From: Leucocoprinus leucothites
Taxonomy: Eukaryota; Basidiomycota; Agaricomycetes; Agaricales; Agaricaceae
DNA length: 64,000 nucleotides
NCBI GenBank assembly: GCA_013368445.1
Contig: JAACJO010000022.1
Location: forward strand, 1 to 64,000
Direction of reading: 5' to 3'
Shown here: piece by piece, positions 1 to 64,000 of the stretch
How the letters are laid out: every line of letters begins with the position of its first letter
Numbering within the stretch: position 1 is the stretch's first letter
Notes under the pieces: generated by a model
What the model was told of the DNA's origin: nothing
Database searches by the model: none
What the model saw: the letters and a program-made list of their open reading frames with translations, nothing else
Position numbers and translations under genes: made by a program

Positions 1-3000
1 GGACAATTTTGGAGCTTGAGGCCCCAATGTTGGAGGTCTGGGAAAGCTCTCGTGCATTTAAGGGAGCCAACTGGTTTTCGTCCTGAACAAGGGTTGGGAA
101 CAAGTTATCACAGGAAGCATTCTGCGGAGTTCCAAGTGGCGGTTCGGATACACCCAATGACGCTGATTGTGGCTCCAAGTCAACAGCACTGCAGCGATGG
201 CAACTGGGATTCGTCGTCGTCGTCGCTTTCTGTTGCCATCTAGGAACTGGCTGCAAACCATGAGGATGCCAATCTAAGACCTTCCACCATTCCATCGAGT
301 TTCCTTCGTATATATGCATAAGTTCACTGCTCGTCCCACGCATGTGGTCTGCCTCGAGCCCATACTTTGTGCGTGAAGTCTTTGCTGAATGTCCCATTTG
401 TTGGTGGGCAAAATTCATGCTCTCGTATTCTTCCTCGCGCTGTGTCCCCAAAAGTGTTCTGATCACCTCAACGCATACTTGGCGGTGGATGCGGATGCCG
501 ATTTTATCATCGATGCCACAATATACACGGAAAAACTTCTCAATTCGTTGTCCAATGGCCACACCAGTTGCGGGCATACAGTCCCATACCCAGAGGTATT
601 CACTGTGAAGCATATAGGCATCTTGTCCTGATTTTCCTCCAAGTGCAAAGTCCAAGGAAGCATAAAACGGTTTGATGACTAGACAATATATCTCCAGCAG
701 CCTTGAAAGTGTTGGAGGACATTTCCGTGGAATGAAGGATTCGCGCCTAGTCTGAGTCTCGGTCTTCAATCGACGTGCCGCAAGCCATATTCCCTCGTTG
801 TCATGAAACATGTTTCTTTCCCTAGCCCCATTGGTGTATCGGAACTCTGCAAATTCGGAGGCCCTGCATGGTGGCCCAGGTATAAGAAAAGAAAGGACAG
901 CCAGATTGTGGGATATTCTTTGGCAAATTTCACGGAGGGGCTGGAGATGAAAATAGTCAATGTTAATATTTTGACCTTTCGCTGCCTCTGTAAAACAGCG
1001 TGATTCTGGCGTGAAATGCAAGGTGGGGAGGAACTGATCGGTTTCGGATAGATGGTCCATTCCTGGTGCGTTGGTGCTGATAACCATCGGCGTTGATTTG
1101 CAAACCTGGCCTGTCCAGCCATAAGAGCCATTGGGACAGTCCCAATCATCTCTGACTCTCTCTGGGAGCGTCAGAGCAACACTGTGTCCAAGGAAGAGCT
1201 GTTTCATATCATCCTCCACCTCGTTATGCAGCTTCCGGAGGCCCTGTCTCCACTGGTGGATATCCAGCGTGCTCTCTTTGTATGTGACCTGCATTCCATC
1301 ATTGGATACACGAATGGAGGCGGGCCTGAGGTGTTTTTGACAAGGGATGAAATCCAAGTGGTGTAATCGCAGACTTTAGAGAACCTTGAGCCCGGAACAC
1401 CCACGCGTCGAAGGGTTTTGGACTGCTCAAAAATAATTCTGGGAAGAAAAAGAAGTCGGGTTAAAATTGGCCTTGATTTGATGCTGGGAAATCGGTTTGG
1501 ACCTACATCTCCAGCGTCTTCAGGTTCCTGGACTTTTGAACTCCATAAGAGATTCATAATAGACAGCAGAGCGGATGTGAGATTTCAGGTGGGCAAAAGA
1601 CCTGGGTAGAATTCTTGGCGCTCTTGAACGAGCCGTCCTTTTCCAAACAGTATATGGCGAGGTAGCATTCCAGTGGATCATCCCATTTTGATGCAGTGGA
1701 GAGCGAGCCGACCTCAGGATTCATTGGGTACAAAAACCGCTTGATGAGGCTATGAAATGCGGGGACGGCCGCCTCAACAATAGATGTTTGGAGGCTGCGT
1801 TTTTTTCCAGAAAGAGAGATGGTGGTGAGGATGGACTTGAGGCCTCCACTCTCTGTTTGTCGTCGGCTGTCAGCCCAGGAACTTGTAGCCGAGAGGTCCT
1901 CCACCATCTTTGAGCGAGTTGATGATGCCAATTGTATATCGGTGGAGCGTAGCACAGTATATAGCCAAGGTCTTTCCTTCAACTGGAACGAAATAGCCCA
2001 ATGAACCTATATTGGAGGTGTGAGATTCGAGGCAGAGACCATAAATGAGCGAGCCTTACTCTGGGTTCCCACATTCCAGAAGTTTCTTTGATATGTGATC
2101 CAGGCCCTTCACTCCCTTTACCACCGCCTGCATCCATGCCTCTATCGTCCGCCCAAGCTTTTCCCCTGTCCATAACCTTTTTGCTGCACTCCCGTGTGGG
2201 ATACTGATAACGGATCGGAGAAGTCGAACTTTGTGCAGGCTGATTTTCTTTAACCTATGGGTCGACTCTGAGTCCGATCCAGGAGAATCCTGCTCTGTGG
2301 AGCTGTGTGCATCTCCATTCTCGCTCTCTTCATCTTCAAAGTCGTCGTCGTGGTCAGTCCTGTATTCTTCGTCCTCAGAGTCTTGGTAGAAGCTGTCTTC
2401 TGAGCTACTCGCTTCCATATCTATGTCTATGTCGCCATCACTGTCGCTTTCGCCATAGCTCCCTTTGCTTTCTTCGTCATCGTCGTAATCTTTTCTGTCT
2501 TCTTCATCGTAGCCGTCCTCAAGCCCAAAAGCCTCCACCAGCAATCTGACTACAATGTCCATTGATCTCCTCATCTTCATCTATCATTGTGTATGGTCGG
2601 TGTGCTGTCTGAAGCAGGTGAACCGATCCAACGGTGATACTTCATTAATAAGAGTGCTGATTACCGACCCTCTAAGGCCTCCATCTTCGGCATGAGGTGC
2701 TCCAGGAAAAGCGCCAATGGAGTGTCCTGTGTGGCTTCTTTTGAAAGGACCGGTTTGATGGGGAAATATCGGATGCAATTTGTTGTGAAAAGACTTTGGA
2801 CATAAACCCTCTTGTACGAGTTCTCAGCATAACCATCAGCTGCTTCCCTGTCTTTCTTGTCTCGACATTGCTGGGTGGATTTCCAGTGTTCCTGGATAGA
2901 TCGTTTTGAACCAAAATAACCTGAGCAAAAGCTGCATTTGAAACCCATCACATATGGGATGAATGGGACTGGAGCGACTGCTTTAAGAGGGAGTGGGAGT

Positions 3001-4139
3001 CCAGTTGTCGCAGGCATGTTGGAGCACTTTTGCTGCGTGCTTTGCAAAGTCAGGTAAATAGCGCTCCATGTCGATGAAAGAGCCCGCATGTTTGTGACAC
3101 AAGTCATCTGGCCAGAGGTTGGAATCGACTTGCAGCCGGTGTGAATCCCCGGTCACATGTGCCCTCGCCTTTTTGAGGGGAATGCCACCGCTGTCTGTGC
3201 ACCGTGGGCAGGTAATGAGGATCGCATCCTCTTCTTGATGCTTCAACCAGCTCGGGTGATATGTTCGAAGGCCGATATGATGGAGAGCATCAATTATTGC
3301 TCTGACCTCAGGGTCTTTTGGGTCCAGAGAATGCGAAACTGAGTCTGTCACAAAAGACCGTTTTGGAACATGTGCAGCCGCGTTTGGTTCCCTGACATGA
3401 TACAGTCAGAGGGAAGCTGTTGGGGGGAGGAGGAGGAGGTAACGAATTTTAGCTCACTGGTTGGCTACGAAACTTCCTCCTGGTTTTCTCCTGTTACGCT
3501 GAGGCCGTACATAAGGCCGGGATATTTCCGTCCTCTCTTCTCCTTCCTGCTCTGCTATTGGCGTTCCATCATGGATTTCTCCTTCCAGAATGTTGTTTCC
3601 TGCTGAAAATCCATCATCCCCTCCCAAATTAACGCTCTTTCCCAGATTACTGCTCGTTCCCAAATCATCGCTCTCTCCCAACTTATTGCTCACCCCAGCT
3701 TCATTGAGGGACTGCCCAGCGCCTTTGTCTTCATCAGGCATTTCCTCATTGGCCACAGTGGGTGTTTCTTCGTGTGGGTCACTCAACTTGTGGTAAACGA
3801 TGTGATAATATCTATTTTTCGCTGCTTTCTCACAGACTCGACCCGACTCTTTAGTGCCAGGCGTTCTTGTGACATGGTGCCTCAAGGAGCTCAATCCCAT
3901 TGGGGCTTTTCCGCAGTGGAAGGGGCATGGCCAGCGTCCCTCTGCGTTCCTGTGAGAGTACCCTATGGAAGTCTTTTGTATCTGGGCTAGAGCATGGCTT
4001 CAGGAGGTGTTTGGTCAGTGTTTTCAGTAAGCTCACCATCAGTGAACCGGCCCATATAGACCTGGATGTACCGATGAACTTTCAGAATATGAGTTTTCAT
4101 GTCCGTAACGGAAACACCACACTCTGAGCATGGAGCCAT
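1..4139 (-). CDS. Copy A: zinc finger-OrsD-tyrosine recombinase protein, cut by the left edge
   Basis: Multi-exon gene read right to left. The ATG at 4139 opens a C2H2 finger (CSEC, then H-x4-H), followed near 3930-3850 by a second finger (CPFHC...LRHH) ending in a TPGTK motif. An OrsD-like region (about 3350-2660) has CPRC and CSFC zinc pairs. A strongly acidic linker (about 2580-2280) follows, then a segment with DPLECYLA. The last exon is open from about 1020 to base 1 and carries a tyrosine-recombinase domain: box I Arg in CRASE (about 865), Lys in RLKTE, RIHRQ, and GHSAKT with Tyr about 10 residues later (about 360-390). By analogy with copies B and D a RecQ helicase should follow beyond the left edge. 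The frame changes near 2990 between the HACDNW and VPFIPY segments with no obvious intron, so this copy may be broken. Intermediate exon limits are not resolved. Confidence 0.7.
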
Positions 4140-5933
4140 GATGATGATGAATAGGCAAGGTGGCACGATTTGCATACTTGAACTTGATTGATCCGTGCCA
4201 GGGTTTGTAGAAGCGCCTTACGGTAGGATTGATCCATGCTAGGTTTGTATTCACGACAGTGTAAAAGAAAGAAAACTCTGTTATAAATCAAAGGATGGGG
4301 GATACGAGGGGATACAAGCGGATTCTGAAAGCTCTCAAACACCTCTACGCATTCCACCACCCACCTAAACCGGATACGACACCCACTGCGCGCCACCCCC
4401 CTCTGCACCAGGCTCTTTTACTTAGCACTTCTCTTAGCCAACATCCTCTTTTTAGACTCTTGTTTATTGCATTGATATATTTATTAGTTTTGATTCTTTA
4501 TAAAATAATATTTGTTTAGCTAATGCTAACCCATTCTATGGACCACTAAAGATACACATCCCAACTCTTACAGAGGAAGATATGTATTTTTTGATAGGGC
4601 AATGACATATCTTGTCATCTTATATATGATAAACAAAAAGTTTTTTGTAACATGAATGGTGATCTAAATATATATAGTATAGTATTTTAGATGTCAAAAG
4701 TACTCTCGAGAGGAGTGTACTAGTATATACACCAGACTCATTGATATAGAACTTGATCAGTTATATTATAATGGACACTCTATACTGTTGCTTGTCATCT
4801 AGTAATATATATTTACAAAACAGCTTATTTATATTACTAAAATTGCCAAATTTTCAATTTCATGAGTTTTTGTACTCTATAAACATAATATACCTCCTCA
4901 TCATCATTTATAGATTGTGTGAAAGAGTACAGATATATTCAGTAAAGGTCACAAAAGCTTGTGAGATCTTAACTCTAATAATATATACTTGTAATTCGTG
5001 ACTTAAGTATACAGTATTGTTCGAACTTGTGTTGAATATCAGCCAACCTATATCTAGCTCATATATATTCAATGCCTATTAGGTAATTGAAGCCATAACT
5101 ACGTGGAAATTGGCAACAGGACAACATAGCTGTCAGGTACATAACTACCATTGGTAGAAGAGGTAATGAGTGGTATACAAATTTCGTTAGACCCCCTTGA
5201 TCATGTACTTTTTAGCTTGATCTGAATGCACCATAGTCGAGTTTGCCAATATATCCCAAAATGGAAAAAGTACCCGACAGATAAGTACATACCTAATACA
5301 GGAAATGAGTATTCAACAGTCGAGATCCAGGTCCAATTGAACTTACGTGCTCTAACAATCCTCTGCCGTGCCACTTTATTGTCATTCTTTCACTTGGGTG
5401 CAGGGCTACAACCCTCACTGCTCTTCATATTCACCACCAATTGAACGATCGCATGAATATAACCTCGCCGAGAATGGCATACCCAACATGGTGTGTACCA
5501 CAGTACCAATTTTGGACTGGTAGCACGGTTTTTTGGTGCCAAGTCAATAAATGCTGTCAACTGACTCCTTGAATGGCATGCGTTTGACACTAAAATGCTC
5601 GTCAGACACCAATGGCAATTGGAAAACCCCTGGTGTTTGATAATATCATTCAACGGCGGCCTCGTTAGTTGTAATGGACTTCAACTTGGTGCGATCGATG
5701 ACTTACCGAAAATTTTGACCACCTTTTGAGGACGCAACTATACTACATGACCCGCCGGGAAGCAATTTTTCGGGGAGGATGTAAACAGAAATGGCATGGT
5801 TTAGCGTTCGCGTATTGAATTTCTTGTGTCAATATATATGCTTGGTTCGAGGAGACGACCGCTAACACGATTCCTACATCGTATTGCTACTTTGCTTCAT
5901 CGTAATACTCGCGTACTCGACACCTAGCACCTC
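4140..5933. other. AT-rich intergenic region between divergent copies A and B
   Basis: About 1.8 kb separates the two divergent start codons. From about 4480 to 5100 it is markedly AT-rich, with many TATATA runs and no plausible reading frame. From 5200 to 5900 composition returns towards normal. The short open frames here lack recognisable motifs. It must hold the promoters of both copies, but I cannot point to defined sites. Confidence 0.5.
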
Positions 5934-8900
5934 ATGGTCGTCTATTTTACTTGCCCCCATTGCAATAAGCTCTGTCAGGCCGCGACTCTATCTAGTCGCG
6001 AGTCTCATGTCGCCGGTTGCAAAACCCGTTACTATGTCTTTGATGGCGTCCACATCAAGATCCCTCGGTCCGGCGACGACTTCGTCTGCAAGTGCACCTT
6101 GTACGGCTGTAGGGGCTTGTACAGGTCCTTCAAGTCCATCAAGGCCCACGCTGAGACACCCGGTACCAAGTGGGATAAGAAGAGAGATATCCCTGGCTAC
6201 AACAATGACGACGACGGTAATGACGAGGATGATAGGGACACTGTAAGTATTTCCATCAGTGATTTCCACCCTCTTGCTCACGACTGGTATAGGTCATCAT
6301 ACCGGATAGTCAAGATACCCAGACAAAGTTGGCGTTCGTTCCAGTCAACCCCGAAATCGGACCTAAGGAAGTTATGGTAAGCCATAATACGATACTTGAG
6401 CTTAGACCACTTATATTTTGCCATACACAGAAACAAGCTGCCGACGATAAGGACAAGGAAGAGAAGGAGAAGCAGGAGGGAATGAAAAGCGTGAGTGTCC
6501 GACCCCGATTCATGATCAACGAGCTCACCTTTGTTTCAGATTGGAAGTGGGAAGGACGGAGATGGGAAGGAGAGGACAGGCGGGGGTTCGAAGGTGTTGA
6601 GCGCGGTCAAGCAGCTCGAAGGCAAGCCTGCAAGAGTACAGGCTGATGTCGTAAGTTCTTTGTATCAAGAGGAACGTTGGACTGTCACTGACTGTTGACG
6701 TGAAGAATAATATAGCTGCTGGAGATTTGAAGGCCGTCGGCAAAGGGTCCAAGGTATAGAAGTCTTACTTACACTTTAATGATGGTTTATGGCCTGACGC
6801 GCAACTAATAGAATACGGTCCAAAAAGTCGCGAAGGTTGCACTGAAGGTTGTCCGACCTGAAACCAGCGTCGTTGGCAGGGATGTCGAGACCAATAGAGC
6901 TGTGAAGATGGTGAGTCATGGGCATACACTTAGTATTGTGCAGGCTCTCACTGTAGGCTTAGGCGGGAGGAGACCACGTCTCATCCAAGGAACTCATTAC
7001 CGGAGATGATTTAGTTGAACACGCCGACCTCCAGCCCCTCTGCCTTTACTTCCAATCTACACATAAGCTCCTCGCTTGTTCCTCCTGCTGGGTCCTTCTC
7101 ACTCCCTCTATCGCTCTCGACCACGTGAAGATGCATCTCCCGGGGAACAAGGCACCCGTCAGCCAGAAGACGTTCGATCGAATATGCTCTCGGCTTGACG
7201 CTGTCTCCAGCTATCCGGATTTTGCTGAGAATGAGGCAGTCGCCGCCATTTCCGGCCTCGAGCTGTACAAGGAGGCTCTCATGTGCGATGCTGGTGGCTG
7301 TCGATCCATCTATGCTACTGCAAGCTCCATGCGCAAACATCATAAGGAAAAGCACGCAAAATCCGGTGTCCCAAAGGCGTGGAAGGTCGTGCCCGCTCAA
7401 CATTTGAATAACAACACCCATCGTTCCTATTTTCGTGTTACTCCACCTTCAACCTCTAATACCGACCCTCAAGACAAGTGGGGGTTTATTAAGAGGCTTG
7501 AAGACACCATTGCTTCAATCGTCCGGCCGGCTCAACTCTACAATGCTGACCCTCGAAACGTGTCCGCGTGGCTCAAACATACGAAATGGCATTTACATGC
7601 CAAGGGCTTTGACACCGACCTCCTGATCTCCCTCGTCATGGCGCCGGAGGACAACGAATTTCCTCAGCTGAAGAGATCCGTCAAGTTCATCGTTGATATC
7701 GCGATGATATGTGTTGACATGACTCCGAACTATATTCTGCGTCGGATGAACACAAAAGATGCGCGATCGTGAGTATCTATATTTTCAGGACAAGGAAAAA
7801 GGTACTAACGGGTTTCTGTTCTTAGTGCCGTTTCGCATGAGCCCTTCCAGCAGCTCCAGACAGAAGCAGCTCTCAAGGACTACACCAGGGTGCTGACATG
7901 TTTCGTCGCATTCCTCGTTAGAGACAAGGGCAGATATGACCTCCCTCTCCCCAACGACATCAACACTTTGGTCCAGAATATCCGAAACGGGAACCCAACA
8001 GATGTTGAACCCCCTTCAACGCCCGACTCCAACTTTGATCCCCACACGATGAATATATTCGAGCTCCTTTTTGCCGTTTGGACTCGCGCTTGGGTGCCAC
8101 ATCAAGACAACAATATCGGGGACCCCACCATGTGTTTTGTCGCTCTTTCTTCTATTCGCCCGAGTGGTGAATGGGCTCATCCCGAATTCGTCACACCGAT
8201 TATAGCCAAGCTCTTCTTCTGCATCCGTTGCGTCTTCCTCTTCCATATCAACGTGGGTTCGGGAGGAAATGCAGACGTCATGCGTGGACGCTATCGGGAT
8301 ATTGAGACGTGGCTTTACGAAGGCGAAGAGTCCACGTACAATGATTTGGCGAGCCTCCAGCATTATGCGTCGGCCATGGTCTACTCCTCCGTTAAACCCC
8401 CTTCCTTCATCTGGCTCAACGACGAGAAGACACAGTTCATATGGAGAGGGAACAAAGTGAAGGTGTCGGGTATCACGGATATGGCTATGGAGATAAAGCG
8501 AAGGATGTACAAGCAATGGAAGGAGAAGGTGTTATGCGGGTTGGATATTGAGATTCGCTACGACCACATCGCCGATGATCTAGAAAGCACCGATACCCAC
8601 TATGGCTTCGTCGACGATGCTCGCAATAAGAACATATGCGAACCCAATCTCCTCATGAAGAGGATCCTCGGCGATCCAGAGTTGTCGAGTGAGTTCGTTG
8701 CCGGCTGGCGCGACAACGGGGATCCGATTTGGAGGACTGGCAGGCTCGTTCAATGGTTATTCGACTATAGCGAATTTTTGCTTCTGTTCATGGCCAGCAT
8801 CGAAGTAACGGCCGGCTCTCCGAGTCGCGGGACAGAGCTCACTTGTCTTCTATATCGGAACACGCCCACTCGTACTCGTGGTATCTACGCCGTTGGAGGG

Positions 8901-11900
8901 TGTTTGGCTATTGTATGCCAGTACTCGAAGACTACATCCAACACCGGTAGAGACAGATGGCTGCCTCATGCGGTTGACGGTTTCGACCACGATTTTGGCG
9001 CCAATATCATGTTTTTAGCGCAACCCTTCGCCGTACTGTCCATGTCCACTGCTAAACCCAACCGCCCCGACCTCGTTGACCTCTGGTACACACAACTCTT
9101 CGTAAATTTCGACAGGAAGTTCGTCACGGACGATCTCTCGTCCATCTTGAAAAGAGTTTCACTCTCGACAATGGGAGTTGCTCTGGGCGTTCGTGACTAC
9201 CGCCAGGTATCCATTGCCGTGCGCCGAGCCCACTGCCCAACGATGGAGCAGCTTATTGGCGTCGAGGACTCCGACGCTGCGGCATTACAAGCTGGACATA
9301 CACGAGCTACCGAGGATAGGCACTACGGGATTACTACGAGCTTTTTGGCGACTCTACCAGAAGATCTGATCGAGCCATTTCTCAAGGTCAGCATCAAATG
9401 GCAGACGATGCTGAAGGTTCCTGTGGCCGGAAGGCCGATCCCATGGTCCAGATTCCCGGACCCAAGCCAGTGGCAGCCGCGAACCCCTCAAGACAACACT
9501 TCTCCGCCCCTTCCATCCAACACTCCCACTCTATCGACGGCGCCGAGAGAAGAAGCTAGGGACAACGACGCGGAGAGCTCATATGTACACGTGGTGGATT
9601 TGGTGCCGATTGGGCAACGAGAGTGGGATGACGACTTGGAGGACTCATACGCGGATGTGCCACCAAAGGTATGTATGGCCCGGCCAGTCCCAGTACGTTA
9701 TCTAACCTTGCGTGCATAGGCGGATATCGTCGACAGCGGTATCAAAGAGGTCGAGTCGCCTGAGGAAATCATTGTGAGTTTTTTTCACAATGTGCCATGA
9801 GGTAGTGGAAAACTTACAGTGGATGACAGGATGTTAATGCAAAAGGTCAGGAGAACGTTGTAGATAACGTTCGCAAGGAGGATCCTAAAGGAAAGGAAAA
9901 GGTCAGTCCGTATGCTATAGTGAGGTGGATATGACTAACGAGAAGGCTCGGGCTTAGGCCGTTGCGTCATTTGAGGAGGAATTCGAGGACATGGTCGTCG
10001 ATATTGACTGTGAGCGCCCTGGTGAAGAGGTGGGTCAGCTTTTTTTTGACTTAATGGCTACCATTTACTAACCTAGTCGTCAGGACGAGGCTCCGCCTTC
10101 AGGAACGCCAGAAGAGCTATACAGGACTTCACATAAGGTACATACTACACAACTCTACGAAGACAAGGATTCATTTGACTGGTTATTATAGTTAATGTCT
10201 CCGAGAGAGCAGCAGGCCCTCTCGCATCTGAGGAGCTTCCTGGGAGACTCCTCGGCCAATTGGGCGTCCCCAGAGCAGAGGCGTGCAACTCTTGCCGCCA
10301 TATCTCGTGAAAGAGATGTCATTGTTGCGCTCCCCACTGGGGCGGGGAAGTCCGCTGTCCCGATCGTGGCCGCATCTGTTAGGCACAAACGTCTCGCCAT
10401 CGTCTCGCCGTTTGTTGCTCTTATGTATGACTGGAAACGCAAGCTTCTGGATGGAGGGTTTCGCGTTGCAGTGTATGAACGATATGCGACCCGATTCCCG
10501 GAGGACTGTGACTTCTTGTTGGCGACGATAGACCTCGCTGTGACTGAGGAGTTCGCAACGACAATCGCCAATGCCATGCGGGCGGAGCTGATGGATCAAC
10601 TTGTCATCGACGAAATACAGGAGGTGTTCATTGCCAAGCGCTATCGTGATTGTATGACCAAGATATGGGCCCTTCGCACGCAGCCATTCCAGGTCATTGC
10701 ATTGTCCGGAACCCTCCCTGCTTCCATGGAGACTCGCCTCGTCGACGAACTTCACATGACGCGTGACTCCGCGATTATTCGGGCCTCTTCCAACCGCCCT
10801 GAGCTCCAGTACCGTCTCGAGCCGAGGGAAACTAACGAGCTCAAACTCCTTGATCGCCTCGATCAAATACTACATGAAGAGACTATTGGAATGGGGCCCT
10901 CTGACCGCGGGTTGATTTTCGTGCGATCCAACGCTCAAGGCAGGAAGCTGGCTGAAAGATATGGCTGTAAATTCTATTCCGCTAGCAACGGTGCTACTGC
11001 GAAGGAACGGGAGACAATGGTGTATGATTGGAGACTGGGCCTGAACGGGCTCATGGTCTGCACGTCGGCATTCGGGGCGGGTAACGACTACCCGTCTGTT
11101 CGATTCGTGATATTGTACGGGACACCGTTTGAAATGGCGCCAACTCTCCAAGAGACGGGGAGAGCTGGTCGTGACCGCAACCCTGCTCGCTGTTACATCA
11201 TCCCTTCCGATAAACGACGCCCAAAGAAGGACCTTTCCGATCCCGAGGACGTGAGGGGTTGCACGGCGATATATGAAACTATATTCGAAACCGAGGATTG
11301 CCTTCGCCTCTGCTTCACCCGCTACGTCGACGGGGAGAAGGGGGTCGAATGTAAATCCAGTGCCCTCAACCAGACGTGTAGTCGTTGTGGAGACGAGGGT
11401 ATAACTCCCCTCCGCGTACGCCAACCAAAGCCAGTAACCCTGCCTCCTCAAGATCCGACGGGATCCAGACCCAACGCCGCCCGAGTGTCCTCTTCGAACG
11501 TCGGTGCTTCCTCGAACTCTGCCAATAATCGCCCTCCCACCAACGCTCCCACTTGGGGTAAAAAGGTCGCTGCTCCTAAACAGGTAGGGCAGCTTCACCG
11601 CTTGTCCGACCTTCCTCTTCCTGTTCCACCAGGTTTACAACCCTTCAATGTCAATGAATTCCGTTTACGAGGTCCAGCTGCTGGAAATGTCTTAGTTCCC
11701 AACTCGTCACAGACAATCTCGGAGTACGCACCTTCAGTGGGATCTCAGGTCTCTACCTGGAGCTCCGGCACTAGTAGTCGAGGTCTCAAACGACAGAACA
11801 GCGAGGCTGACGATGTTTTCGCGGAACGCGCAAAGCAGGTGAAGCGGAAGAAGGCCGCGTTAGACCTGGCTGAGGAGGAGTACATCGCACAGCTCAAGCG

Positions 11901-12357
11901 AGCCATCCACCACCTCGAGGGGAAGTGCACGGTTTGTATGGTGATGGAGGAGAAGCGCAAGGAGAGTTATGGCCACCAAACTTGCTACTGCCCAAGTTTA
12001 AGCTTCAGGTCGTACTTGAGCTGGAAGAAACACGTACGATACGATACCCCGATCCACGGATACATATGCGCTTGCTGCCATGTTCCCCAAATCGACCCCG
12101 AGCTCCACCTGTTCATCTCTCAAGGGAGCAGCGCATACGCAGAATGTCCTTATCCTGACAGCACCCTACCCCTTGTCTACTCCATCTACGTTCACGAGCC
12201 GACTCGACGACGCGCGCAGGAGTACTTCCAGGTCGTGTGGAGCAACCAGACGAGCTACGCAGAGTGGCTTTGTGACCACGACGTCAGGCCCAGCTACACC
12301 AACACTATGGCCGTCTTCCTCTGGTTTATCGAACATTGCTGGACCCGTCGCCATTAA
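5934..12357 (+). CDS. Copy B: zinc finger-OrsD-tyrosine recombinase-RecQ helicase fusion protein, apparently intact
   Basis: About 1,930 residues from roughly a dozen exons; the junctions examined have GT-AG sites and keep frame. The ATG at 5934 opens a Cys/His finger (CPHC) and a second one with the TPGTK motif. Lysine-rich short exons (6293-6900) lead to an OrsD-like region (exon about 6963-7769) with CSSC and a C2H2 finger. Exon 7827-9668 holds the recombinase: box I Arg in SRGTE (8826), Lys (8928), RDYRQ (about 9192-9206), GHT (9294) and Tyr (9324). Four tiny phase-0 exons (9721-10138) form an acidic linker. The last exon, from 10195, is a RecQ-type helicase: Walker A ALPTGAGKS (about 10328), DEIQ in place of DEAH (about 10609), SGTLP motif III, and ETGRAGRD motif VI. 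A coiled, basic segment and a Cys/His C-terminus (CTVC...CACCHVPQ) end it. Such a protein could cut, rejoin and unwind DNA in the nucleus. The domain calls are firm; the function is inferred. Confidence 0.85.
7827..9668 (+). other. Tyrosine-recombinase exon of copy B
   Basis: One exon of about 614 residues carries the recombinase part of copy B. The conserved series is Arg (SRGTE), Lys (YSKTT), R-x-x-R-Q, G-H-[ST] and Tyr, in the order and rough spacing of the YR fold: box I Arg, beta-hairpin Lys, H/K-x-x-R, H/W, Tyr nucleophile. The first residue of the classical HxxR box is Arg here. The exon joins the helicase linker at 9668/9721 in phase 0. Confidence 0.75.
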
Positions 12358-13949
12358 TTCGTCACCATTCTACATGTTCTTCTCGCCGGTAACTGCCTCC
12401 CTGACCTAGATATCGAGATTTAGCGTGCTCGCCACTATCTGTCGTATCGAGTCACGCACTCTATTATCTGTTCTAGTATACGTTTGTCCTTTGTACATTC
12501 CCCAAACCCCTCAACTTGGCACTAATCGATGATTAATTCGTGCGTCTTCTCGAAATATCGCTAATGTGTTGAGATTGTCAGGCGTCCGATTGCCGTTTAA
12601 ATTCTGAATAACATACCGGCTTAACTCGATAGAATCCCCTACGTTCGTTGTTGCTGAGACTTCCACCCTCGGTAGCGTGCTTGAAGAGCGTTGACGCCGC
12701 ACAGGCACAAGACCGTCATTTTTCACATTGAATATTTGGGCTGGTGATTCAGGAACGAGCTTGTGGATCAGAGATTCGACATACGGCGTGATAGTTTTGC
12801 ATGGACGCGTCAAAACCCTGTGTGCTATGTGTCGTCAATATATCTCGGTGGTTATGCTGCTAGAAAATGGCTATTGGTCGACTACATGTTAAGACTATCT
12901 AATCTATCTAAAAAAAACACCTCCAACGTCGTCTTTGCCGATTGATACTTGATGGGTACATTGCTATATAAACGCAGTCAGTGGAACCGCCAACGCAGAA
13001 ATATAGTAAAACACTTACACATATATGGCGGATAGTCGAGGTAGGGAGGAAAGGTGTTTTGATGGCGTTGTCGGGTACTTGTTTGCGAAGAGTTCGGTGT
13101 CTGAACTTTTAAATCTCCGACTTACGGGCTGACGGCCGAGCTGCATCGGCGATCGCGATCAATCGTCATCAGCACGTGTACTACTCACGTGGCACTGGTG
13201 TTCCAGTCCCGTCGTGCTTCTTCGGATTGGCGGTGGACGGATCATTCTTCGCGATCCGATCAAGATTTCTCGGCTGGCACCGAACTTTTTGGAATAAAAG
13301 AGGTGCCAGCGCTTACTAACAACTCTTTCTCCTCCCGTCAACATCGCTGTAGCTAATATCGATAGAATCCTTAGTAAACTTACTACAATGTAATTTGTGC
13401 TTCAAATACAAGGAATAACGTCTAATACTGACATCGCACCCCGTTTCTAGGCCACAGGCCTCTCCAAACCGTAGAGACAACCAAGGGTAGGCGCTCCCAG
13501 TATTGATTGGCGTCCAGTTCACTTACTTGTCACCAGAACAGCGGTATTTGTCTACGATCGTCTTCAAGTTGACGCTTTACATTTTGAATCGCAGGATTTC
13601 GGTCAAGGGGTGCACCTTCAGGTAGTTAGAGCGTCGCTTTAGAAGAGCTCTGCTGATAATATCGCGTGGACCAGGCCCAGGGCTCGACCTCGTCGTCCAA
13701 TGCAGGGCGGGCTGCGATCGAGAACATCTCTTCCGTTTATGTTCCGTCAATTGTGAGTCTCGAAACTATCCTCCTCCGCAATTCCTAATCCGATTGTTCG
13801 AGAGGATGAAACTAGGGTAAACTACACCACTACGACCGCCTTGCTGTTCAACTGACTGAGACGAATTATATCTCACCTCGTCAATCGCCTTAGGCAAAGC
13901 ATGTACGTAGCATGATTTCGTAGTGGCTACTCTAACCAATGAAATCTAG
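12358..13949. other. Intergenic region between copy B and the Spt5-like gene
   Basis: No convincing gene. Several 60-100 residue frames on both strands lack motifs and do not fit together as exons. From about 13680 onward there are splice-like signals, and a possible short first exon starting at an ATG near 13700 could be the 5' end of the next gene. Confidence 0.4.
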
Positions 13950-16900
13950 ATCGCATTCGCCGAGAACGCTGGTTGGGAAGTGAGTTATATGTTCAACCTG
14001 CGCGCATTCGATTCTAATCCGCTCATAGAGGGGTGTGGCTTTGGACGCTGATGGTTCGCTGAAACGCGCGGAAGAAATTGAATGGCAGTATGACCCAGAT
14101 GAACCTGTGAGTCCGTCGTTACCGAAAGTTGCGGGGACGCAGCTTAAAGTATTGTTATTTTCAGGAGCCTTCTCTCTCCGTATGTTAAGGCAGGCAACAT
14201 CACTGCCCGAGTTACTCACTTGTGCTGCTGCGTAGGTCCGGCAACTTCAACCATATGCGTCAACAAGGAAACAAAAACGTCGCGATGAGGTGCGACGGAG
14301 AATCATGACTTAGCAGCAATAAAGCTTATGGTCTTCACAGGACGAAGAGTCTGCCAAACGACGAAAGGTATGTCTTCAAAAGGCTGTACTATGTCTCGAG
14401 TTCATATTCAACCTAAAACAGGTAGACGTTATGGCCTTCCTTGACATAGAGGCTGAAGTCGATGACGATGAAGAGGAGGAGGAGGAGGGAGAAGAATATG
14501 GTACGTATATTTTCATAGTGTCTCTCTCAGCGTATATTCCTTACTGTTGTTCAGATACATTCATTGACGATTGTGAAGAAGAAGATGAGCGGCCACCACA
14601 CGCACTTCATAATCAACTGAGGCGAGCAGACGAAGAGCTTCAGAACGCTGGTCTCCAGCATCGCGATCACAGACAAACGCGCGGACAGGAAGAGCTCGAA
14701 GAAGACGCGGAGGAGGGAGGAGCTGGTGTTCAGTCGGAGGAGGAGTGGTCTCAGAGTCAATCGGAGACAGAGAGACTTCAATCCGAACGGGAGAAGAGCA
14801 AGACGTGGAGAGCGAGAACCCCTCACGGGACTAGAACCTATACGGTGACACGCACGAAAGACGGCCTCGGTGTATATAAAAAGAACTGGCAAAACGATTT
14901 TACGTTCCATGACGGTGATACCATACTTTGGGAGGTTAGAGCCAGGGTATGTTTTCTTTTCTGCCGTTTGCTACTACATCTCATAATTTTTACCAGTCTC
15001 CTCACCAGAAGAAAGCACTGGATACTATGATCCATCGTTGCTTCTTCTACTGGCCTGATTCGAGATACCCCGTCCCTCGGAGCATCATCTGGGAACCTCG
15101 TTTTCGGGATCGGATCTATATCGAGACAGACATGATTGAATCGGCCAGAGCGGTCTGTAGGGATGTGGTTTTTTTGAAGCATTCTCGCCACCCCAAGCCG
15201 ATCCCAGTTGATAAGGAGGACGCTTATTATATTATTACCAATCGGATTCTGCGAGAAACGTTGCCCGTCACTGGTTCCTGGATTCGATTTGCTCGCGGGA
15301 GGTACAAGGGCGATCTCGCATACGTATTCGACATAAACGATGATTTCCGCCTCACTGTCGTCATGGTTCCAAGATACGATTACTTGGATTCCTTCAGGCG
15401 TTATCAAAAGAAGCAGTTAGAAGAGGAGCGCAAGAGGAGGCAGGAAGAAGCTGATGCTCGTGAGGACGTCACGAACGTAGAGATTCAACCTGGTGAAGAA
15501 CCTCCATCGTCTACCCCCTCCGTTACAAGAGCAGTGTCTCCGACGGCTCCTAATGAAGAACCACCTCGACCTCCAACTCCGACCACTCCTCAACGAGAGG
15601 ATCATAAGCCAAAACCCCCTCATCGACTTCCTCAGGCCATTTTCAACCCAGGAAAAGTTCATCCTGAGGCTTTTGAAGAGATCCCGGACAACGAGCGACT
15701 TGGCCCGGTGAAATGGCGCTTTGAAGGAATGGAACTCGACGAATCCGGGTTCAGCATAGTGGGAGATATAACCCCGCCGATGTATCGTAAGGGCTTAACT
15801 TCACCCTCACTGGAAGAGCTAGCGCAGTTCAGCGCATGCTCGTCCGTTCCGAGAGAGGTTGTACGCAATGCTCTCCGGCGTTTGGAGATCGCTTCGCTCA
15901 AACCAGGCCTCAAAGTAAAAGTGAACAATATGGGCATGACGGACTATTTTGGACTCGTAGCGTATGTTAGAGATGATGTTGCTGGTGTGCGCCTACCGGG
16001 TGGTACTGAGAAAGTATATCAAACGGAGGTAAAATACGTTTACCGCTGGTTTGAAATTGGGGACCGTGTCAAGGTTGTAGCTGGTGATTTCAACGGACTT
16101 GTGGCATGGGTCGTCGCCATCGACGCTGAAGCGAGGACTGCAGTTGTTCATGATCACGTTCAGGATGTAAGTTGTTTATCAGATATTCATCGCAGTTACT
16201 GATTTTCGTGATAAGATTCAAGCATCTATTTCCTTTCATTTTTTATCATCCGCGCCCGACGATCGTACTTTTTTGGAGGCGCCGTCTACGTCGAACGATA
16301 AAGGGAAGGAGAGATTGAATGTTCCAGAAGGACCAGAGGTAGATATCCCGGCCCAGATGAATTTGCCGGTTGAGAAGTTGTTCCATTTACTTGATGGCAC
16401 GGAAATCGTGGTGGCTGAGGGGGAATTCATCGGGATGTCGGGCAAGGTATTAGAAATCGACGACGTGGGCATTGCACTCGTTAGCTTGTCCAAGTTGCAT
16501 AGTTCGAGTGAGATGCGTCAACAATTGCCCGTCACAAGCATGCTGTATCGTCTGTGAGTACTTAGTCTTACTTTTCTCACCGGACTCACACTTTTGGCAG
16601 GAATTCGACCGGTTCGTTCTTTCGACTCGACAATACCTTCGTTCTCCACCCCACAGCAACGCCGACGCCGACGATCGTCTTCCAGAAACTCAAGGGAATG
16701 GACGTGTTCGTTGTCAAAGGAGAATTTAAGAGTCGTTGGGGAACAGTGCATGATATCAGTGAACGTGGTATTGCCCTTGTAAGCTTTCCTGGAAGCCATG
16801 TTTCTAGTGGAAAATTGCAAGAAGTGCGAGTAGAACACATGCTTTATCGTCGGTGAGTCATAGAATCGTCGTCTCATTTCCTTGACTCAATCCATATCTC

Positions 16901-17668
16901 AGCGATCCTGGCGGTGCATTCTATGAGTTGGACAAGAACAACGATCTGCAGCCAGCGCCGCACGCGGACAAGTTGATACTACACGGATTTCGCGATCTCA
17001 AGTCCGGTCCGCATCCTGAGGATCCGGACTATCAATATGATCCATCACCCTGGAGAACGAATTTCTCTAATTTTATCGACAGGCTCGATGCTAGGACTCA
17101 GCCTCAAGCAACGTCACCCTGGGAAGTAGGGGGAGGTGCTATAGTCCCGGAGGAAAGAGAGCTCCGTGAGCATTTTTCGAACTTCACAGAACCCTTCACG
17201 CTACTGATAATCTCATCAGCCCCGGGTCATTTTCTGAAGATGCTACAGGAGAGGACGATGAAAGATAAGCCCGAGAGTAAAGTTATGTTTAAAGTTCGCG
17301 AAGACTCGCCTAACTTTAGCTTATACGCTGGAACGGAGGGATATTTCGTCAAAATGGAAGACACGGCAGTTGTGCTAAAGGTAACCCAACAGCGTGGAAC
17401 TAATACTGTTAGTGTAGACGAGGTCCAAGTGTCTTATCAAGGCATTCTACCATTACCCCCGGCCAAGAAGGGTGACCTTGCTGTTGTTTGTGACACGACG
17501 GCGCCGTCAGCTGTAGGACGCATATGTTGGGTGTTTGAATTTGGCGTTGAGAAGTGCGTTCTTTGCCCCAGTAGTCGTGCAAAATCCATTAGGACAACCG
17601 TGGAGACTTGGCTCCTGGCTCGTGTCCTCCCTACCCCGCGCCGTCGCTGTGAGTTCAATGTTCTATGA
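13950..17668 (+). CDS. Spt5-like (NGN/KOW) transcription elongation factor paralogue
   Basis: Multi-exon gene. Small 5' exons (13950-14370) give a basic stretch resembling a nuclear localisation signal (RKQKRR...AKRRK). They lead into an acidic N-terminus (about 14440-14600) typical of Spt5, FLDIEAEVDD followed by a Glu run. A Gln/Glu-rich coil precedes an NGN-like domain (LWEVRAR; RIYIETD...ESARAV). A clear first KOW unit follows (about 15280-15390): GSWIRFARGRYKGDLAYV then VPRYDY. A Pro/Thr-rich linker and at least three more KOW-like units (about 15900-16160, 16370-16550, 16680-16850) precede a less conserved C-terminus. Canonical Spt5 binds RNA polymerase II with Spt4. This one lacks an obvious heptad-like CTR and has divergent KOWs, so it is probably a specialised paralogue. 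It lies between two recombinase-helicase genes, in the same orientation as copy B. The 5' end is not settled; an in-frame ATG lies at 14431. Confidence 0.7.
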
Positions 17669-18067
17669 TGCAATATATTATCTGACAGTACAACAGAATA
17701 CCTCTTTGTCGCCTTCTTGTCGTTGCACTGGAACTTGAACTTGGACTCTTGCACCCCATGTGATCCCCACCCGTGTTTAACTTGCTCGTCCTTTGCCTCC
17801 TGCGTGGTCTTTATCTTTTTTCGGCTATTTTCGTTGAGTATTCATTATGTCAGTATTCATTATATATAATATTTGCGTGGATATTCTAGCATTTAACGAG
17901 CGAAAATCATGAACGAGCATTGAGTTTCTAACTATACACCCAGGCAGGGTTCCCCACAATGATTTATTGACCCTACCAAGAATATATAGTAGAAAGGAGA
18001 AGCTTGTTATGCTTCCTTGAGTGTAATACACCTTCTTGCAACAGCTTTCTGTCTGATCGGGAAGTTT
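17669..18067. other. Short intergenic region
   Basis: The 3' flank of the Spt5-like gene. No gene or RNA is seen. The sequence becomes AT-rich near 17840-17880 and leads into the 83-bp repeat array. Confidence 0.4.
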
Positions 18068-18316
18068 CGGCGCCATAACAAGAAGTTTCTCGTGTTCTAT
18101 TGACTTCAAAGTGATTTCCCGCGGGAAATTCACATCCACACAGAAAGACTCGGCATCAAAACGGGAAGTTTCTCGTGCTTTATTGACCCCAAAGTGACTT
18201 CCTGCGGGAAATTCAAGTCCACACAGGATGACTCGGCATCAAAACAGGAAGTTTCTCGTGCTTTATTGACTTCAATACAACTTCTCGCGGGAGATTTCCT
18301 GCCCAACACGGGAAAT
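18068..18316. repeat. 83-bp tandem repeat, three copies
   Basis: Units begin at 18068, 18151 and 18234, an exact 83-bp spacing. Each starts CGGC(GCC/ATC)A, contains GAAGTTTCTCGTG then TATTGAC, and ends with a short inverted motif around TTCC(C/T)GCGGGAAAT. The first two units are very similar and the third diverges towards its end. Further GGGAAAT and CTTCCTG palindromic pieces continue to about 18460. The array lies directly beyond the truncated end of fragment C. Confidence 0.9.
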
Positions 18317-18547
18317 CATGGCGCTAAATTCGCCGATTTTGAATCAAAACATAAAACATTAGTTCTAAAAAAGGCAATTTTTCGAAAAGTTGTTTAGTGC
18401 CTAACTTGTGATACTTCCTGCCCCAGGAAGTAGCCTATTTTGGCGCCGGGACTTCCTGTGGGAGGACAAGGGTGCTCAGCAAAAATATAGTCTTAGTGTA
18501 TTTATTAATTTTTATTACGCATATAGTCAAGTTTTACACTAGCTTAC

Positions 18548-18835
18548 CGCAAACGATTGGGCGTTGTCATATTTTTTTGGGCAGCGGATGCAGTTGAACA
18601 CGCCAGTGGCGTCCCGATTGATGACGAGTGTGAGGCTGGCATTGGGTTCGCCGTGGACGGGGTAGTTTGCCTCTTGCTGTTGGCGGGTGCAGGTGCGCTG
18701 ATGGGTACGGCGGGCATTGTCGGGGAGCAAAGCCATATCTGTATTGCAGATGGGGCAGTGCTTGCTAAGCGAGGGGATTAGATTGTTGTCGTCTAGGAGT
18801 CATGCTCAGGGTACTTACACTTTATCGGAGGGCAT
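18548..18835 (-). pseudogene. Fragment C: orphan 5' exons of a fourth recombinase-helicase family member
   Basis: The ATG at 18835 (MPSDK) is followed by a short intron with GTAAGT donor. The next exon has a Cys/His cluster: CPIC, then THQRTC, then CIRCPKKY. The same pattern (CTVC, AHSACTR, SCPRCQLKF) begins copy D. The exon ends at a good splice donor (GTAAGC at 18547), but nothing homologous follows: within 80 bases lies AT-rich DNA, then the 83-bp repeat, then the end of the convergent Spt5-like gene. It therefore looks like a start left after deletion or insertion, or a short stand-alone zinc-finger gene. Confidence 0.6.
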
Positions 18836-19284
18836 GACTTTCTTGGTGAAGGTTTATAATAAGCGGCAGGGGTGCGAGGCAGTTGAAAATAAATGATTGA
18901 AGAGAGTGGGCAATAAGTTAAGCGTGACGAGCGTGGATGTGGTCGTAATTGGGGATGAAGATGGAAAAAAGGGGCGATGGATAAATATAAAGTCGGGGAG
19001 TTTGTGTTTATTTGTAGCCTATGTAAGCGCCTATCTACTGATGGCTCTTTGAGAGGAGCTCGGAATACAGTAGGACTACTGCTATGGCCTTGGGCAGGAC
19101 TATGGCTACTGCTGGGCTTCCAATCCAACATTCCAGAGGTTCCAGCCGATTTCCTACCATTAATCGTGAGGTCTGTACTTTCTGAAGCAACGTTTTGTTC
19201 TTCGAGATGGTGAAAAGGAGTCCAGCAACAACGTCGCTATATCTGCAATGGATTCGAGGATCCTCGAGATAATCATGAAAATAT

Positions 19285-22200
19285 TCAATCTCTCCAGCAA
19301 CATTGGCATATTTGAGCTGTTTTTTGCTTGTGAATCACACGTAACGCGCTATGAGTAATCGTGGATGAGCGCACCTTTTGCGGGATTCCGCATTGGTAAC
19401 ATACACCATTTGGATACTTGATGGCGCTCTTGAACGCCTGCCACTCCTTCATTTGTGTGTATGGTGACGGGTTGTGCTCGCAATCTCGGAATAGATGGTC
19501 TTGGTACGCTGGGGGTCTTAATAACCCACACGCGATGCAACTGTTTGAGTAGTGGTCGATTATTTGGTGTGCAGATTCGAGTTCGGCGGACTCTTCGTCT
19601 TGTAAATTTTTAGGCAGTGTAAATACGCGACTCGAGTGAGCAGCTGCAAGAAGAAGCTGGGATGAGGGCGTATTGTCTGCGCATTTGCTGTGAGCGAGTG
19701 TCGGCAAGTTGTGATCAAGTTCGTACCTTCTCGGAGGGGAGGTGATGTGGCTGCTTTTGAACAAACATCGCACATGTGAGCGGTTTTGCCCAATGCTGTA
19801 CATGTATCTGCTGAGCCGTCAAGGAACTTTTGAAGTTCTACTTGGCGACATTGACTGTCGTTTTGGAGTGATTGATGCAGGATGTGTTGGCCAAAATAGT
19901 CTGGGTTTTGGAGTGGTTCAGCTTCGATACGCAAGGGCAGCACGACGATAGAGAATGCAGGTGTACTCTGTGGTGGACGCCCGGCTCTTCCAGCTTCCTG
20001 GATGTACGAGAGTACGTTTCGGGGTAATTTTGCATGTATGACGTGGCTTACGTTTGGTACGTCTAGCCCCACACCGAGAATCGAGGTTGTTACAAGTCCT
20101 CGGTTGCTGGTGCCGCCCTGCTGATTGCGTTCGTTCTCGCGGAATTTCTGAAGGGTTACTGTGAGCTCGTCACGTCCCTTCTTGGAATGGCAACATGCCA
20201 CGTTGAGGCGCTGAGAATATCTTTCTGCCTCATTTACTGTCAAACAGAAGAGCAGGACTTTACTGCTCGGAGAGTGAGCCAGTGCCTTTTCAAATTCGTG
20301 GACTACAGCTTGATCAAAATCGCCGGACGCCCAAATGACATTGTATGAAATGTTGGGTCGGGGTGTGACGGTCCTAATGGTGAGCGAAGCCGTAATTCCA
20401 AGAGCCGACAGTAGTGATCCTTCGAGAGAGGGTGGGAGCGTTGCAGTGATGATGACCATTTGAACTGGATATCGACCGAGCCACTTTAAGAGGTGCATTA
20501 CAGGCCGGAAAGAGCCGTGCATGAGGATTAGATGGGCTTCGTCGATGATGACTCGTGCGAGGAGGTTGTTTTGCAATAGGATGGAAACAAAGAGCTTAAA
20601 GGAGTCGAAGGTTGCTTGGTCAATGGTTATGGGTATATTTGTGGGTGGGTTGGTGGCAGATGTCGAATGCGACCAGGATTTGCACGTGAGCCCGAACTTT
20701 TTAGAGCTCTCATATATCTGGTCGTGGAGAGAAATGAGCGGTAGGATCCAAATCGTCGACTTCTGGGCGTCAAAGAATTTTGCACATAGCATTCCAGGAG
20801 TCGTTTTTTCCACTCCCTGGTTCACCATGAGCGACATTTTTGTTTAAATCGACGGTGCTTACCAGTTGGAGATATGTATAGCAGGTGCCTCTTTCCTTCG
20901 TATAGGATTTGTGTGGCAAGTGCTTGTTCCTTATTCAAGAACCCTCCATGCGTCTCGATTAGCGATGGATACTGCTCGCGGAGTTTGGAGAGTATGTGCG
21001 GATGGGGAATTACATCGTGGGGTCCAACTGTTTCTTGGAAATTGGCTTTTGGTGTGATGTGCTCAATCACTGCACTCGTGGATTCGGCAAGCGCCTTGTT
21101 CACGGATCGGAGGATATCGGGAAGTAGTAGTGGCTTGAGTGCATCTGCGACATCTCGGATGGCTACTTGTGTTGAAGGATAAGATGGCGATTGAAGGGTA
21201 GGCTGGGAATGATGGCGGATCTGGGATATGGTGCCTATCACTTCAGCTATCCGCCCTTTTCCGTATTCCAGGTGTTCTAAGAGTTGCGGAGAGTGGCCGA
21301 AGAGAAGGTGAAATACTCCACTGACGCGGGCGTTTGATATGAACATGCTGGCGCTCATTCCAGGTGGGACGCGGGCGTCGTGAGTGTAGTGCTGTAGATT
21401 CATCTTTGCCGAGTGGCCAAACTGTTCGTACATAGCAGTCGAGTTAGCCTCTGCAACGGTGAATGCTTCTCTGTTGCAATCTGTGATGAAGGACATGAAT
21501 TGCCGGAATACTCGAATCCGGAGTGGGACTCCGAGTTCTTGCGTCGTATAGGCAACCAGGGCATCAGATAGATCGCGTGATGTAAGCGGGCGATGGAGGC
21601 CTGCGAATAGGTAATGTTGGGCGTTGAATGACATCGAGGGTGAGAGATATTTCTGCCATTCAAGGTAGAGAGGTCGAAGGTAAACGAGGAATCGAGTAAG
21701 CTGATGACCTATTGGTAGGTGAGGGATTCGGCATATGGGTTTATCGGTATTGTTGATACTGGTGGTTTTGCTCCAGGATGCGCGGAGGACAGGTAGGTTG
21801 AACAGGACGAAGAAGTTTCGTATGGAGCCCCCACTAACATTTGCAAGAAGGTGCGAAGCTAATTCACTGCCGCGTGCGGGTTCACCATAGCTGAGGATGA
21901 TATTACACATTATTTTCTCTTGGAGTTTAAAAATCCGCTTCATTTGTGCGGCAATCTGTGTTGGGTACCAGGAGACCTTCCCTTGGGGTGTGATGTAGGC
22001 GTAGTTGGTGAATATCTCGGGCGTTTCGAGAATATGCCGTGCAACCGTCTTTTCGTTGTTCCAAGGATTGCGTCTGTCGGCTACAAATGAGTACGCAGAC
22101 GCTCGTTCTTGTGGGTCATCGTGAATGTGAATTTCTGGTGATATGACGAATGTGGGGTCGTGGAAAGTGAGCTCGTTGATCTCTTGTTCGATTTCGTGGG

Positions 22201-24522
22201 CGGCTCGTTGATGGAGGTCACCAATTCGAGATAGGTGGAGAGTTTTGTCTTCTATTATAGCTGATGTGCCTGAGAGGTCGGGTGCATTGAAGTATAACGT
22301 CGACTCTTCGGCTGAGTCAACACCTCCAATACCACGCTTGAGGAGATATAAATAAGGCATCATAGCCTCAGACTTTTCATCAAAGTAGCGCTCGACTCGA
22401 GCAAAAGCGCTGTCGGTGAAGTTGGTAAGTTCTCATGGAGAAAAGGTTGGCTCGTATTCTCACCTTGAGTACGCCATTGAGTGCTTTTTTGTGAGTTCAA
22501 TTATCTTCCACGCGAAAACGAGTCGTCCAGCAAAGAGGAGGTGGGAAATCAGGGGAGTTATTGTATTGCCAGATGCCCAGTCGCCATTTTTCCGGAGTGA
22601 GGAGAGGATAACGAAGTGGGGTATTGGACTGATTAGCTTTCCAGGTTGTTCGTCGGTCGGCGTTTGGGTGAAAAGGAGATATAGAAGGTTGGCGAGTTTT
22701 TGTTGTATTATCGACGTTGAGAGCGGTGCTTGCGCTTGTGACAGGGATCTAGTGGATTCTTCAATGACGATCTCTTTATCACTGTCATCACTGGCATCCC
22801 GCTCGTTGTCGTCCTGCTCATCGTCCCTCTCTCCTTCACTGAGCTCTTCCACTAGTGAGCCCCTTGGCGGTAACAGGTGCCGGATGAGGTCTTTGCACGC
22901 AGCTGAGATTTGGGTGGCTATGGGGAACTTGTACAGTGCATCATCGTCGAAAGCGATCCTGTCGATGAAGACGATTAGGGCGGCAGTGGTCCTTGCATAC
23001 TTTTTCTGGGTCTTTGGGTTCACATCTGCATGATGACGAACGTGTTTCTCGTCGTGCTCTTGTGCGGGTCGAACACTTATGATTCTTCGTAGATAGTACG
23101 AGTCAATCGAGCTTTGTGTCGTAGAAAAGAATGAATGGATATGATTGCAGAGGGTACCGTACGTGACGTCGAGGGTGGAGTATTTAACTAGGGGCATGAG
23201 GTCTTCGTGTCGATGCCCTTCGATGTAATCAAGCCACCGCTCTTTCTTGAGAAACTGATGGAGGACGCGAAAATCGTCAGACTGAGCGGCAGGTTTCTCC
23301 GTCCGCGATGTTTCGTTTCGATGCTGCTCTTTAAATATCACCCATGGTGTGGTTTGCGTGGAGCGCTTGGCCGGCAGTGGTTTGACTGGAAACCATGGAC
23401 TCGAGTTATTCTGCACCCATCGCTGTGCCGGTGAAATCGTGTATTGTGGGGAGTCGGAGCTGCATGTGTGTTTTCCGAATGATTCTTTGCTTTTGTAGCA
23501 TCGGCGGCAAGATGTGCAGAGGAGGTAATCCATAACCGGTGGTCCAAGCTCTTCGATGGGATTGACAGGCTCTGTTGGACGAGGGGGGGCATCGGTGAGG
23601 CTGGGGTACTGCTCCTCGGATTCAGCTGCGATAAGATCTTGGAGGTCGAGTGGCGTGGCGAACTCTTTGTGTTGGTTGAGAAAGTGCTGTCGAATGTTCG
23701 TGGGATCGATGACGCTCCGGCACTTTAGGCATACGAGGATCCTGTGCTTGGTGTTTACGGCGAGGCCATATGTATTCAGGAGTGGCGTCTGTATGCTTTG
23801 TAACAGCTCGTCCGAAGTTTCATCTCGAAGCATCGGTTCGGGGCTGCAGGTTCGTGATGGAGGCGCCGTGCCTGGAGGTGGGGTGACGGTTTCGGGCATT
23901 GACCTCGATGGAGATGGTGGGCATTCAAGAGCTGCAGCCACAAGAGTAAGGGTGTTGGGCTGTGGGTATGGTTGCGCTGGCTCTGGTTGAGCTGTTGTTG
24001 ATCGTGGTTCGGAGGTCGTTGCCAGTGGAGCTGGCTGTCCATGACAAGTTCTTGCATGTGCCTATGTGATTGTTTTCTTGGGTTAGTGTTTTTTTTTTTT
24101 TTTTGCGGTTGACGCTCGTACTACGGTGAGATCTGTCGAGTGGAACTTGAGTTGGCAACGTGGGCATGATAACATTTGTGTCTTTTTGTCGCGTTTGATT
24201 TTCATCTTCACGCGGCCATTGTCGAGGAAGCAATGTATGAATGCTCTCGTGCATGCGCTATGAGCGGTGCCTTTTTCTCCGAGCATGGACAGCGAGCACA
24301 CTGTACACCTTTTGATGAATGACGTTCATTTGGTGTGTACTTTTGGAGCTGGGATCGGTACTTACGACGTGGTTTCGCCACTATGCTCGCGCTGTCTTTT
24401 AGCCCTGCTTTCTCTTTGTCATGGATCCGGTTGTGTTTGGGTTTTCGGTACTTACGGTTTTCCTTTTTGCGAATGGCTCCCTTGTGAATCGTTTGAGATT
24501 GTGCGTTTTGGTCTGTTGACAT
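19285..24522 (-). CDS. Copy D: zinc finger-OrsD-tyrosine recombinase-RecQ helicase fusion, one frameshift in Walker A
   Basis: The ATG at 24522 and two short basic exons lead to a Cys/His finger (CTVC...CPRCQLKF, about 24310-24130). The main N-terminal exon (about 24060-22460) is Pro/Thr-rich. It has OrsD-like zinc pairs (CLKC...HFLNQH; CTSC...CYKS...H) and an acidic Asp/Glu stretch. After an in-frame intron (about 22460-22404) comes the recombinase: box I Arg in ARGSE (about 21873), Lys in WSKTT, RVFRQ, GHSAKM and Tyr (about 21415-21380). The helicase follows across another intron: PTG at the end of one exon, SGK in the next, then DEAH, TATLPP and EAGRAGR. A final exon ends in a Cys/His region (CIAC...GVCYQCGIPQ). 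The splices checked keep frame, but Walker A has six A where five would join the two helicase frames. The frameshift may be real inactivation or a homopolymer read error. Fragment C follows in tandem. Confidence 0.8.
20804..20809 (-). other. Single-base frameshift in an A6 run at Walker A of copy D
   Basis: After splicing, the upstream frame reads PTGSGK and then leaves the helicase frame. The downstream frame reads KTTPGM and continues through DEAH and the rest of the helicase. Removing one A from the run of six would connect them as a canonical Walker A. This is read directly; whether the extra base exists in the organism is unknown. Confidence 0.7.
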
Positions 24523-25108
24523 GCTTTAATTGATTCGTTGCGGATGTTTTATTTTTTGGAAGAACGTACGTTTTATTTTTTTTCATTGTCGTCGCTGAGA
24601 GGGGTGGGAGGGGGGTGAATGGTGAGTGGCAGGCGACAGTTGAAAACCAGGCTGTTGCGTTGTCCTTATCTGAGTGCGAAGAAATGGTGTGGAGCTCGTG
24701 TCGATCGAGTGGTTCGTTGCAGTCTGGTGGGTTCTTTTTCCTGTCACCTATTACGTGCGCCTCATCTGGTTTTCGTTCTCGTGGGTGCTGTTGTGTGAAT
24801 GTCATTTATTGCGATTGTATTTACTACATCTACACAACACTTAATCAAATTATTATACTGCATGGAGTTGATTGTTTAAGTACGACTGCGAGCCTTTGAC
24901 TATGTGTATGATGCTCACCGGATGGCTCTTCTTCCTGTTTTAGGCCTCTTCTTTCCTCCATCTGCAACCTTCATTTTCGAAGCGCGCGTTTTTTGACGTA
25001 GTCGGAGTTCATTTGATCCTTTGCCTTGTGAAGGTGTAGGGTATTCGCGGTCAGGTGGTGGTCGTAATCGTGGTCGTTGGGTGTCGATTCTCATCCTGGG
25101 GTGTTTCC
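24523..25108. other. 5' flank of copy D and gene-free sequence
   Basis: The promoter side of copy D. Short frames on both strands have no motif. No element boundary (terminal repeat) is evident by eye upstream of the start. Confidence 0.4.
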
Positions 25109-25198
25109 GGTCGTAGCAGGGGTTGTGGTCGTAGCGGGGGTTGTGGTCATAGCGGGAGTCGTGGTCGTAGTGGGAGTTGTGGTCGTAACAGGGTTCGC
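25109..25198. repeat. 18-bp minisatellite, five copies
   Basis: Units start at 25109, 25127, 25145, 25163 and 25181, each close to GGTCGTAGCGGGGGTTGT. The period is a multiple of three, so one frame reads a Gly/Arg/Ser/Cys-rich peptide, but no gene structure supports translation. Confidence 0.9.
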
Positions 25199-25639
25199 GG
25201 TCCTATAGAAATTACTGCTGTAGTAACTGACGTCGATGCTGTTGAGCTATAATTACACGGTATGAAATTATTCACTCACTTTGTTTGGGCGTTCTTGCGT
25301 AGCGTGCGTACATGGTTATTCATGGAGTCGGTGCTTCAAGTGGCTATATGCGTTCCTGTTCGATCCCTCACTGCGCATTTGTGGGTCTTGCTACTTGCCT
25401 GGGGGGGTGGTGGGGGCGTTTCCTGTATTTTGGGATGCCAGAGTCGTGGTGGTCGTTCTCTTGGATCGCAGTTGCCGGCTACAAGATGCTGCTGACGGTG
25501 CGGTCAGCCGTGTCAGCGGTGAGAACGCTATGCTGGTGGTGGGAGAGTAAGAGGTGGTAACGGCGGAGGCTCGAGAATTACTCATCCTTGGGCACGTGAG
25601 TACGGCGGTGTCCGGGATTTTCCAGGGCGGTGGTATCGT

Positions 25640-26130
25640 CGTGGGTGGCCAGGCAATGACCGGGAGCGGTGGGATGGCGGGTTTCGAGCTTGAGTGGCCA
25701 TCGGTGGCGAGTGGGATTCAAGAGGAGGCCATTGTCTCGCTGCCATCCCAGCCGATCACATGATCAGCTCAATGGCGGGCAGGATGGCAGGAATGTGGCA
25801 GGATGGCGGAACGGATGGCGTGGATGAGGGGGCGATCGGTGTGGGAGATGGTGGGAGGTGGTGAGGTGGCGCGGAAATGGCAGGGGATGGCCTGGATCCG
25901 ACGATTGATGGCGGTGGATAGCCACTGATCGATGGGATCAGTGGCAGTGGTGACGAGAACAGCCACTGATTGATGCGACCGATGGCTGTGACTGCCATTG
26001 ATGGCGGCAAGTGGCCTGGGAAATGGCCGGGAATGGCCGTGGATCAGTCACAGAAGGGGCGTGGGGACGTCACGATTATGGCCGGGGAGATCACGCGGAT
26101 GGTGGGAATCGATCACGCGGATGGCGGGAA
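25640..26130. repeat. GATGGC-rich low-complexity block
   Basis: Dense degenerate repeats of GATGGC, GTGGC and AATGGC, with short inverted pieces such as GCCACTGAT and ATCAGTGGC (about 25920-25970). The open frames here result from the repeat composition. The same vocabulary recurs at 28140-28540 and, on the other strand, at 57400-57790. Confidence 0.6.
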
Positions 26131-27790
26131 ATGGTTCATTAAACCCTGTTTAATACAATATATTCCGTAACTTATTCATTTTCCCGCCGATTGCCATAAT
26201 TTTGGGCTCGTTGGGAAGCGTTTTTCAGTGGCTTCAAAATGGGGTATAAGGATTGCTGTGTAGTACCATAGGGATTGCAGTTTGAACCTGCCATAGAGCA
26301 GACCCCTGCTCTTGTTGACCAGGCTGATAGGCATTGTACCTTTACTCTGTAGCATCCTGGAGCAGATAGTGAGTTTGTCACCACAACTTTTAATGTGTTC
26401 TCTTGACACAGCATGCAGTTGAAGTAAAATGAGATAATGTGCATTCATTGTAGACAAGCTGTCTCATACATGAATAAATCATGCACACTCTTCCTGGAAG
26501 AGTTGTGTTCACATTCTGCTATGGTCATGCTCTTGTATGCTCAGACACTTCCTGGAAGAGTGTCTCTCCTGCATTCTTTAACCAGACCAGAGCTAGATCC
26601 TAGCATGTCCCTACTCAATCCCTACTCAATCCCTAGTATATCCTGGCTCAATCCCTGGCATATCCCTACTTAATCCCTAGCATATCCCTACTGAAAATCC
26701 CTAATCCCTAGTCTCTCTCCATTCATCTCCTGATAACCCTGTGAACAAGACGCCCTAACTTCAGTCCCCGATACTCGCTTATTGGTGATTATTCGCCTAC
26801 CGTGGGTACTGGGTGAGATTCCTTAGGCGCTGTATCAACTTAATCATAGTTGGCTGTCGACGGTAGTGGAGGAAGAGTTTGTCAGTTATCTTCCGGAGTC
26901 CGGTGTTGTTGCGGTACAGAGGAAAGGAAGACATTGAGCTTATTTTTTACGCCGTTTTGGTCGTGCTGAGATGGGACCAAATGAATACATACAAATGATT
27001 TTATGGTGTTCAAGGCATTCACAACTATTACTATTTGATAGGTGCACACTGTAACGCGCCAACGGACATCGCTAGGGAAGCATACTACTAAGATTTTGAA
27101 GCGGCAGCTAGGGAGGTTGGTTTGCACAAATTCGGGTGCTTTTGGTCCCTGGTTCTTGGTGAAGAGCATCTCGTCGGACAAGACGGTGTTGGGTCGCTCA
27201 ACGAGATGTCAGCTCTGGCGTTCGAGACACACTTTACTTCCTTTGTTAGGCAAGCAACATGCCAGCTGGAGGTATATGGTGGCGGCTCACTCAGCACGGG
27301 AACTACGGCCCGCTCCCACTGCCCCTCCTGGGCCACTCCCAGTCCAATCATTCGTCAACAAGTGCTGAATCTAAATTGAATATAGATTCCACAAATACTG
27401 CTGAATCTATGCACGAATCAAATTCCATAATATATTCGTGGCTCCCTTTCGAGATTAAGTCTTATTGTGTCGGCGAATTAAATTCGTCGCCACGTGCCGA
27501 GCCAATGAAATATTCTGTGCCTATGGTTGATTCTATGCCGATGGACTAGTCTTGATCAGATTTTGAATCCCAGATAGGTTTGTTGGTGACTAATGGAATA
27601 ATAAACAAGAATTGAATGGCTCCTCAGTGTCGATTCTAGATCTGGACAATTGTTCGGTCGTCGTCACGGAATCAATTGTTTACTTTATGTCTAGTATAGG
27701 ACAAGTGGTTGGTTACGAATCAATCCACGAATCAATCTCGTGAATCGATTTCTTGGTACATTCGTGACCCATCGCCGAACCGGCTTTGTC
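26131..27790. other. Repeat-rich stretch without recognisable genes
   Basis: 26170-26580 is relatively poor in CpG and may be an old transposon fragment, but no protein motif survives. 26880-27540 contains only short frames without motifs. A 22-bp minisatellite (26601-26693) is listed separately. Confidence 0.4.
26601..26693. repeat. 22-bp minisatellite, about 3.5 copies
   Basis: Full units begin at 26628, 26650 and 26672, close to AATCCCTAGCATATCCCTACT plus one base. Shortened units precede them from 26601. The CCCTA core resembles telomeric sequence, but the 22-bp period is not a telomere repeat. Confidence 0.8.
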
Positions 27791-27810
27791 TCTTGTGTAG
27801 CTTGTAGCTG

Positions 27811-27922
27811 TTGTAGCTTGTAGCTTGTAGCCATCACTTACATATATATTTTTTCTACTCAAATTTCCATAACTGGTAAATACACTACAACCTCACTACA
27901 AGCTACAAGCTACAAGCTTGTA
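27811..27922. repeat. Inverted repeat of a GTAGCTT tandem motif
   Basis: The left arm (about 27811-27832) is TTGTAGCTTGTAGCTTGTAG. The right arm (about 27895-27922) is its reverse complement, built from CTACAAG units. They are separated by about 60 bases of AT-rich sequence and could form a hairpin. No coding content lies between the arms. Confidence 0.7.
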
Positions 27923-28139
27923 GCCAATCGCAGCTGCGATGGCCGGTCCAGATTCTTAGGTAATCACGGGTTTGGGCGTGTTTGGTGCTGTATCTGGTTC
28001 AGCGGCAGTGGCGGCATGTGTGGGAGACAGTGAAGCTGGTGCTCACCAGGGTGTCGGTTGTGGGCTGGGTGTTGGCAAAATCGCCGAGTCGCGATCGCGT
28101 TGTGGACCTATGCGATCACGGGACCGGGGTGAGGGGGTT

Positions 28140-28540
28140 TGAGGGGGGCCATGGCGGTGTTGATGGCATTGGGCTCAGTGACTGGGCTGGTGGTGGCAGC
28201 GGTGGGGAGAGACGTTGCTGATGCCATGTCTCAGTGGTCTGGCGATGGCTCGGGCATTTCCGGAATGGTGATCGATGGCATCGACGATGGTGGAGTGTGG
28301 TCACGGTGGCAAGCGGCCTGTCTCACCATGGTGGGAATGGCGGATGGAGGGGATGGTGGTCGATGGTAAGAGGCAGGGAGTGGTGGGGGGCTGTGCTGTC
28401 GATGGTCATTTGATGGCATCTGCAGGCCCGGGATGTTCCAGAGATGGTCGATCAATGGCACAGAATGTTCCGGCGATGGCATCATCAGTGGTGGAATGGT
28501 CCGATGATGGTTCGGAAATTGCCGGAAATGGTGATGGGCA
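28140..28540. repeat. Second GATGGC-rich low-complexity block
   Basis: Same composition as 25640-26130, with many GATGGC, GATGGTGG and AATGGT words. It abuts the broken end of the copia fragment at about 28680, suggesting this kind of DNA accumulates or expands at insertion or deletion sites. Confidence 0.6.
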
Positions 28541-28729
28541 TTCTTTATTCATCTTTTATTCAGAAATATATTCGTTTCTCCCTCAGTTCTCGGGCGATGG
28601 ACATGTTTTTGGGGCCATTATGTAGCGTTTTTCGAGGGCTTTCCATTGATGTATATCGCACTGAGACCGCTCTGTCGGGTCGCGCAAAAAGGCATTACCA
28701 TCGGAGTAGACCCCCTACTCCGACAATGA

Positions 28730-28912
28730 CTAGGGATAGGTGGGAGGTGGGAGCGGAGGAACCATGCCAGTTGTGACAGTCCAACCTGTAAGAGGGGTTC
28801 CAGGGGTCATGATCATAGAGAGAAATCCCTGCATCCTCATGGACCAAAACTGGTAGTTCTGGGGGCCTTGAAGGACTGGGACACGAGAAGCTCCATTGTT
28901 GATAGAAGACAT
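28730..28912 (-). pseudogene. Start of a Ty1/copia gag gene
   Basis: The ATG at 28912 begins a 60-residue frame containing NYQFWSMRMQGFL, the N-terminal gag pattern (N-Y-x-x-W-x-x-R-M-x-x-x-L) of copia polyproteins. The frame then ends, and no reverse transcriptase, integrase or second LTR follows before GATGGC-rich sequence begins. It is the 5' end of a truncated element whose LTR and primer site lie to its right. Confidence 0.75.
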
Positions 28913-29159
28913 TCTGAAAAGAAGTCGTCAGTCAACGTTGTTCGTTAGAAGCAGCAGTGATGCGCTAATCGAGCAAGGTTTCGAACCCAAATCGCCTAAG
29001 GGCTAGGGTAAGACACAGAAATGAGAAGGGATGCTGGGCCCTTTACAAGGTACAGCGGTGGCGCTAGGAAGCGGCCTTCCCATAACAGGTCAATCTAGTC
29101 CTTCTCAAACATCAAGCACAGCAAACTAGTCGGCTAGTGCGATATCAAGCTGGCAATCG

Positions 29160-29171
29160 GGGCCCATAACC
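29160..29171 (-). other. Copia primer-binding site matching the initiator tRNA-Met anticodon loop
   Basis: On the minus strand the sequence right after the LTR end (TTCGACA) is GGTTATGGGCCC. This is the reverse complement of GGGCCCATAACC, the anticodon stem-loop of eukaryotic initiator tRNA-Met. Copia-type elements are known to prime with a half-tRNA cut in this loop. The position, between an LTR-like end and the gag start, fits. Confidence 0.7.
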
Positions 29172-29425
29172 TGTCGAAGCAGCAATGGGGAGCATAGCGG
29201 TGAAGGTAGACGACGAGGTCAGAACTCACTTTACTAGGCAGTTAGTCTGTTATGGGAGTATGTTCGAGGTAGTAGTTGCGACTGAGAGTGTAGAATTGAT
29301 TGTAGAATACCGAAGAAAATACAGGGTATTTATACTAAAGAGTTCAAATAATTTCTACTATAAAGAGAGTATTACACCATCGTTTCGAGGTGGTAAAGGG
29401 TACAAGTGAAACGTATAGTAAAACA
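29172..29425 (-). mobile_element. 5' LTR of a truncated Ty1/copia element
   Basis: A 254-bp segment bounded by TGT and ACA. On the minus strand it has a TATAAATA box (29327-29334) and is followed by the primer-binding site. Length, termini, TATA and neighbouring primer site all fit a copia LTR. The partner LTR is absent from the window, so the outer end is inferred from the TG/CA rule only. Confidence 0.6.
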
Positions 29426-30006
29426 TGTATAGTCCGCATGAAGTATCAGTGCGTAAACATAGTGGTATCTAATAATAGAATGCATATGACATAATTGAGA
29501 GTGAACACAAGTATAGCAGTGTGTAAACGCGCACGTGATTCAACAGGGACTAGCCATTGATGACCGGAATCAGTGGCTGTGATCACTGATAGCCGGGGTT
29601 GGCTGTAGAAGCCGTCGACATCACCTATGGCTTGTGTGAGAGTCATTGGTGGTGTTGAGTGAGGGCGATAGCTCGACGATGGTCGAGCGCATGGTCATCT
29701 ACGTTCCCTCCCTTTATTTGGTGCGGGATAAATAAAACTAATTACAATAAAATCGAGATTTGCACTACATAACCCGATAGGTGCGTCAGAGAGCAATACA
29801 AAGGGCTTCCTAACGAGCACCTGACAACGGCAGTCACTGTCAAAAGTGCACAGGTCCCCGTGTCCAACTTGTCCTAGTAGACGAGTGAAATCTTCTCAAA
29901 TTGTTGTTCCAAGTCGGTGGTTGGTCCAGTACTAAATATGTCTATGACCCTTCTAAAACCTGTGTAATAATTAACCTAACTAATAAATCATCCTCATGAC
30001 TAAAAA
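29426..30006. other. Intergenic, transposon to housekeeping boundary
   Basis: No gene seen. 29540-29640 has the ATCAGTGGCTGTGATCACTGAT-type inverted words also found near 25930. The last 250 bases are the 3' flank of the IML2-like gene. Confidence 0.4.
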
Positions 30007-32650
30007 TCAAATCTTCAACACGTCCTTCTTCGCCTCAATCTCGTCCCTCAGCAGATTCACCCTCGTGTCCAACCTCGAGCTCAAATCCGTCGAATTCGTA
30101 GCAAGCTGCATCACCCGATCTAAATTCGAACTCGCGTCCTTGATTGCGTTTCTCCACTTGTCCAATACCTTCTCATTTTTGGCCTCTGCACCGTTCACTG
30201 CACCGGGAACTTGTAGAAGGGACCCTTCTGGGGTACGAGAGGCCGTTTCAAATGCATCGGCTTCTTTCAGATCGAGAACGGCGAGTTCGAACATGGCGAT
30301 GCCTCCGATCCACGTCGAGTTTTCAATCTTGTCCTGATATTCGTACGCGTCAGCGAGGAAAGCACGAGAGGCATCGTACGATTTTACAGTCCTATGAACA
30401 ATGCCAAGTAATAGAGAGCGGAGAGCGAATTCGTCAGGGGTATCAAGTACCGGAAGTGTCAGTGGTGTCATAGAGGATACGGGGGTAGGAGAGCTTCGTT
30501 CAGAGGTGGTAGGCGTGGGAGGCACAGGAGGGGAAGCAAGCGGAGAGGAGACGGTAGGCGTGGGAGTGGTTGAGCACCATTCGCGAATGTGGATCAGGGC
30601 GACGTTTTCCGAGATTCGAGCGTGAGTATTCCAGACTAGACAAAGATCAGATTGAAAAAAATCAGTTGGTGGGTAGATACGCACATATGGCAAGTTCTTT
30701 TAAATAACTTGATTAGCTTGCGAGTCAGAACAAAAGAAATCGTAAACTCACCCTCTGCTGGGCTGATAGTAATGGCCTCTACGAACCTCTCCTCATCTTT
30801 TCCAAGTCGCCTCTGTTTCGCCTTGTAGAAGGCGACTAGAGCGACCATAAGTCTCAATTCAATCATGGAACGCCAAATACATACTTTTCTTCTTCAAAAA
30901 GACCTCGGTCGGTAAACCCTTCCCACCAATCTTTTTCGCCATGAGCCCAGGGATCGCGTCAAAGAGCTTTTGGGCTTTGTCGTGATCTCCAAGGGACCAA
31001 TGACACCCTCCAGCAATAAAATAGTAAGTAGCGTGGCTCCTGGAAGGAAATACATGAGCGTAATGGGTATTTGGTAGGCGGGTGTACGTACCAGGTGTTG
31101 AGTTCGGTCATACGAAGGAACATAGCCGCTGCTTCATCATACTGTCGTTGGCCGAGAAGCGTCCACGCGAGCTCAAACACAATCTAATGAATTATATCAG
31201 CGAGGAATACGAGTGTTTATTATTGGGCATACAAGGCTATCGGCTTGGGCAAAACTCCACGGCCGCTCGGGATTGAGACCCTCTTGAAGAACTCTAATCG
31301 TACCGTCGGGATCGTGGGTCATGCGGAGGATTTTAGCCTTGTTGAGAATCCATAAGGAGCCATGAGGGAATCTATCGTATAATCTATCGACGAGCTCTTT
31401 ATACTCGTTCACGATCTTGGCTTCATTGGCCTGGTAGCCGGACATCAAAAGAATGACGCCGAGGTATGTCATGAGGACGAGGCCGGCGAACACGGAATGG
31501 GTATCGTTCCTAGCGGCAGCGATAGCCAAAGCCTTGAGAGCGAGTTTTCGATCATGTTTAAATCCAAAGAAACCAACTACGCTCCTGTGGAGAGAATAAT
31601 GAGAGTGACGTCATAGATACAGAGAAATGAACTGTACTGGATGCGCTTGGGAAGAAGGGAAAAGATGAGGTTGAACAGACCATAGCCGAAGGCAGTACCG
31701 GCGATAACAAGATCATCAACCGGGCCGTCCGGCTTTGCGGGATGGAGATGTGGGCGGTGATGTGCTGCGGTGAGCGCGGGAGTTGACGCAGTCGTAAGCC
31801 GGCTGAAGAAGCCGCGCTTTGGGCTGGGAGCTGTCTCGGGAGGTGCAGGAAGGGTGCTTGTCGAGGTTGCGGCGGAGGAGGCAGAGGAGTAGGAGACTGA
31901 GGCGTTGAAACTACTTTGACGGCTCACTGCGGCGGGAGTCTCTGGAGGAGAAGGCAAGTACGAGTCGACGCCGTTGGGAAATACAGCCTTGAAGAGTCTA
32001 TCAATGATTGTTAGTGGAGAAGAGAGTGAGACGAGTGTAATCTTACTTTGTAAACTTGGAATGTGCACTGAGGGAGATCAGCACGGATGCCATCCAGCAT
32101 GAAAAGACGTACGAGTTGAGGGAATATCTAAAGATAGTTGGTCAGACGGGACAAGGGGGTGGATGAGACGAGACATACAGGCATTGCAGATAGCCCATAT
32201 AAGTTTCACTGTGGAAATCATGAGGCGATGAGCGGCTACTGCGCAAGTTTCACGACATACCTCAGGGCATGGCACAGACCGAGCAAAACAACGGCGTCAG
32301 CATTGAGGATTTCCCATTCAACGCCTGGGTGGAAGCGGTGATTCTCAACCTGCTGCCTTGTATTTGTATACTTGCGAGTGCCAGCTTCTGCGAAAGTCAA
32401 GCATCTGTTTGCCTCTTCAATTGCCTGTGTCTAGATCCACCGTTAAGCACCCGGTAAACTTGATCCAGGTTCGACCCACCTCCATCCCCAGTGCCGCCTC
32501 GAGAAACGCACACACGCCGAGTCCCAGCTGGTGGAAAGGATCATCGTGGCCATTGAATAGCTCCTTTGCGCCTGCAACATCGTTCTGGAAGAGCTTGTTG
32601 AAGCCGTTGTTGGCGCTGTTCAAGGCGTCGACTTCGAGGTTATGGTCCAT
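30007..32650 (-). CDS. IML2: Iml2/TTC39-family tetratricopeptide protein
   Basis: Multi-exon gene starting at 32650. The N-terminus ([20 protein letters not shown] then LEAALGME) is the family signature. A long Ser/Pro-rich insert (about 31740-31960) follows, then [20 protein letters not shown], a hydrophobic segment. TPR-like helices come next ([48 protein letters not shown]), ending with a helical C-terminus and [11 protein letters not shown]. Yeast Iml2 is linked to outer mitochondrial membrane and inclusion-body clearance; I infer a similar role. It shares a short promoter region with the divergent pyruvate dehydrogenase gene. Composition and intron style are ordinary, so this looks like a native conserved locus. 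Confidence 0.8.
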
Positions 32651-32808
32651 GGCGAGGGCAAGTAGATTCTCACGATAATTCTCCGATTACTCGTCGCTGG
32701 GGCAGGGTACGGTCTTTATGGCAATTAATTCCCACGACCACTTGTAGGATTTTTGTTGGGGACACATCACGCACAACTTGGTCTTCTTCCTCCTCCCTCC
32801 TCCGTAAA
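32651..32808. promoter_or_regulatory. 158-bp bidirectional promoter between IML2 and PDA1
   Basis: The two ATGs (32650 minus, 32809 plus) are head to head with only 158 bases between. A pyrimidine-rich run, TCTTCTTCCTCCTCCCTCC (about 32782-32800), sits just before the PDA1 start, as often seen at strongly expressed fungal promoters. No TATA box is evident. Both products are mitochondrial or inferred to be, so shared regulation is plausible. Confidence 0.55.
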
Positions 32809-34333
32809 ATGGCTTCTCTCGCTAGAGCTCGTCTTCCCCGTCGTATTGTATGTTCTTTCACTTATTTTAACGGCTTTCACTCATGTACCCCAGCCCCAGC
32901 TTGGTCTGCGTTCTATCCAGACCTCAGCTGACACGACCCAGCTCAAAGAGTCGCCTTCGGATCCCTCACAACCTCTCACCGTCCGCCTCCATGAGGAATC
33001 TTTCCGCGCCTACAAGTGCGAAAAGCCAGAACTAGAGGTTCAGGTCACTCGCGATGAGCTGCTCACCATGTACCGTCAGATGCAAACCATGCGTCGAATG
33101 GAAATGGCTGCAGATGCTCTCTACAAGGCCAAACTCATTCGCGGTTTCTGCCATTTGGCCATTGGTCAGGTATGTCATTCTCATTGTCTTTACACACGAG
33201 GTATTAATTCTATTCTCAGGAAGCAGTGTCAGTCGGGCTCGAACACGGTATCAAACCGGACGACAGGGTCATTACAGGCTACCGCTGCCATCCCTTCGCC
33301 GTCATGCGTGGTGGAACTATCAAGGGTGTTCTCGGTGAACTCCTTGGTCGCCAGGTTGGCATGTCGCATGGCAAGGGTGGTTCCATGCACATTTTCACGC
33401 CTTCATTCTTCGGAGGAAACGGAATCGTTGGCGCTCAAGTTCCTGTTGGCGCCGGTGTCGCTTTTGCTCAGAAATACATGGGCGACAAGAACTGCACATT
33501 TGCTCTGTACGGTGATGGTGCTAGTAACCAGGGCCAGGTATTCGAGGCTTTCAATATGGTACGACCAACTCCTTCCGTATTTCCGCGTCCGCTGATGATG
33601 TCATCAATTACTCTCCAGGCCAAACTCTGGAATCTCCCCACCATCTTCGTCTGTGAGAACAACAAGTATGGTATGGGTACCTCTGCAGAGCGTTCCTCAT
33701 CAAACACCGAGTACTTCACTCGCGGTGACAAGATTCCCGGCCTCCAGGTACGGACCCATACCTCTTTCAATCGCGTTTTGATTGGATGATAACATGTTGC
33801 CATCATCAGGTGAACGGAATGGACATCATTGCAGCTCGTCAAGCTGTTGAGTACGCGCGTCGATGGGCTGTTGAGGAGGACAAGGGCCCTCTGCTTTTGG
33901 AGTTTGTTACCTACCGTTACGGTGGTCACTCGTACGTGCTCTCCTCCCCGTCATGCTACCCGTACAGCTACTCACCCTCATTTAGTATGTCCGATCCCGG
34001 AACCACTTACCGCACTCGTGAGGAAGTCCAGCGCATGCGCTCAACACAAGACCCCATCCGCGGCCTCCAACGTTACATTGAAGGATGGGGTCTCGCTACC
34101 GAACAGGACCTCAAGGTACCCCTACAATCCCTTCTCCCTGTTCTTCCTCACTCATGTTACTCTTTTTATAGGCCCTCGACAAGGCAGCCAAAGCCGAAGT
34201 TGACGCCGCTGTCGAAGAAGCTAAGGCCTCTCCTGAGCCTGAAATCAAGGACCTCTGGACCGACATTTACTACAAGGGTACCGCACCACCGTTTATGAGG
34301 GGTCGTGAGCGCGAGGAGGTTCATTATTATTAG
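32809..34333 (+). CDS. PDA1: Pyruvate dehydrogenase E1 component, alpha subunit, mitochondrial
   Basis: Thiamine-diphosphate-dependent decarboxylation of pyruvate and acetylation of the E2 lipoyl group in the mitochondrial matrix. The ATG at 32809 opens an Arg/Ser-rich, acid-free leader ([13 protein letters not shown]) ending at an intron (32848-32893), a typical targeting peptide. The mature part has [19 protein letters not shown] and ITGYRCHPF. The thiamine-diphosphate motif is [36 protein letters not shown] and the phosphorylation-loop region [20 protein letters not shown] follow. Six short introns, all in frame, were followed; the stop is TAG at 34331. Length (about 400 residues) is normal and it looks fully functional. 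Confidence 0.95.
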
Positions 34334-34764
34334 ATGCATGACTTTTTACTATGCGGGCTAGGATCGTAGGCTTGTTTAATGACCTTTTTCTTTTCTTAAT
34401 TTCATAGATTTGGATTTTTCATTTGCACCGAGTGATTGAATGACGGATCCTGAATGATAGGATGTAAGTAGATGATCTACATCCACTCGGCGTAGAACCC
34501 ATTCGGAACGGAAGGATGCTTTACCCTCTTGAGTATCAAAATCTCTCAGTACCTTGTCCCATATTACCTTCACCGTCACCGAGGGGAACCCACTCTACAT
34601 ATGACTTCGCCCGGTTCGTTCCTTTCCGCCAGTCGTTGGGAAATCAACGTTTTTATCCAGGGACCATCTCTCAACAACGTGATGCATTCAGCTTTCGATA
34701 AAACTACGCATATACCATTAACATATTTGCGCATGTTTGTGATAACGACTCACCGAATAAACGC

Positions 34765-35581
34765 ATGTCTCTCAACTCCTTGCACCGGTTCCTCCTCCGT
34801 GACATGCAAATCTCTCAAGACCAACATTCCCATCCAGAAAGCACAACTGCACATAATGGCAGGCCGACAGAGCGCTCAATCAACGTCTTATCAGACGATG
34901 TCCTTCTCGAAATCCTTTTCTTCCTTCTATTCTCCGATTTGGACGACGATCTCCGGCTCCTTACCAAACTCCGTACCCGCCTGTGTATGACATGCCAACG
35001 ATGGGACTACATTATACTCAACTCACCTCGATGCTGGACCATCTTCTCTTTGTTCATTGGCCCGGCCCACAACATTCTTCCCCACTCCTCAGGCGCGACT
35101 TGGGACGCTCCAAGAGTGCCCCACTATCTATTACCCTCGAATCACTACACTACAAGACAAGAGTAAACGTACAAGCAGGCATTTCGAGGCTGTGGTAAGG
35201 TTCATGGATCGATGGCAGGACCTTTCCATCAACCTACGGGAATACAAACCAGCCCTTCTCACTCAGCTCGTGAAAGCACGACATTGGGAGATCGCCAAAT
35301 CTCTACGACGTCTTGCTATTGAAGCTCGATGGTCGAACAAACCTCTCACTGACCTCCTCTGTTCTATCCTCCCCGCCGCATCAACGGTACACGATCTCGA
35401 AATATGCTGGGCAGCCGGTTGTGATATCTGGCCTTCAGTTCCTCCTCCTTCTCCAACCGGCCAACAAACATGGTGGTCGCTTCGCACTCTCTCCATCTCT
35501 ATCTCATCTGGAGTTACAATCTTCTCTATTCTACGATACACCCCATCGTTAGTTACTTTACGACTCAACACCTGTCATTAA
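34765..35581 (+). pseudogene. F-box/leucine-rich protein gene, probably broken
   Basis: The first frame has an F-box near residue 45 (INVLSDDVLLEILFFLL...TCQRWDYIILNSPRCW), the usual substrate-adaptor module of SCF ubiquitin ligases in Agaricomycetes. The leucine-rich continuation (SLRRLAIEARW; VHDLEICWAAG; LRTLSISISSG; SLVTLRLNTC) lies in another frame that overlaps it around 35100-35170. No clear intron explains the change, and the leucine-rich part stops after about 100 residues. These families are large and often decay. A missed small intron near 35150 is the alternative. Confidence 0.6.
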
Positions 35582-36449
35582 CGAGGGCGCCTCAACAGTT
35601 GGCATGTTACACCATCCGCTACCACCACGGTATCCCTCCCACACCTCCGCCATCTCCAGATAACGACCTCCGGCTATAATCACCTCATTCTCAACTATAT
35701 CTATGCACCCTCCCTCGACATCCTCCGCCTTCAATGTGACACTACCATAACCTAACCTTCAAACTTCACCCTTTCCTTCTACATTATCTTAAAAACTCGC
35801 GATACGCGTTACGAACTCTTATGGTGGCCGGGATTAGTACACCCGATATCGTTTCACTCCTACGTCACCCCACCGTGAATCAAATTCCGACTGTACAAAG
35901 CCCTGTTCGACAATACTTCAGGTGGCGTGGTTCAAACAATCGAAGAGAGCGTTAAAGGCACGCCGGATCCTCGAGATCGATGTCAAGTTATCGTAAAGGG
36001 GAAATTTGTTGCTATTGGTTGGATAGAAGAAGAAATGCCTCATAACTTTGAACCTACATACGACGCCGGCGGTCTATCTACAGCTCGAAGCTTTAACGAG
36101 CACTCTAGAGGCAGTGCAGCTTTCAAGACAATGTGGCAATAAGTACGAGCAATAAATAATCTATGACACATAAGCTCGAATCATAGATTTTCTCCTTGAG
36201 CAGGTTGACTTTGGAGACGGCTGGTGTCCGAGAGGTGAGCTGCATTTCTTTAGCAAGTGGAAGGGCAACCGACGACCGGTAAGTAGCATAGCGTTTAACT
36301 GAGACTATATTTATAACGGCAGTATTATTCCACTGTAGCGCTCACGTTTAAACTAGTAGTTTCATTCATTACCGGTCCGCTCCAGTCCCGTTCATGTCAA
36401 TTATTAGGTAAAATCGCTTTGAATCCTAGTTTGAGCTTTGAACTATGAG
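35582..36449. other. Region downstream of the F-box gene
   Basis: A 71-residue frame at 35927-36142 may be the F-box gene's lost C-terminus, but it has no recognisable motif. Nothing else is supported. Confidence 0.3.
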
Positions 36450-37840
36450 AAATTAAGGCTAATGCAAGGTTTGAGTGTAACCTGTGGCCTCACCAATTAT
36501 ATTCTTCAGTGAAAGTACGACTACATATATGAGACTAATAACACAATATCTATTCTCGTCTGCTTGGCCACCTTGATACTAGATATCATCTACTCCACGT
36601 GCTACATATAGCCACACGCTGGTGCTGAGTAACACTAGATTTACCGCTAGCGCGAAACCTTTTCGAGAAAGTTCCAGTTCAACCCAGATGCATTCTATTC
36701 TTGTTCGCACATGAGTAAGCACTATATTCAATTTGACGCGTCAGTGCGGCCACTCTCGATTGCACAGCCTGAAGAGTTACACAATAGAACATGGATACAA
36801 AACGCGCCTACGTCGAGTGCAAGATTATAAGAAACGGTCATGCTTGCCTGCCATGCTTCATAGTCCACATTCACTCGCATCTAAAGTCTTCCATTTCATC
36901 CATGGCAGCCTCAGTGGCCCCGATGGCACAATTATTCCCACTATCCGTTGCATGGCAGTGCCACACTAAAAACCACCACACCGGCTGCGAAACGACTAAC
37001 GGGCGTCGCTCCGTATTACTCCCTACCTTCGAGTTCAAACCTGGCGAATGGTGTGTAACTATCAATTCTCCGTTTATCACACGTTCTATCAAGGTTCAAA
37101 ACAGTCTACAGAAGACGACCCTCGCAGGGACCGGACCACGCTTACTCTTTCCAGGAGGCACAAAGGGTCTTGTCCAGTCCCGTTGGTTCTGACATGGCCG
37201 CCAATCTTCCACCTTTATGCACGGAGCTCACGATTTCGTTATCAATAACGCGCATTTTGTGCTTTCAAACACTGGTGTCATGGATATGACCCAGGCGTTT
37301 TTGCTTCTCACCCAACCTCACCGTGCCAACAACTAACTTTTGATTCAGATGATGAGGCAAACTGCGGCTGTGTATACGAGGCTGCTTGGCGGTACCAGCA
37401 GAGTACAACGCGGCGAACCCGACGACGCGGAGATGGCACTCCAAGTCGCCATGAGATTGGCGTGACAAGATATAGGCCATATAAGAAGAAAGCAAGGGTG
37501 AAGCGAGAGAGAAGCAGGAGGGAACGAGAATCTTCTGCACTGGACCACGCGATAACAGTTCAGACCTGGAGGATCTGATGATGCAATGCTGAGGAGTTTC
37601 TAGAGTTATCCGACCTGTCAGCCATCAGACAGCAGGTGCTTGCATTGAGACAATATCAGGCTACAATCACGAGGACTGCCGGCAATTCAGACAGTCCAAT
37701 CAGCTTCTATGGCAAGAGGTATGGCTTCCGAGAGAGGTCACAGAAGAACACCGATACAGTGCAGAAGATTCTGAAGTTCTTAGGGGGAGTTTTGGCCAAC
37801 GGATATAGGGTGAGCATATACATCTGAGACATCTACACAT
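36450..37840. repeat. Degenerate duplicated block, copy 1
   Basis: Collinear with 41340-42310 over most of its length. Shared landmarks are GCCTCACCAATTA (about 36489 and 41369), the CAG(A/C)AGAAGACGA words (about 37110 and 41750), TTCATGCA-like words before a GA(T)TTCGTTAT motif, a GACCCA(G/A)G(C/T)GTTTTTGCTTCTC stretch (about 37288 and 41935), and GACC(T/C)G(T/C)CAG near the end. Both copies are full of stops in every frame. A trace HGAHDFVINNAHF-like peptide suggests a decayed protein-coding ancestor, possibly the N-terminal segment found on fungal signalling proteins. That identification is weak. Confidence 0.6.
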
Positions 37841-38696
37841 GTGCACTCACTGAGATATCGCGGTCAGCACACAAATGTTGGGCCGACGAAGCATTTGACC
37901 AATATCGAGTCAGTCAAGGAGCATCGATATCGCCACCAGCATAAAGTGATACTTCTGGATCGACGTGGATAAGTCCTAATCACGATGTTAGTGGGTTGCC
38001 TTGTGAAGTGCCATCCAATGTTGGAGCATATACATGCAGGCGCGGAACCTTGCTGATTGAGGATCCCCCAAAGAAGTCTGGCAGCAAGCAGTGAACACAC
38101 TAAGCTGATACGAGGCAGGGAGCTAATAGAATAACGTGTACAACCTCCATCCGGCTGGATTCCTTGTGGTATGGAAACGTCAGAAATAGAGAAACAGCGG
38201 TGATATTGTACTTCCCTCAGAGATACCTGCGAGAAATGACATTTCCTAGGACGCATCACGATGAGAGCGACGAATGCTGCGATTGACATGTGGAGAGATC
38301 ACTGGTACTGGAGTTCGGAGCTAAAGTAAGCGTTGTAAAAGGGTATTGTTGAGACAGAATCCGAAAAACAGGTACGGTGCTAAGCATTGTGTGAGTTGAG
38401 CAGGTGGTGGTACAACGAGCTCAGATAGTCGGTGGATGAGGGAACACACCACATAAAAGATTATCGAGTGATCCGGTTTCTGCGTCACTAGACTCATTTC
38501 CCTCACACGAATTTTCAGTGCATTACTTAAGAAGTGTTGAATTGTTGTTTGAAGGTTTGTCGTTTCTTCGTGAGTATAGGATGCTCACTCCAAATCCCGT
38601 GCTCCGTGCTGTCGGGCATGGCTAGTGGCGAATACATATGCTTTCGAAATCACCTGATCAACTAAGAAATAGAACGTCACAATCGGCGTCATCGGC
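37841..38696. other. 3' side of the MFS permease gene, no gene seen
   Basis: A 141-residue frame on the minus strand (37864-38289) has no recognisable domain and no splice-linked partner. I regard it as chance. Confidence 0.3.
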
Positions 38697-40628
38697 CTAT
38701 CCTGCTTCTCGGCACAAATTCCTTGTCATTATTGCGATGTGAACTTCACTATACCTTTCCCAATTAACTTTCCCAACACAACATATCTGCAAACCTAACA
38801 TCAACCCACACCCAAGCATCACCGCGCTCCCTGCATAGAACGCCATATCCTCAAACCTTCCTGTCCTTCTCTCGATCGCGCCGGAAATCGGTGGTCCCGC
38901 GAGCACCGCAAATGCCGCGATGGTCAAAAACATTCCAACCCTCCTACCCACGTCCCCTTCCGCACCGAAATTCATTGCGGGTTTTGGTAATAACGAAACA
39001 AATGAGCCGATGGCAAAACCATAGAAAATGCTGATAATGACAAGTGATGCCGTTGAGCGAGCGAATGGCCATGCGTAAGTTGCGACTCCAACGATGACTG
39101 TTGCGGGCGCCATTACGTTCAGAGGGCCTATGATGAATGAGATCAAATGACAAAGGGTTATATGACGAAGGGCGTACCGATGATATCGGCGAGCACTCCA
39201 GCTGACCATCGCCCAAGCAATGAACTTGCATTCACAAATGTGACAAAGTAGAATGCTAGTCCTGGCGGTATTGACTCGGTTTGTGCTGCACTTGTACTGA
39301 TGAACGTCATGACTAGCGAACTAAGCTACGATCGGACTGATAATAATGGATATATTACTCACCTGTGTACATCCCCAGGAATGAAATGAAGATAGACAGG
39401 CAATATAGCGTATATGGCAAGTGTTTGAAAACAGCGAAATTAAATAAGCCACCTTTGACATTGACAGGTGGAAGCCGAGGCTTCATCGTCTATTTAATAG
39501 AGAATTGGGGTCACTGCCGACAAGCTAACGCAATTGCAAGGTAACTTACCAGGTTACATACGGTGACAGCAAGTAAGAAAATGAACGCAAGGGTCCTCAT
39601 CGTCCAACGAAAGCTTGGTTTGGAAATGTCAGCTATACTCATCTCGTGGACGAGCCGAGTATGATACATACCCAACTACCGGAAGCAAATTCTTCACAAT
39701 GATTGGAATTGTTGTTCCGGAAAGTGCTGATCCTACAGCCATATATCCCAGCGCGCGACCTCGCTTTTTCTTGAACCAGTGTGCAATGATCGAATTACTA
39801 CACGTGAAAAGCCCGCCACACCCGAGCTTAGAATATGGTCAGTACAATGTGGCAAGTAAGTCACTATGAATCAGACGCACCCCTGCCATGATGCCTTGGC
39901 TAAGAAGTAGTTGCCAGTACTCCGTGCACTGCGCTGCAAGGAACGTCGCGACAACGAGAAAAAGGCCGGAAGTAATGAAGAGGACGCGGAAATACCCAAG
40001 GTCAAAGAGACGCCCAACTATGAGTCCCGGAAAGAAGACAAGGGAGTACTGTATTCAATAAATGAGCTGAGGAACCAGCGGATAAGAATGCGTGGGCGAA
40101 CCTGTATTGAACCAATCCAAGAGCTGATTGATAAGAGTCAACGCACAAGCATGACGGGCCACGAGGAGCAGATCTCACATAGTGGATGGTGATTCGGCAC
40201 GAAGGAGGTCTTGTTGATAATAAGCTTGGAAGACCTATGGATAGTTTTGATTAAGTGTCGAGCGCAAGGAGGAAATCGGGGCAACTTACCCCCATGAGTT
40301 GACAAAACCGAACCTGTAGATAGCACTAGTGGTAAGGATATAGTCAAAGAAATCGAGAGGAGACGTCTCACGCCGCGTAACTTGAGCACATTGCCTGACG
40401 TCACACCACGACATTTTCAACTTCTGTAGCGACAAATGGAGAGAACTCACGCACACCAATGACCACAATCCATGCCCTCAGTCCTCCGTCCGGGAAATCA
40501 TCTTGAGGGTCTGTCCTAAAACCCTTCTCACAACCCTGGGCAGTCTCGGAGCCTGCATTTGACGTTTCTTGTGAGGATTTTTCTCCTAGTTTGGAATCTT
40601 CTTCACTTGCGCTGGTTCCATTCGACAT
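38697..40628 (-). CDS. Monocarboxylate-transporter-like MFS permease
   Basis: The ATG at 40628 (MSNGTSASEED) gives a hydrophilic Ser/Glu-rich N-terminus. It is followed by PDGGLRAWIVV, the hallmark start of fungal MCT (SLC16-like) permeases, then FGFVNSWG and VFQAYYQQDLL. At least six short introns were followed in frame. Later segments include SSWIGSIQYSLVFFPGLIVG, GCGGLFTCSNSIIAHWFKKK with RGRALG, WSAGVLADIIG, and a C-terminal half ending in FYAGSAVMLGCGLMLGLQIC. This adds up to the usual twelve hydrophobic segments with the RGRALG-type loop after TM4. It likely moves a small organic acid across the plasma membrane by proton symport; the substrate is unknown. Degenerate duplicated blocks flank it on both sides. 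Confidence 0.85.
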
Positions 40629-41339
40629 CTCCCCGAGACTGACAAACTGAGAAGAGGGGAGAGGAGGTGCTGAGAAATGCCGTCCCACACTCCTCACCAG
40701 AACACCGAAAAGGGAGTGGCCGAAAGGAGTAACATAAACCCTTCAAAATGTTTTCGGCATTTGGAGATCCGGCGGGAAGCCAAAGTTCTCACGATGTCAT
40801 TTTTAGATGCCGTCCCGAACCCGATCCGCTCTCATCTCTCCTCAGTGACATGTACTGACCAATATAACCGTGCAGCCACACATCAGGGAAGAGGAGGAAA
40901 CTGAGAAGAGATGGAAAGAAGAGACAGGATGAGGATGCAGACGCTGCTGTTAGTGGCGCACACTAGGCGGGAGTTGGGACATCTGCTCGTCCCGGGCCGT
41001 GTAGTGCTTGAATATTCACCATACCGAATACTCAGTACGTAGCAGCCTACCCAATGATAGACCGACTTTGAATCACCCTTCACTGACTCCTATTTTCATG
41101 AGATTTTACTGCTGAGATCCTGATAAGTAATAGTAGCTCACAGGCCGTTCAACGTTCAGCTCGTCATCTGGACCCCACACTCTTTGCACATCGTGTCCTG
41201 GCTCCTCATCCTCAGCGTTCGCTCTCTCCATCGTCGAGTTCATGATGGACAAATTGAGTGTCTCGCTTTCGCCATGCGATTGTATATTTTATAGGTGTAA
41301 GCCATCTTAGAACGTTAACCTGAACTGAGAACGCGACTA
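40629..41339. other. 5' flank of the MFS permease gene
   Basis: Contains its promoter. No TATA box or defined site can be singled out, and no other gene is seen. Confidence 0.4.
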
Positions 41340-42310
41340 ACACAAAGTCTGTAAGCAGCCTACTGCCTCACCAATTACTTTTTTCAATGGAAGCACAACT
41401 CTAGGCATGATTGATTCTCTTCCTCATCCACCTCGAGCTCGAAGATCTTCCCAGACGCCATAGATGATGGTTCGAAAAACAGGCTACAGGCTCTCAGCGC
41501 TCATATTTAGCGCTCAATTCCCAACGGGCCACCCCGAAAGCCTTCCATTTCACTCGTGATAGCACGAGCAACCTCGATGCCGAAATCGTCCCTGCTATCC
41601 CTTTGAATGGGAGCACTGTAGTGGCATCCACCTCCTCAGATATCATCAGTCCTGTACATCACTCTTTGCCTCCCAAGCCAATCCAAGAGAATCTTACATA
41701 GAAAGCTGCTCCTCGTTCTATCGCTCCTAACCAAGCTTTAAAACAGCCTGCAGAAGACGATGTTCCACAGGGATCTGGCCATCCCCACTCCTTCCCAGGG
41801 CTCAAAGCGTCTCGCCTGGTACCATTGATTGGGCCACGCCCGTCCAACGCCCCACCTTCATGCATGGAGTCCGTGGTTTCGTTATAAACGATGTGCAATG
41901 TTGAACTTTCAAGTGTTGGCAGTCACGGATACGACCCAAGTGTTTTTGCTTCTCGCTCAGCCCAGTTTCGATTCGGATGATGAGATTACGCGTGTGTACG
42001 ATCTGCTGGCGCTATAGGTGGAGAGCATTGCCGAGCATGCACCGGCGTGGCGATATGTAGGCCAGGTGAGAAGGAAGCACGGGAGGAGAGAGAGAGAAGC
42101 AGAAAAGACCGAGAAACGCCCATACTAAAACATCGGCAATTCGACAACAGCTCAGGTGCTGAGGGATCGAATGATAACGACGCTGAATTTTGTAGAACTA
42201 CCTGACCCGCCAGTTATCAGACAACCGATCAATAAAGTGATATCAAGCTATGATCGTAGAGGTCTGTTGGTAATTCAGACGTTGAGTTGGCTTCCACTGC
42301 AAGACGTAAT
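41340..42310. repeat. Degenerate duplicated block, copy 2
   Basis: Second copy of the block at 36450-37840, in the same orientation and lacking some of the sequence present in copy 1. The best peptide trace (about 41910-42015) contains DTTQVFLLLAQP then FDSDDE, matching DMTQAFLLLTQP in copy 1. No intact reading frame remains. Confidence 0.6.
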
Positions 42311-43856
42311 GGCTGCGAAGAAGAGGATCGTAGAGGAACGAAGACACGGTCCAGAGGATCGTGAAGTTCAAGCAGCGTTTTGTGGTAACCGCATGGTAGG
42401 CGCTAAGCGTATACACGCAAGTCGTTGGCGGGGCTATATTGAGATGAGGTAGTGTAGTCAACATCATAAGGATGGGTCCGACGAAAGATTTGGTCAGTGA
42501 AGGAATCGTCAGGCTCACTAGAAGTATATTGTGTGCGGGAAAACTTCCGGCTCTTTGGGGTCAACATTGGATCCATTGATTATAAGAGTGGTTTCCAACC
42601 ATCGGGTGATATGAGGAAGGGGGAAATACGGGTAATTGGCCATCCCCCTGTAGACATTAGCAATAAATGGACGTCCCTGCCCAATGAAACGAAATTGCTT
42701 TTTTGATACGTACTTGATAAAGCATTCCTGTCCATGTATAGATGGCTTTTGTACGGCCAGCTACGCTCCGTTGAGCCAAAGAGATATTCTAGCGCCATGC
42801 ATGATCATGCATGATGCGGTCCTTGCTGGTCTTTGAATGATATGAATCAATGATGTCCGCTTGTATGTGTGGAAGTGACCGAGAGTCATTGAAGGACAGG
42901 AGGGAGTAGAGTTTGTTGACTGAGGGCAAGGAATAGTCTGCGTGGTCAGGGTCTTGATCAAAGATGTGACAGTCCAAGCTTAAAGTCAGTCGTGGGACTT
43001 CTAATATCGGCTTCAAGTCGGAGCTCCCCGCATGGACGGGAATGCCTTCTGGTTCCTTTCTTTGGCATTCTGGGCCACCCACGCATACGCGTGTCATCTT
43101 CTCAGTATCTCGCTGCAACTCAGACTACAGCAAGCCTTTGTTAATGGACATTGCAATTCCGTCTTGCTTTGTTTATCCCGCCACCCGTCGAAGCACCTTC
43201 GTCAACAAGAGCAGCTCAAATCGGCCGGGAGAAATTCAGACTAGTAGTGTGGTCAAACTTTCACGGGGGGTGTTTTCAGACCAAATCGAAGGACAGTCTG
43301 ATCTCTGAAGGTTGCTATACACACGCATACTTCGCCTATGCTCGTGAGTCATTCATATCAACTGCCGTCCAATTCGCTTGCCAGAATCTTTACCCGTTCA
43401 ACAATGTAGTCCGTCCTCCGCGTGCCTGGCCCCAACCTTCTCTTACATACCCTTTGAGCCACTTGTTTACCAGTCAACAAGTCGTCTCCGACGCCACTCA
43501 TTCGAAAATGAGAGTTCCTTGTGCTACGTTCAACGCTCCAACCATCATTTACCAGGCGATCGTTGTGTCGAGTATTTCGCTTTCAATCCGATTCCTTGTC
43601 AGCAACAATATCGACGTTTGACCTCGCTGTGGATAGTAATACGGGGGAGCAGGATGGTTCGCATGATAACAAACTGAGTAAACGTTTTTGGTTCTATTTG
43701 TCAACCACATGGATAGAGATATAACCTACTGCTATTCTAAGATACAATCTATACATTGGCAGCATATCAAACAAGTACCCAGTTCTACGCCGAATTTCGG
43801 CCACGGAGAATGAACGCTACTCGGATGACACAAGCTGTACAAGCCAACATCGCCAT
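42311..43856. other. Region with uncertain small frames
   Basis: The minus-strand frame 42789-43118 (109 residues) and the plus-strand frame 43151-43621 (156 residues) are the longest. Neither shows a recognisable domain or convincing gene structure. The minus-strand one has a protein-like composition and could be a lineage-specific gene with an exon near 42600-42780. Confidence 0.25.
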
Positions 43857-45745
43857 CTAACCGGTGTCTATATCAATATCCGATTCTGTTTTTATAATCA
43901 CGGTAAAACTCACTCCCGCAAACAGTGCCGGTCGCCACCAATGGTATCCAGTGAGTAGAGCTCCCATAATTGGCGGACCTGCTAATTCGGCTACACCTGA
44001 ATGACAGAGATCAGCAATATTACTCCGACGACGAAATGTTTCTCCAACCCGCAAAAGCATACGCGATTCCGAGCCGAAACCTGTAATTATGTTGAGTGCA
44101 TTTCGTGAGTTGTCGCATATCTTTGTATTCACTTACCCTAGTTCCTTCGGCTCATCGTTTACTAGGCTTGCTAACGGTGTCAAGATGGAAATAACTATTG
44201 AGGTCAAGGTTGAATTTCGTGTAGACCATCTTTTAGGAGGCATGCAACGTACGAATTCCGTAAGAGACTCCATATACGACACCAATGAGGACTACACTCG
44301 TGGCAGAACCGACCGCTGCAAAGGCAAAGCATACAACGCTACACCCGATCGCGGAATATATTGTCAAGTAGTCTGCTCTGATCTTCTGAGAGACGAAGGC
44401 GCAAATAAACGAGCCTGCACATGCACATCCGTTGAGGATAACTAGCTATATATCTGCTCATCAGTAACTATTTTGCTCAAACCGAATGCCAATTTCGACG
44501 TACAGAGTAGAATGCAAATTCATTGGAAAGGCCGTGTGTTGTTGCTGCAAGTTGCAGGAAAAATATGGGGAAGAAGAGTCCAAGCCCGAAAAATAAAAAC
44601 CTAAAAAGTGTTTTGAGATCGGAGAACAGTCAATATTATGGATGGCTTACACGCCGATGGTAATAGTGTATAACCTGTCTTTCGAAAGTTTCTTTAGACA
44701 AGCGAACAAGTTCACATGCATGTTCGGGGGAGGTAATCGTGGTCTTATTAAGACACAAGCTAGAATCAATGCTACTGTTGTCAATCCAGCATGAATACGG
44801 GTTGATGTGGCGAACGAAAGGTTTGCAGTCTCCAATAAATTGTTGATCATGATCGGAGTTAGGATTGCTCCAAACGACACGCCGGAGAGCACAATGGCCA
44901 GAGCCATGGGCTGCCTTTTGTCAAAGTACTGAGAAACGACCGCCTGAGAGGGAATATAAATCATGCCACCCCCTAAGCCAAGCCCAAGGCCTTGACAAAT
45001 GAACGCCTTGTTTATCCAGGTAAGCGCATGGATGATCAGAGATAACAATGTCTACTGACCAGATAATATTGATTTGGTTTCGTGAATGAAAGCATGAACA
45101 AAGCAAGCGACACTATCAAAGCGCCGCTATATAGGAGTATCATGCTGAGGATAAAGAGTGCTCAATTATAGTACCAGCCCAACTTAGTAGATTAGGCCGC
45201 ACCAGTAGCCTCGATCGTAGAGCCTGCCGCTGAGAAGTCCCATCATAAGCATAAGGAAGGGAGCGACACTTCCGATCCATCTGAACCAAAGTAACCGGTC
45301 AACACTCTGCGGTGATTCAGATATGCGATAAATATACATACGAAATGGCAGAAGCAGAATAATTTGTCATGTATACTCTGGTATAATAGTCTAGAATGAT
45401 TCGTTCTGAAGATCGTTCCAGAATTACTGCACTAGAAGCTTCCTGACCTTGGAATACACCATAAGAGCAGACATAACTGGTGGACTATTAGCCTGGATAA
45501 AAACAAACGGCGAGGGTAAAATTACCCAGAGCAGGAAAATTGAACTAGCAGTCTGAAAGAAAAGAGCATCAGCCACAATCGGTATCCGCCGTTGAGTACA
45601 CGCACGATCCTAGAACAACGCTCCACGCACGGAGCCCGCCGTCAGGACAGGTCCCTGTCAGAGAGGATCTTGTTTCGGAACATTTGTCATCCACCTCTAT
45701 ATCATGTTTTTCGCTGTGGAGTCTATCTTCGTTGCAAGATATCAT
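43857..45745 (-). CDS. Second monocarboxylate-transporter-like MFS permease
   Basis: The ATG at 45745 (MISCNEDRLHSEK) leads to PDGGLRAWSVV, as in the permease at 38697-40628. Exons separated by short introns follow: TASSIFLLW; an exon with LDYYTRVYMTNYSASAIS; GSVAPFLMLMMGLLSGRLYD; GLGLGLGGGMIYIPSQAVVS with YFDKRQPMALAI; LAATTHGLSNEFAFYS; CAGSFICAFVSQKIRAD; and GPPIMGALLTGYHWWRP. The order matches the twelve-segment MCT family. The central loop has KRQPMA in place of RGRALG. The last third (about 44230-43900) needs several small introns that I could not all confirm, so the C-terminus may be imperfect. Related to, but clearly divergent from, the other permease. Confidence 0.7.
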
Positions 45746-46763
45746 CCTGGATGTAAAATAATCGGATTGATATACGAGCTGAAGGTTCGGATGTAATCCA
45801 GAGCGATTAGGATTATAGAGATTTGAGATATCCCGTGGTCTTATAAAGTATCGTGTACTCTTTTGACGCTTTCCTATGCCATAAAATACACCGTTAACGA
45901 TTAATTAAGGGCGTTTCTTGAAGACAGAACTTTGCTTACTTACGAGAAAACCTGGTTAGCTCAAAATGGACCTAGAAGTCGATCACAGGGCTTGGGCGTA
46001 CCTGATAATGCTCGTAAGCGGTCCAGAAGCACGGCAATATTTCGGAAATTTGACCAAGTGACCAAGGATCTACATACAGCCAGGATCACGGCAAGGGGAG
46101 AGTAAGTAAAGCTGGAAATGAAGTACGGCAACGTCTAGTGAAACTCACCCAGATCTGACTGTTATGCGTGAAGGGCATTCTGTCTGTTCTTCTTTCCTCC
46201 CTTGACCACCTGCATTATCTCGCAGTTGCCATTCGGGTTGGCGTCTTGTGAGCTTTTGCGGTCTTATCTTGCGGATCGTTCACTTTATATGTTGTCCAAT
46301 GTTATCCTTTCCCCTCCCAGGCATGGCCCGTATTAGCTTCAGCGGCATTCAAAGCCATATCTATGTGACATATCGATGAGTGATGTGCTTTCAATATCTG
46401 CTCGAAGGCTATACGACACCTTACTGGCATCTCGTAGGCTGAAAATCCGATACTCTCCAGCGCTTGGAAGGCGGCATTTAGGTCGTGGACAGCAGAGCAG
46501 GCAGGCTATTTCAGATCATGAGAGTGCAGGAGTTAGCCGATACATAAACTTTCCTGCTCGGAATCATAAGGTCGAACTTGAGTCGGAACTCGGAAGGTAT
46601 GATATTCGCAAACCTTGCTTGATTCCATGTTGCTGGGTAACTACACATCGGCCTCTGAAAGCGGAGTTTGAATATATATGTTGGCGATAGCTATGCTTTT
46701 GCGTTCCGTTACCCTGCCGTTTGTGTCTAAAACCCAAAAATCTATCGTATCCGTAACAAAGAT
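45746..46763. other. Intergenic, no clear gene
   Basis: Promoter side of the second permease gene. A 104-residue frame at 46376-46690 has no motif and ends shortly before the next gene-like frame. Confidence 0.3.
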
Positions 46764-47117
46764 ATGTCTTTTGATATTACTACACGCACCCTCTTGGAAC
46801 ACTACACCAACGCCCCACCTCGTACTACAGATGTTTGGTATGGAACTTGGATTTCAATTCTCACAACTCTGTTCCCTTCGAGCCAAGGTTACGTTGTCAC
46901 TCCTCAGCACCGCATAGCAGAGGATGCCGAAGTACATATCCTAAACTTGTTTATTCAAGTCGCGAAGCCGTGGACGATACCTGTCACCCTGAGAATTGTT
47001 CTTATCGTTGAAATCAAGAACTCGCAGCACTGGGAATCAGGCAAGACAGCGCTCATGCGACAGATCGAGCTTAAAACGGATGTGGGTTTTGTGGGTGCGG
47101 TAGTGAATCGGGTTTAG
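46764..47117 (+). CDS. Hypothetical protein with a PD-(D/E)XK-like pattern
   Basis: A 117-residue frame starting MSFDITTRTLLEHYTNA. It contains WYGTWISILTTLFPSSQGYV, then AEDAEVHILNLFIQV, then RIVLIVEIKNSQHW. An acidic residue, a beta-rich stretch and hydrophobic-E-x-K is the arrangement of the restriction-endonuclease-like (PD-(D/E)XK) core. I recall similar orphan proteins in Agaricomycetes but cannot name a family. The frame may be the whole protein or the first exon of a longer one. Nuclease function is inference only. Confidence 0.45.
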   Translation: MSFDITTRTLLEHYTNAPPRTTDVWYGTWISILTTLFPSSQGYVVTPQHRIAEDAEVHILNLFIQVAKPWTIPVTLRIVLIVEIKNSQHWESGKTALMRQIELKTDVGFVGAVVNRV

Positions 47118-48166
47118 TGGACAGGAACATTTGGACCTCACTAGAGATATGGTGAGAAGGAGGATGACGGTCAAGATTTGAGAGCCTTAATTGAGTGAGA
47201 CAACATAATGGGGCTTCACATGACGATCTCATGAAGCTGGCGGTTCGTGTGGTACACTTGTAGAGCTGGAATGTTTGAGTTGTGTCAATATAACTCCACC
47301 GTGTCATACATCGCATTTCGTCTTCGCATTTCGCCACGGTGTTGTCTGGCCGGTTCTCGCCTGTCCGCCCCGTGTTAGTTCTGAGACAGTCGATTTGCTT
47401 TCCTCCTAGCTGGTTCGCGTCGAGAGTTGATAACATCTGTATGAGTAATTGTATGAGTGATGTGCATAGACCCAAGGGGAAGAAAGGTCAGCCGTGACCT
47501 AGCTGCTCAGCGCTGTTGCGGAGTGCGATTGAGCGACTTCGTTCGTTCCGTCAAACATGAGTTCCGATTAAATTCGAACAGCAAAAGACAATACAAGTTC
47601 TCGAGGCGGTATACTTGACGGTGGATTATCAATGATTCCTAGCTCCGAGTTGAACGATGATGAGATGGAAATGGCAAAAATAAATTCTTCGATCTAGAAG
47701 AGGTGGGCAGGCATTCATGTACATCCGAACGAATCCATCAGAAACCTCCTGTCTGTATTCCAAGGCCTTGAAGGCCATTGGAAGGTTTCCAGGAGTTCTC
47801 GAAAGAGACGTCAATCGTGGCAGGGCCTGATAGGTCATCGCGCGTTCAATTGCACTGCCGCGAACAGAGATATGTCTCAGCATCGACATCATGGGGAGTT
47901 GGCGGTGGGTGTTGAGGGGTGTTCAAAGGCGGCAAGTAAGGTACCCTGCGAGTGAGGGTAGTCAAGGATGTTGGAGCACTGAAAATGTTGAGAGGCTGCA
48001 AGTCGTACGCTTGAAGCTGAACAGCGGACTATTGCTCAATACGGATTTGTTTAAGAGGTCGTCCAGCTTCATCTTCTCACGAAACTTTAACGGCGAGCGA
48101 GAAATGAGAATACGGTTTCATTATTGATAAGTTTACTGACTGTATACAACGCCTGAACACCACGTC
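47118..48166. other. Intergenic, no clear gene
   Basis: Frames on the minus strand at 47071-47475 and 47629-47892 have no recognised domain. Nothing else is supported. Confidence 0.3.
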
Positions 48167-48461
48167 TCAACAGGTCTCAATGCATTTGCCGTCTTGGTAG
48201 CGACCTGACGCCCCCCATTGGCGGCAGGTGTACTGATCTTCTTTGATCTGCGCGGGGTAGGAGCCTGAAGGAGGGGAGGAAGTTAAGCTGGTACTGACTA
48301 TCAGACAGACAGTAAATGTCCAAGCTCATCCCTTGAATTAAGGCAGTTGAGAGACTGCGTACTAGGGGCGAGTATTAGACAATACTGAGGAGAGGTACGC
48401 ATGGATGAGCTTACTATCTGCTTTTGAGAGCGCCGGTCGTAATTGCGGTGAAGACGTGCAT
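48167..48461 (-). CDS. Tentative small cysteine-rich protein gene
   Basis: The ATG at 48461 (MHVFTAITTGAL) resembles the start of a signal peptide and has a TATATAA-like sequence about 55 bases upstream. A final exon after a clean CAG acceptor (about 48268) reads GSYPAQIKEDQYTCRQWG and then GKCIETC before a TGA stop, giving three cysteines in the last 20 residues. The middle exon could not be joined without a stop in the frames I tried, so the model is weak. Small secreted cysteine-rich proteins are common in these fungi. Confidence 0.2.
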
Positions 48462-49728
48462 CTCGATCTCTCGTGGATCAGAGCATAGCACCACACTGCC
48501 AGGGGTTATATGTTGAGAAAGACTGCTGGGGGCGATATACAAGAGCGCTGAGGAGCTCAGAACGCGGTCTCGGTGTTGGTGGAAGGATATACATTAGCGG
48601 AATTCATATGTGACCCCGCGATCAAGAGAGTTGAGACGCGCATGATACATAGCTATCATCAGGAGGCAGGTTTTCGATAATAATCGAGATTTTTGTTCCA
48701 TAAAGTCCCATTCCTACTTTCTGATGCCCCAATGCTAGTAGCCTTCACTTGAGCGTGTTAGCGAGCACACTAAGCCGCTGACGAACCGGAGCTTCAGACG
48801 CACGGAAAACCGGCTTCATTGGACTAACAGTGGTGGGAATGTACTGAAAGTGTCCGTAAAACCCCCTCCTGGTCAGATCAGCATGAGATATCGTTTCTTG
48901 CAGAGAGTACTTACCATAGCGGATCGATAAACCCTGAGTGATTTGAAGCCGGGCGTGGGTAGCGGGAGGATATCATGAATTTAGCTCGGCAGAACCATAG
49001 TCTCGCTAGCATGAGGACTAGAATGTAAGTCGCAATAGAGCACTGGGAGTATAACGATGCATATCCTCACCTGAGTCACCAATATGACACCATAGAGGGC
49101 TGTGACCCGTGCCACCTTTGACGGCCGATGTGGAGGATAGCCACTACACAGACACAGTAGGTTTTGTGCTCCAAAGCCCAAGTGCCTCAGCAGTCAAGAA
49201 AATACCACGCTCAGAATAAGAAGGGCGTCGTAGATCATAGAATGCCTGGCCGTTCAGGTGCTATGAATCGATGAGGGGAGAGCGAGCAGACAGGGGCGCT
49301 ATTATTTGATCAGGTGATCAGATGTTGAGAAGCGATAAACGCCAAGATGACTGGGAAGGTCCTCTCAGCTGTGTTTTCTCCCGCGCTGCTCCAAGTTTTG
49401 CCTCGAGAACGCATTCATCAGAGATACGAACAAGGACGGCTCTGCTGGTGAGTTGGTTGCCTCGGAAATTTAACCGAAGAAGGTTGTTGCTGACGTCAGG
49501 TTTAGAAGCGCCGAGAATAACCACCATCACGACATAAGTAGATATGATGAGAAAATACTGACACGAACATATGTATCTCCGCGAGGAGCCATGGCCCCTC
49601 ATTAGAAGAGGGATACAAGCAAGGTGAATTACCATCCACGCTCAGTTTTGCTCAAAATGTTTCATTAAATTCGCTACTCGGCTTCTTCAGGGTCCCTGAC
49701 TGAGACGTTGATCCCCACAACCACCACC
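48462..49728. other. Intergenic, promoter side of the amidohydrolase gene
   Basis: Short frames only. No motif or repeat was recognised. Confidence 0.3.
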
Positions 49729-52700
49729 ATGAAGCCAGGTGGACTCCTGCCTCTGCAGGTGCCTTCTCCACCGCCGTATCCTGGATCACAACGGTCACCT
49801 CATCTCAAACTGGTGCTTCGTATCCTCACATTATCCTTCGTTGCTCTTGTCTATTTCGGCTTCACGCACCACTACATTGATGTCGGCACCACTGACCGTT
49901 CTCGCTTCCAAACCGTCACTCGACCCGATATCCTCGCTCACCGACAGTCTCTCGTAGACCAGTGTAGGAACATACACTCTCCTGCAGGCCCATCTCCCGA
50001 TTTTGATCCTGCAACCCGCCTCGACAACGACGGCCGCTCTGAACGCTTTGTCGAGGGAACAAAGCCTACCTTGATCCGAAACGCGAAGATCTGGACGGGT
50101 CATGACGATGGAAAGGAGGTCATTCGTGGAGATGTGCTGTTGGATCGTGGGCTTGTGGTTGACGTTGGGAAGACACACGATAAACATCTTCAAGACCTGA
50201 AGGGTTTGGACGTGATTGATGCGAAAGGACGCTGGGTGACGCCTGGCCTAGTGGACTTACATTCCCATATCGGCGTTGACAGCTCGCCGCATCTCGACGG
50301 TGCGTGATTGAGCTCTCTTGTTCAATGAGAACTGCTGACCCTCTGGTTCACCCACACAGGCGCTGCTGACACCAACTCACGCAAAGCACCCATCCTTCCA
50401 TGGCTCCGAAGCATCGACGGGATCAACACGCACGATCGAGCGTTCGAGCTCACCGTTTCAGGAGGGGTTACTACCGTACAGGTTCTCCCTGGAAGTGCAA
50501 ACAATATCGGTACGTCCTTCCGTTTAAAGCCATTCCGTCTCTTTATGCCTCACGCTCGATGCAGGTGGTCAGGCATTCATCATCAAGTTACGCCCGACTT
50601 CCGAAAAATCCACGATATCCAAAGTTCTCGAACCTCCACAAACACTCATCACACCCTCTTCGAACGTCTCCCACCTGCACTGGCGGCATATGAAGTACGC
50701 ACTCCCCTCTTCCTCTTTACGTCCCGCTGACATCTTGATCTCTTACTCCTCAGGCACGCATGCGGCGAAAACATTGACCGCGTCCACTCTCAAGTTCGCA
50801 TGGACGCTGCATGGAACTTTCGTCAAGCTTACCACACAGCCAATGACATCAAGAACGCCCAAGATGCCTTTTGTGACGCTGTTGAGGCTGAAGAGTGGGA
50901 CGCCGTAGATGGGAAAAGCCTACCAGAGGATTATCAGTGGGAGAGCTTGGTCGACATATTGAGAGGGAAAGTTCGGGTAAGTTACAGTTTCTTTTCTCTT
51001 TTCAGCGCGTCGAATATCTGACTTTATGAGTGTAGCTCTCGATTCATTGCTATGAGGTACACCATAATTCCTGGAAATTTTCATTCTGCCGCCCACGCTG
51101 ATACCTGGTAGGCCGTCGACTTGGACATGATCGTCCGCGTAAGCACGCTCTCTCACCAGTTCCTCAATTTTGGCTTACCCTCCCTACCCTTCACCCCCTC
51201 AGCTCTCCAACGAATTCAAATTCCACGTGCACTCTTTCCACCACGGAGGCGATACTCACCTTGTACCTGACCTGTTAAAGAAAACCTTCGTACGTCATTT
51301 TTCTTTAAGGTACCTTCTTCAAGCTAATGCTCAGTGTGTAATGATACAGGGTGGTGCGCCAACAATCGCGCTCTTCGCCTCCAATGCACGCAAAAAACGC
51401 GAAGCGTACCGGAACTCCGAGTTCGCTCCCAGGATTCTCGCTGCTAACAATATATCAGTTGTTATGAAAGTACGTTGCTCTCTCTCAACCTTGCTTGAAA
51501 CACTAAACCCTTACTGACCTTGATTATTGTTGTAGTCCGACCATCCGGTGTTAAATAGTCGCTACCTTCTCTATGAGGCTCAACAAGCGCACTATTACGG
51601 TCTCAGCACTGAGTTGGCTTTGGCGTCTGTTACGACGACGCCTGCGAAAGCCGCTGGGATGAGTCATCGGGTTGGGTTCTTGAGCAAAGGTATCAACCAT
51701 TCCTTCTTCTTTTCCATCACTCGTTGGCTCACCACCACTGCCCCTTGCACCAGGCTACGATGCAGGTAGGCACCTGTCTCTCCATCTCACTCTTCCATCA
51801 CCAATCATTGACTTAATGATAAAAATTTCCGCGCAGACGTCGTCATATGGGACTCCCACCCCCTCGCCATCGGCGCAACGCCCGCACAAGTCATCATCGA
51901 CGGCATACACCAACTGTCTTCTCCCCACGTCAACACTAAACCCTTCCTCCTCCAACGTCCACCCAAAACGCCAAACTTTGACAAAGAAGCCAGGGAGACA
52001 ATCGAATACGACGGATTACCACCACTTCGCCCTCATGCTCATCGAAGATACGTAGATGGGGAAATCGTCAAGGTGGTCAACGTTTCGACTATCCGGACGG
52101 GTGAGGAGGAGGAAGTCGAAGATGCTGGCTCAAAAGACGTGTACATCCATAATGGTAAAATATTTTGCACTACCGATACCGGATCTCCTTGTCTTTCCGG
52201 GTCCTCTATTCTCGACGTTCAGGACATCAAGGAAGTACTCGACCTCCGTGGTGGTGCTCTCCTGCCTGGACTTACATCTTTTGGATCACCACTCGGTCTA
52301 GAAGAAATCGCGCAAGAGCCCTCAACGAATGATGGGAGTGTTCCCGATGCACTCACTGGGTCCGTACCCTCGATTATTGGCGGACGAGTGCGGTGGTGAG
52401 GGCTGTTGATGGGCTGACCTTTAATGGGCGTAATCTTTTGTATGCTTAACCTTTTTTCTTTCTCTACACCTTTCTTGCAGCGCTGATGATGGGTATTACC
52501 CCGGTTTGGTTTTGCAGACATGCGTATCGTGGGGGTGTCACTCGAGCTATAACTCCTCCTTCGGGAAGTGGCTTCATCCAAGGTCTTTCAACTGAGATTT
52601 TCACTAGGGCCGAGAATTCTCTCGAGCCTCGTGCCATAATCCAGGAAGAGGTTGCGTTGCATGCCACTATCAGTCACAGCGTTGACGCAAGTATCAGTAC

Positions 52701-53499
52701 ACAAATCACTGCCCTCCGTCAATTACTGTTTGAATCCAATACAACAGCCTGGCAGCGCGTTCGCAACGTACGTCACACTCTCTTCTAACTTTCTCCTTCT
52801 TCAGGAGCCTCACGCGTGTATGAGTAGAGAGAAATCCCGCTCGTCATCAACGTTGACAGTGCGGATATCATGTCAACTCTCATTCTCCTGAAAGAATCAT
52901 ACCGTCGCTCGACACGCAGCGATTTCGACCTCACTTTTACTGGTGCAGCAGAGTCCCATCTCATCGCGGAGGATATCGCCAAGGCCGGGATAAGTGTTGT
53001 TGTGACCAAGCCAAGGCCGTTCCCTGGAACTTGGAGGGCCAGAGAATGTGCGTTCCACTTCTTCCTTTTTATCTCATTGCTACTTAATTCGTGGTGCATT
53101 TATAGACTACCTGGAGCGCCGTTGACACATCATGGAACTGTGATGAAGCTCTTGGACGCTGGTGTTAACGTGGGTATCGGCATTGTGGATGGGTACGATG
53201 TGCGGAATACACGCTTTGAAGCAGCTTGGGTGCGTATCCCTCATAAACCTTGACATCCACTTACAATACTCGTCTCCCAGTTGGCGGTCAACTCGTTTAG
53301 AGAAATCGGGCTATGGACCTCTTACAAGCTCGTTTCTATCAATGTACAGAGAGCACTTGGCGCTGGGAGCCGTCGTCGGTACGGCGTGAGCAATATCACT
53401 CCAGAGCTGGTAGCCTATGAAGGAGGGAGTTGGTCGGATTTCGAGAGTAAAGTTGTTGGAGTGTTTTCGAGTGAAGGTGGATTTACGGAACTATTTTGA
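49729..53499 (+). CDS. Large membrane-anchored double-domain amidohydrolase
   Basis: The ATG at 49729 is in frame; the open frame also extends seven codons upstream without an ATG. The N-terminus is Pro-rich, then has one hydrophobic segment (about residues 30-50, LVLRILTLSFVALVYFGF), a likely signal anchor. The first amidohydrolase unit has RNAKIWTG, WVTPGLVDLHSHIGVDSSPH (metal-binding HxH), GGVTTVQVLPGSANNIGG, FKFHVHSFHHGGDTH (later metal histidines) and SDHPVLNSR (catalytic Asp). A second related unit begins near 52100: VYIHNGKIFC, RGGALLPGLTSFGSPLGLEE, GGVTRAITPPSGSGFIQGLS, FTGAAESHLIAEDIAKAG, VNVGIGIVDG. It lacks the HxH pair (TSFGS instead), so it is probably non-catalytic. About ten short introns. 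The family is known in Agaricomycetes as composite metallo-dependent hydrolases; the substrate is unknown. Confidence 0.8.
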
Positions 53500-54149
53500 T
53501 GTGCGGATTTACTGTCTTCCATGTACTTGAATAGTGTCAATGAGTTTAACGGAATATGGATAAAACAGTTGTCAAGTAATGAAAACATATCTCATGCCAC
53601 CAAAATGACATGTATGGACTTCCAAACCATCACTCTACCAAAATACCAGAAGTAGGCGTGAAAGAGACAACAAGGGATGTTTATTGGAGTAAAGAAGCTA
53701 TGTGTAGAAAGGCCAATGTGTGGGGAGAGATGATGCTGTGTACTGATAGTAATGCTTTTGTGCGATTTGTAACTAGCTGATATGAGTTCCTAAAAGTTGA
53801 AATTAACGTGCCAGTTCGAACGTCAACAGTTCCAAAGTCCACCCAAACTAAATCCAATTTAGTAATCCACATATTCCTGCTCCTTACCCTCGTGACCATT
53901 ATTACTAGGCAGCATCAGTAATGCTTCATATGCCCATCCTGCAGCCCTCTCATCCAAAATCTGACTCCCAAGCTCCGCCCTCATACCTTCCATAACCATC
54001 CAGTATCTGAACAATAGTGCTCAAAATACCACTGGATGAAGATCACCATTGATGAAAACAAAGAATGGTTATCCACCATCAGGGCACCTTGGATGCACGA
54101 GATGAGGTGACATTTGTCATCAAACCCAGAGAAGTTCCGAGTTCTTCAA
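53500..54149. other. 3' flank of the amidohydrolase gene and transition zone
   Basis: CpG is still present here (for example 53816, 53890, 53976, 54093, 54136) and then almost disappears. No gene seen. Confidence 0.5.
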
Positions 54150-57100
54150 GGGTGATGTGACATGCATGAGATATGCACTGGATGTGGCAATAATACCTTT
54201 GTGGATCTGTGGGTTTTTTGAGGAGTGGATCTAGTGGTGATACAGGTTTAGGCACCAGAAGTGGTGCAAGTGGTTGGTGTGATGATGGTGGGAGCCATCA
54301 TCCCAAGTATATACATTGATGTACTTATTGTCTACATTCCTGACTGTCCCAAGAAATATGACCCAGTTCCAATACTCCCAAATCCATGCTGGCATCACCA
54401 GGAGACCAATGATCTTCTTGCCTCATAGAGAGCAACTGTTGACTGCTAGAAAACAATCCATGGAGCAAGGTTGAAGTGAAAGTGAAATCAAGTTTAGTCT
54501 AGTAATTTCATAATGTTTGTAGTACCTGTACATTGTATTGTCATATCATATAGGAAGATTGGTTTTGACTCATCAAGGTAATCTCAAATGTTGGTATGGG
54601 TGCTGCTGGTCTGAGGGATTGTAGGTTAGGTGGTATCTTAGTGTTTGGATCCATAATGACCACCTTCTACCACTAGTGCAATTGGTTGATACTGAGTTGT
54701 GTGTAGAACACAAGGCCAACAACAGGAGTGTAGCTTCAGTCATCATTGTATTTGTAATGTGTGGAGAGAAAAGAATGTGGATTATATCTTACTATTACTT
54801 CACAACCATAGTGTCATGCTCTATACCCTCCTACTTCCATTCAAATGACTTCACAGCTTGCAAATCATTGGACCTGTCCCATCAATAAACACCAGCATTT
54901 GAGCCTCCACATCTGCAAATGATCCACTATGGACATGATCACCACCAGCCTGATCATGAGGAGCTGGTGTAGTTGATGAAAGTGTGCCTGGGAATATAAA
55001 CAGCACTTGGTATACCCTTTCTATAATATTGTCTGAAATCCAAAGTTCCATCCTCATATCTACTGTATAGGCACACAATCTCTGAATGGTGGTAATAAAA
55101 GCATCATTGGATATTGTCATGACCTAACCCACCCTCACAGTCCAGCTGGCATGTACTCCATCTTACCTTTGTATTTCTAACTTAGAATTTCTATTCTCTT
55201 TTTGCTTCTGTCCCTTCACCTTGACTTGCTTCCACTTAACTTGACTTACTTCCACTCAGCTTGCTTCCACTCAATTTGCTTCCACTCGACTTGCTCCACT
55301 CTTCTTTCCTATCCTATATCTTCTTGTGTGTTGTATTCAGACTTTCACATGTCATATCATTCATAGTCTCCTCCAATGTTTCAGGCATTCTTATCTTCTA
55401 GCCTTTCCAATATATCAGATGCCATTCTTATCCTCTTATCCTTTTTCCACAATGTCTTTGTTATTTGTTATCTGATCCTATCTGCTGTATTGTATATAAG
55501 TAGCCAAACTTTTACCATATTCCTTAGTCTGATAATCAACTAAGTCATGTGTTACTATCTTGTCTGACCTCTGCTCTCTCCTTGCCCTCCTGTCTCTATC
55601 CATTTCTGAAATCTGGGTCAGCATCAGTAGTGGCACAACACATAAGTTGAGGCCAAGACCCACTCCTGTGTTCAATGACCAGATCAGTCATCTCTGCTCC
55701 TCTGTCGTAGACATCCAGTCTTGAACATCAGCTCCACACATCTGTCCTTTAGTAACCCAGTTCTTGACAGATATCACCAGCAGTGAAGATGAAAGATATC
55801 AGGGTATCATAGATGTGCATGTGATAAGGTGATTGTTTGTAATAGACAACAGGGAAGTATTGAGTCCTCATCCTCAAGGTGGATATAACATAAGGGCAAC
55901 AGTACCATTAGTTGTTCATGGAGTGGATGTGGCAATGATACAGGCATGGGTACACAAAGTTGTGATGGTGATTGATGTGACAATTCTAGAGCAGCTGACA
56001 AGAATGAATGTGATAGTGGTATAGAGAGAGCTGGGTTGGTTGGTAGTCAGAAGTGTGATTCTGGTTGGGCAAGAGGAGGGTATGAGGTGATCATGGTCAT
56101 GTTGTTGTTACTGAGATAGATGCTGGATAACAGCACCAAATTGTTGGCCCCACAATGTCTATCCTGGCCATCATCTGCCCCAGGGTGGCTTGAGTCTTGA
56201 ACCACACCTTCAGCATGTGTGACCTGGATGTCTTCCTCATATGCTCTACTAGCTGCCACACTAACTAATTTTCTATGTAAGGTCTGCATTGACACATTCC
56301 CTGTCCTTTGGCACAACAAACCTCTCTAGCAGAGAGTGCACTGGCACCAGACACATCTCTCATGATGGCAGTACTGCTTCCTGCACCATCCTCAACCTGC
56401 ATACCCAGCAGCATCTACATCTCCACCCTGCATATCCAGCATCTTAGTAACCACAGCAACACTCTCACTCTCTTTGTGAGCCCACTCCTGTTGTAATCAG
56501 GAGTCAACAGGGACTATAGCTTGCACTGACCAGGCAAGCTCCAGAATTGGACTTGGAGTGTGTATGATTTCAATTTATGGAGTTGGTGAATCAGATTAAA
56601 ATAGAAAAACAGATATGGGCAGTCCCTTGTCAATGGTATTGAGGGCTTGCATGGGCTCTGAGAAAGGGATTGTCACTTCTATGACCATCTCATATGATGG
56701 AACTGATGACAGTGACATGGCTTTTGTGTGCATGGGTGCTAGTGCAGGTCCTATCAGTATTATCCCTCACACTTGGTACCAAGTGTTGGAGCTCCAGTAT
56801 CAAAAAAATGTTGTACAGCCCCAAAAACTATATCTCTGAGATCCCCTTATTTTGTCAATCATTTTATGCCTAAATCATGGTAAAGCGATAAATACTGAGG
56901 GAGCTATGAATTTTCCAGTAATTAATTAAAAATTAAGGAAATCTAGCCTCAACAGGAACTGATCCAGTGACTGATCCTGGCAATTTCTGGTGCTCCTGAT
57001 AGCCACTCCCAAAAACCCATGACTGATCACATCACCTCCCTTCCATCATTACAAGATCCAGTATCTGTGCAATTTTGCTGTAAGTGATCTAGTGGCCTAT

Positions 57101-57399
57101 TGTTAGATCCAGACCTCACCATGGATTGCCTCTGATTGGCATATAACTGGATCAGTGACAAACCCTCATTGCTCCCTAGCTGGTACATGACCAGAGCAAT
57201 GACCCTAGCCTCACTGCTTTAGCTAGCATATGACCTGAGTGATGACCACATCACCATTTCCCTTTGGGTCCTCAACAGACACATGACTGGATTAATGACC
57301 CCATTCCTCAACCCTAGCCATCACATAATCAGAGTAATGACCAGACTATTGCTCTCCCTTGGATCCTTCATTGGCACATGACTGGAGTGACAACTCTAG

Positions 57400-57790
57400 G
57401 TGATGTTGATGGCCACTAAGTCACCTAGGCCATCACTCAAGGCCATCATCTACATCCCCCTCACCAATTGCAGCCATCAATGGCTATGCTAGTGTACCAC
57501 TCATACTATCCTATGTCACTCTTGCATCCTCCGTGCCATTACCAACCATCACTCATTAGCTGTGATTACTATCACATGATAGCCATTGCTCCACCTCACT
57601 AGCATGTCCCCCACAACCATCACCAATGGGTCCTAGGCCATCCAGACCACACCCATTTCCCTGCAAGCCTCTGCTCAATCACTCAGGCCATTACTCTTGA
57701 TGATGGCCCCCTCTGCTGTCTCAGCAAACCATCTATGACCATTCACAATAGCCACTCATTTGCTGTCCCATCCTGGCCATGGATGCTTGT
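57400..57790. repeat. GCCATC-rich low-complexity block
   Basis: Degenerate GCCATCA, CCATCAC and ACCATC words, the reverse complement of the GATGGC vocabulary at 25640-26130 and 28140-28540. Likely the same repeat class in opposite orientation, here without CpG. Confidence 0.5.
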
Positions 57791-58923
57791 GCTCTAGGGA
57801 TGTCAGGACTCTAACCCCTCAGCACCTGGAAAATATGTTGGAGATATTAGACTGGCAATGAAGGTGTCTTTTGGCAAGGTGAGTTGTGAGTTCCATAATA
57901 CACTTGTAATATACTGCAGAGATGACATTGGATTCTGGTCTCGTGTATGCAGCTACCATACAATTGCTGCTTCATCATACAAATGCTGTGGTAGCAATTC
58001 ACCAGCAATCTAGTGAACAAGGAATAAGCCTGTGTGTCAGATTGAAGGGTGCTGTCAGAGAAAGCAGATTTCTTCAAGCACCCATCTACATAGTTTCCTG
58101 TTCACAGCCTTGCATAGATAGAAGTAAAACAGTGCAATTTCTTTGTCATTGGCACACTGATCAGACTGTATTACTTTATCACCAAATGAGTATTTTGCTT
58201 TCTGGGAGTGGCTGTTGATGATGTAGCTCTCTGTAGCAATGGGTATCAACTGTAAGCACATTAACACAACATATGTGAAGCAGCTCTAACATCTCACACA
58301 GTTAAATTCACAATGACATCTCCCCACAGAGGACTACTAAGCAGCACATGGCAGTGAGCTAGGAAGGATCAAGTGAGCAGAGCCCTCCCAATCAGTGGCA
58401 TATTAATGCTGATAAACATGCATATACAGGTTGAATATTCACTACAAGTCCTGACAATACTGTATGCTCAAGTCATATATTGAGAGTATACACCATGGTT
58501 TGCTGGAGTTGAGACCTTGTAAGTTTGACAGTTATCTCAGAGTGCTGTACTCTTTTACTCAATCCACACACCACTGTTTCTACCCAGTTGGTTCACTGTT
58601 GAAGCTAAAACACTATCATATACACAAAGCACAAAACTTACCAAGTTATCACTCTGGATGCTTCTGCATTATGAATCAAATGGTTTTGCAGCTATACCTT
58701 GTGAGATTACAAGCTAGAATGTGCCATATCTATTATAATGTATTCTTATACCTTAAGCTACAGTACACTGGGCTTAAGGCCTTTGAGTCTAATGTTTATA
58801 GCTTAAATTATCTCTACCAGTGCCCATGATATTTCAAGGACCATATCATATGCATTATCACCATCATTCATGCTACCCAATTGACTGGAATTTTCTCTGA
58901 GTTTTCCATGATTTTTTGAGCAA

Positions 58924-58933
58924 CTATAAAAGG
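58924..58933 (+). promoter_or_regulatory. TATA-box-like sequence of an unidentified decayed gene or element
   Basis: CTATAAAAGG is followed about 90 bases later by ATGACT and a splice-donor-like GTGAGT (59016-59027), after a C/A-rich leader. This is what a fungal promoter and first exon look like. The sequence downstream has many stops and no recognised protein. Confidence 0.3.
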
Positions 58934-59804
58934 CAGTGCATGTATCTATCTGACTCTGTCCTCAACATCCACCACAACCACTACCTGCACCACCAATCCC
59001 ACTAATATACCCACAATGACTGTGAGTGGCAGATCTTTAATTACACATCTATATGAGTAGTAGTACTGGAAACTAGCATGATCAAGTTATAATGAGCATA
59101 AATAAAATCAATAGCTATAATACCCACCTGCTACCAGATATCCTCACCATTGAAGGAATTCTAGATGTATTTCATATATCCTCTATAATGTTCTTGGGAT
59201 CCGCTGTATACTCACAACCCAACCCTCAGTACTGACTTGAGGGATTGTTTTATGAATGGTAGAGACCTTGCACATCATCTAGCAAGCTGGATCATCAACA
59301 ATACAATAATTAAGGTTAATGAAGAAGACATCATTAATACCTAGGTTGATGTACTATTAACTCATTGCAGAGCAGGCCATTACTCTTTAAAAGAACCTTC
59401 TCCCAACAAAGGATAACCAGAAAAAGCTCCAAGCCCAAGTCTCAACCACTACTGCTATCCAATTTAATAGTAAACTCAAGAATCTGGTAGCTGATATCCA
59501 GACTTTGGAAATGCTCTTGATTATGCATGGACTATTGACAACATTATTAGTAGTTGTGCCTATATGCAGGCTTGGAGATTGGATAGACTAAGAAAAAGCA
59601 CTACAAGAGTACACTATCTGGTGAGTCTTATCCATCTTGTTAGGGGAATTCAGGGAGCTGACTTGTATCAATGCAGAATTGGATGCTTTTGGCTACTCTA
59701 AAAACAAGTATTATGACAGCTCAAGCTTTTGGTAGCAATGATTGACAACTAGGATAACAGACTCACTTTTAACTTCCTGGGTATTCCAAATATTTGATAA
59801 TATA

Positions 59805-60019
59805 CAGTGGCTCAAAAAACTGTCCCAATGTTTTCGCATTTTGGACATATTTGCTAATACCAGGGCAGATATATGGCCTAGCATCCTGAAAATATTCACA
59901 CAGGTACCTTGACATATTGGGAGCATATATTCCCATGATCACATGACCTTGTCCATCAATGAATTATTAATGAATTATCGAAAATATCTACTCATTGGGA
60001 CAGTTTTTTGACCCTCTGT
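59805..60019 (+). repeat. Left 215-bp terminal inverted repeat
   Basis: Pairs with 61181-61395 (positions sum to 121200) without gaps. Its outer end has GGCTCAAAAAACTGTCCCAATG and its inner end has the reverse complement of nearly the same word, so each arm contains two inverted transposase-binding-like sites. This resembles the IR/DR type of Tc1 elements, but with the inner site inverted. Confidence 0.9.
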
Positions 60020-60030
60020 TATCTACCTAC

Positions 60031-61048
60031 TCAATACTTTGTATGACCTCCTCTTGCCCTGACAACTGCCTCAATCCTTCTGTGCATGGTTTCTATCAGC
60101 CTTTGGCACCTTTCTGCTGGATTCTTATTCCACTCCTCTACTAGCCTCTCCCACAATTCAAATACTCCCTTAGGTGGTCTTTCATATGCCTTCAGCTGGT
60201 CCTTCAGGTAGGTCCAGAGGTGTTCAATGGGATTTAGGTCAGGGATTGTGCAGGGCATGATAGAACTTGAATGTTGTTGTCCACAAACCATTGTTGTCCC
60301 AGTTTTGAGGTGTGTTTTGGGTCATTATCCTGCTGGAATATCCTCTCCTCCTCCTCCATCTCCAACTTTTCAAAGCTTTCCACCACCCCATTGTCCAAAA
60401 TCTCGCAGTATTTCACTGCATCCATATTCCCTTGAACCTCAATCAGCTTTCCTACCCCATTCCACCCCATACACCCCCACACCATCATGTTACCACCTCC
60501 TCCATGTTTGACAGTAGGGAGAGTGGTCCTATCTGACAGTGGTTCCCCCTCTCCTTCCAGGTATACACCTTTCCATCTGACCCAATCCTGTTGATCTTTG
60601 TTTCATCTGTCCACAACACCCTCTTCCAGTCCTCCACTGTCCAATTCCTATGTTCATGTGCAGAGTCAAGGCATTCCTCACAATGTTGCTTTTTGAGTAG
60701 AGGTCATTTGATCTTGGTTACAGAGCAAAATCCATTATCCTGAAGCGTATTTCTGACAGTTTGGGGTGTGACAGGGTCAGACAGAGTAGAGTTAATAAAA
60801 TTTGTAGCCTGGACAGCATTATCTAGCTTTCCAGAGGTTATTTGGTAAATTATTGCTTTTTTATCATGAGGAGAAAGCTTGGAAGGATGTCCTCCCTTGT
60901 TGTTTTTCTTGTCCCCATCAACTTCTTTATTGATCCTCCCAATAGTAGACTTGCCTAGACCAGTTTTATGTTCAATATGGCACAAGGAATAGCCATCTTT
61001 GAGAAGAGAAGTGACTTGGGAGTATTAGGTAGAGGAGATAGCTTTCAT
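60031..61048 (-). pseudogene. Tc1-like DDE transposase, inactivated
   Basis: Read from an ATG near 61048. Helix-turn-helix signature KDGYSLCHIEHKTGLGKSTI; second DNA-binding part GGHPSKLSPHDKKAI. Catalytic motifs are WTDETK (first Asp), FQQDNDPKHTS (second Asp) and DLNPIEHLW (Glu), the DD34E arrangement. The C-terminus ends in RGGHTKY. Breaks: TAA soon after the start, TGA near 60704, a frame change in a G run near 60550 (between VYTWKE and EPLSDR), and another in CAATCCCTG near 60245, just before DLNPIEHLW. Two breaks are nonsense; the two frame changes lie at or near short homopolymers and could be read errors. The element can hardly make its own transposase as written. Confidence 0.85.
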
Positions 61049-61180
61049 GATGTAGTGGCAGGAAGAAAGACAGTTGTAGCCATCTCAACATGTCAACCAA
61101 GGTCACATGATCTTGTTTACTACTCCCACACCTGCCCTGATGCTCCCCTGGCATGTTTCAAGATAGATACTGGGAGGCTG

Positions 61181-61395
61181 ACAGGGGGTCAAAAAACTGT
61201 CCCAATGAGTAGATATTTTTAATAATTCATTACTAATTCATTGATGGACAAGGTCATGTGATCATGGGAATATATGCTCCCAATATGTCAAGGTACCTGT
61301 GTGAATATTTTCAGGATGCTAGGCCATATATCTGCCCTGGTATTAGCAAATATGTCCAAAATGCGAAAACATTGGGACAGTTTTTTGAGCCACTG
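61181..61395 (-). repeat. Right 215-bp terminal inverted repeat
   Basis: Reverse complement of 59805-60019 with about four differences, clustered in the inner third. Part of it also appears as a translated frame shared with the left repeat, which is not a gene. Confidence 0.9.
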
Positions 61396-61397
61396 TA

Positions 61398-62829
61398 AAA
61401 TGTATGTACATTCTGTGTTTGATGATTGCAATATGAGTCCTCTGTCTGAGTGCAGTCTTATTTATAGGCACCATTGAGAATCAGGCATTTAGAGAGGGGC
61501 TTTGGTATGGAGATCATCTGACTACAAATGTCTGATATGAGCTCAGCTTTTTGCTATTATGTGTGATATACATGCCTAGAACACATTCAAATGCCTTGTT
61601 AGTCTTCAATCCTGACAAATGGTTGACAGGTGCTTATCAATAACATAGTTAATTATCTGTCTACTATTCCAGTTATCTCAGTTTGTAAGATCATATAATT
61701 TTACCCTATTTAATATGCCTAATTTTCTCTTCAAAGCTTGATTCCTACAACCTACACTTGTTAGCAACAAGACCCCCACAGTTCCTATCAGCTGCTTCTT
61801 TGTAAAAATAGGCCAAGGGGTCTCCATTCACACTTTCATCAGTGGTGGAAACAGTCTAGTAACTGAGTCATGTATAGTGTATCTCTAGAAGGATGCCTCT
61901 ATCAATATGAGTCAACAAAGTAAAGAGTAAGTGACCCTTCTATAACAAAACAAAATTGTGAGTATAGCTGAATCTAACAGCTGTTTGGGCTTCTGGACTA
62001 AAGATGTTGTCCTAAGAGGTGAAGTGATGAGGAAACAAGTGAAGATGAGTTTGAGAAAAGCAAAAACTTCGAGGTGAGGTAGATAAATAATTAACACTAG
62101 GTCTGGAATTACCTAAGTACTAGTATGTATGCAATATATACAAAAGATATACTGTAAACAGAATTTATATACATTCTAGTTTTTTTGTAAAATATATGCA
62201 ATCTTATTTACAGTATATTTGACAAAACATGCATTTTAAAGATATATTTTAAATATGATTTAAATATATCTTATATAAAAAATAGTATTATGTGTAATTT
62301 TTGTTTACAGTACATCTTGTATATATTTTGCATATATATTAGTTTCTATGTGGACCTGGGCTTAGTGTAAGTCAAGTTTTTAATTTAGATAAATTCAAGA
62401 CAAGTTCAGACAATTGAAGACAAGTGAGAGAGGTAGTGGATTTGCTAGAGTACAACTACAACTTGTACAGTGTTTAAATAGAACAAGAAATAATAAATTT
62501 TCAATGAATATTTCAAAGTAGAAAGCGGAAAAGAAGATGAAAAAAGAAAGATAAAAACAAAAGAAAAGAACAATCTCTGCAAGATACTATATTTGGTCAA
62601 CAATTTCTCACTATTATCATTGATGGAGGTCATCTTATGAGAAATCCTGGAAACAAGCATATTGCAATGCTTTGCCTACTTCAACAGGCTATGATAAGGT
62701 TAATCATGACAGCCACTCCCTTATACATAGTAGCAAAGATGCATATTTTGCTTTATATACCAATGACTAAACTTATATGAACTCTGCCCTACCACAATAT
62801 AGCATTGCTCACATGACTTGTTAGCATTC
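61398..62829. other. Gene-free, CpG-depleted stretch
   Basis: Contains a very AT-rich part (about 62110-62350) with repeated ATATATTT/AAATATAT words. No gene recognised. Confidence 0.4.
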
Positions 62830-64000
62830 CTTACTTCTCCAGTGAGCTCTCTTACAATGATGAAAAAGAGTATGCATCAAGACTATGAAAGGCCAAGAAG
62901 CTTGACAATGATGGTGAGGCCATCTATGCTGAGAAACTTTAGCTTGTTTTTGAGTTCCAGAAATGGGTTCAAGGCCATTTCCTTTGACAAATAACTGCTA
63001 GCATTGACCCAAGTGGTAAACCACTACTTGATCTACTACTGTATGAAGAAATTGTTGGTTTATTAAGCCTGACTGAGAGAGAGGTGGAAATCTTATCAGA
63101 ACAAGTCAAAGTAGCAAAAGCCATATAAGTCTGGTCTCAATCATGTAATTGTGTATCTAATTCTATGTTGATGAAGTGTTATAAACACCAGCAATATGCA
63201 CATTCAAACAAAGGTATATTCTAAGCTAAGGTCAAAATAGAAATTAACTTTATGGATTGCAGAAATTTTATCTTAAATATAGGCTAGCAGCCAGTTATGT
63301 CAAAGAGGATGCCTCAAGCCTTCTTCTATCCTTCAGGTCACTGGATGAATGGCAGCTATTGAAGAGCACAAAAATGGAGGTTTGTGCACAGATTTGTGCA
63401 CATTATTTATAAGATGATTGAGTTGCTGGTGTTAGTTTTGAAAAGAGGTATCCAATCTTCCCCAATATCCCAAGATTATTTCAAGAAAGTCCTCAATAAA
63501 TTGATGAATAATTATTTATGCTGAGTTTCCATCAATAGCTCTACTCCTTTAGAACATCTGTATTCTGATTTCCCACTAGTACTTTTCTGTTGCTTACAAG
63601 TCACTTTCTAGGTCCTGCAGTTGTATAAAGTTCAGAGCCTTTCTACCAATGGCAAAATTCCATTCACCAAACCAAGATAATGACATGAAATAATTCTATA
63701 GTAATAACAACACAGCTCATGTTCTTATCTTCTCAAGTGTTGGATCTACTGGGCTGAATCTCACCATTGCTGACATTGTTATATTCATTGTAAGTCCATT
63801 TCTTCTCTATATAACTCCAATCTAATATGTCTGTCAGGATCAACCTTTGTCTGTGCAAGATGAGCAGCAAATACAGGGTTGGGCACATCACCAACCTCAG
63901 GACAAGATTGTCAAAGTCATCAGCCTGCTTGCAATGGATTTTGCTGACACATCAATGTATGAAGTGGCTCAGGGTAAACAAGACATGTTTGATGCATTCA
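62830..64000 (+). pseudogene. Decayed SNF2-family helicase, running off the right edge
   Basis: The C-terminal half of an SNF2/Swi2-type ATPase is recognisable across interrupted frames. Pieces are LTEREVEILSEQ (about 63075), RLAASYVKEDASSLLPSF and SLDEWQLLKSTKM (about 63285-63380), FPNIPRLF, HVLIFSSVGSTGLNLTIAD (motif V region, 63720-63775), an intron, then QPLSVQDEQQIQGWAHHQPQ (motif VI) and VKVISLLAMDFADT. Motif VI should read like QI-R-G-R-AHRQ; the three arginines are Gln, Trp and His here. Several in-frame TGA/TAG stops occur where Arg or Gln codons would fit. A pseudogene altered by C-to-T change; the parent belongs to the large repeated SNF2 families of Agaricomycetes. Confidence 0.7.

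What the first reader, a model, noticed from the sequence alone, without database searches (positions are those of the whole stretch)
5934..24522. Family of giant proteins fusing a tyrosine recombinase to a RecQ helicase
Copy B (5934-12357) joins zinc fingers, an OrsD-like region, a YR catalytic domain and a complete RecQ-type helicase in one spliced frame; four phase-0 micro-exons link the two enzymes. Copy D (19285-24522, opposite strand) has the same order. Copy A (1-4139) has the same start through the YR domain and leaves the window before its helicase. Fungal telomere-linked RecQ helicases, YR-based Cryptons and Starship captains are known separately; I know of no named element with this fusion. 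Inference: a self-mobile or subtelomere-maintaining element whose protein both recombines and unwinds DNA.
Basis: partly seen in the sequence, partly recalled or inferred. Interest (0 to 1): 0.88.

Follow-up and report, generated by a model that had tools for sequence, protein, structure and literature searches.

The report
Chromosome-end helicases fused to DNA recombinases
In a mushroom genome, helicase genes that crowd chromosome ends also carry a complete site-specific DNA recombinase, and a sister of that recombinase heads a 21.6-kb element that looks able to jump, so these 'telomere helicases' may themselves be mobile elements or descend from them.

Summary
The fusion is real. Copy B splices into one 1,925-aa frame (13 exons): zinc fingers/OrsD, tyrosine recombinase (YR), four phase-0 micro-exons, RecQ-like helicase. 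The YR model's 21 best structural matches are all YRs or topoisomerase IB; the five catalytic residues are kept in 33-34 of 34 aligned rows. Of 18 proteins found with the YR part alone, 15 carry a helicase, one an uninterrupted metagenome ORF. The genome is Leucocoprinus leucothites (100% match). Agaricus bisporus homologues are probably its published subtelomeric RecQ helicases, reported to have no other domain. Of three telomere-bearing contig ends read, two begin inside D-type genes. Corrections: copy D has lost its Walker A motif; copy A carries no helicase. Copy A is instead the left end of a 21.6-kb element: three copies share the left end, two the right; its YR gene comes first. Best reading: Agaricomycete telomere-linked helicases are YR-RecQ chimeras from a mobile-element YR clade. 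That the B/D recombinase itself moves DNA is inferred. TLHs of fission yeast, Ustilago and Magnaporthe could not be tested.

The parts
5934..12357 (+). Copy B: YR-RecQ fusion gene, 13 exons, 1,925 aa
   Evidence: splice model without internal stop; identical residues in NCBI model P0001
5934..6242 (+). Copy B exon 1: Cys/His-rich zinc-finger-like N-terminus
   Evidence: sequence; no Pfam hit
6963..7768 (+). Copy B exon 7: OrsD-like C2H2 region
   Evidence: Pfam OrsD E 2.2e-5, below its cut-off
7826..9668 (+). Copy B exon 8: tyrosine recombinase (core-binding and catalytic parts); R at 8826-8828, K 8928-8930, R 9201-9203, H 9297-9299, Y 9324-9326
   Evidence: model and structural matches; conserved residues R340, K374, R465, H497, Y506 of the ORF 7809-9719
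9720..10137 (+). Four phase-0 linker micro-exons (9720-9773, 9830-9901, 9958-10029, 10084-10137)
10192..12357 (+). Copy B last exon: RecQ-like SF2 helicase and Cys-rich C-terminus
   Evidence: Pfam DEAD 42.4 bits, Helicase_C 48.4 bits; RecQ matches
19285..24522 (-).
22464..24061 (-). Copy D exon with OrsD/C2H2 (Pfam OrsD 32.5 bits)
20863..22409 (-). Copy D YR exon
   Evidence: catalytic set in P0020
19560..20843 (-). Copy D helicase frame, Walker A motif lost at its start
1..4425 (-). Copy A: left end of a 21.6-kb mobile-element-like unit, cut by the contig end; its YR gene reads inward from about 4139
   Evidence: same left end at C11:1674499 and C21:198153-198154, unrelated flanks; exact 17-mer at three places
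2..1375 (-). Copy A YR catalytic region (R171, K204, R298, H329, Y338 of this ORF)
14323..17668 (+). KOW/Spt5-like gene next to copy B (approximate bounds from ORFs); possible companion, not shown to be part of the same unit
   Evidence: Pfam KOW2_Spt5 in P0001; close relatives only at C22 right end and C100

Best explanation
Copies B and D belong to the multi-copy telomere-linked RecQ helicases (TLHs) of Agaricomycetes, and full-length members are one polypeptide: zinc fingers/OrsD, a catalytically complete tyrosine recombinase, then a RecQ-like helicase. SHOWN: the fused frame in B, the YR fold and catalytic set, recurrence of the fusion in other species, chromosome-end position, and that a sister YR (copy A) is the first gene of a 21.6-kb unit that shares a precise left end at three unrelated sites. 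INFERRED: zinc fingers bind a subtelomeric target; the YR cuts and rejoins DNA there through a phosphotyrosine link, moving or exchanging the chromosome-end segment that carries its gene; the helicase opens or migrates the junction so the segment can be copied. They would be subtelomeric mobile elements, or recent descendants of them, rather than plain host helicases. Odds for the steps: one fused protein 0.93; YR fold with intact active site 0.93; same family as published subtelomeric RecQ helicases 0.85; the YR still moves or exchanges the segment 0.5.
Against: No RNA or protein evidence. No defined ends for a B or D unit. Mobility is seen only for the helicase-less A type, its right end rests on two copies, and the C21 insertion lacks the other half of the interrupted gene, so no clean target duplication was read. 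Foldseek alone was not significant, the His-Tyr stretch has pLDDT under 50 in both models, and no Pfam YR family hits. Two of five dN/dS pairs were saturated. 13 of 39 homologues show no helicase Pfam domain.
Confidence: 0.55

Rival explanations
1. Passive subtelomeric passenger: the fused gene multiplies because homologous recombination and break-induced copying swap chromosome ends; its YR is not what moves it today.
For: C10 and C68 share more than 18 kb at 99.3-99.7% identity, far beyond the gene; window 27959-28742 recurs at 96% near the right telomere of C22; telomeres start inside D-type genes, as end breakage and healing would give.
Against: Catalytic residues are kept in 33-34 of 34 rows and YR exons look constrained; a sister YR heads a unit with exact shared ends.
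Confidence: 0.25
2. Host-maintained chromosome-end enzyme: an old mobile-element YR was joined to a helicase and now serves telomere or subtelomere upkeep, without mobility of its own.
For: Fusion kept across several genera; constraint on both parts. In Ustilago, TLH genes are upregulated in telomerase-negative strains (PMC10532341, passages).
Against: Copy number and decay look like an element, not a host gene: copy D without Walker A, 5'-truncated C51 and C21 copies. In Agaricus bisporus the subtelomeric RecQ genes are missing from var. bisporus without telomere abnormality (PMC7473861, passages).
Confidence: 0.17
3. Gene-model artefact: two neighbouring genes read as one.
For: No RNA evidence here; the NCBI model P0001 does over-run into the KOW gene.
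Against: Consensus phase-0 junctions; fusion repeated in other species; P0019 spans both domains in one frame.
Confidence: 0.03

Closest known systems
Subtelomeric / telomere-linked RecQ helicases (TLH; Agaricus bisporus var. burnettii, Ustilago UTASa, Magnaporthe and Fusarium TLH)
   Same: RecQ-like helicase, many copies, chromosome ends; the A. bisporus homologues P0029, P0031, P0032 carry names of the strain in PMC7473861 (passages)
   Different: That paper reports no domain besides the helicase core; here a complete YR and OrsD region precede it. TLHs of other fungi were not compared
Starship elements (DUF3435 captain YR)
   Same: Element A: YR gene first at one end, reading inward, 21.6 kb with other genes (definition from PMC12134995, passages)
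   Different: No DUF3435 Pfam hit; flanking direct repeats not established; the B/D captain-like protein carries a helicase. Starships have been reported in a basidiomycete (PMC13066641, passages)
Cryptons
   Same: Eukaryotic YR element; some CryptonS encode an extra C48 peptidase protein (PMC3212892, passages)
   Different: No GCR1_C hit; larger unit; the listing shows 0 occurrences of 'helicase' in that paper

Membership tests
Tyrosine recombinase | R-K-R-H-Y catalytic residues | tested here: met
   34, 34, 33, 33, 33 of 34 rows
Tyrosine recombinase | YR fold | tested here: met
   leading structural matches of both models are YRs or type IB topoisomerases; active-site helix poorly modelled
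Tyrosine recombinase | Tyrosine-dependent DNA cleavage and strand exchange | not testable with these tools
   needs a biochemical test
Telomere-linked RecQ helicase | RecQ-like SF2 helicase core | tested here: met
   (copy D lacks Walker A)
Telomere-linked RecQ helicase | Many copies near chromosome ends | tested here: met
   11 of 16 listed copies within 25 kb of a contig end, at most 11.7% of the genome expected (contigs break at repeats, C58/C68 probably one locus); telomere junctions at C19 and C22
Telomere-linked RecQ helicase | Homology to TLHs of S. pombe, Ustilago, Magnaporthe | not tested
Starship | DUF3435 captain | tested here: not met
   no such Pfam hit for copies A, B or D (one search shows 25 of 26 families); a remote relation is not excluded
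Starship | YR is first gene at one element end, reading inward | tested here: met
   element A only; no ends known for B or D
Starship | Flanking direct repeats | tested here: inconclusive
   only CTA precedes the left end in all three copies; right flank of C21 not the other half of its target
Crypton | GCR1_C domain (fungal CryptonF) | tested here: not met
   no such Pfam hit, nor listed
Crypton | 4-6-bp terminal direct repeats | tested here: inconclusive
   TCGCTA at both junctions on C11, but only CTA shared on C21

The most novel reading that the evidence does not exclude
Telomere-linked RecQ helicases across fungi, including S. pombe Tlh1/Tlh2, are YR-RecQ 'captain helicases': one protein that breaks and rejoins subtelomeric DNA at specific sites and unwinds it. 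They would be selfish chromosome-end elements whose recombination supplies, or imitates, telomerase-independent end maintenance, with the 32-bp palindromic arrays as candidate recombination sites.
Probability: 0.3. Interest if true: 0.92.

Novelty: new variant of a known kind. Interest (0 to 1): 0.78.

Why it matters
Telomere-linked helicases have been described since 1998 (Ustilago work cited in PMC10532341) without a settled function, and a telomere-to-telomere study of Agaricus bisporus saw only a helicase core in them. If they are recombinase-helicase fusions from a mobile-element clade, their copy number, variety-specific presence and telomere junctions get a testable cause: changing one tyrosine would separate mobile from maintenance models.

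Tried and rejected
Rejected: copy A as YR-RecQ. A second frame break in copy D near 19.7 kb: dropped, because the NCBI model reads it as an ordinary intron. A ubiquitin-protease identity for copy A's tail: a motif likeness only (recalled), no Pfam or PDB hit. B-type element ends: C10/C68 and C51/C100 each give a single breakpoint; C58 and C68 are 100% identical over 4,662 bases and collinear past the C10 breakpoint, so probably one locus assembled twice. The C51 copy is 5'-truncated near C51:8501. Foldseek alone gave no significant PDB match for the B model (92 matches at E <= 10, none at E <= 0.001); the YR signal came from VIA-align on Foldseek's candidates. The first dN/dS attempt read the wrong strand and was redone, where two of five YR pairs were saturated and gave no ratio. 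Pfam named no YR family for any YR part. The search could not see YR proteins shorter than about 940 aa (length filter), so 15 of 18 leans towards long proteins. Seven of the 39 proteins (P0001, P0008, P0011, P0021, P0030, P0036, P0039) were left out of the residue count. Of three telomeric ends read, C11 showed no D-type gene in its last 568 bases. The search for RecQ-YR papers found none describing the fusion.
Full report
What was checked. The window is the first 64 kb of contig C22 (561,123 bases) of a 47.0-Mb genome in 110 contigs. Proteins 100% identical to copies B and D are filed under Leucocoprinus leucothites, an agaric. The right end of C22 carries TTAGGG repeats. No reverse-oriented telomere motif was found anywhere in the assembly, so the left end, where the window begins, shows none.

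Copy B is one gene. Its 13 exons give 1,925 aa without an internal stop; the 12 introns are GT-AG and 49-58 nt. Between YR and helicase lie four phase-0 exons of 54, 72, 72 and 54 nt. The NCBI model P0001 has the same residues but continues into a KOW/Spt5-like gene. The fusion recurs. A search with B residues 800-1925 gave 4 proteins, all with helicase domains. A search with the YR region of P0003 alone gave 18, of which 15 have helicase Pfam domains, from Leucocoprinus, Leucoagaricus, Pisolithus, Suillus and a metagenome. A search with copy D gave 20, of which 10 have them, including Agaricus bisporus and Coprinellus. In all, 26 of 39 distinct proteins. P0019, from a 4,352-base metagenome contig, is a 1,318-aa reading frame holding YR and helicase, which makes a gene-prediction error unlikely.

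Copy D has the same order, but its helicase frame has lost Walker A. The C19 copy shows a GSGKTTPGM reading at that place. Helicase matches lie beside 7 of 7 B-like and 3 of 5 D-like YR copies.

Copy A is something else, and the most informative. It matches C11 at 99.5% and C21 at 99.3% over its main stretch. All three copies begin at the same base, (C)TAAGTAAAAGAGCC, with unrelated flanks. The 17-base start occurs exactly three times in the genome; three other places have two mismatches, and the reversed control gave 10 and 9 at up to two mismatches. C11 and C21 stay 99.8% identical for 21.6 kb and then part sharply. The YR gene starts about 290 bases inside the left end and reads inward. On C11 it continues into a C-terminal part without helicase or Pfam hit. 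The unit also holds a weak TET/JBP-like dioxygenase match (E 0.006, below cut-off). On C21 the left end lies inside a B-like TLH gene, of which C10 shows the uninterrupted form; the other half is not found on C21, so no clean target duplication could be read. The right end rests on two copies.

Chromosome ends. Of 16 listed copies, 11 lie within 25 kb of a contig end and 13 within 50 kb; at most 11.7% of the genome lies within 25 kb of one. Contigs break at repeats, C58/C68 are probably one locus, copy A on C22 is cut by the contig end, and C21 holds three copies far from its ends, so this is support and not proof. Firmer: I read three telomere-bearing ends. On C19 the repeats begin at 748,289, inside the 3' part of a D-type gene. 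On C22 they begin at 561,011, where the frame ends CTRPFAHVQ as in the N-terminal part of P0030, a D-type protein (my comparison). In both, the gene points at the telomere. C11's last 568 bases show no such gene, but its A element ends 16 kb from that telomere.

Against the literature. PMC7473861 (passages) describes 19 subtelomeric RecQ helicase models unique to A. bisporus var. burnettii, with no domain other than the helicase core in these or in those of other fungi. Homologues P0029, P0031 and P0032 bear Agabi119p4 names, matching that study's strain H119p4; that they are the same genes is likely but was not checked. All three have the YR set. Ten paper searches listed no paper that I could see describing this fusion; the library lacks most subscription papers, and only passages of the papers cited were read. 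PMC10799480 (passages) says helicase domains predominate in fungal host-TE fusions.

How it may work. Shown: one polypeptide, YR fold and residues, recurrence, chromosome-end position, and a unit headed by a sister YR. Inferred: the YR makes a phosphotyrosine-linked break at a subtelomeric site found by the zinc fingers, and the helicase opens or migrates the junction so the segment can be copied or exchanged. A 32-base-period array of palindromes (AATGTCC-N4-GGACATT; 26 exact sites on C4, C10, C22, C43 and C51, against 2 in the control at up to one mismatch, where the pattern itself gave 42) lies near copies on C10 and C51, 24 kb from the telomere of C4 and 9 kb from that of C22; C43 was not judged. 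It may be a recombination-site array or just a subtelomeric satellite; nothing here tests that.

Verdict. New is that Agaricomycete telomere-linked helicases carry a complete recombinase whose sister heads a mobile-element-like unit. By the features tested it is a new variant of known kinds and not a member of Starships or Cryptons.

Noticed in passing
L037:771-1334 (C10), C51:18047-18256, C4:2834007-2834120, C22:552199-552327, C43:14221-14270: Tandem array of 32-base units, each with a palindrome AATGTCC-N4-GGACATT; 26 exact sites on five contigs. Could be recombinase sites or a subtelomeric satellite.
   Followed up: partly
window 14323-17668: KOW/Spt5-like gene beside copy B; its close relatives (44-59%) lie only at the right end of C22 and on C100 beside a TLH copy, and the L. 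birnbaumii model P0010 also runs TLH and KOW together. PMC7473861 lists an RNA polymerase II elongation factor among burnettii-only genes.
   Followed up: partly
window 18062-18310: 83-base tandem repeat, three copies, between the KOW gene and copy D.
   Followed up: no
window 59803-60019 and 61181-61397: 217-base inverted repeat, 98% complementary, 1,161 bases apart: looks like a small terminal-inverted-repeat transposon; 61395-61907 is 76% similar to part of element A.
   Followed up: no
window 27959-28742: Recurs inverted at 96% about 1.5-2.3 kb from the right telomere of C22 (C22:558712-559494).
   Followed up: no
G000:C2:3107124-3107237: TTAGGG array about 40 kb inside the contig end; and in the whole assembly all 198 hits of the telomere motif are in one orientation.
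   Followed up: no
L043:8314-8703 (C11, inside element A): Weak TET/JBP dioxygenase-like reading frame (E 0.006, below cut-off).
   Followed up: no
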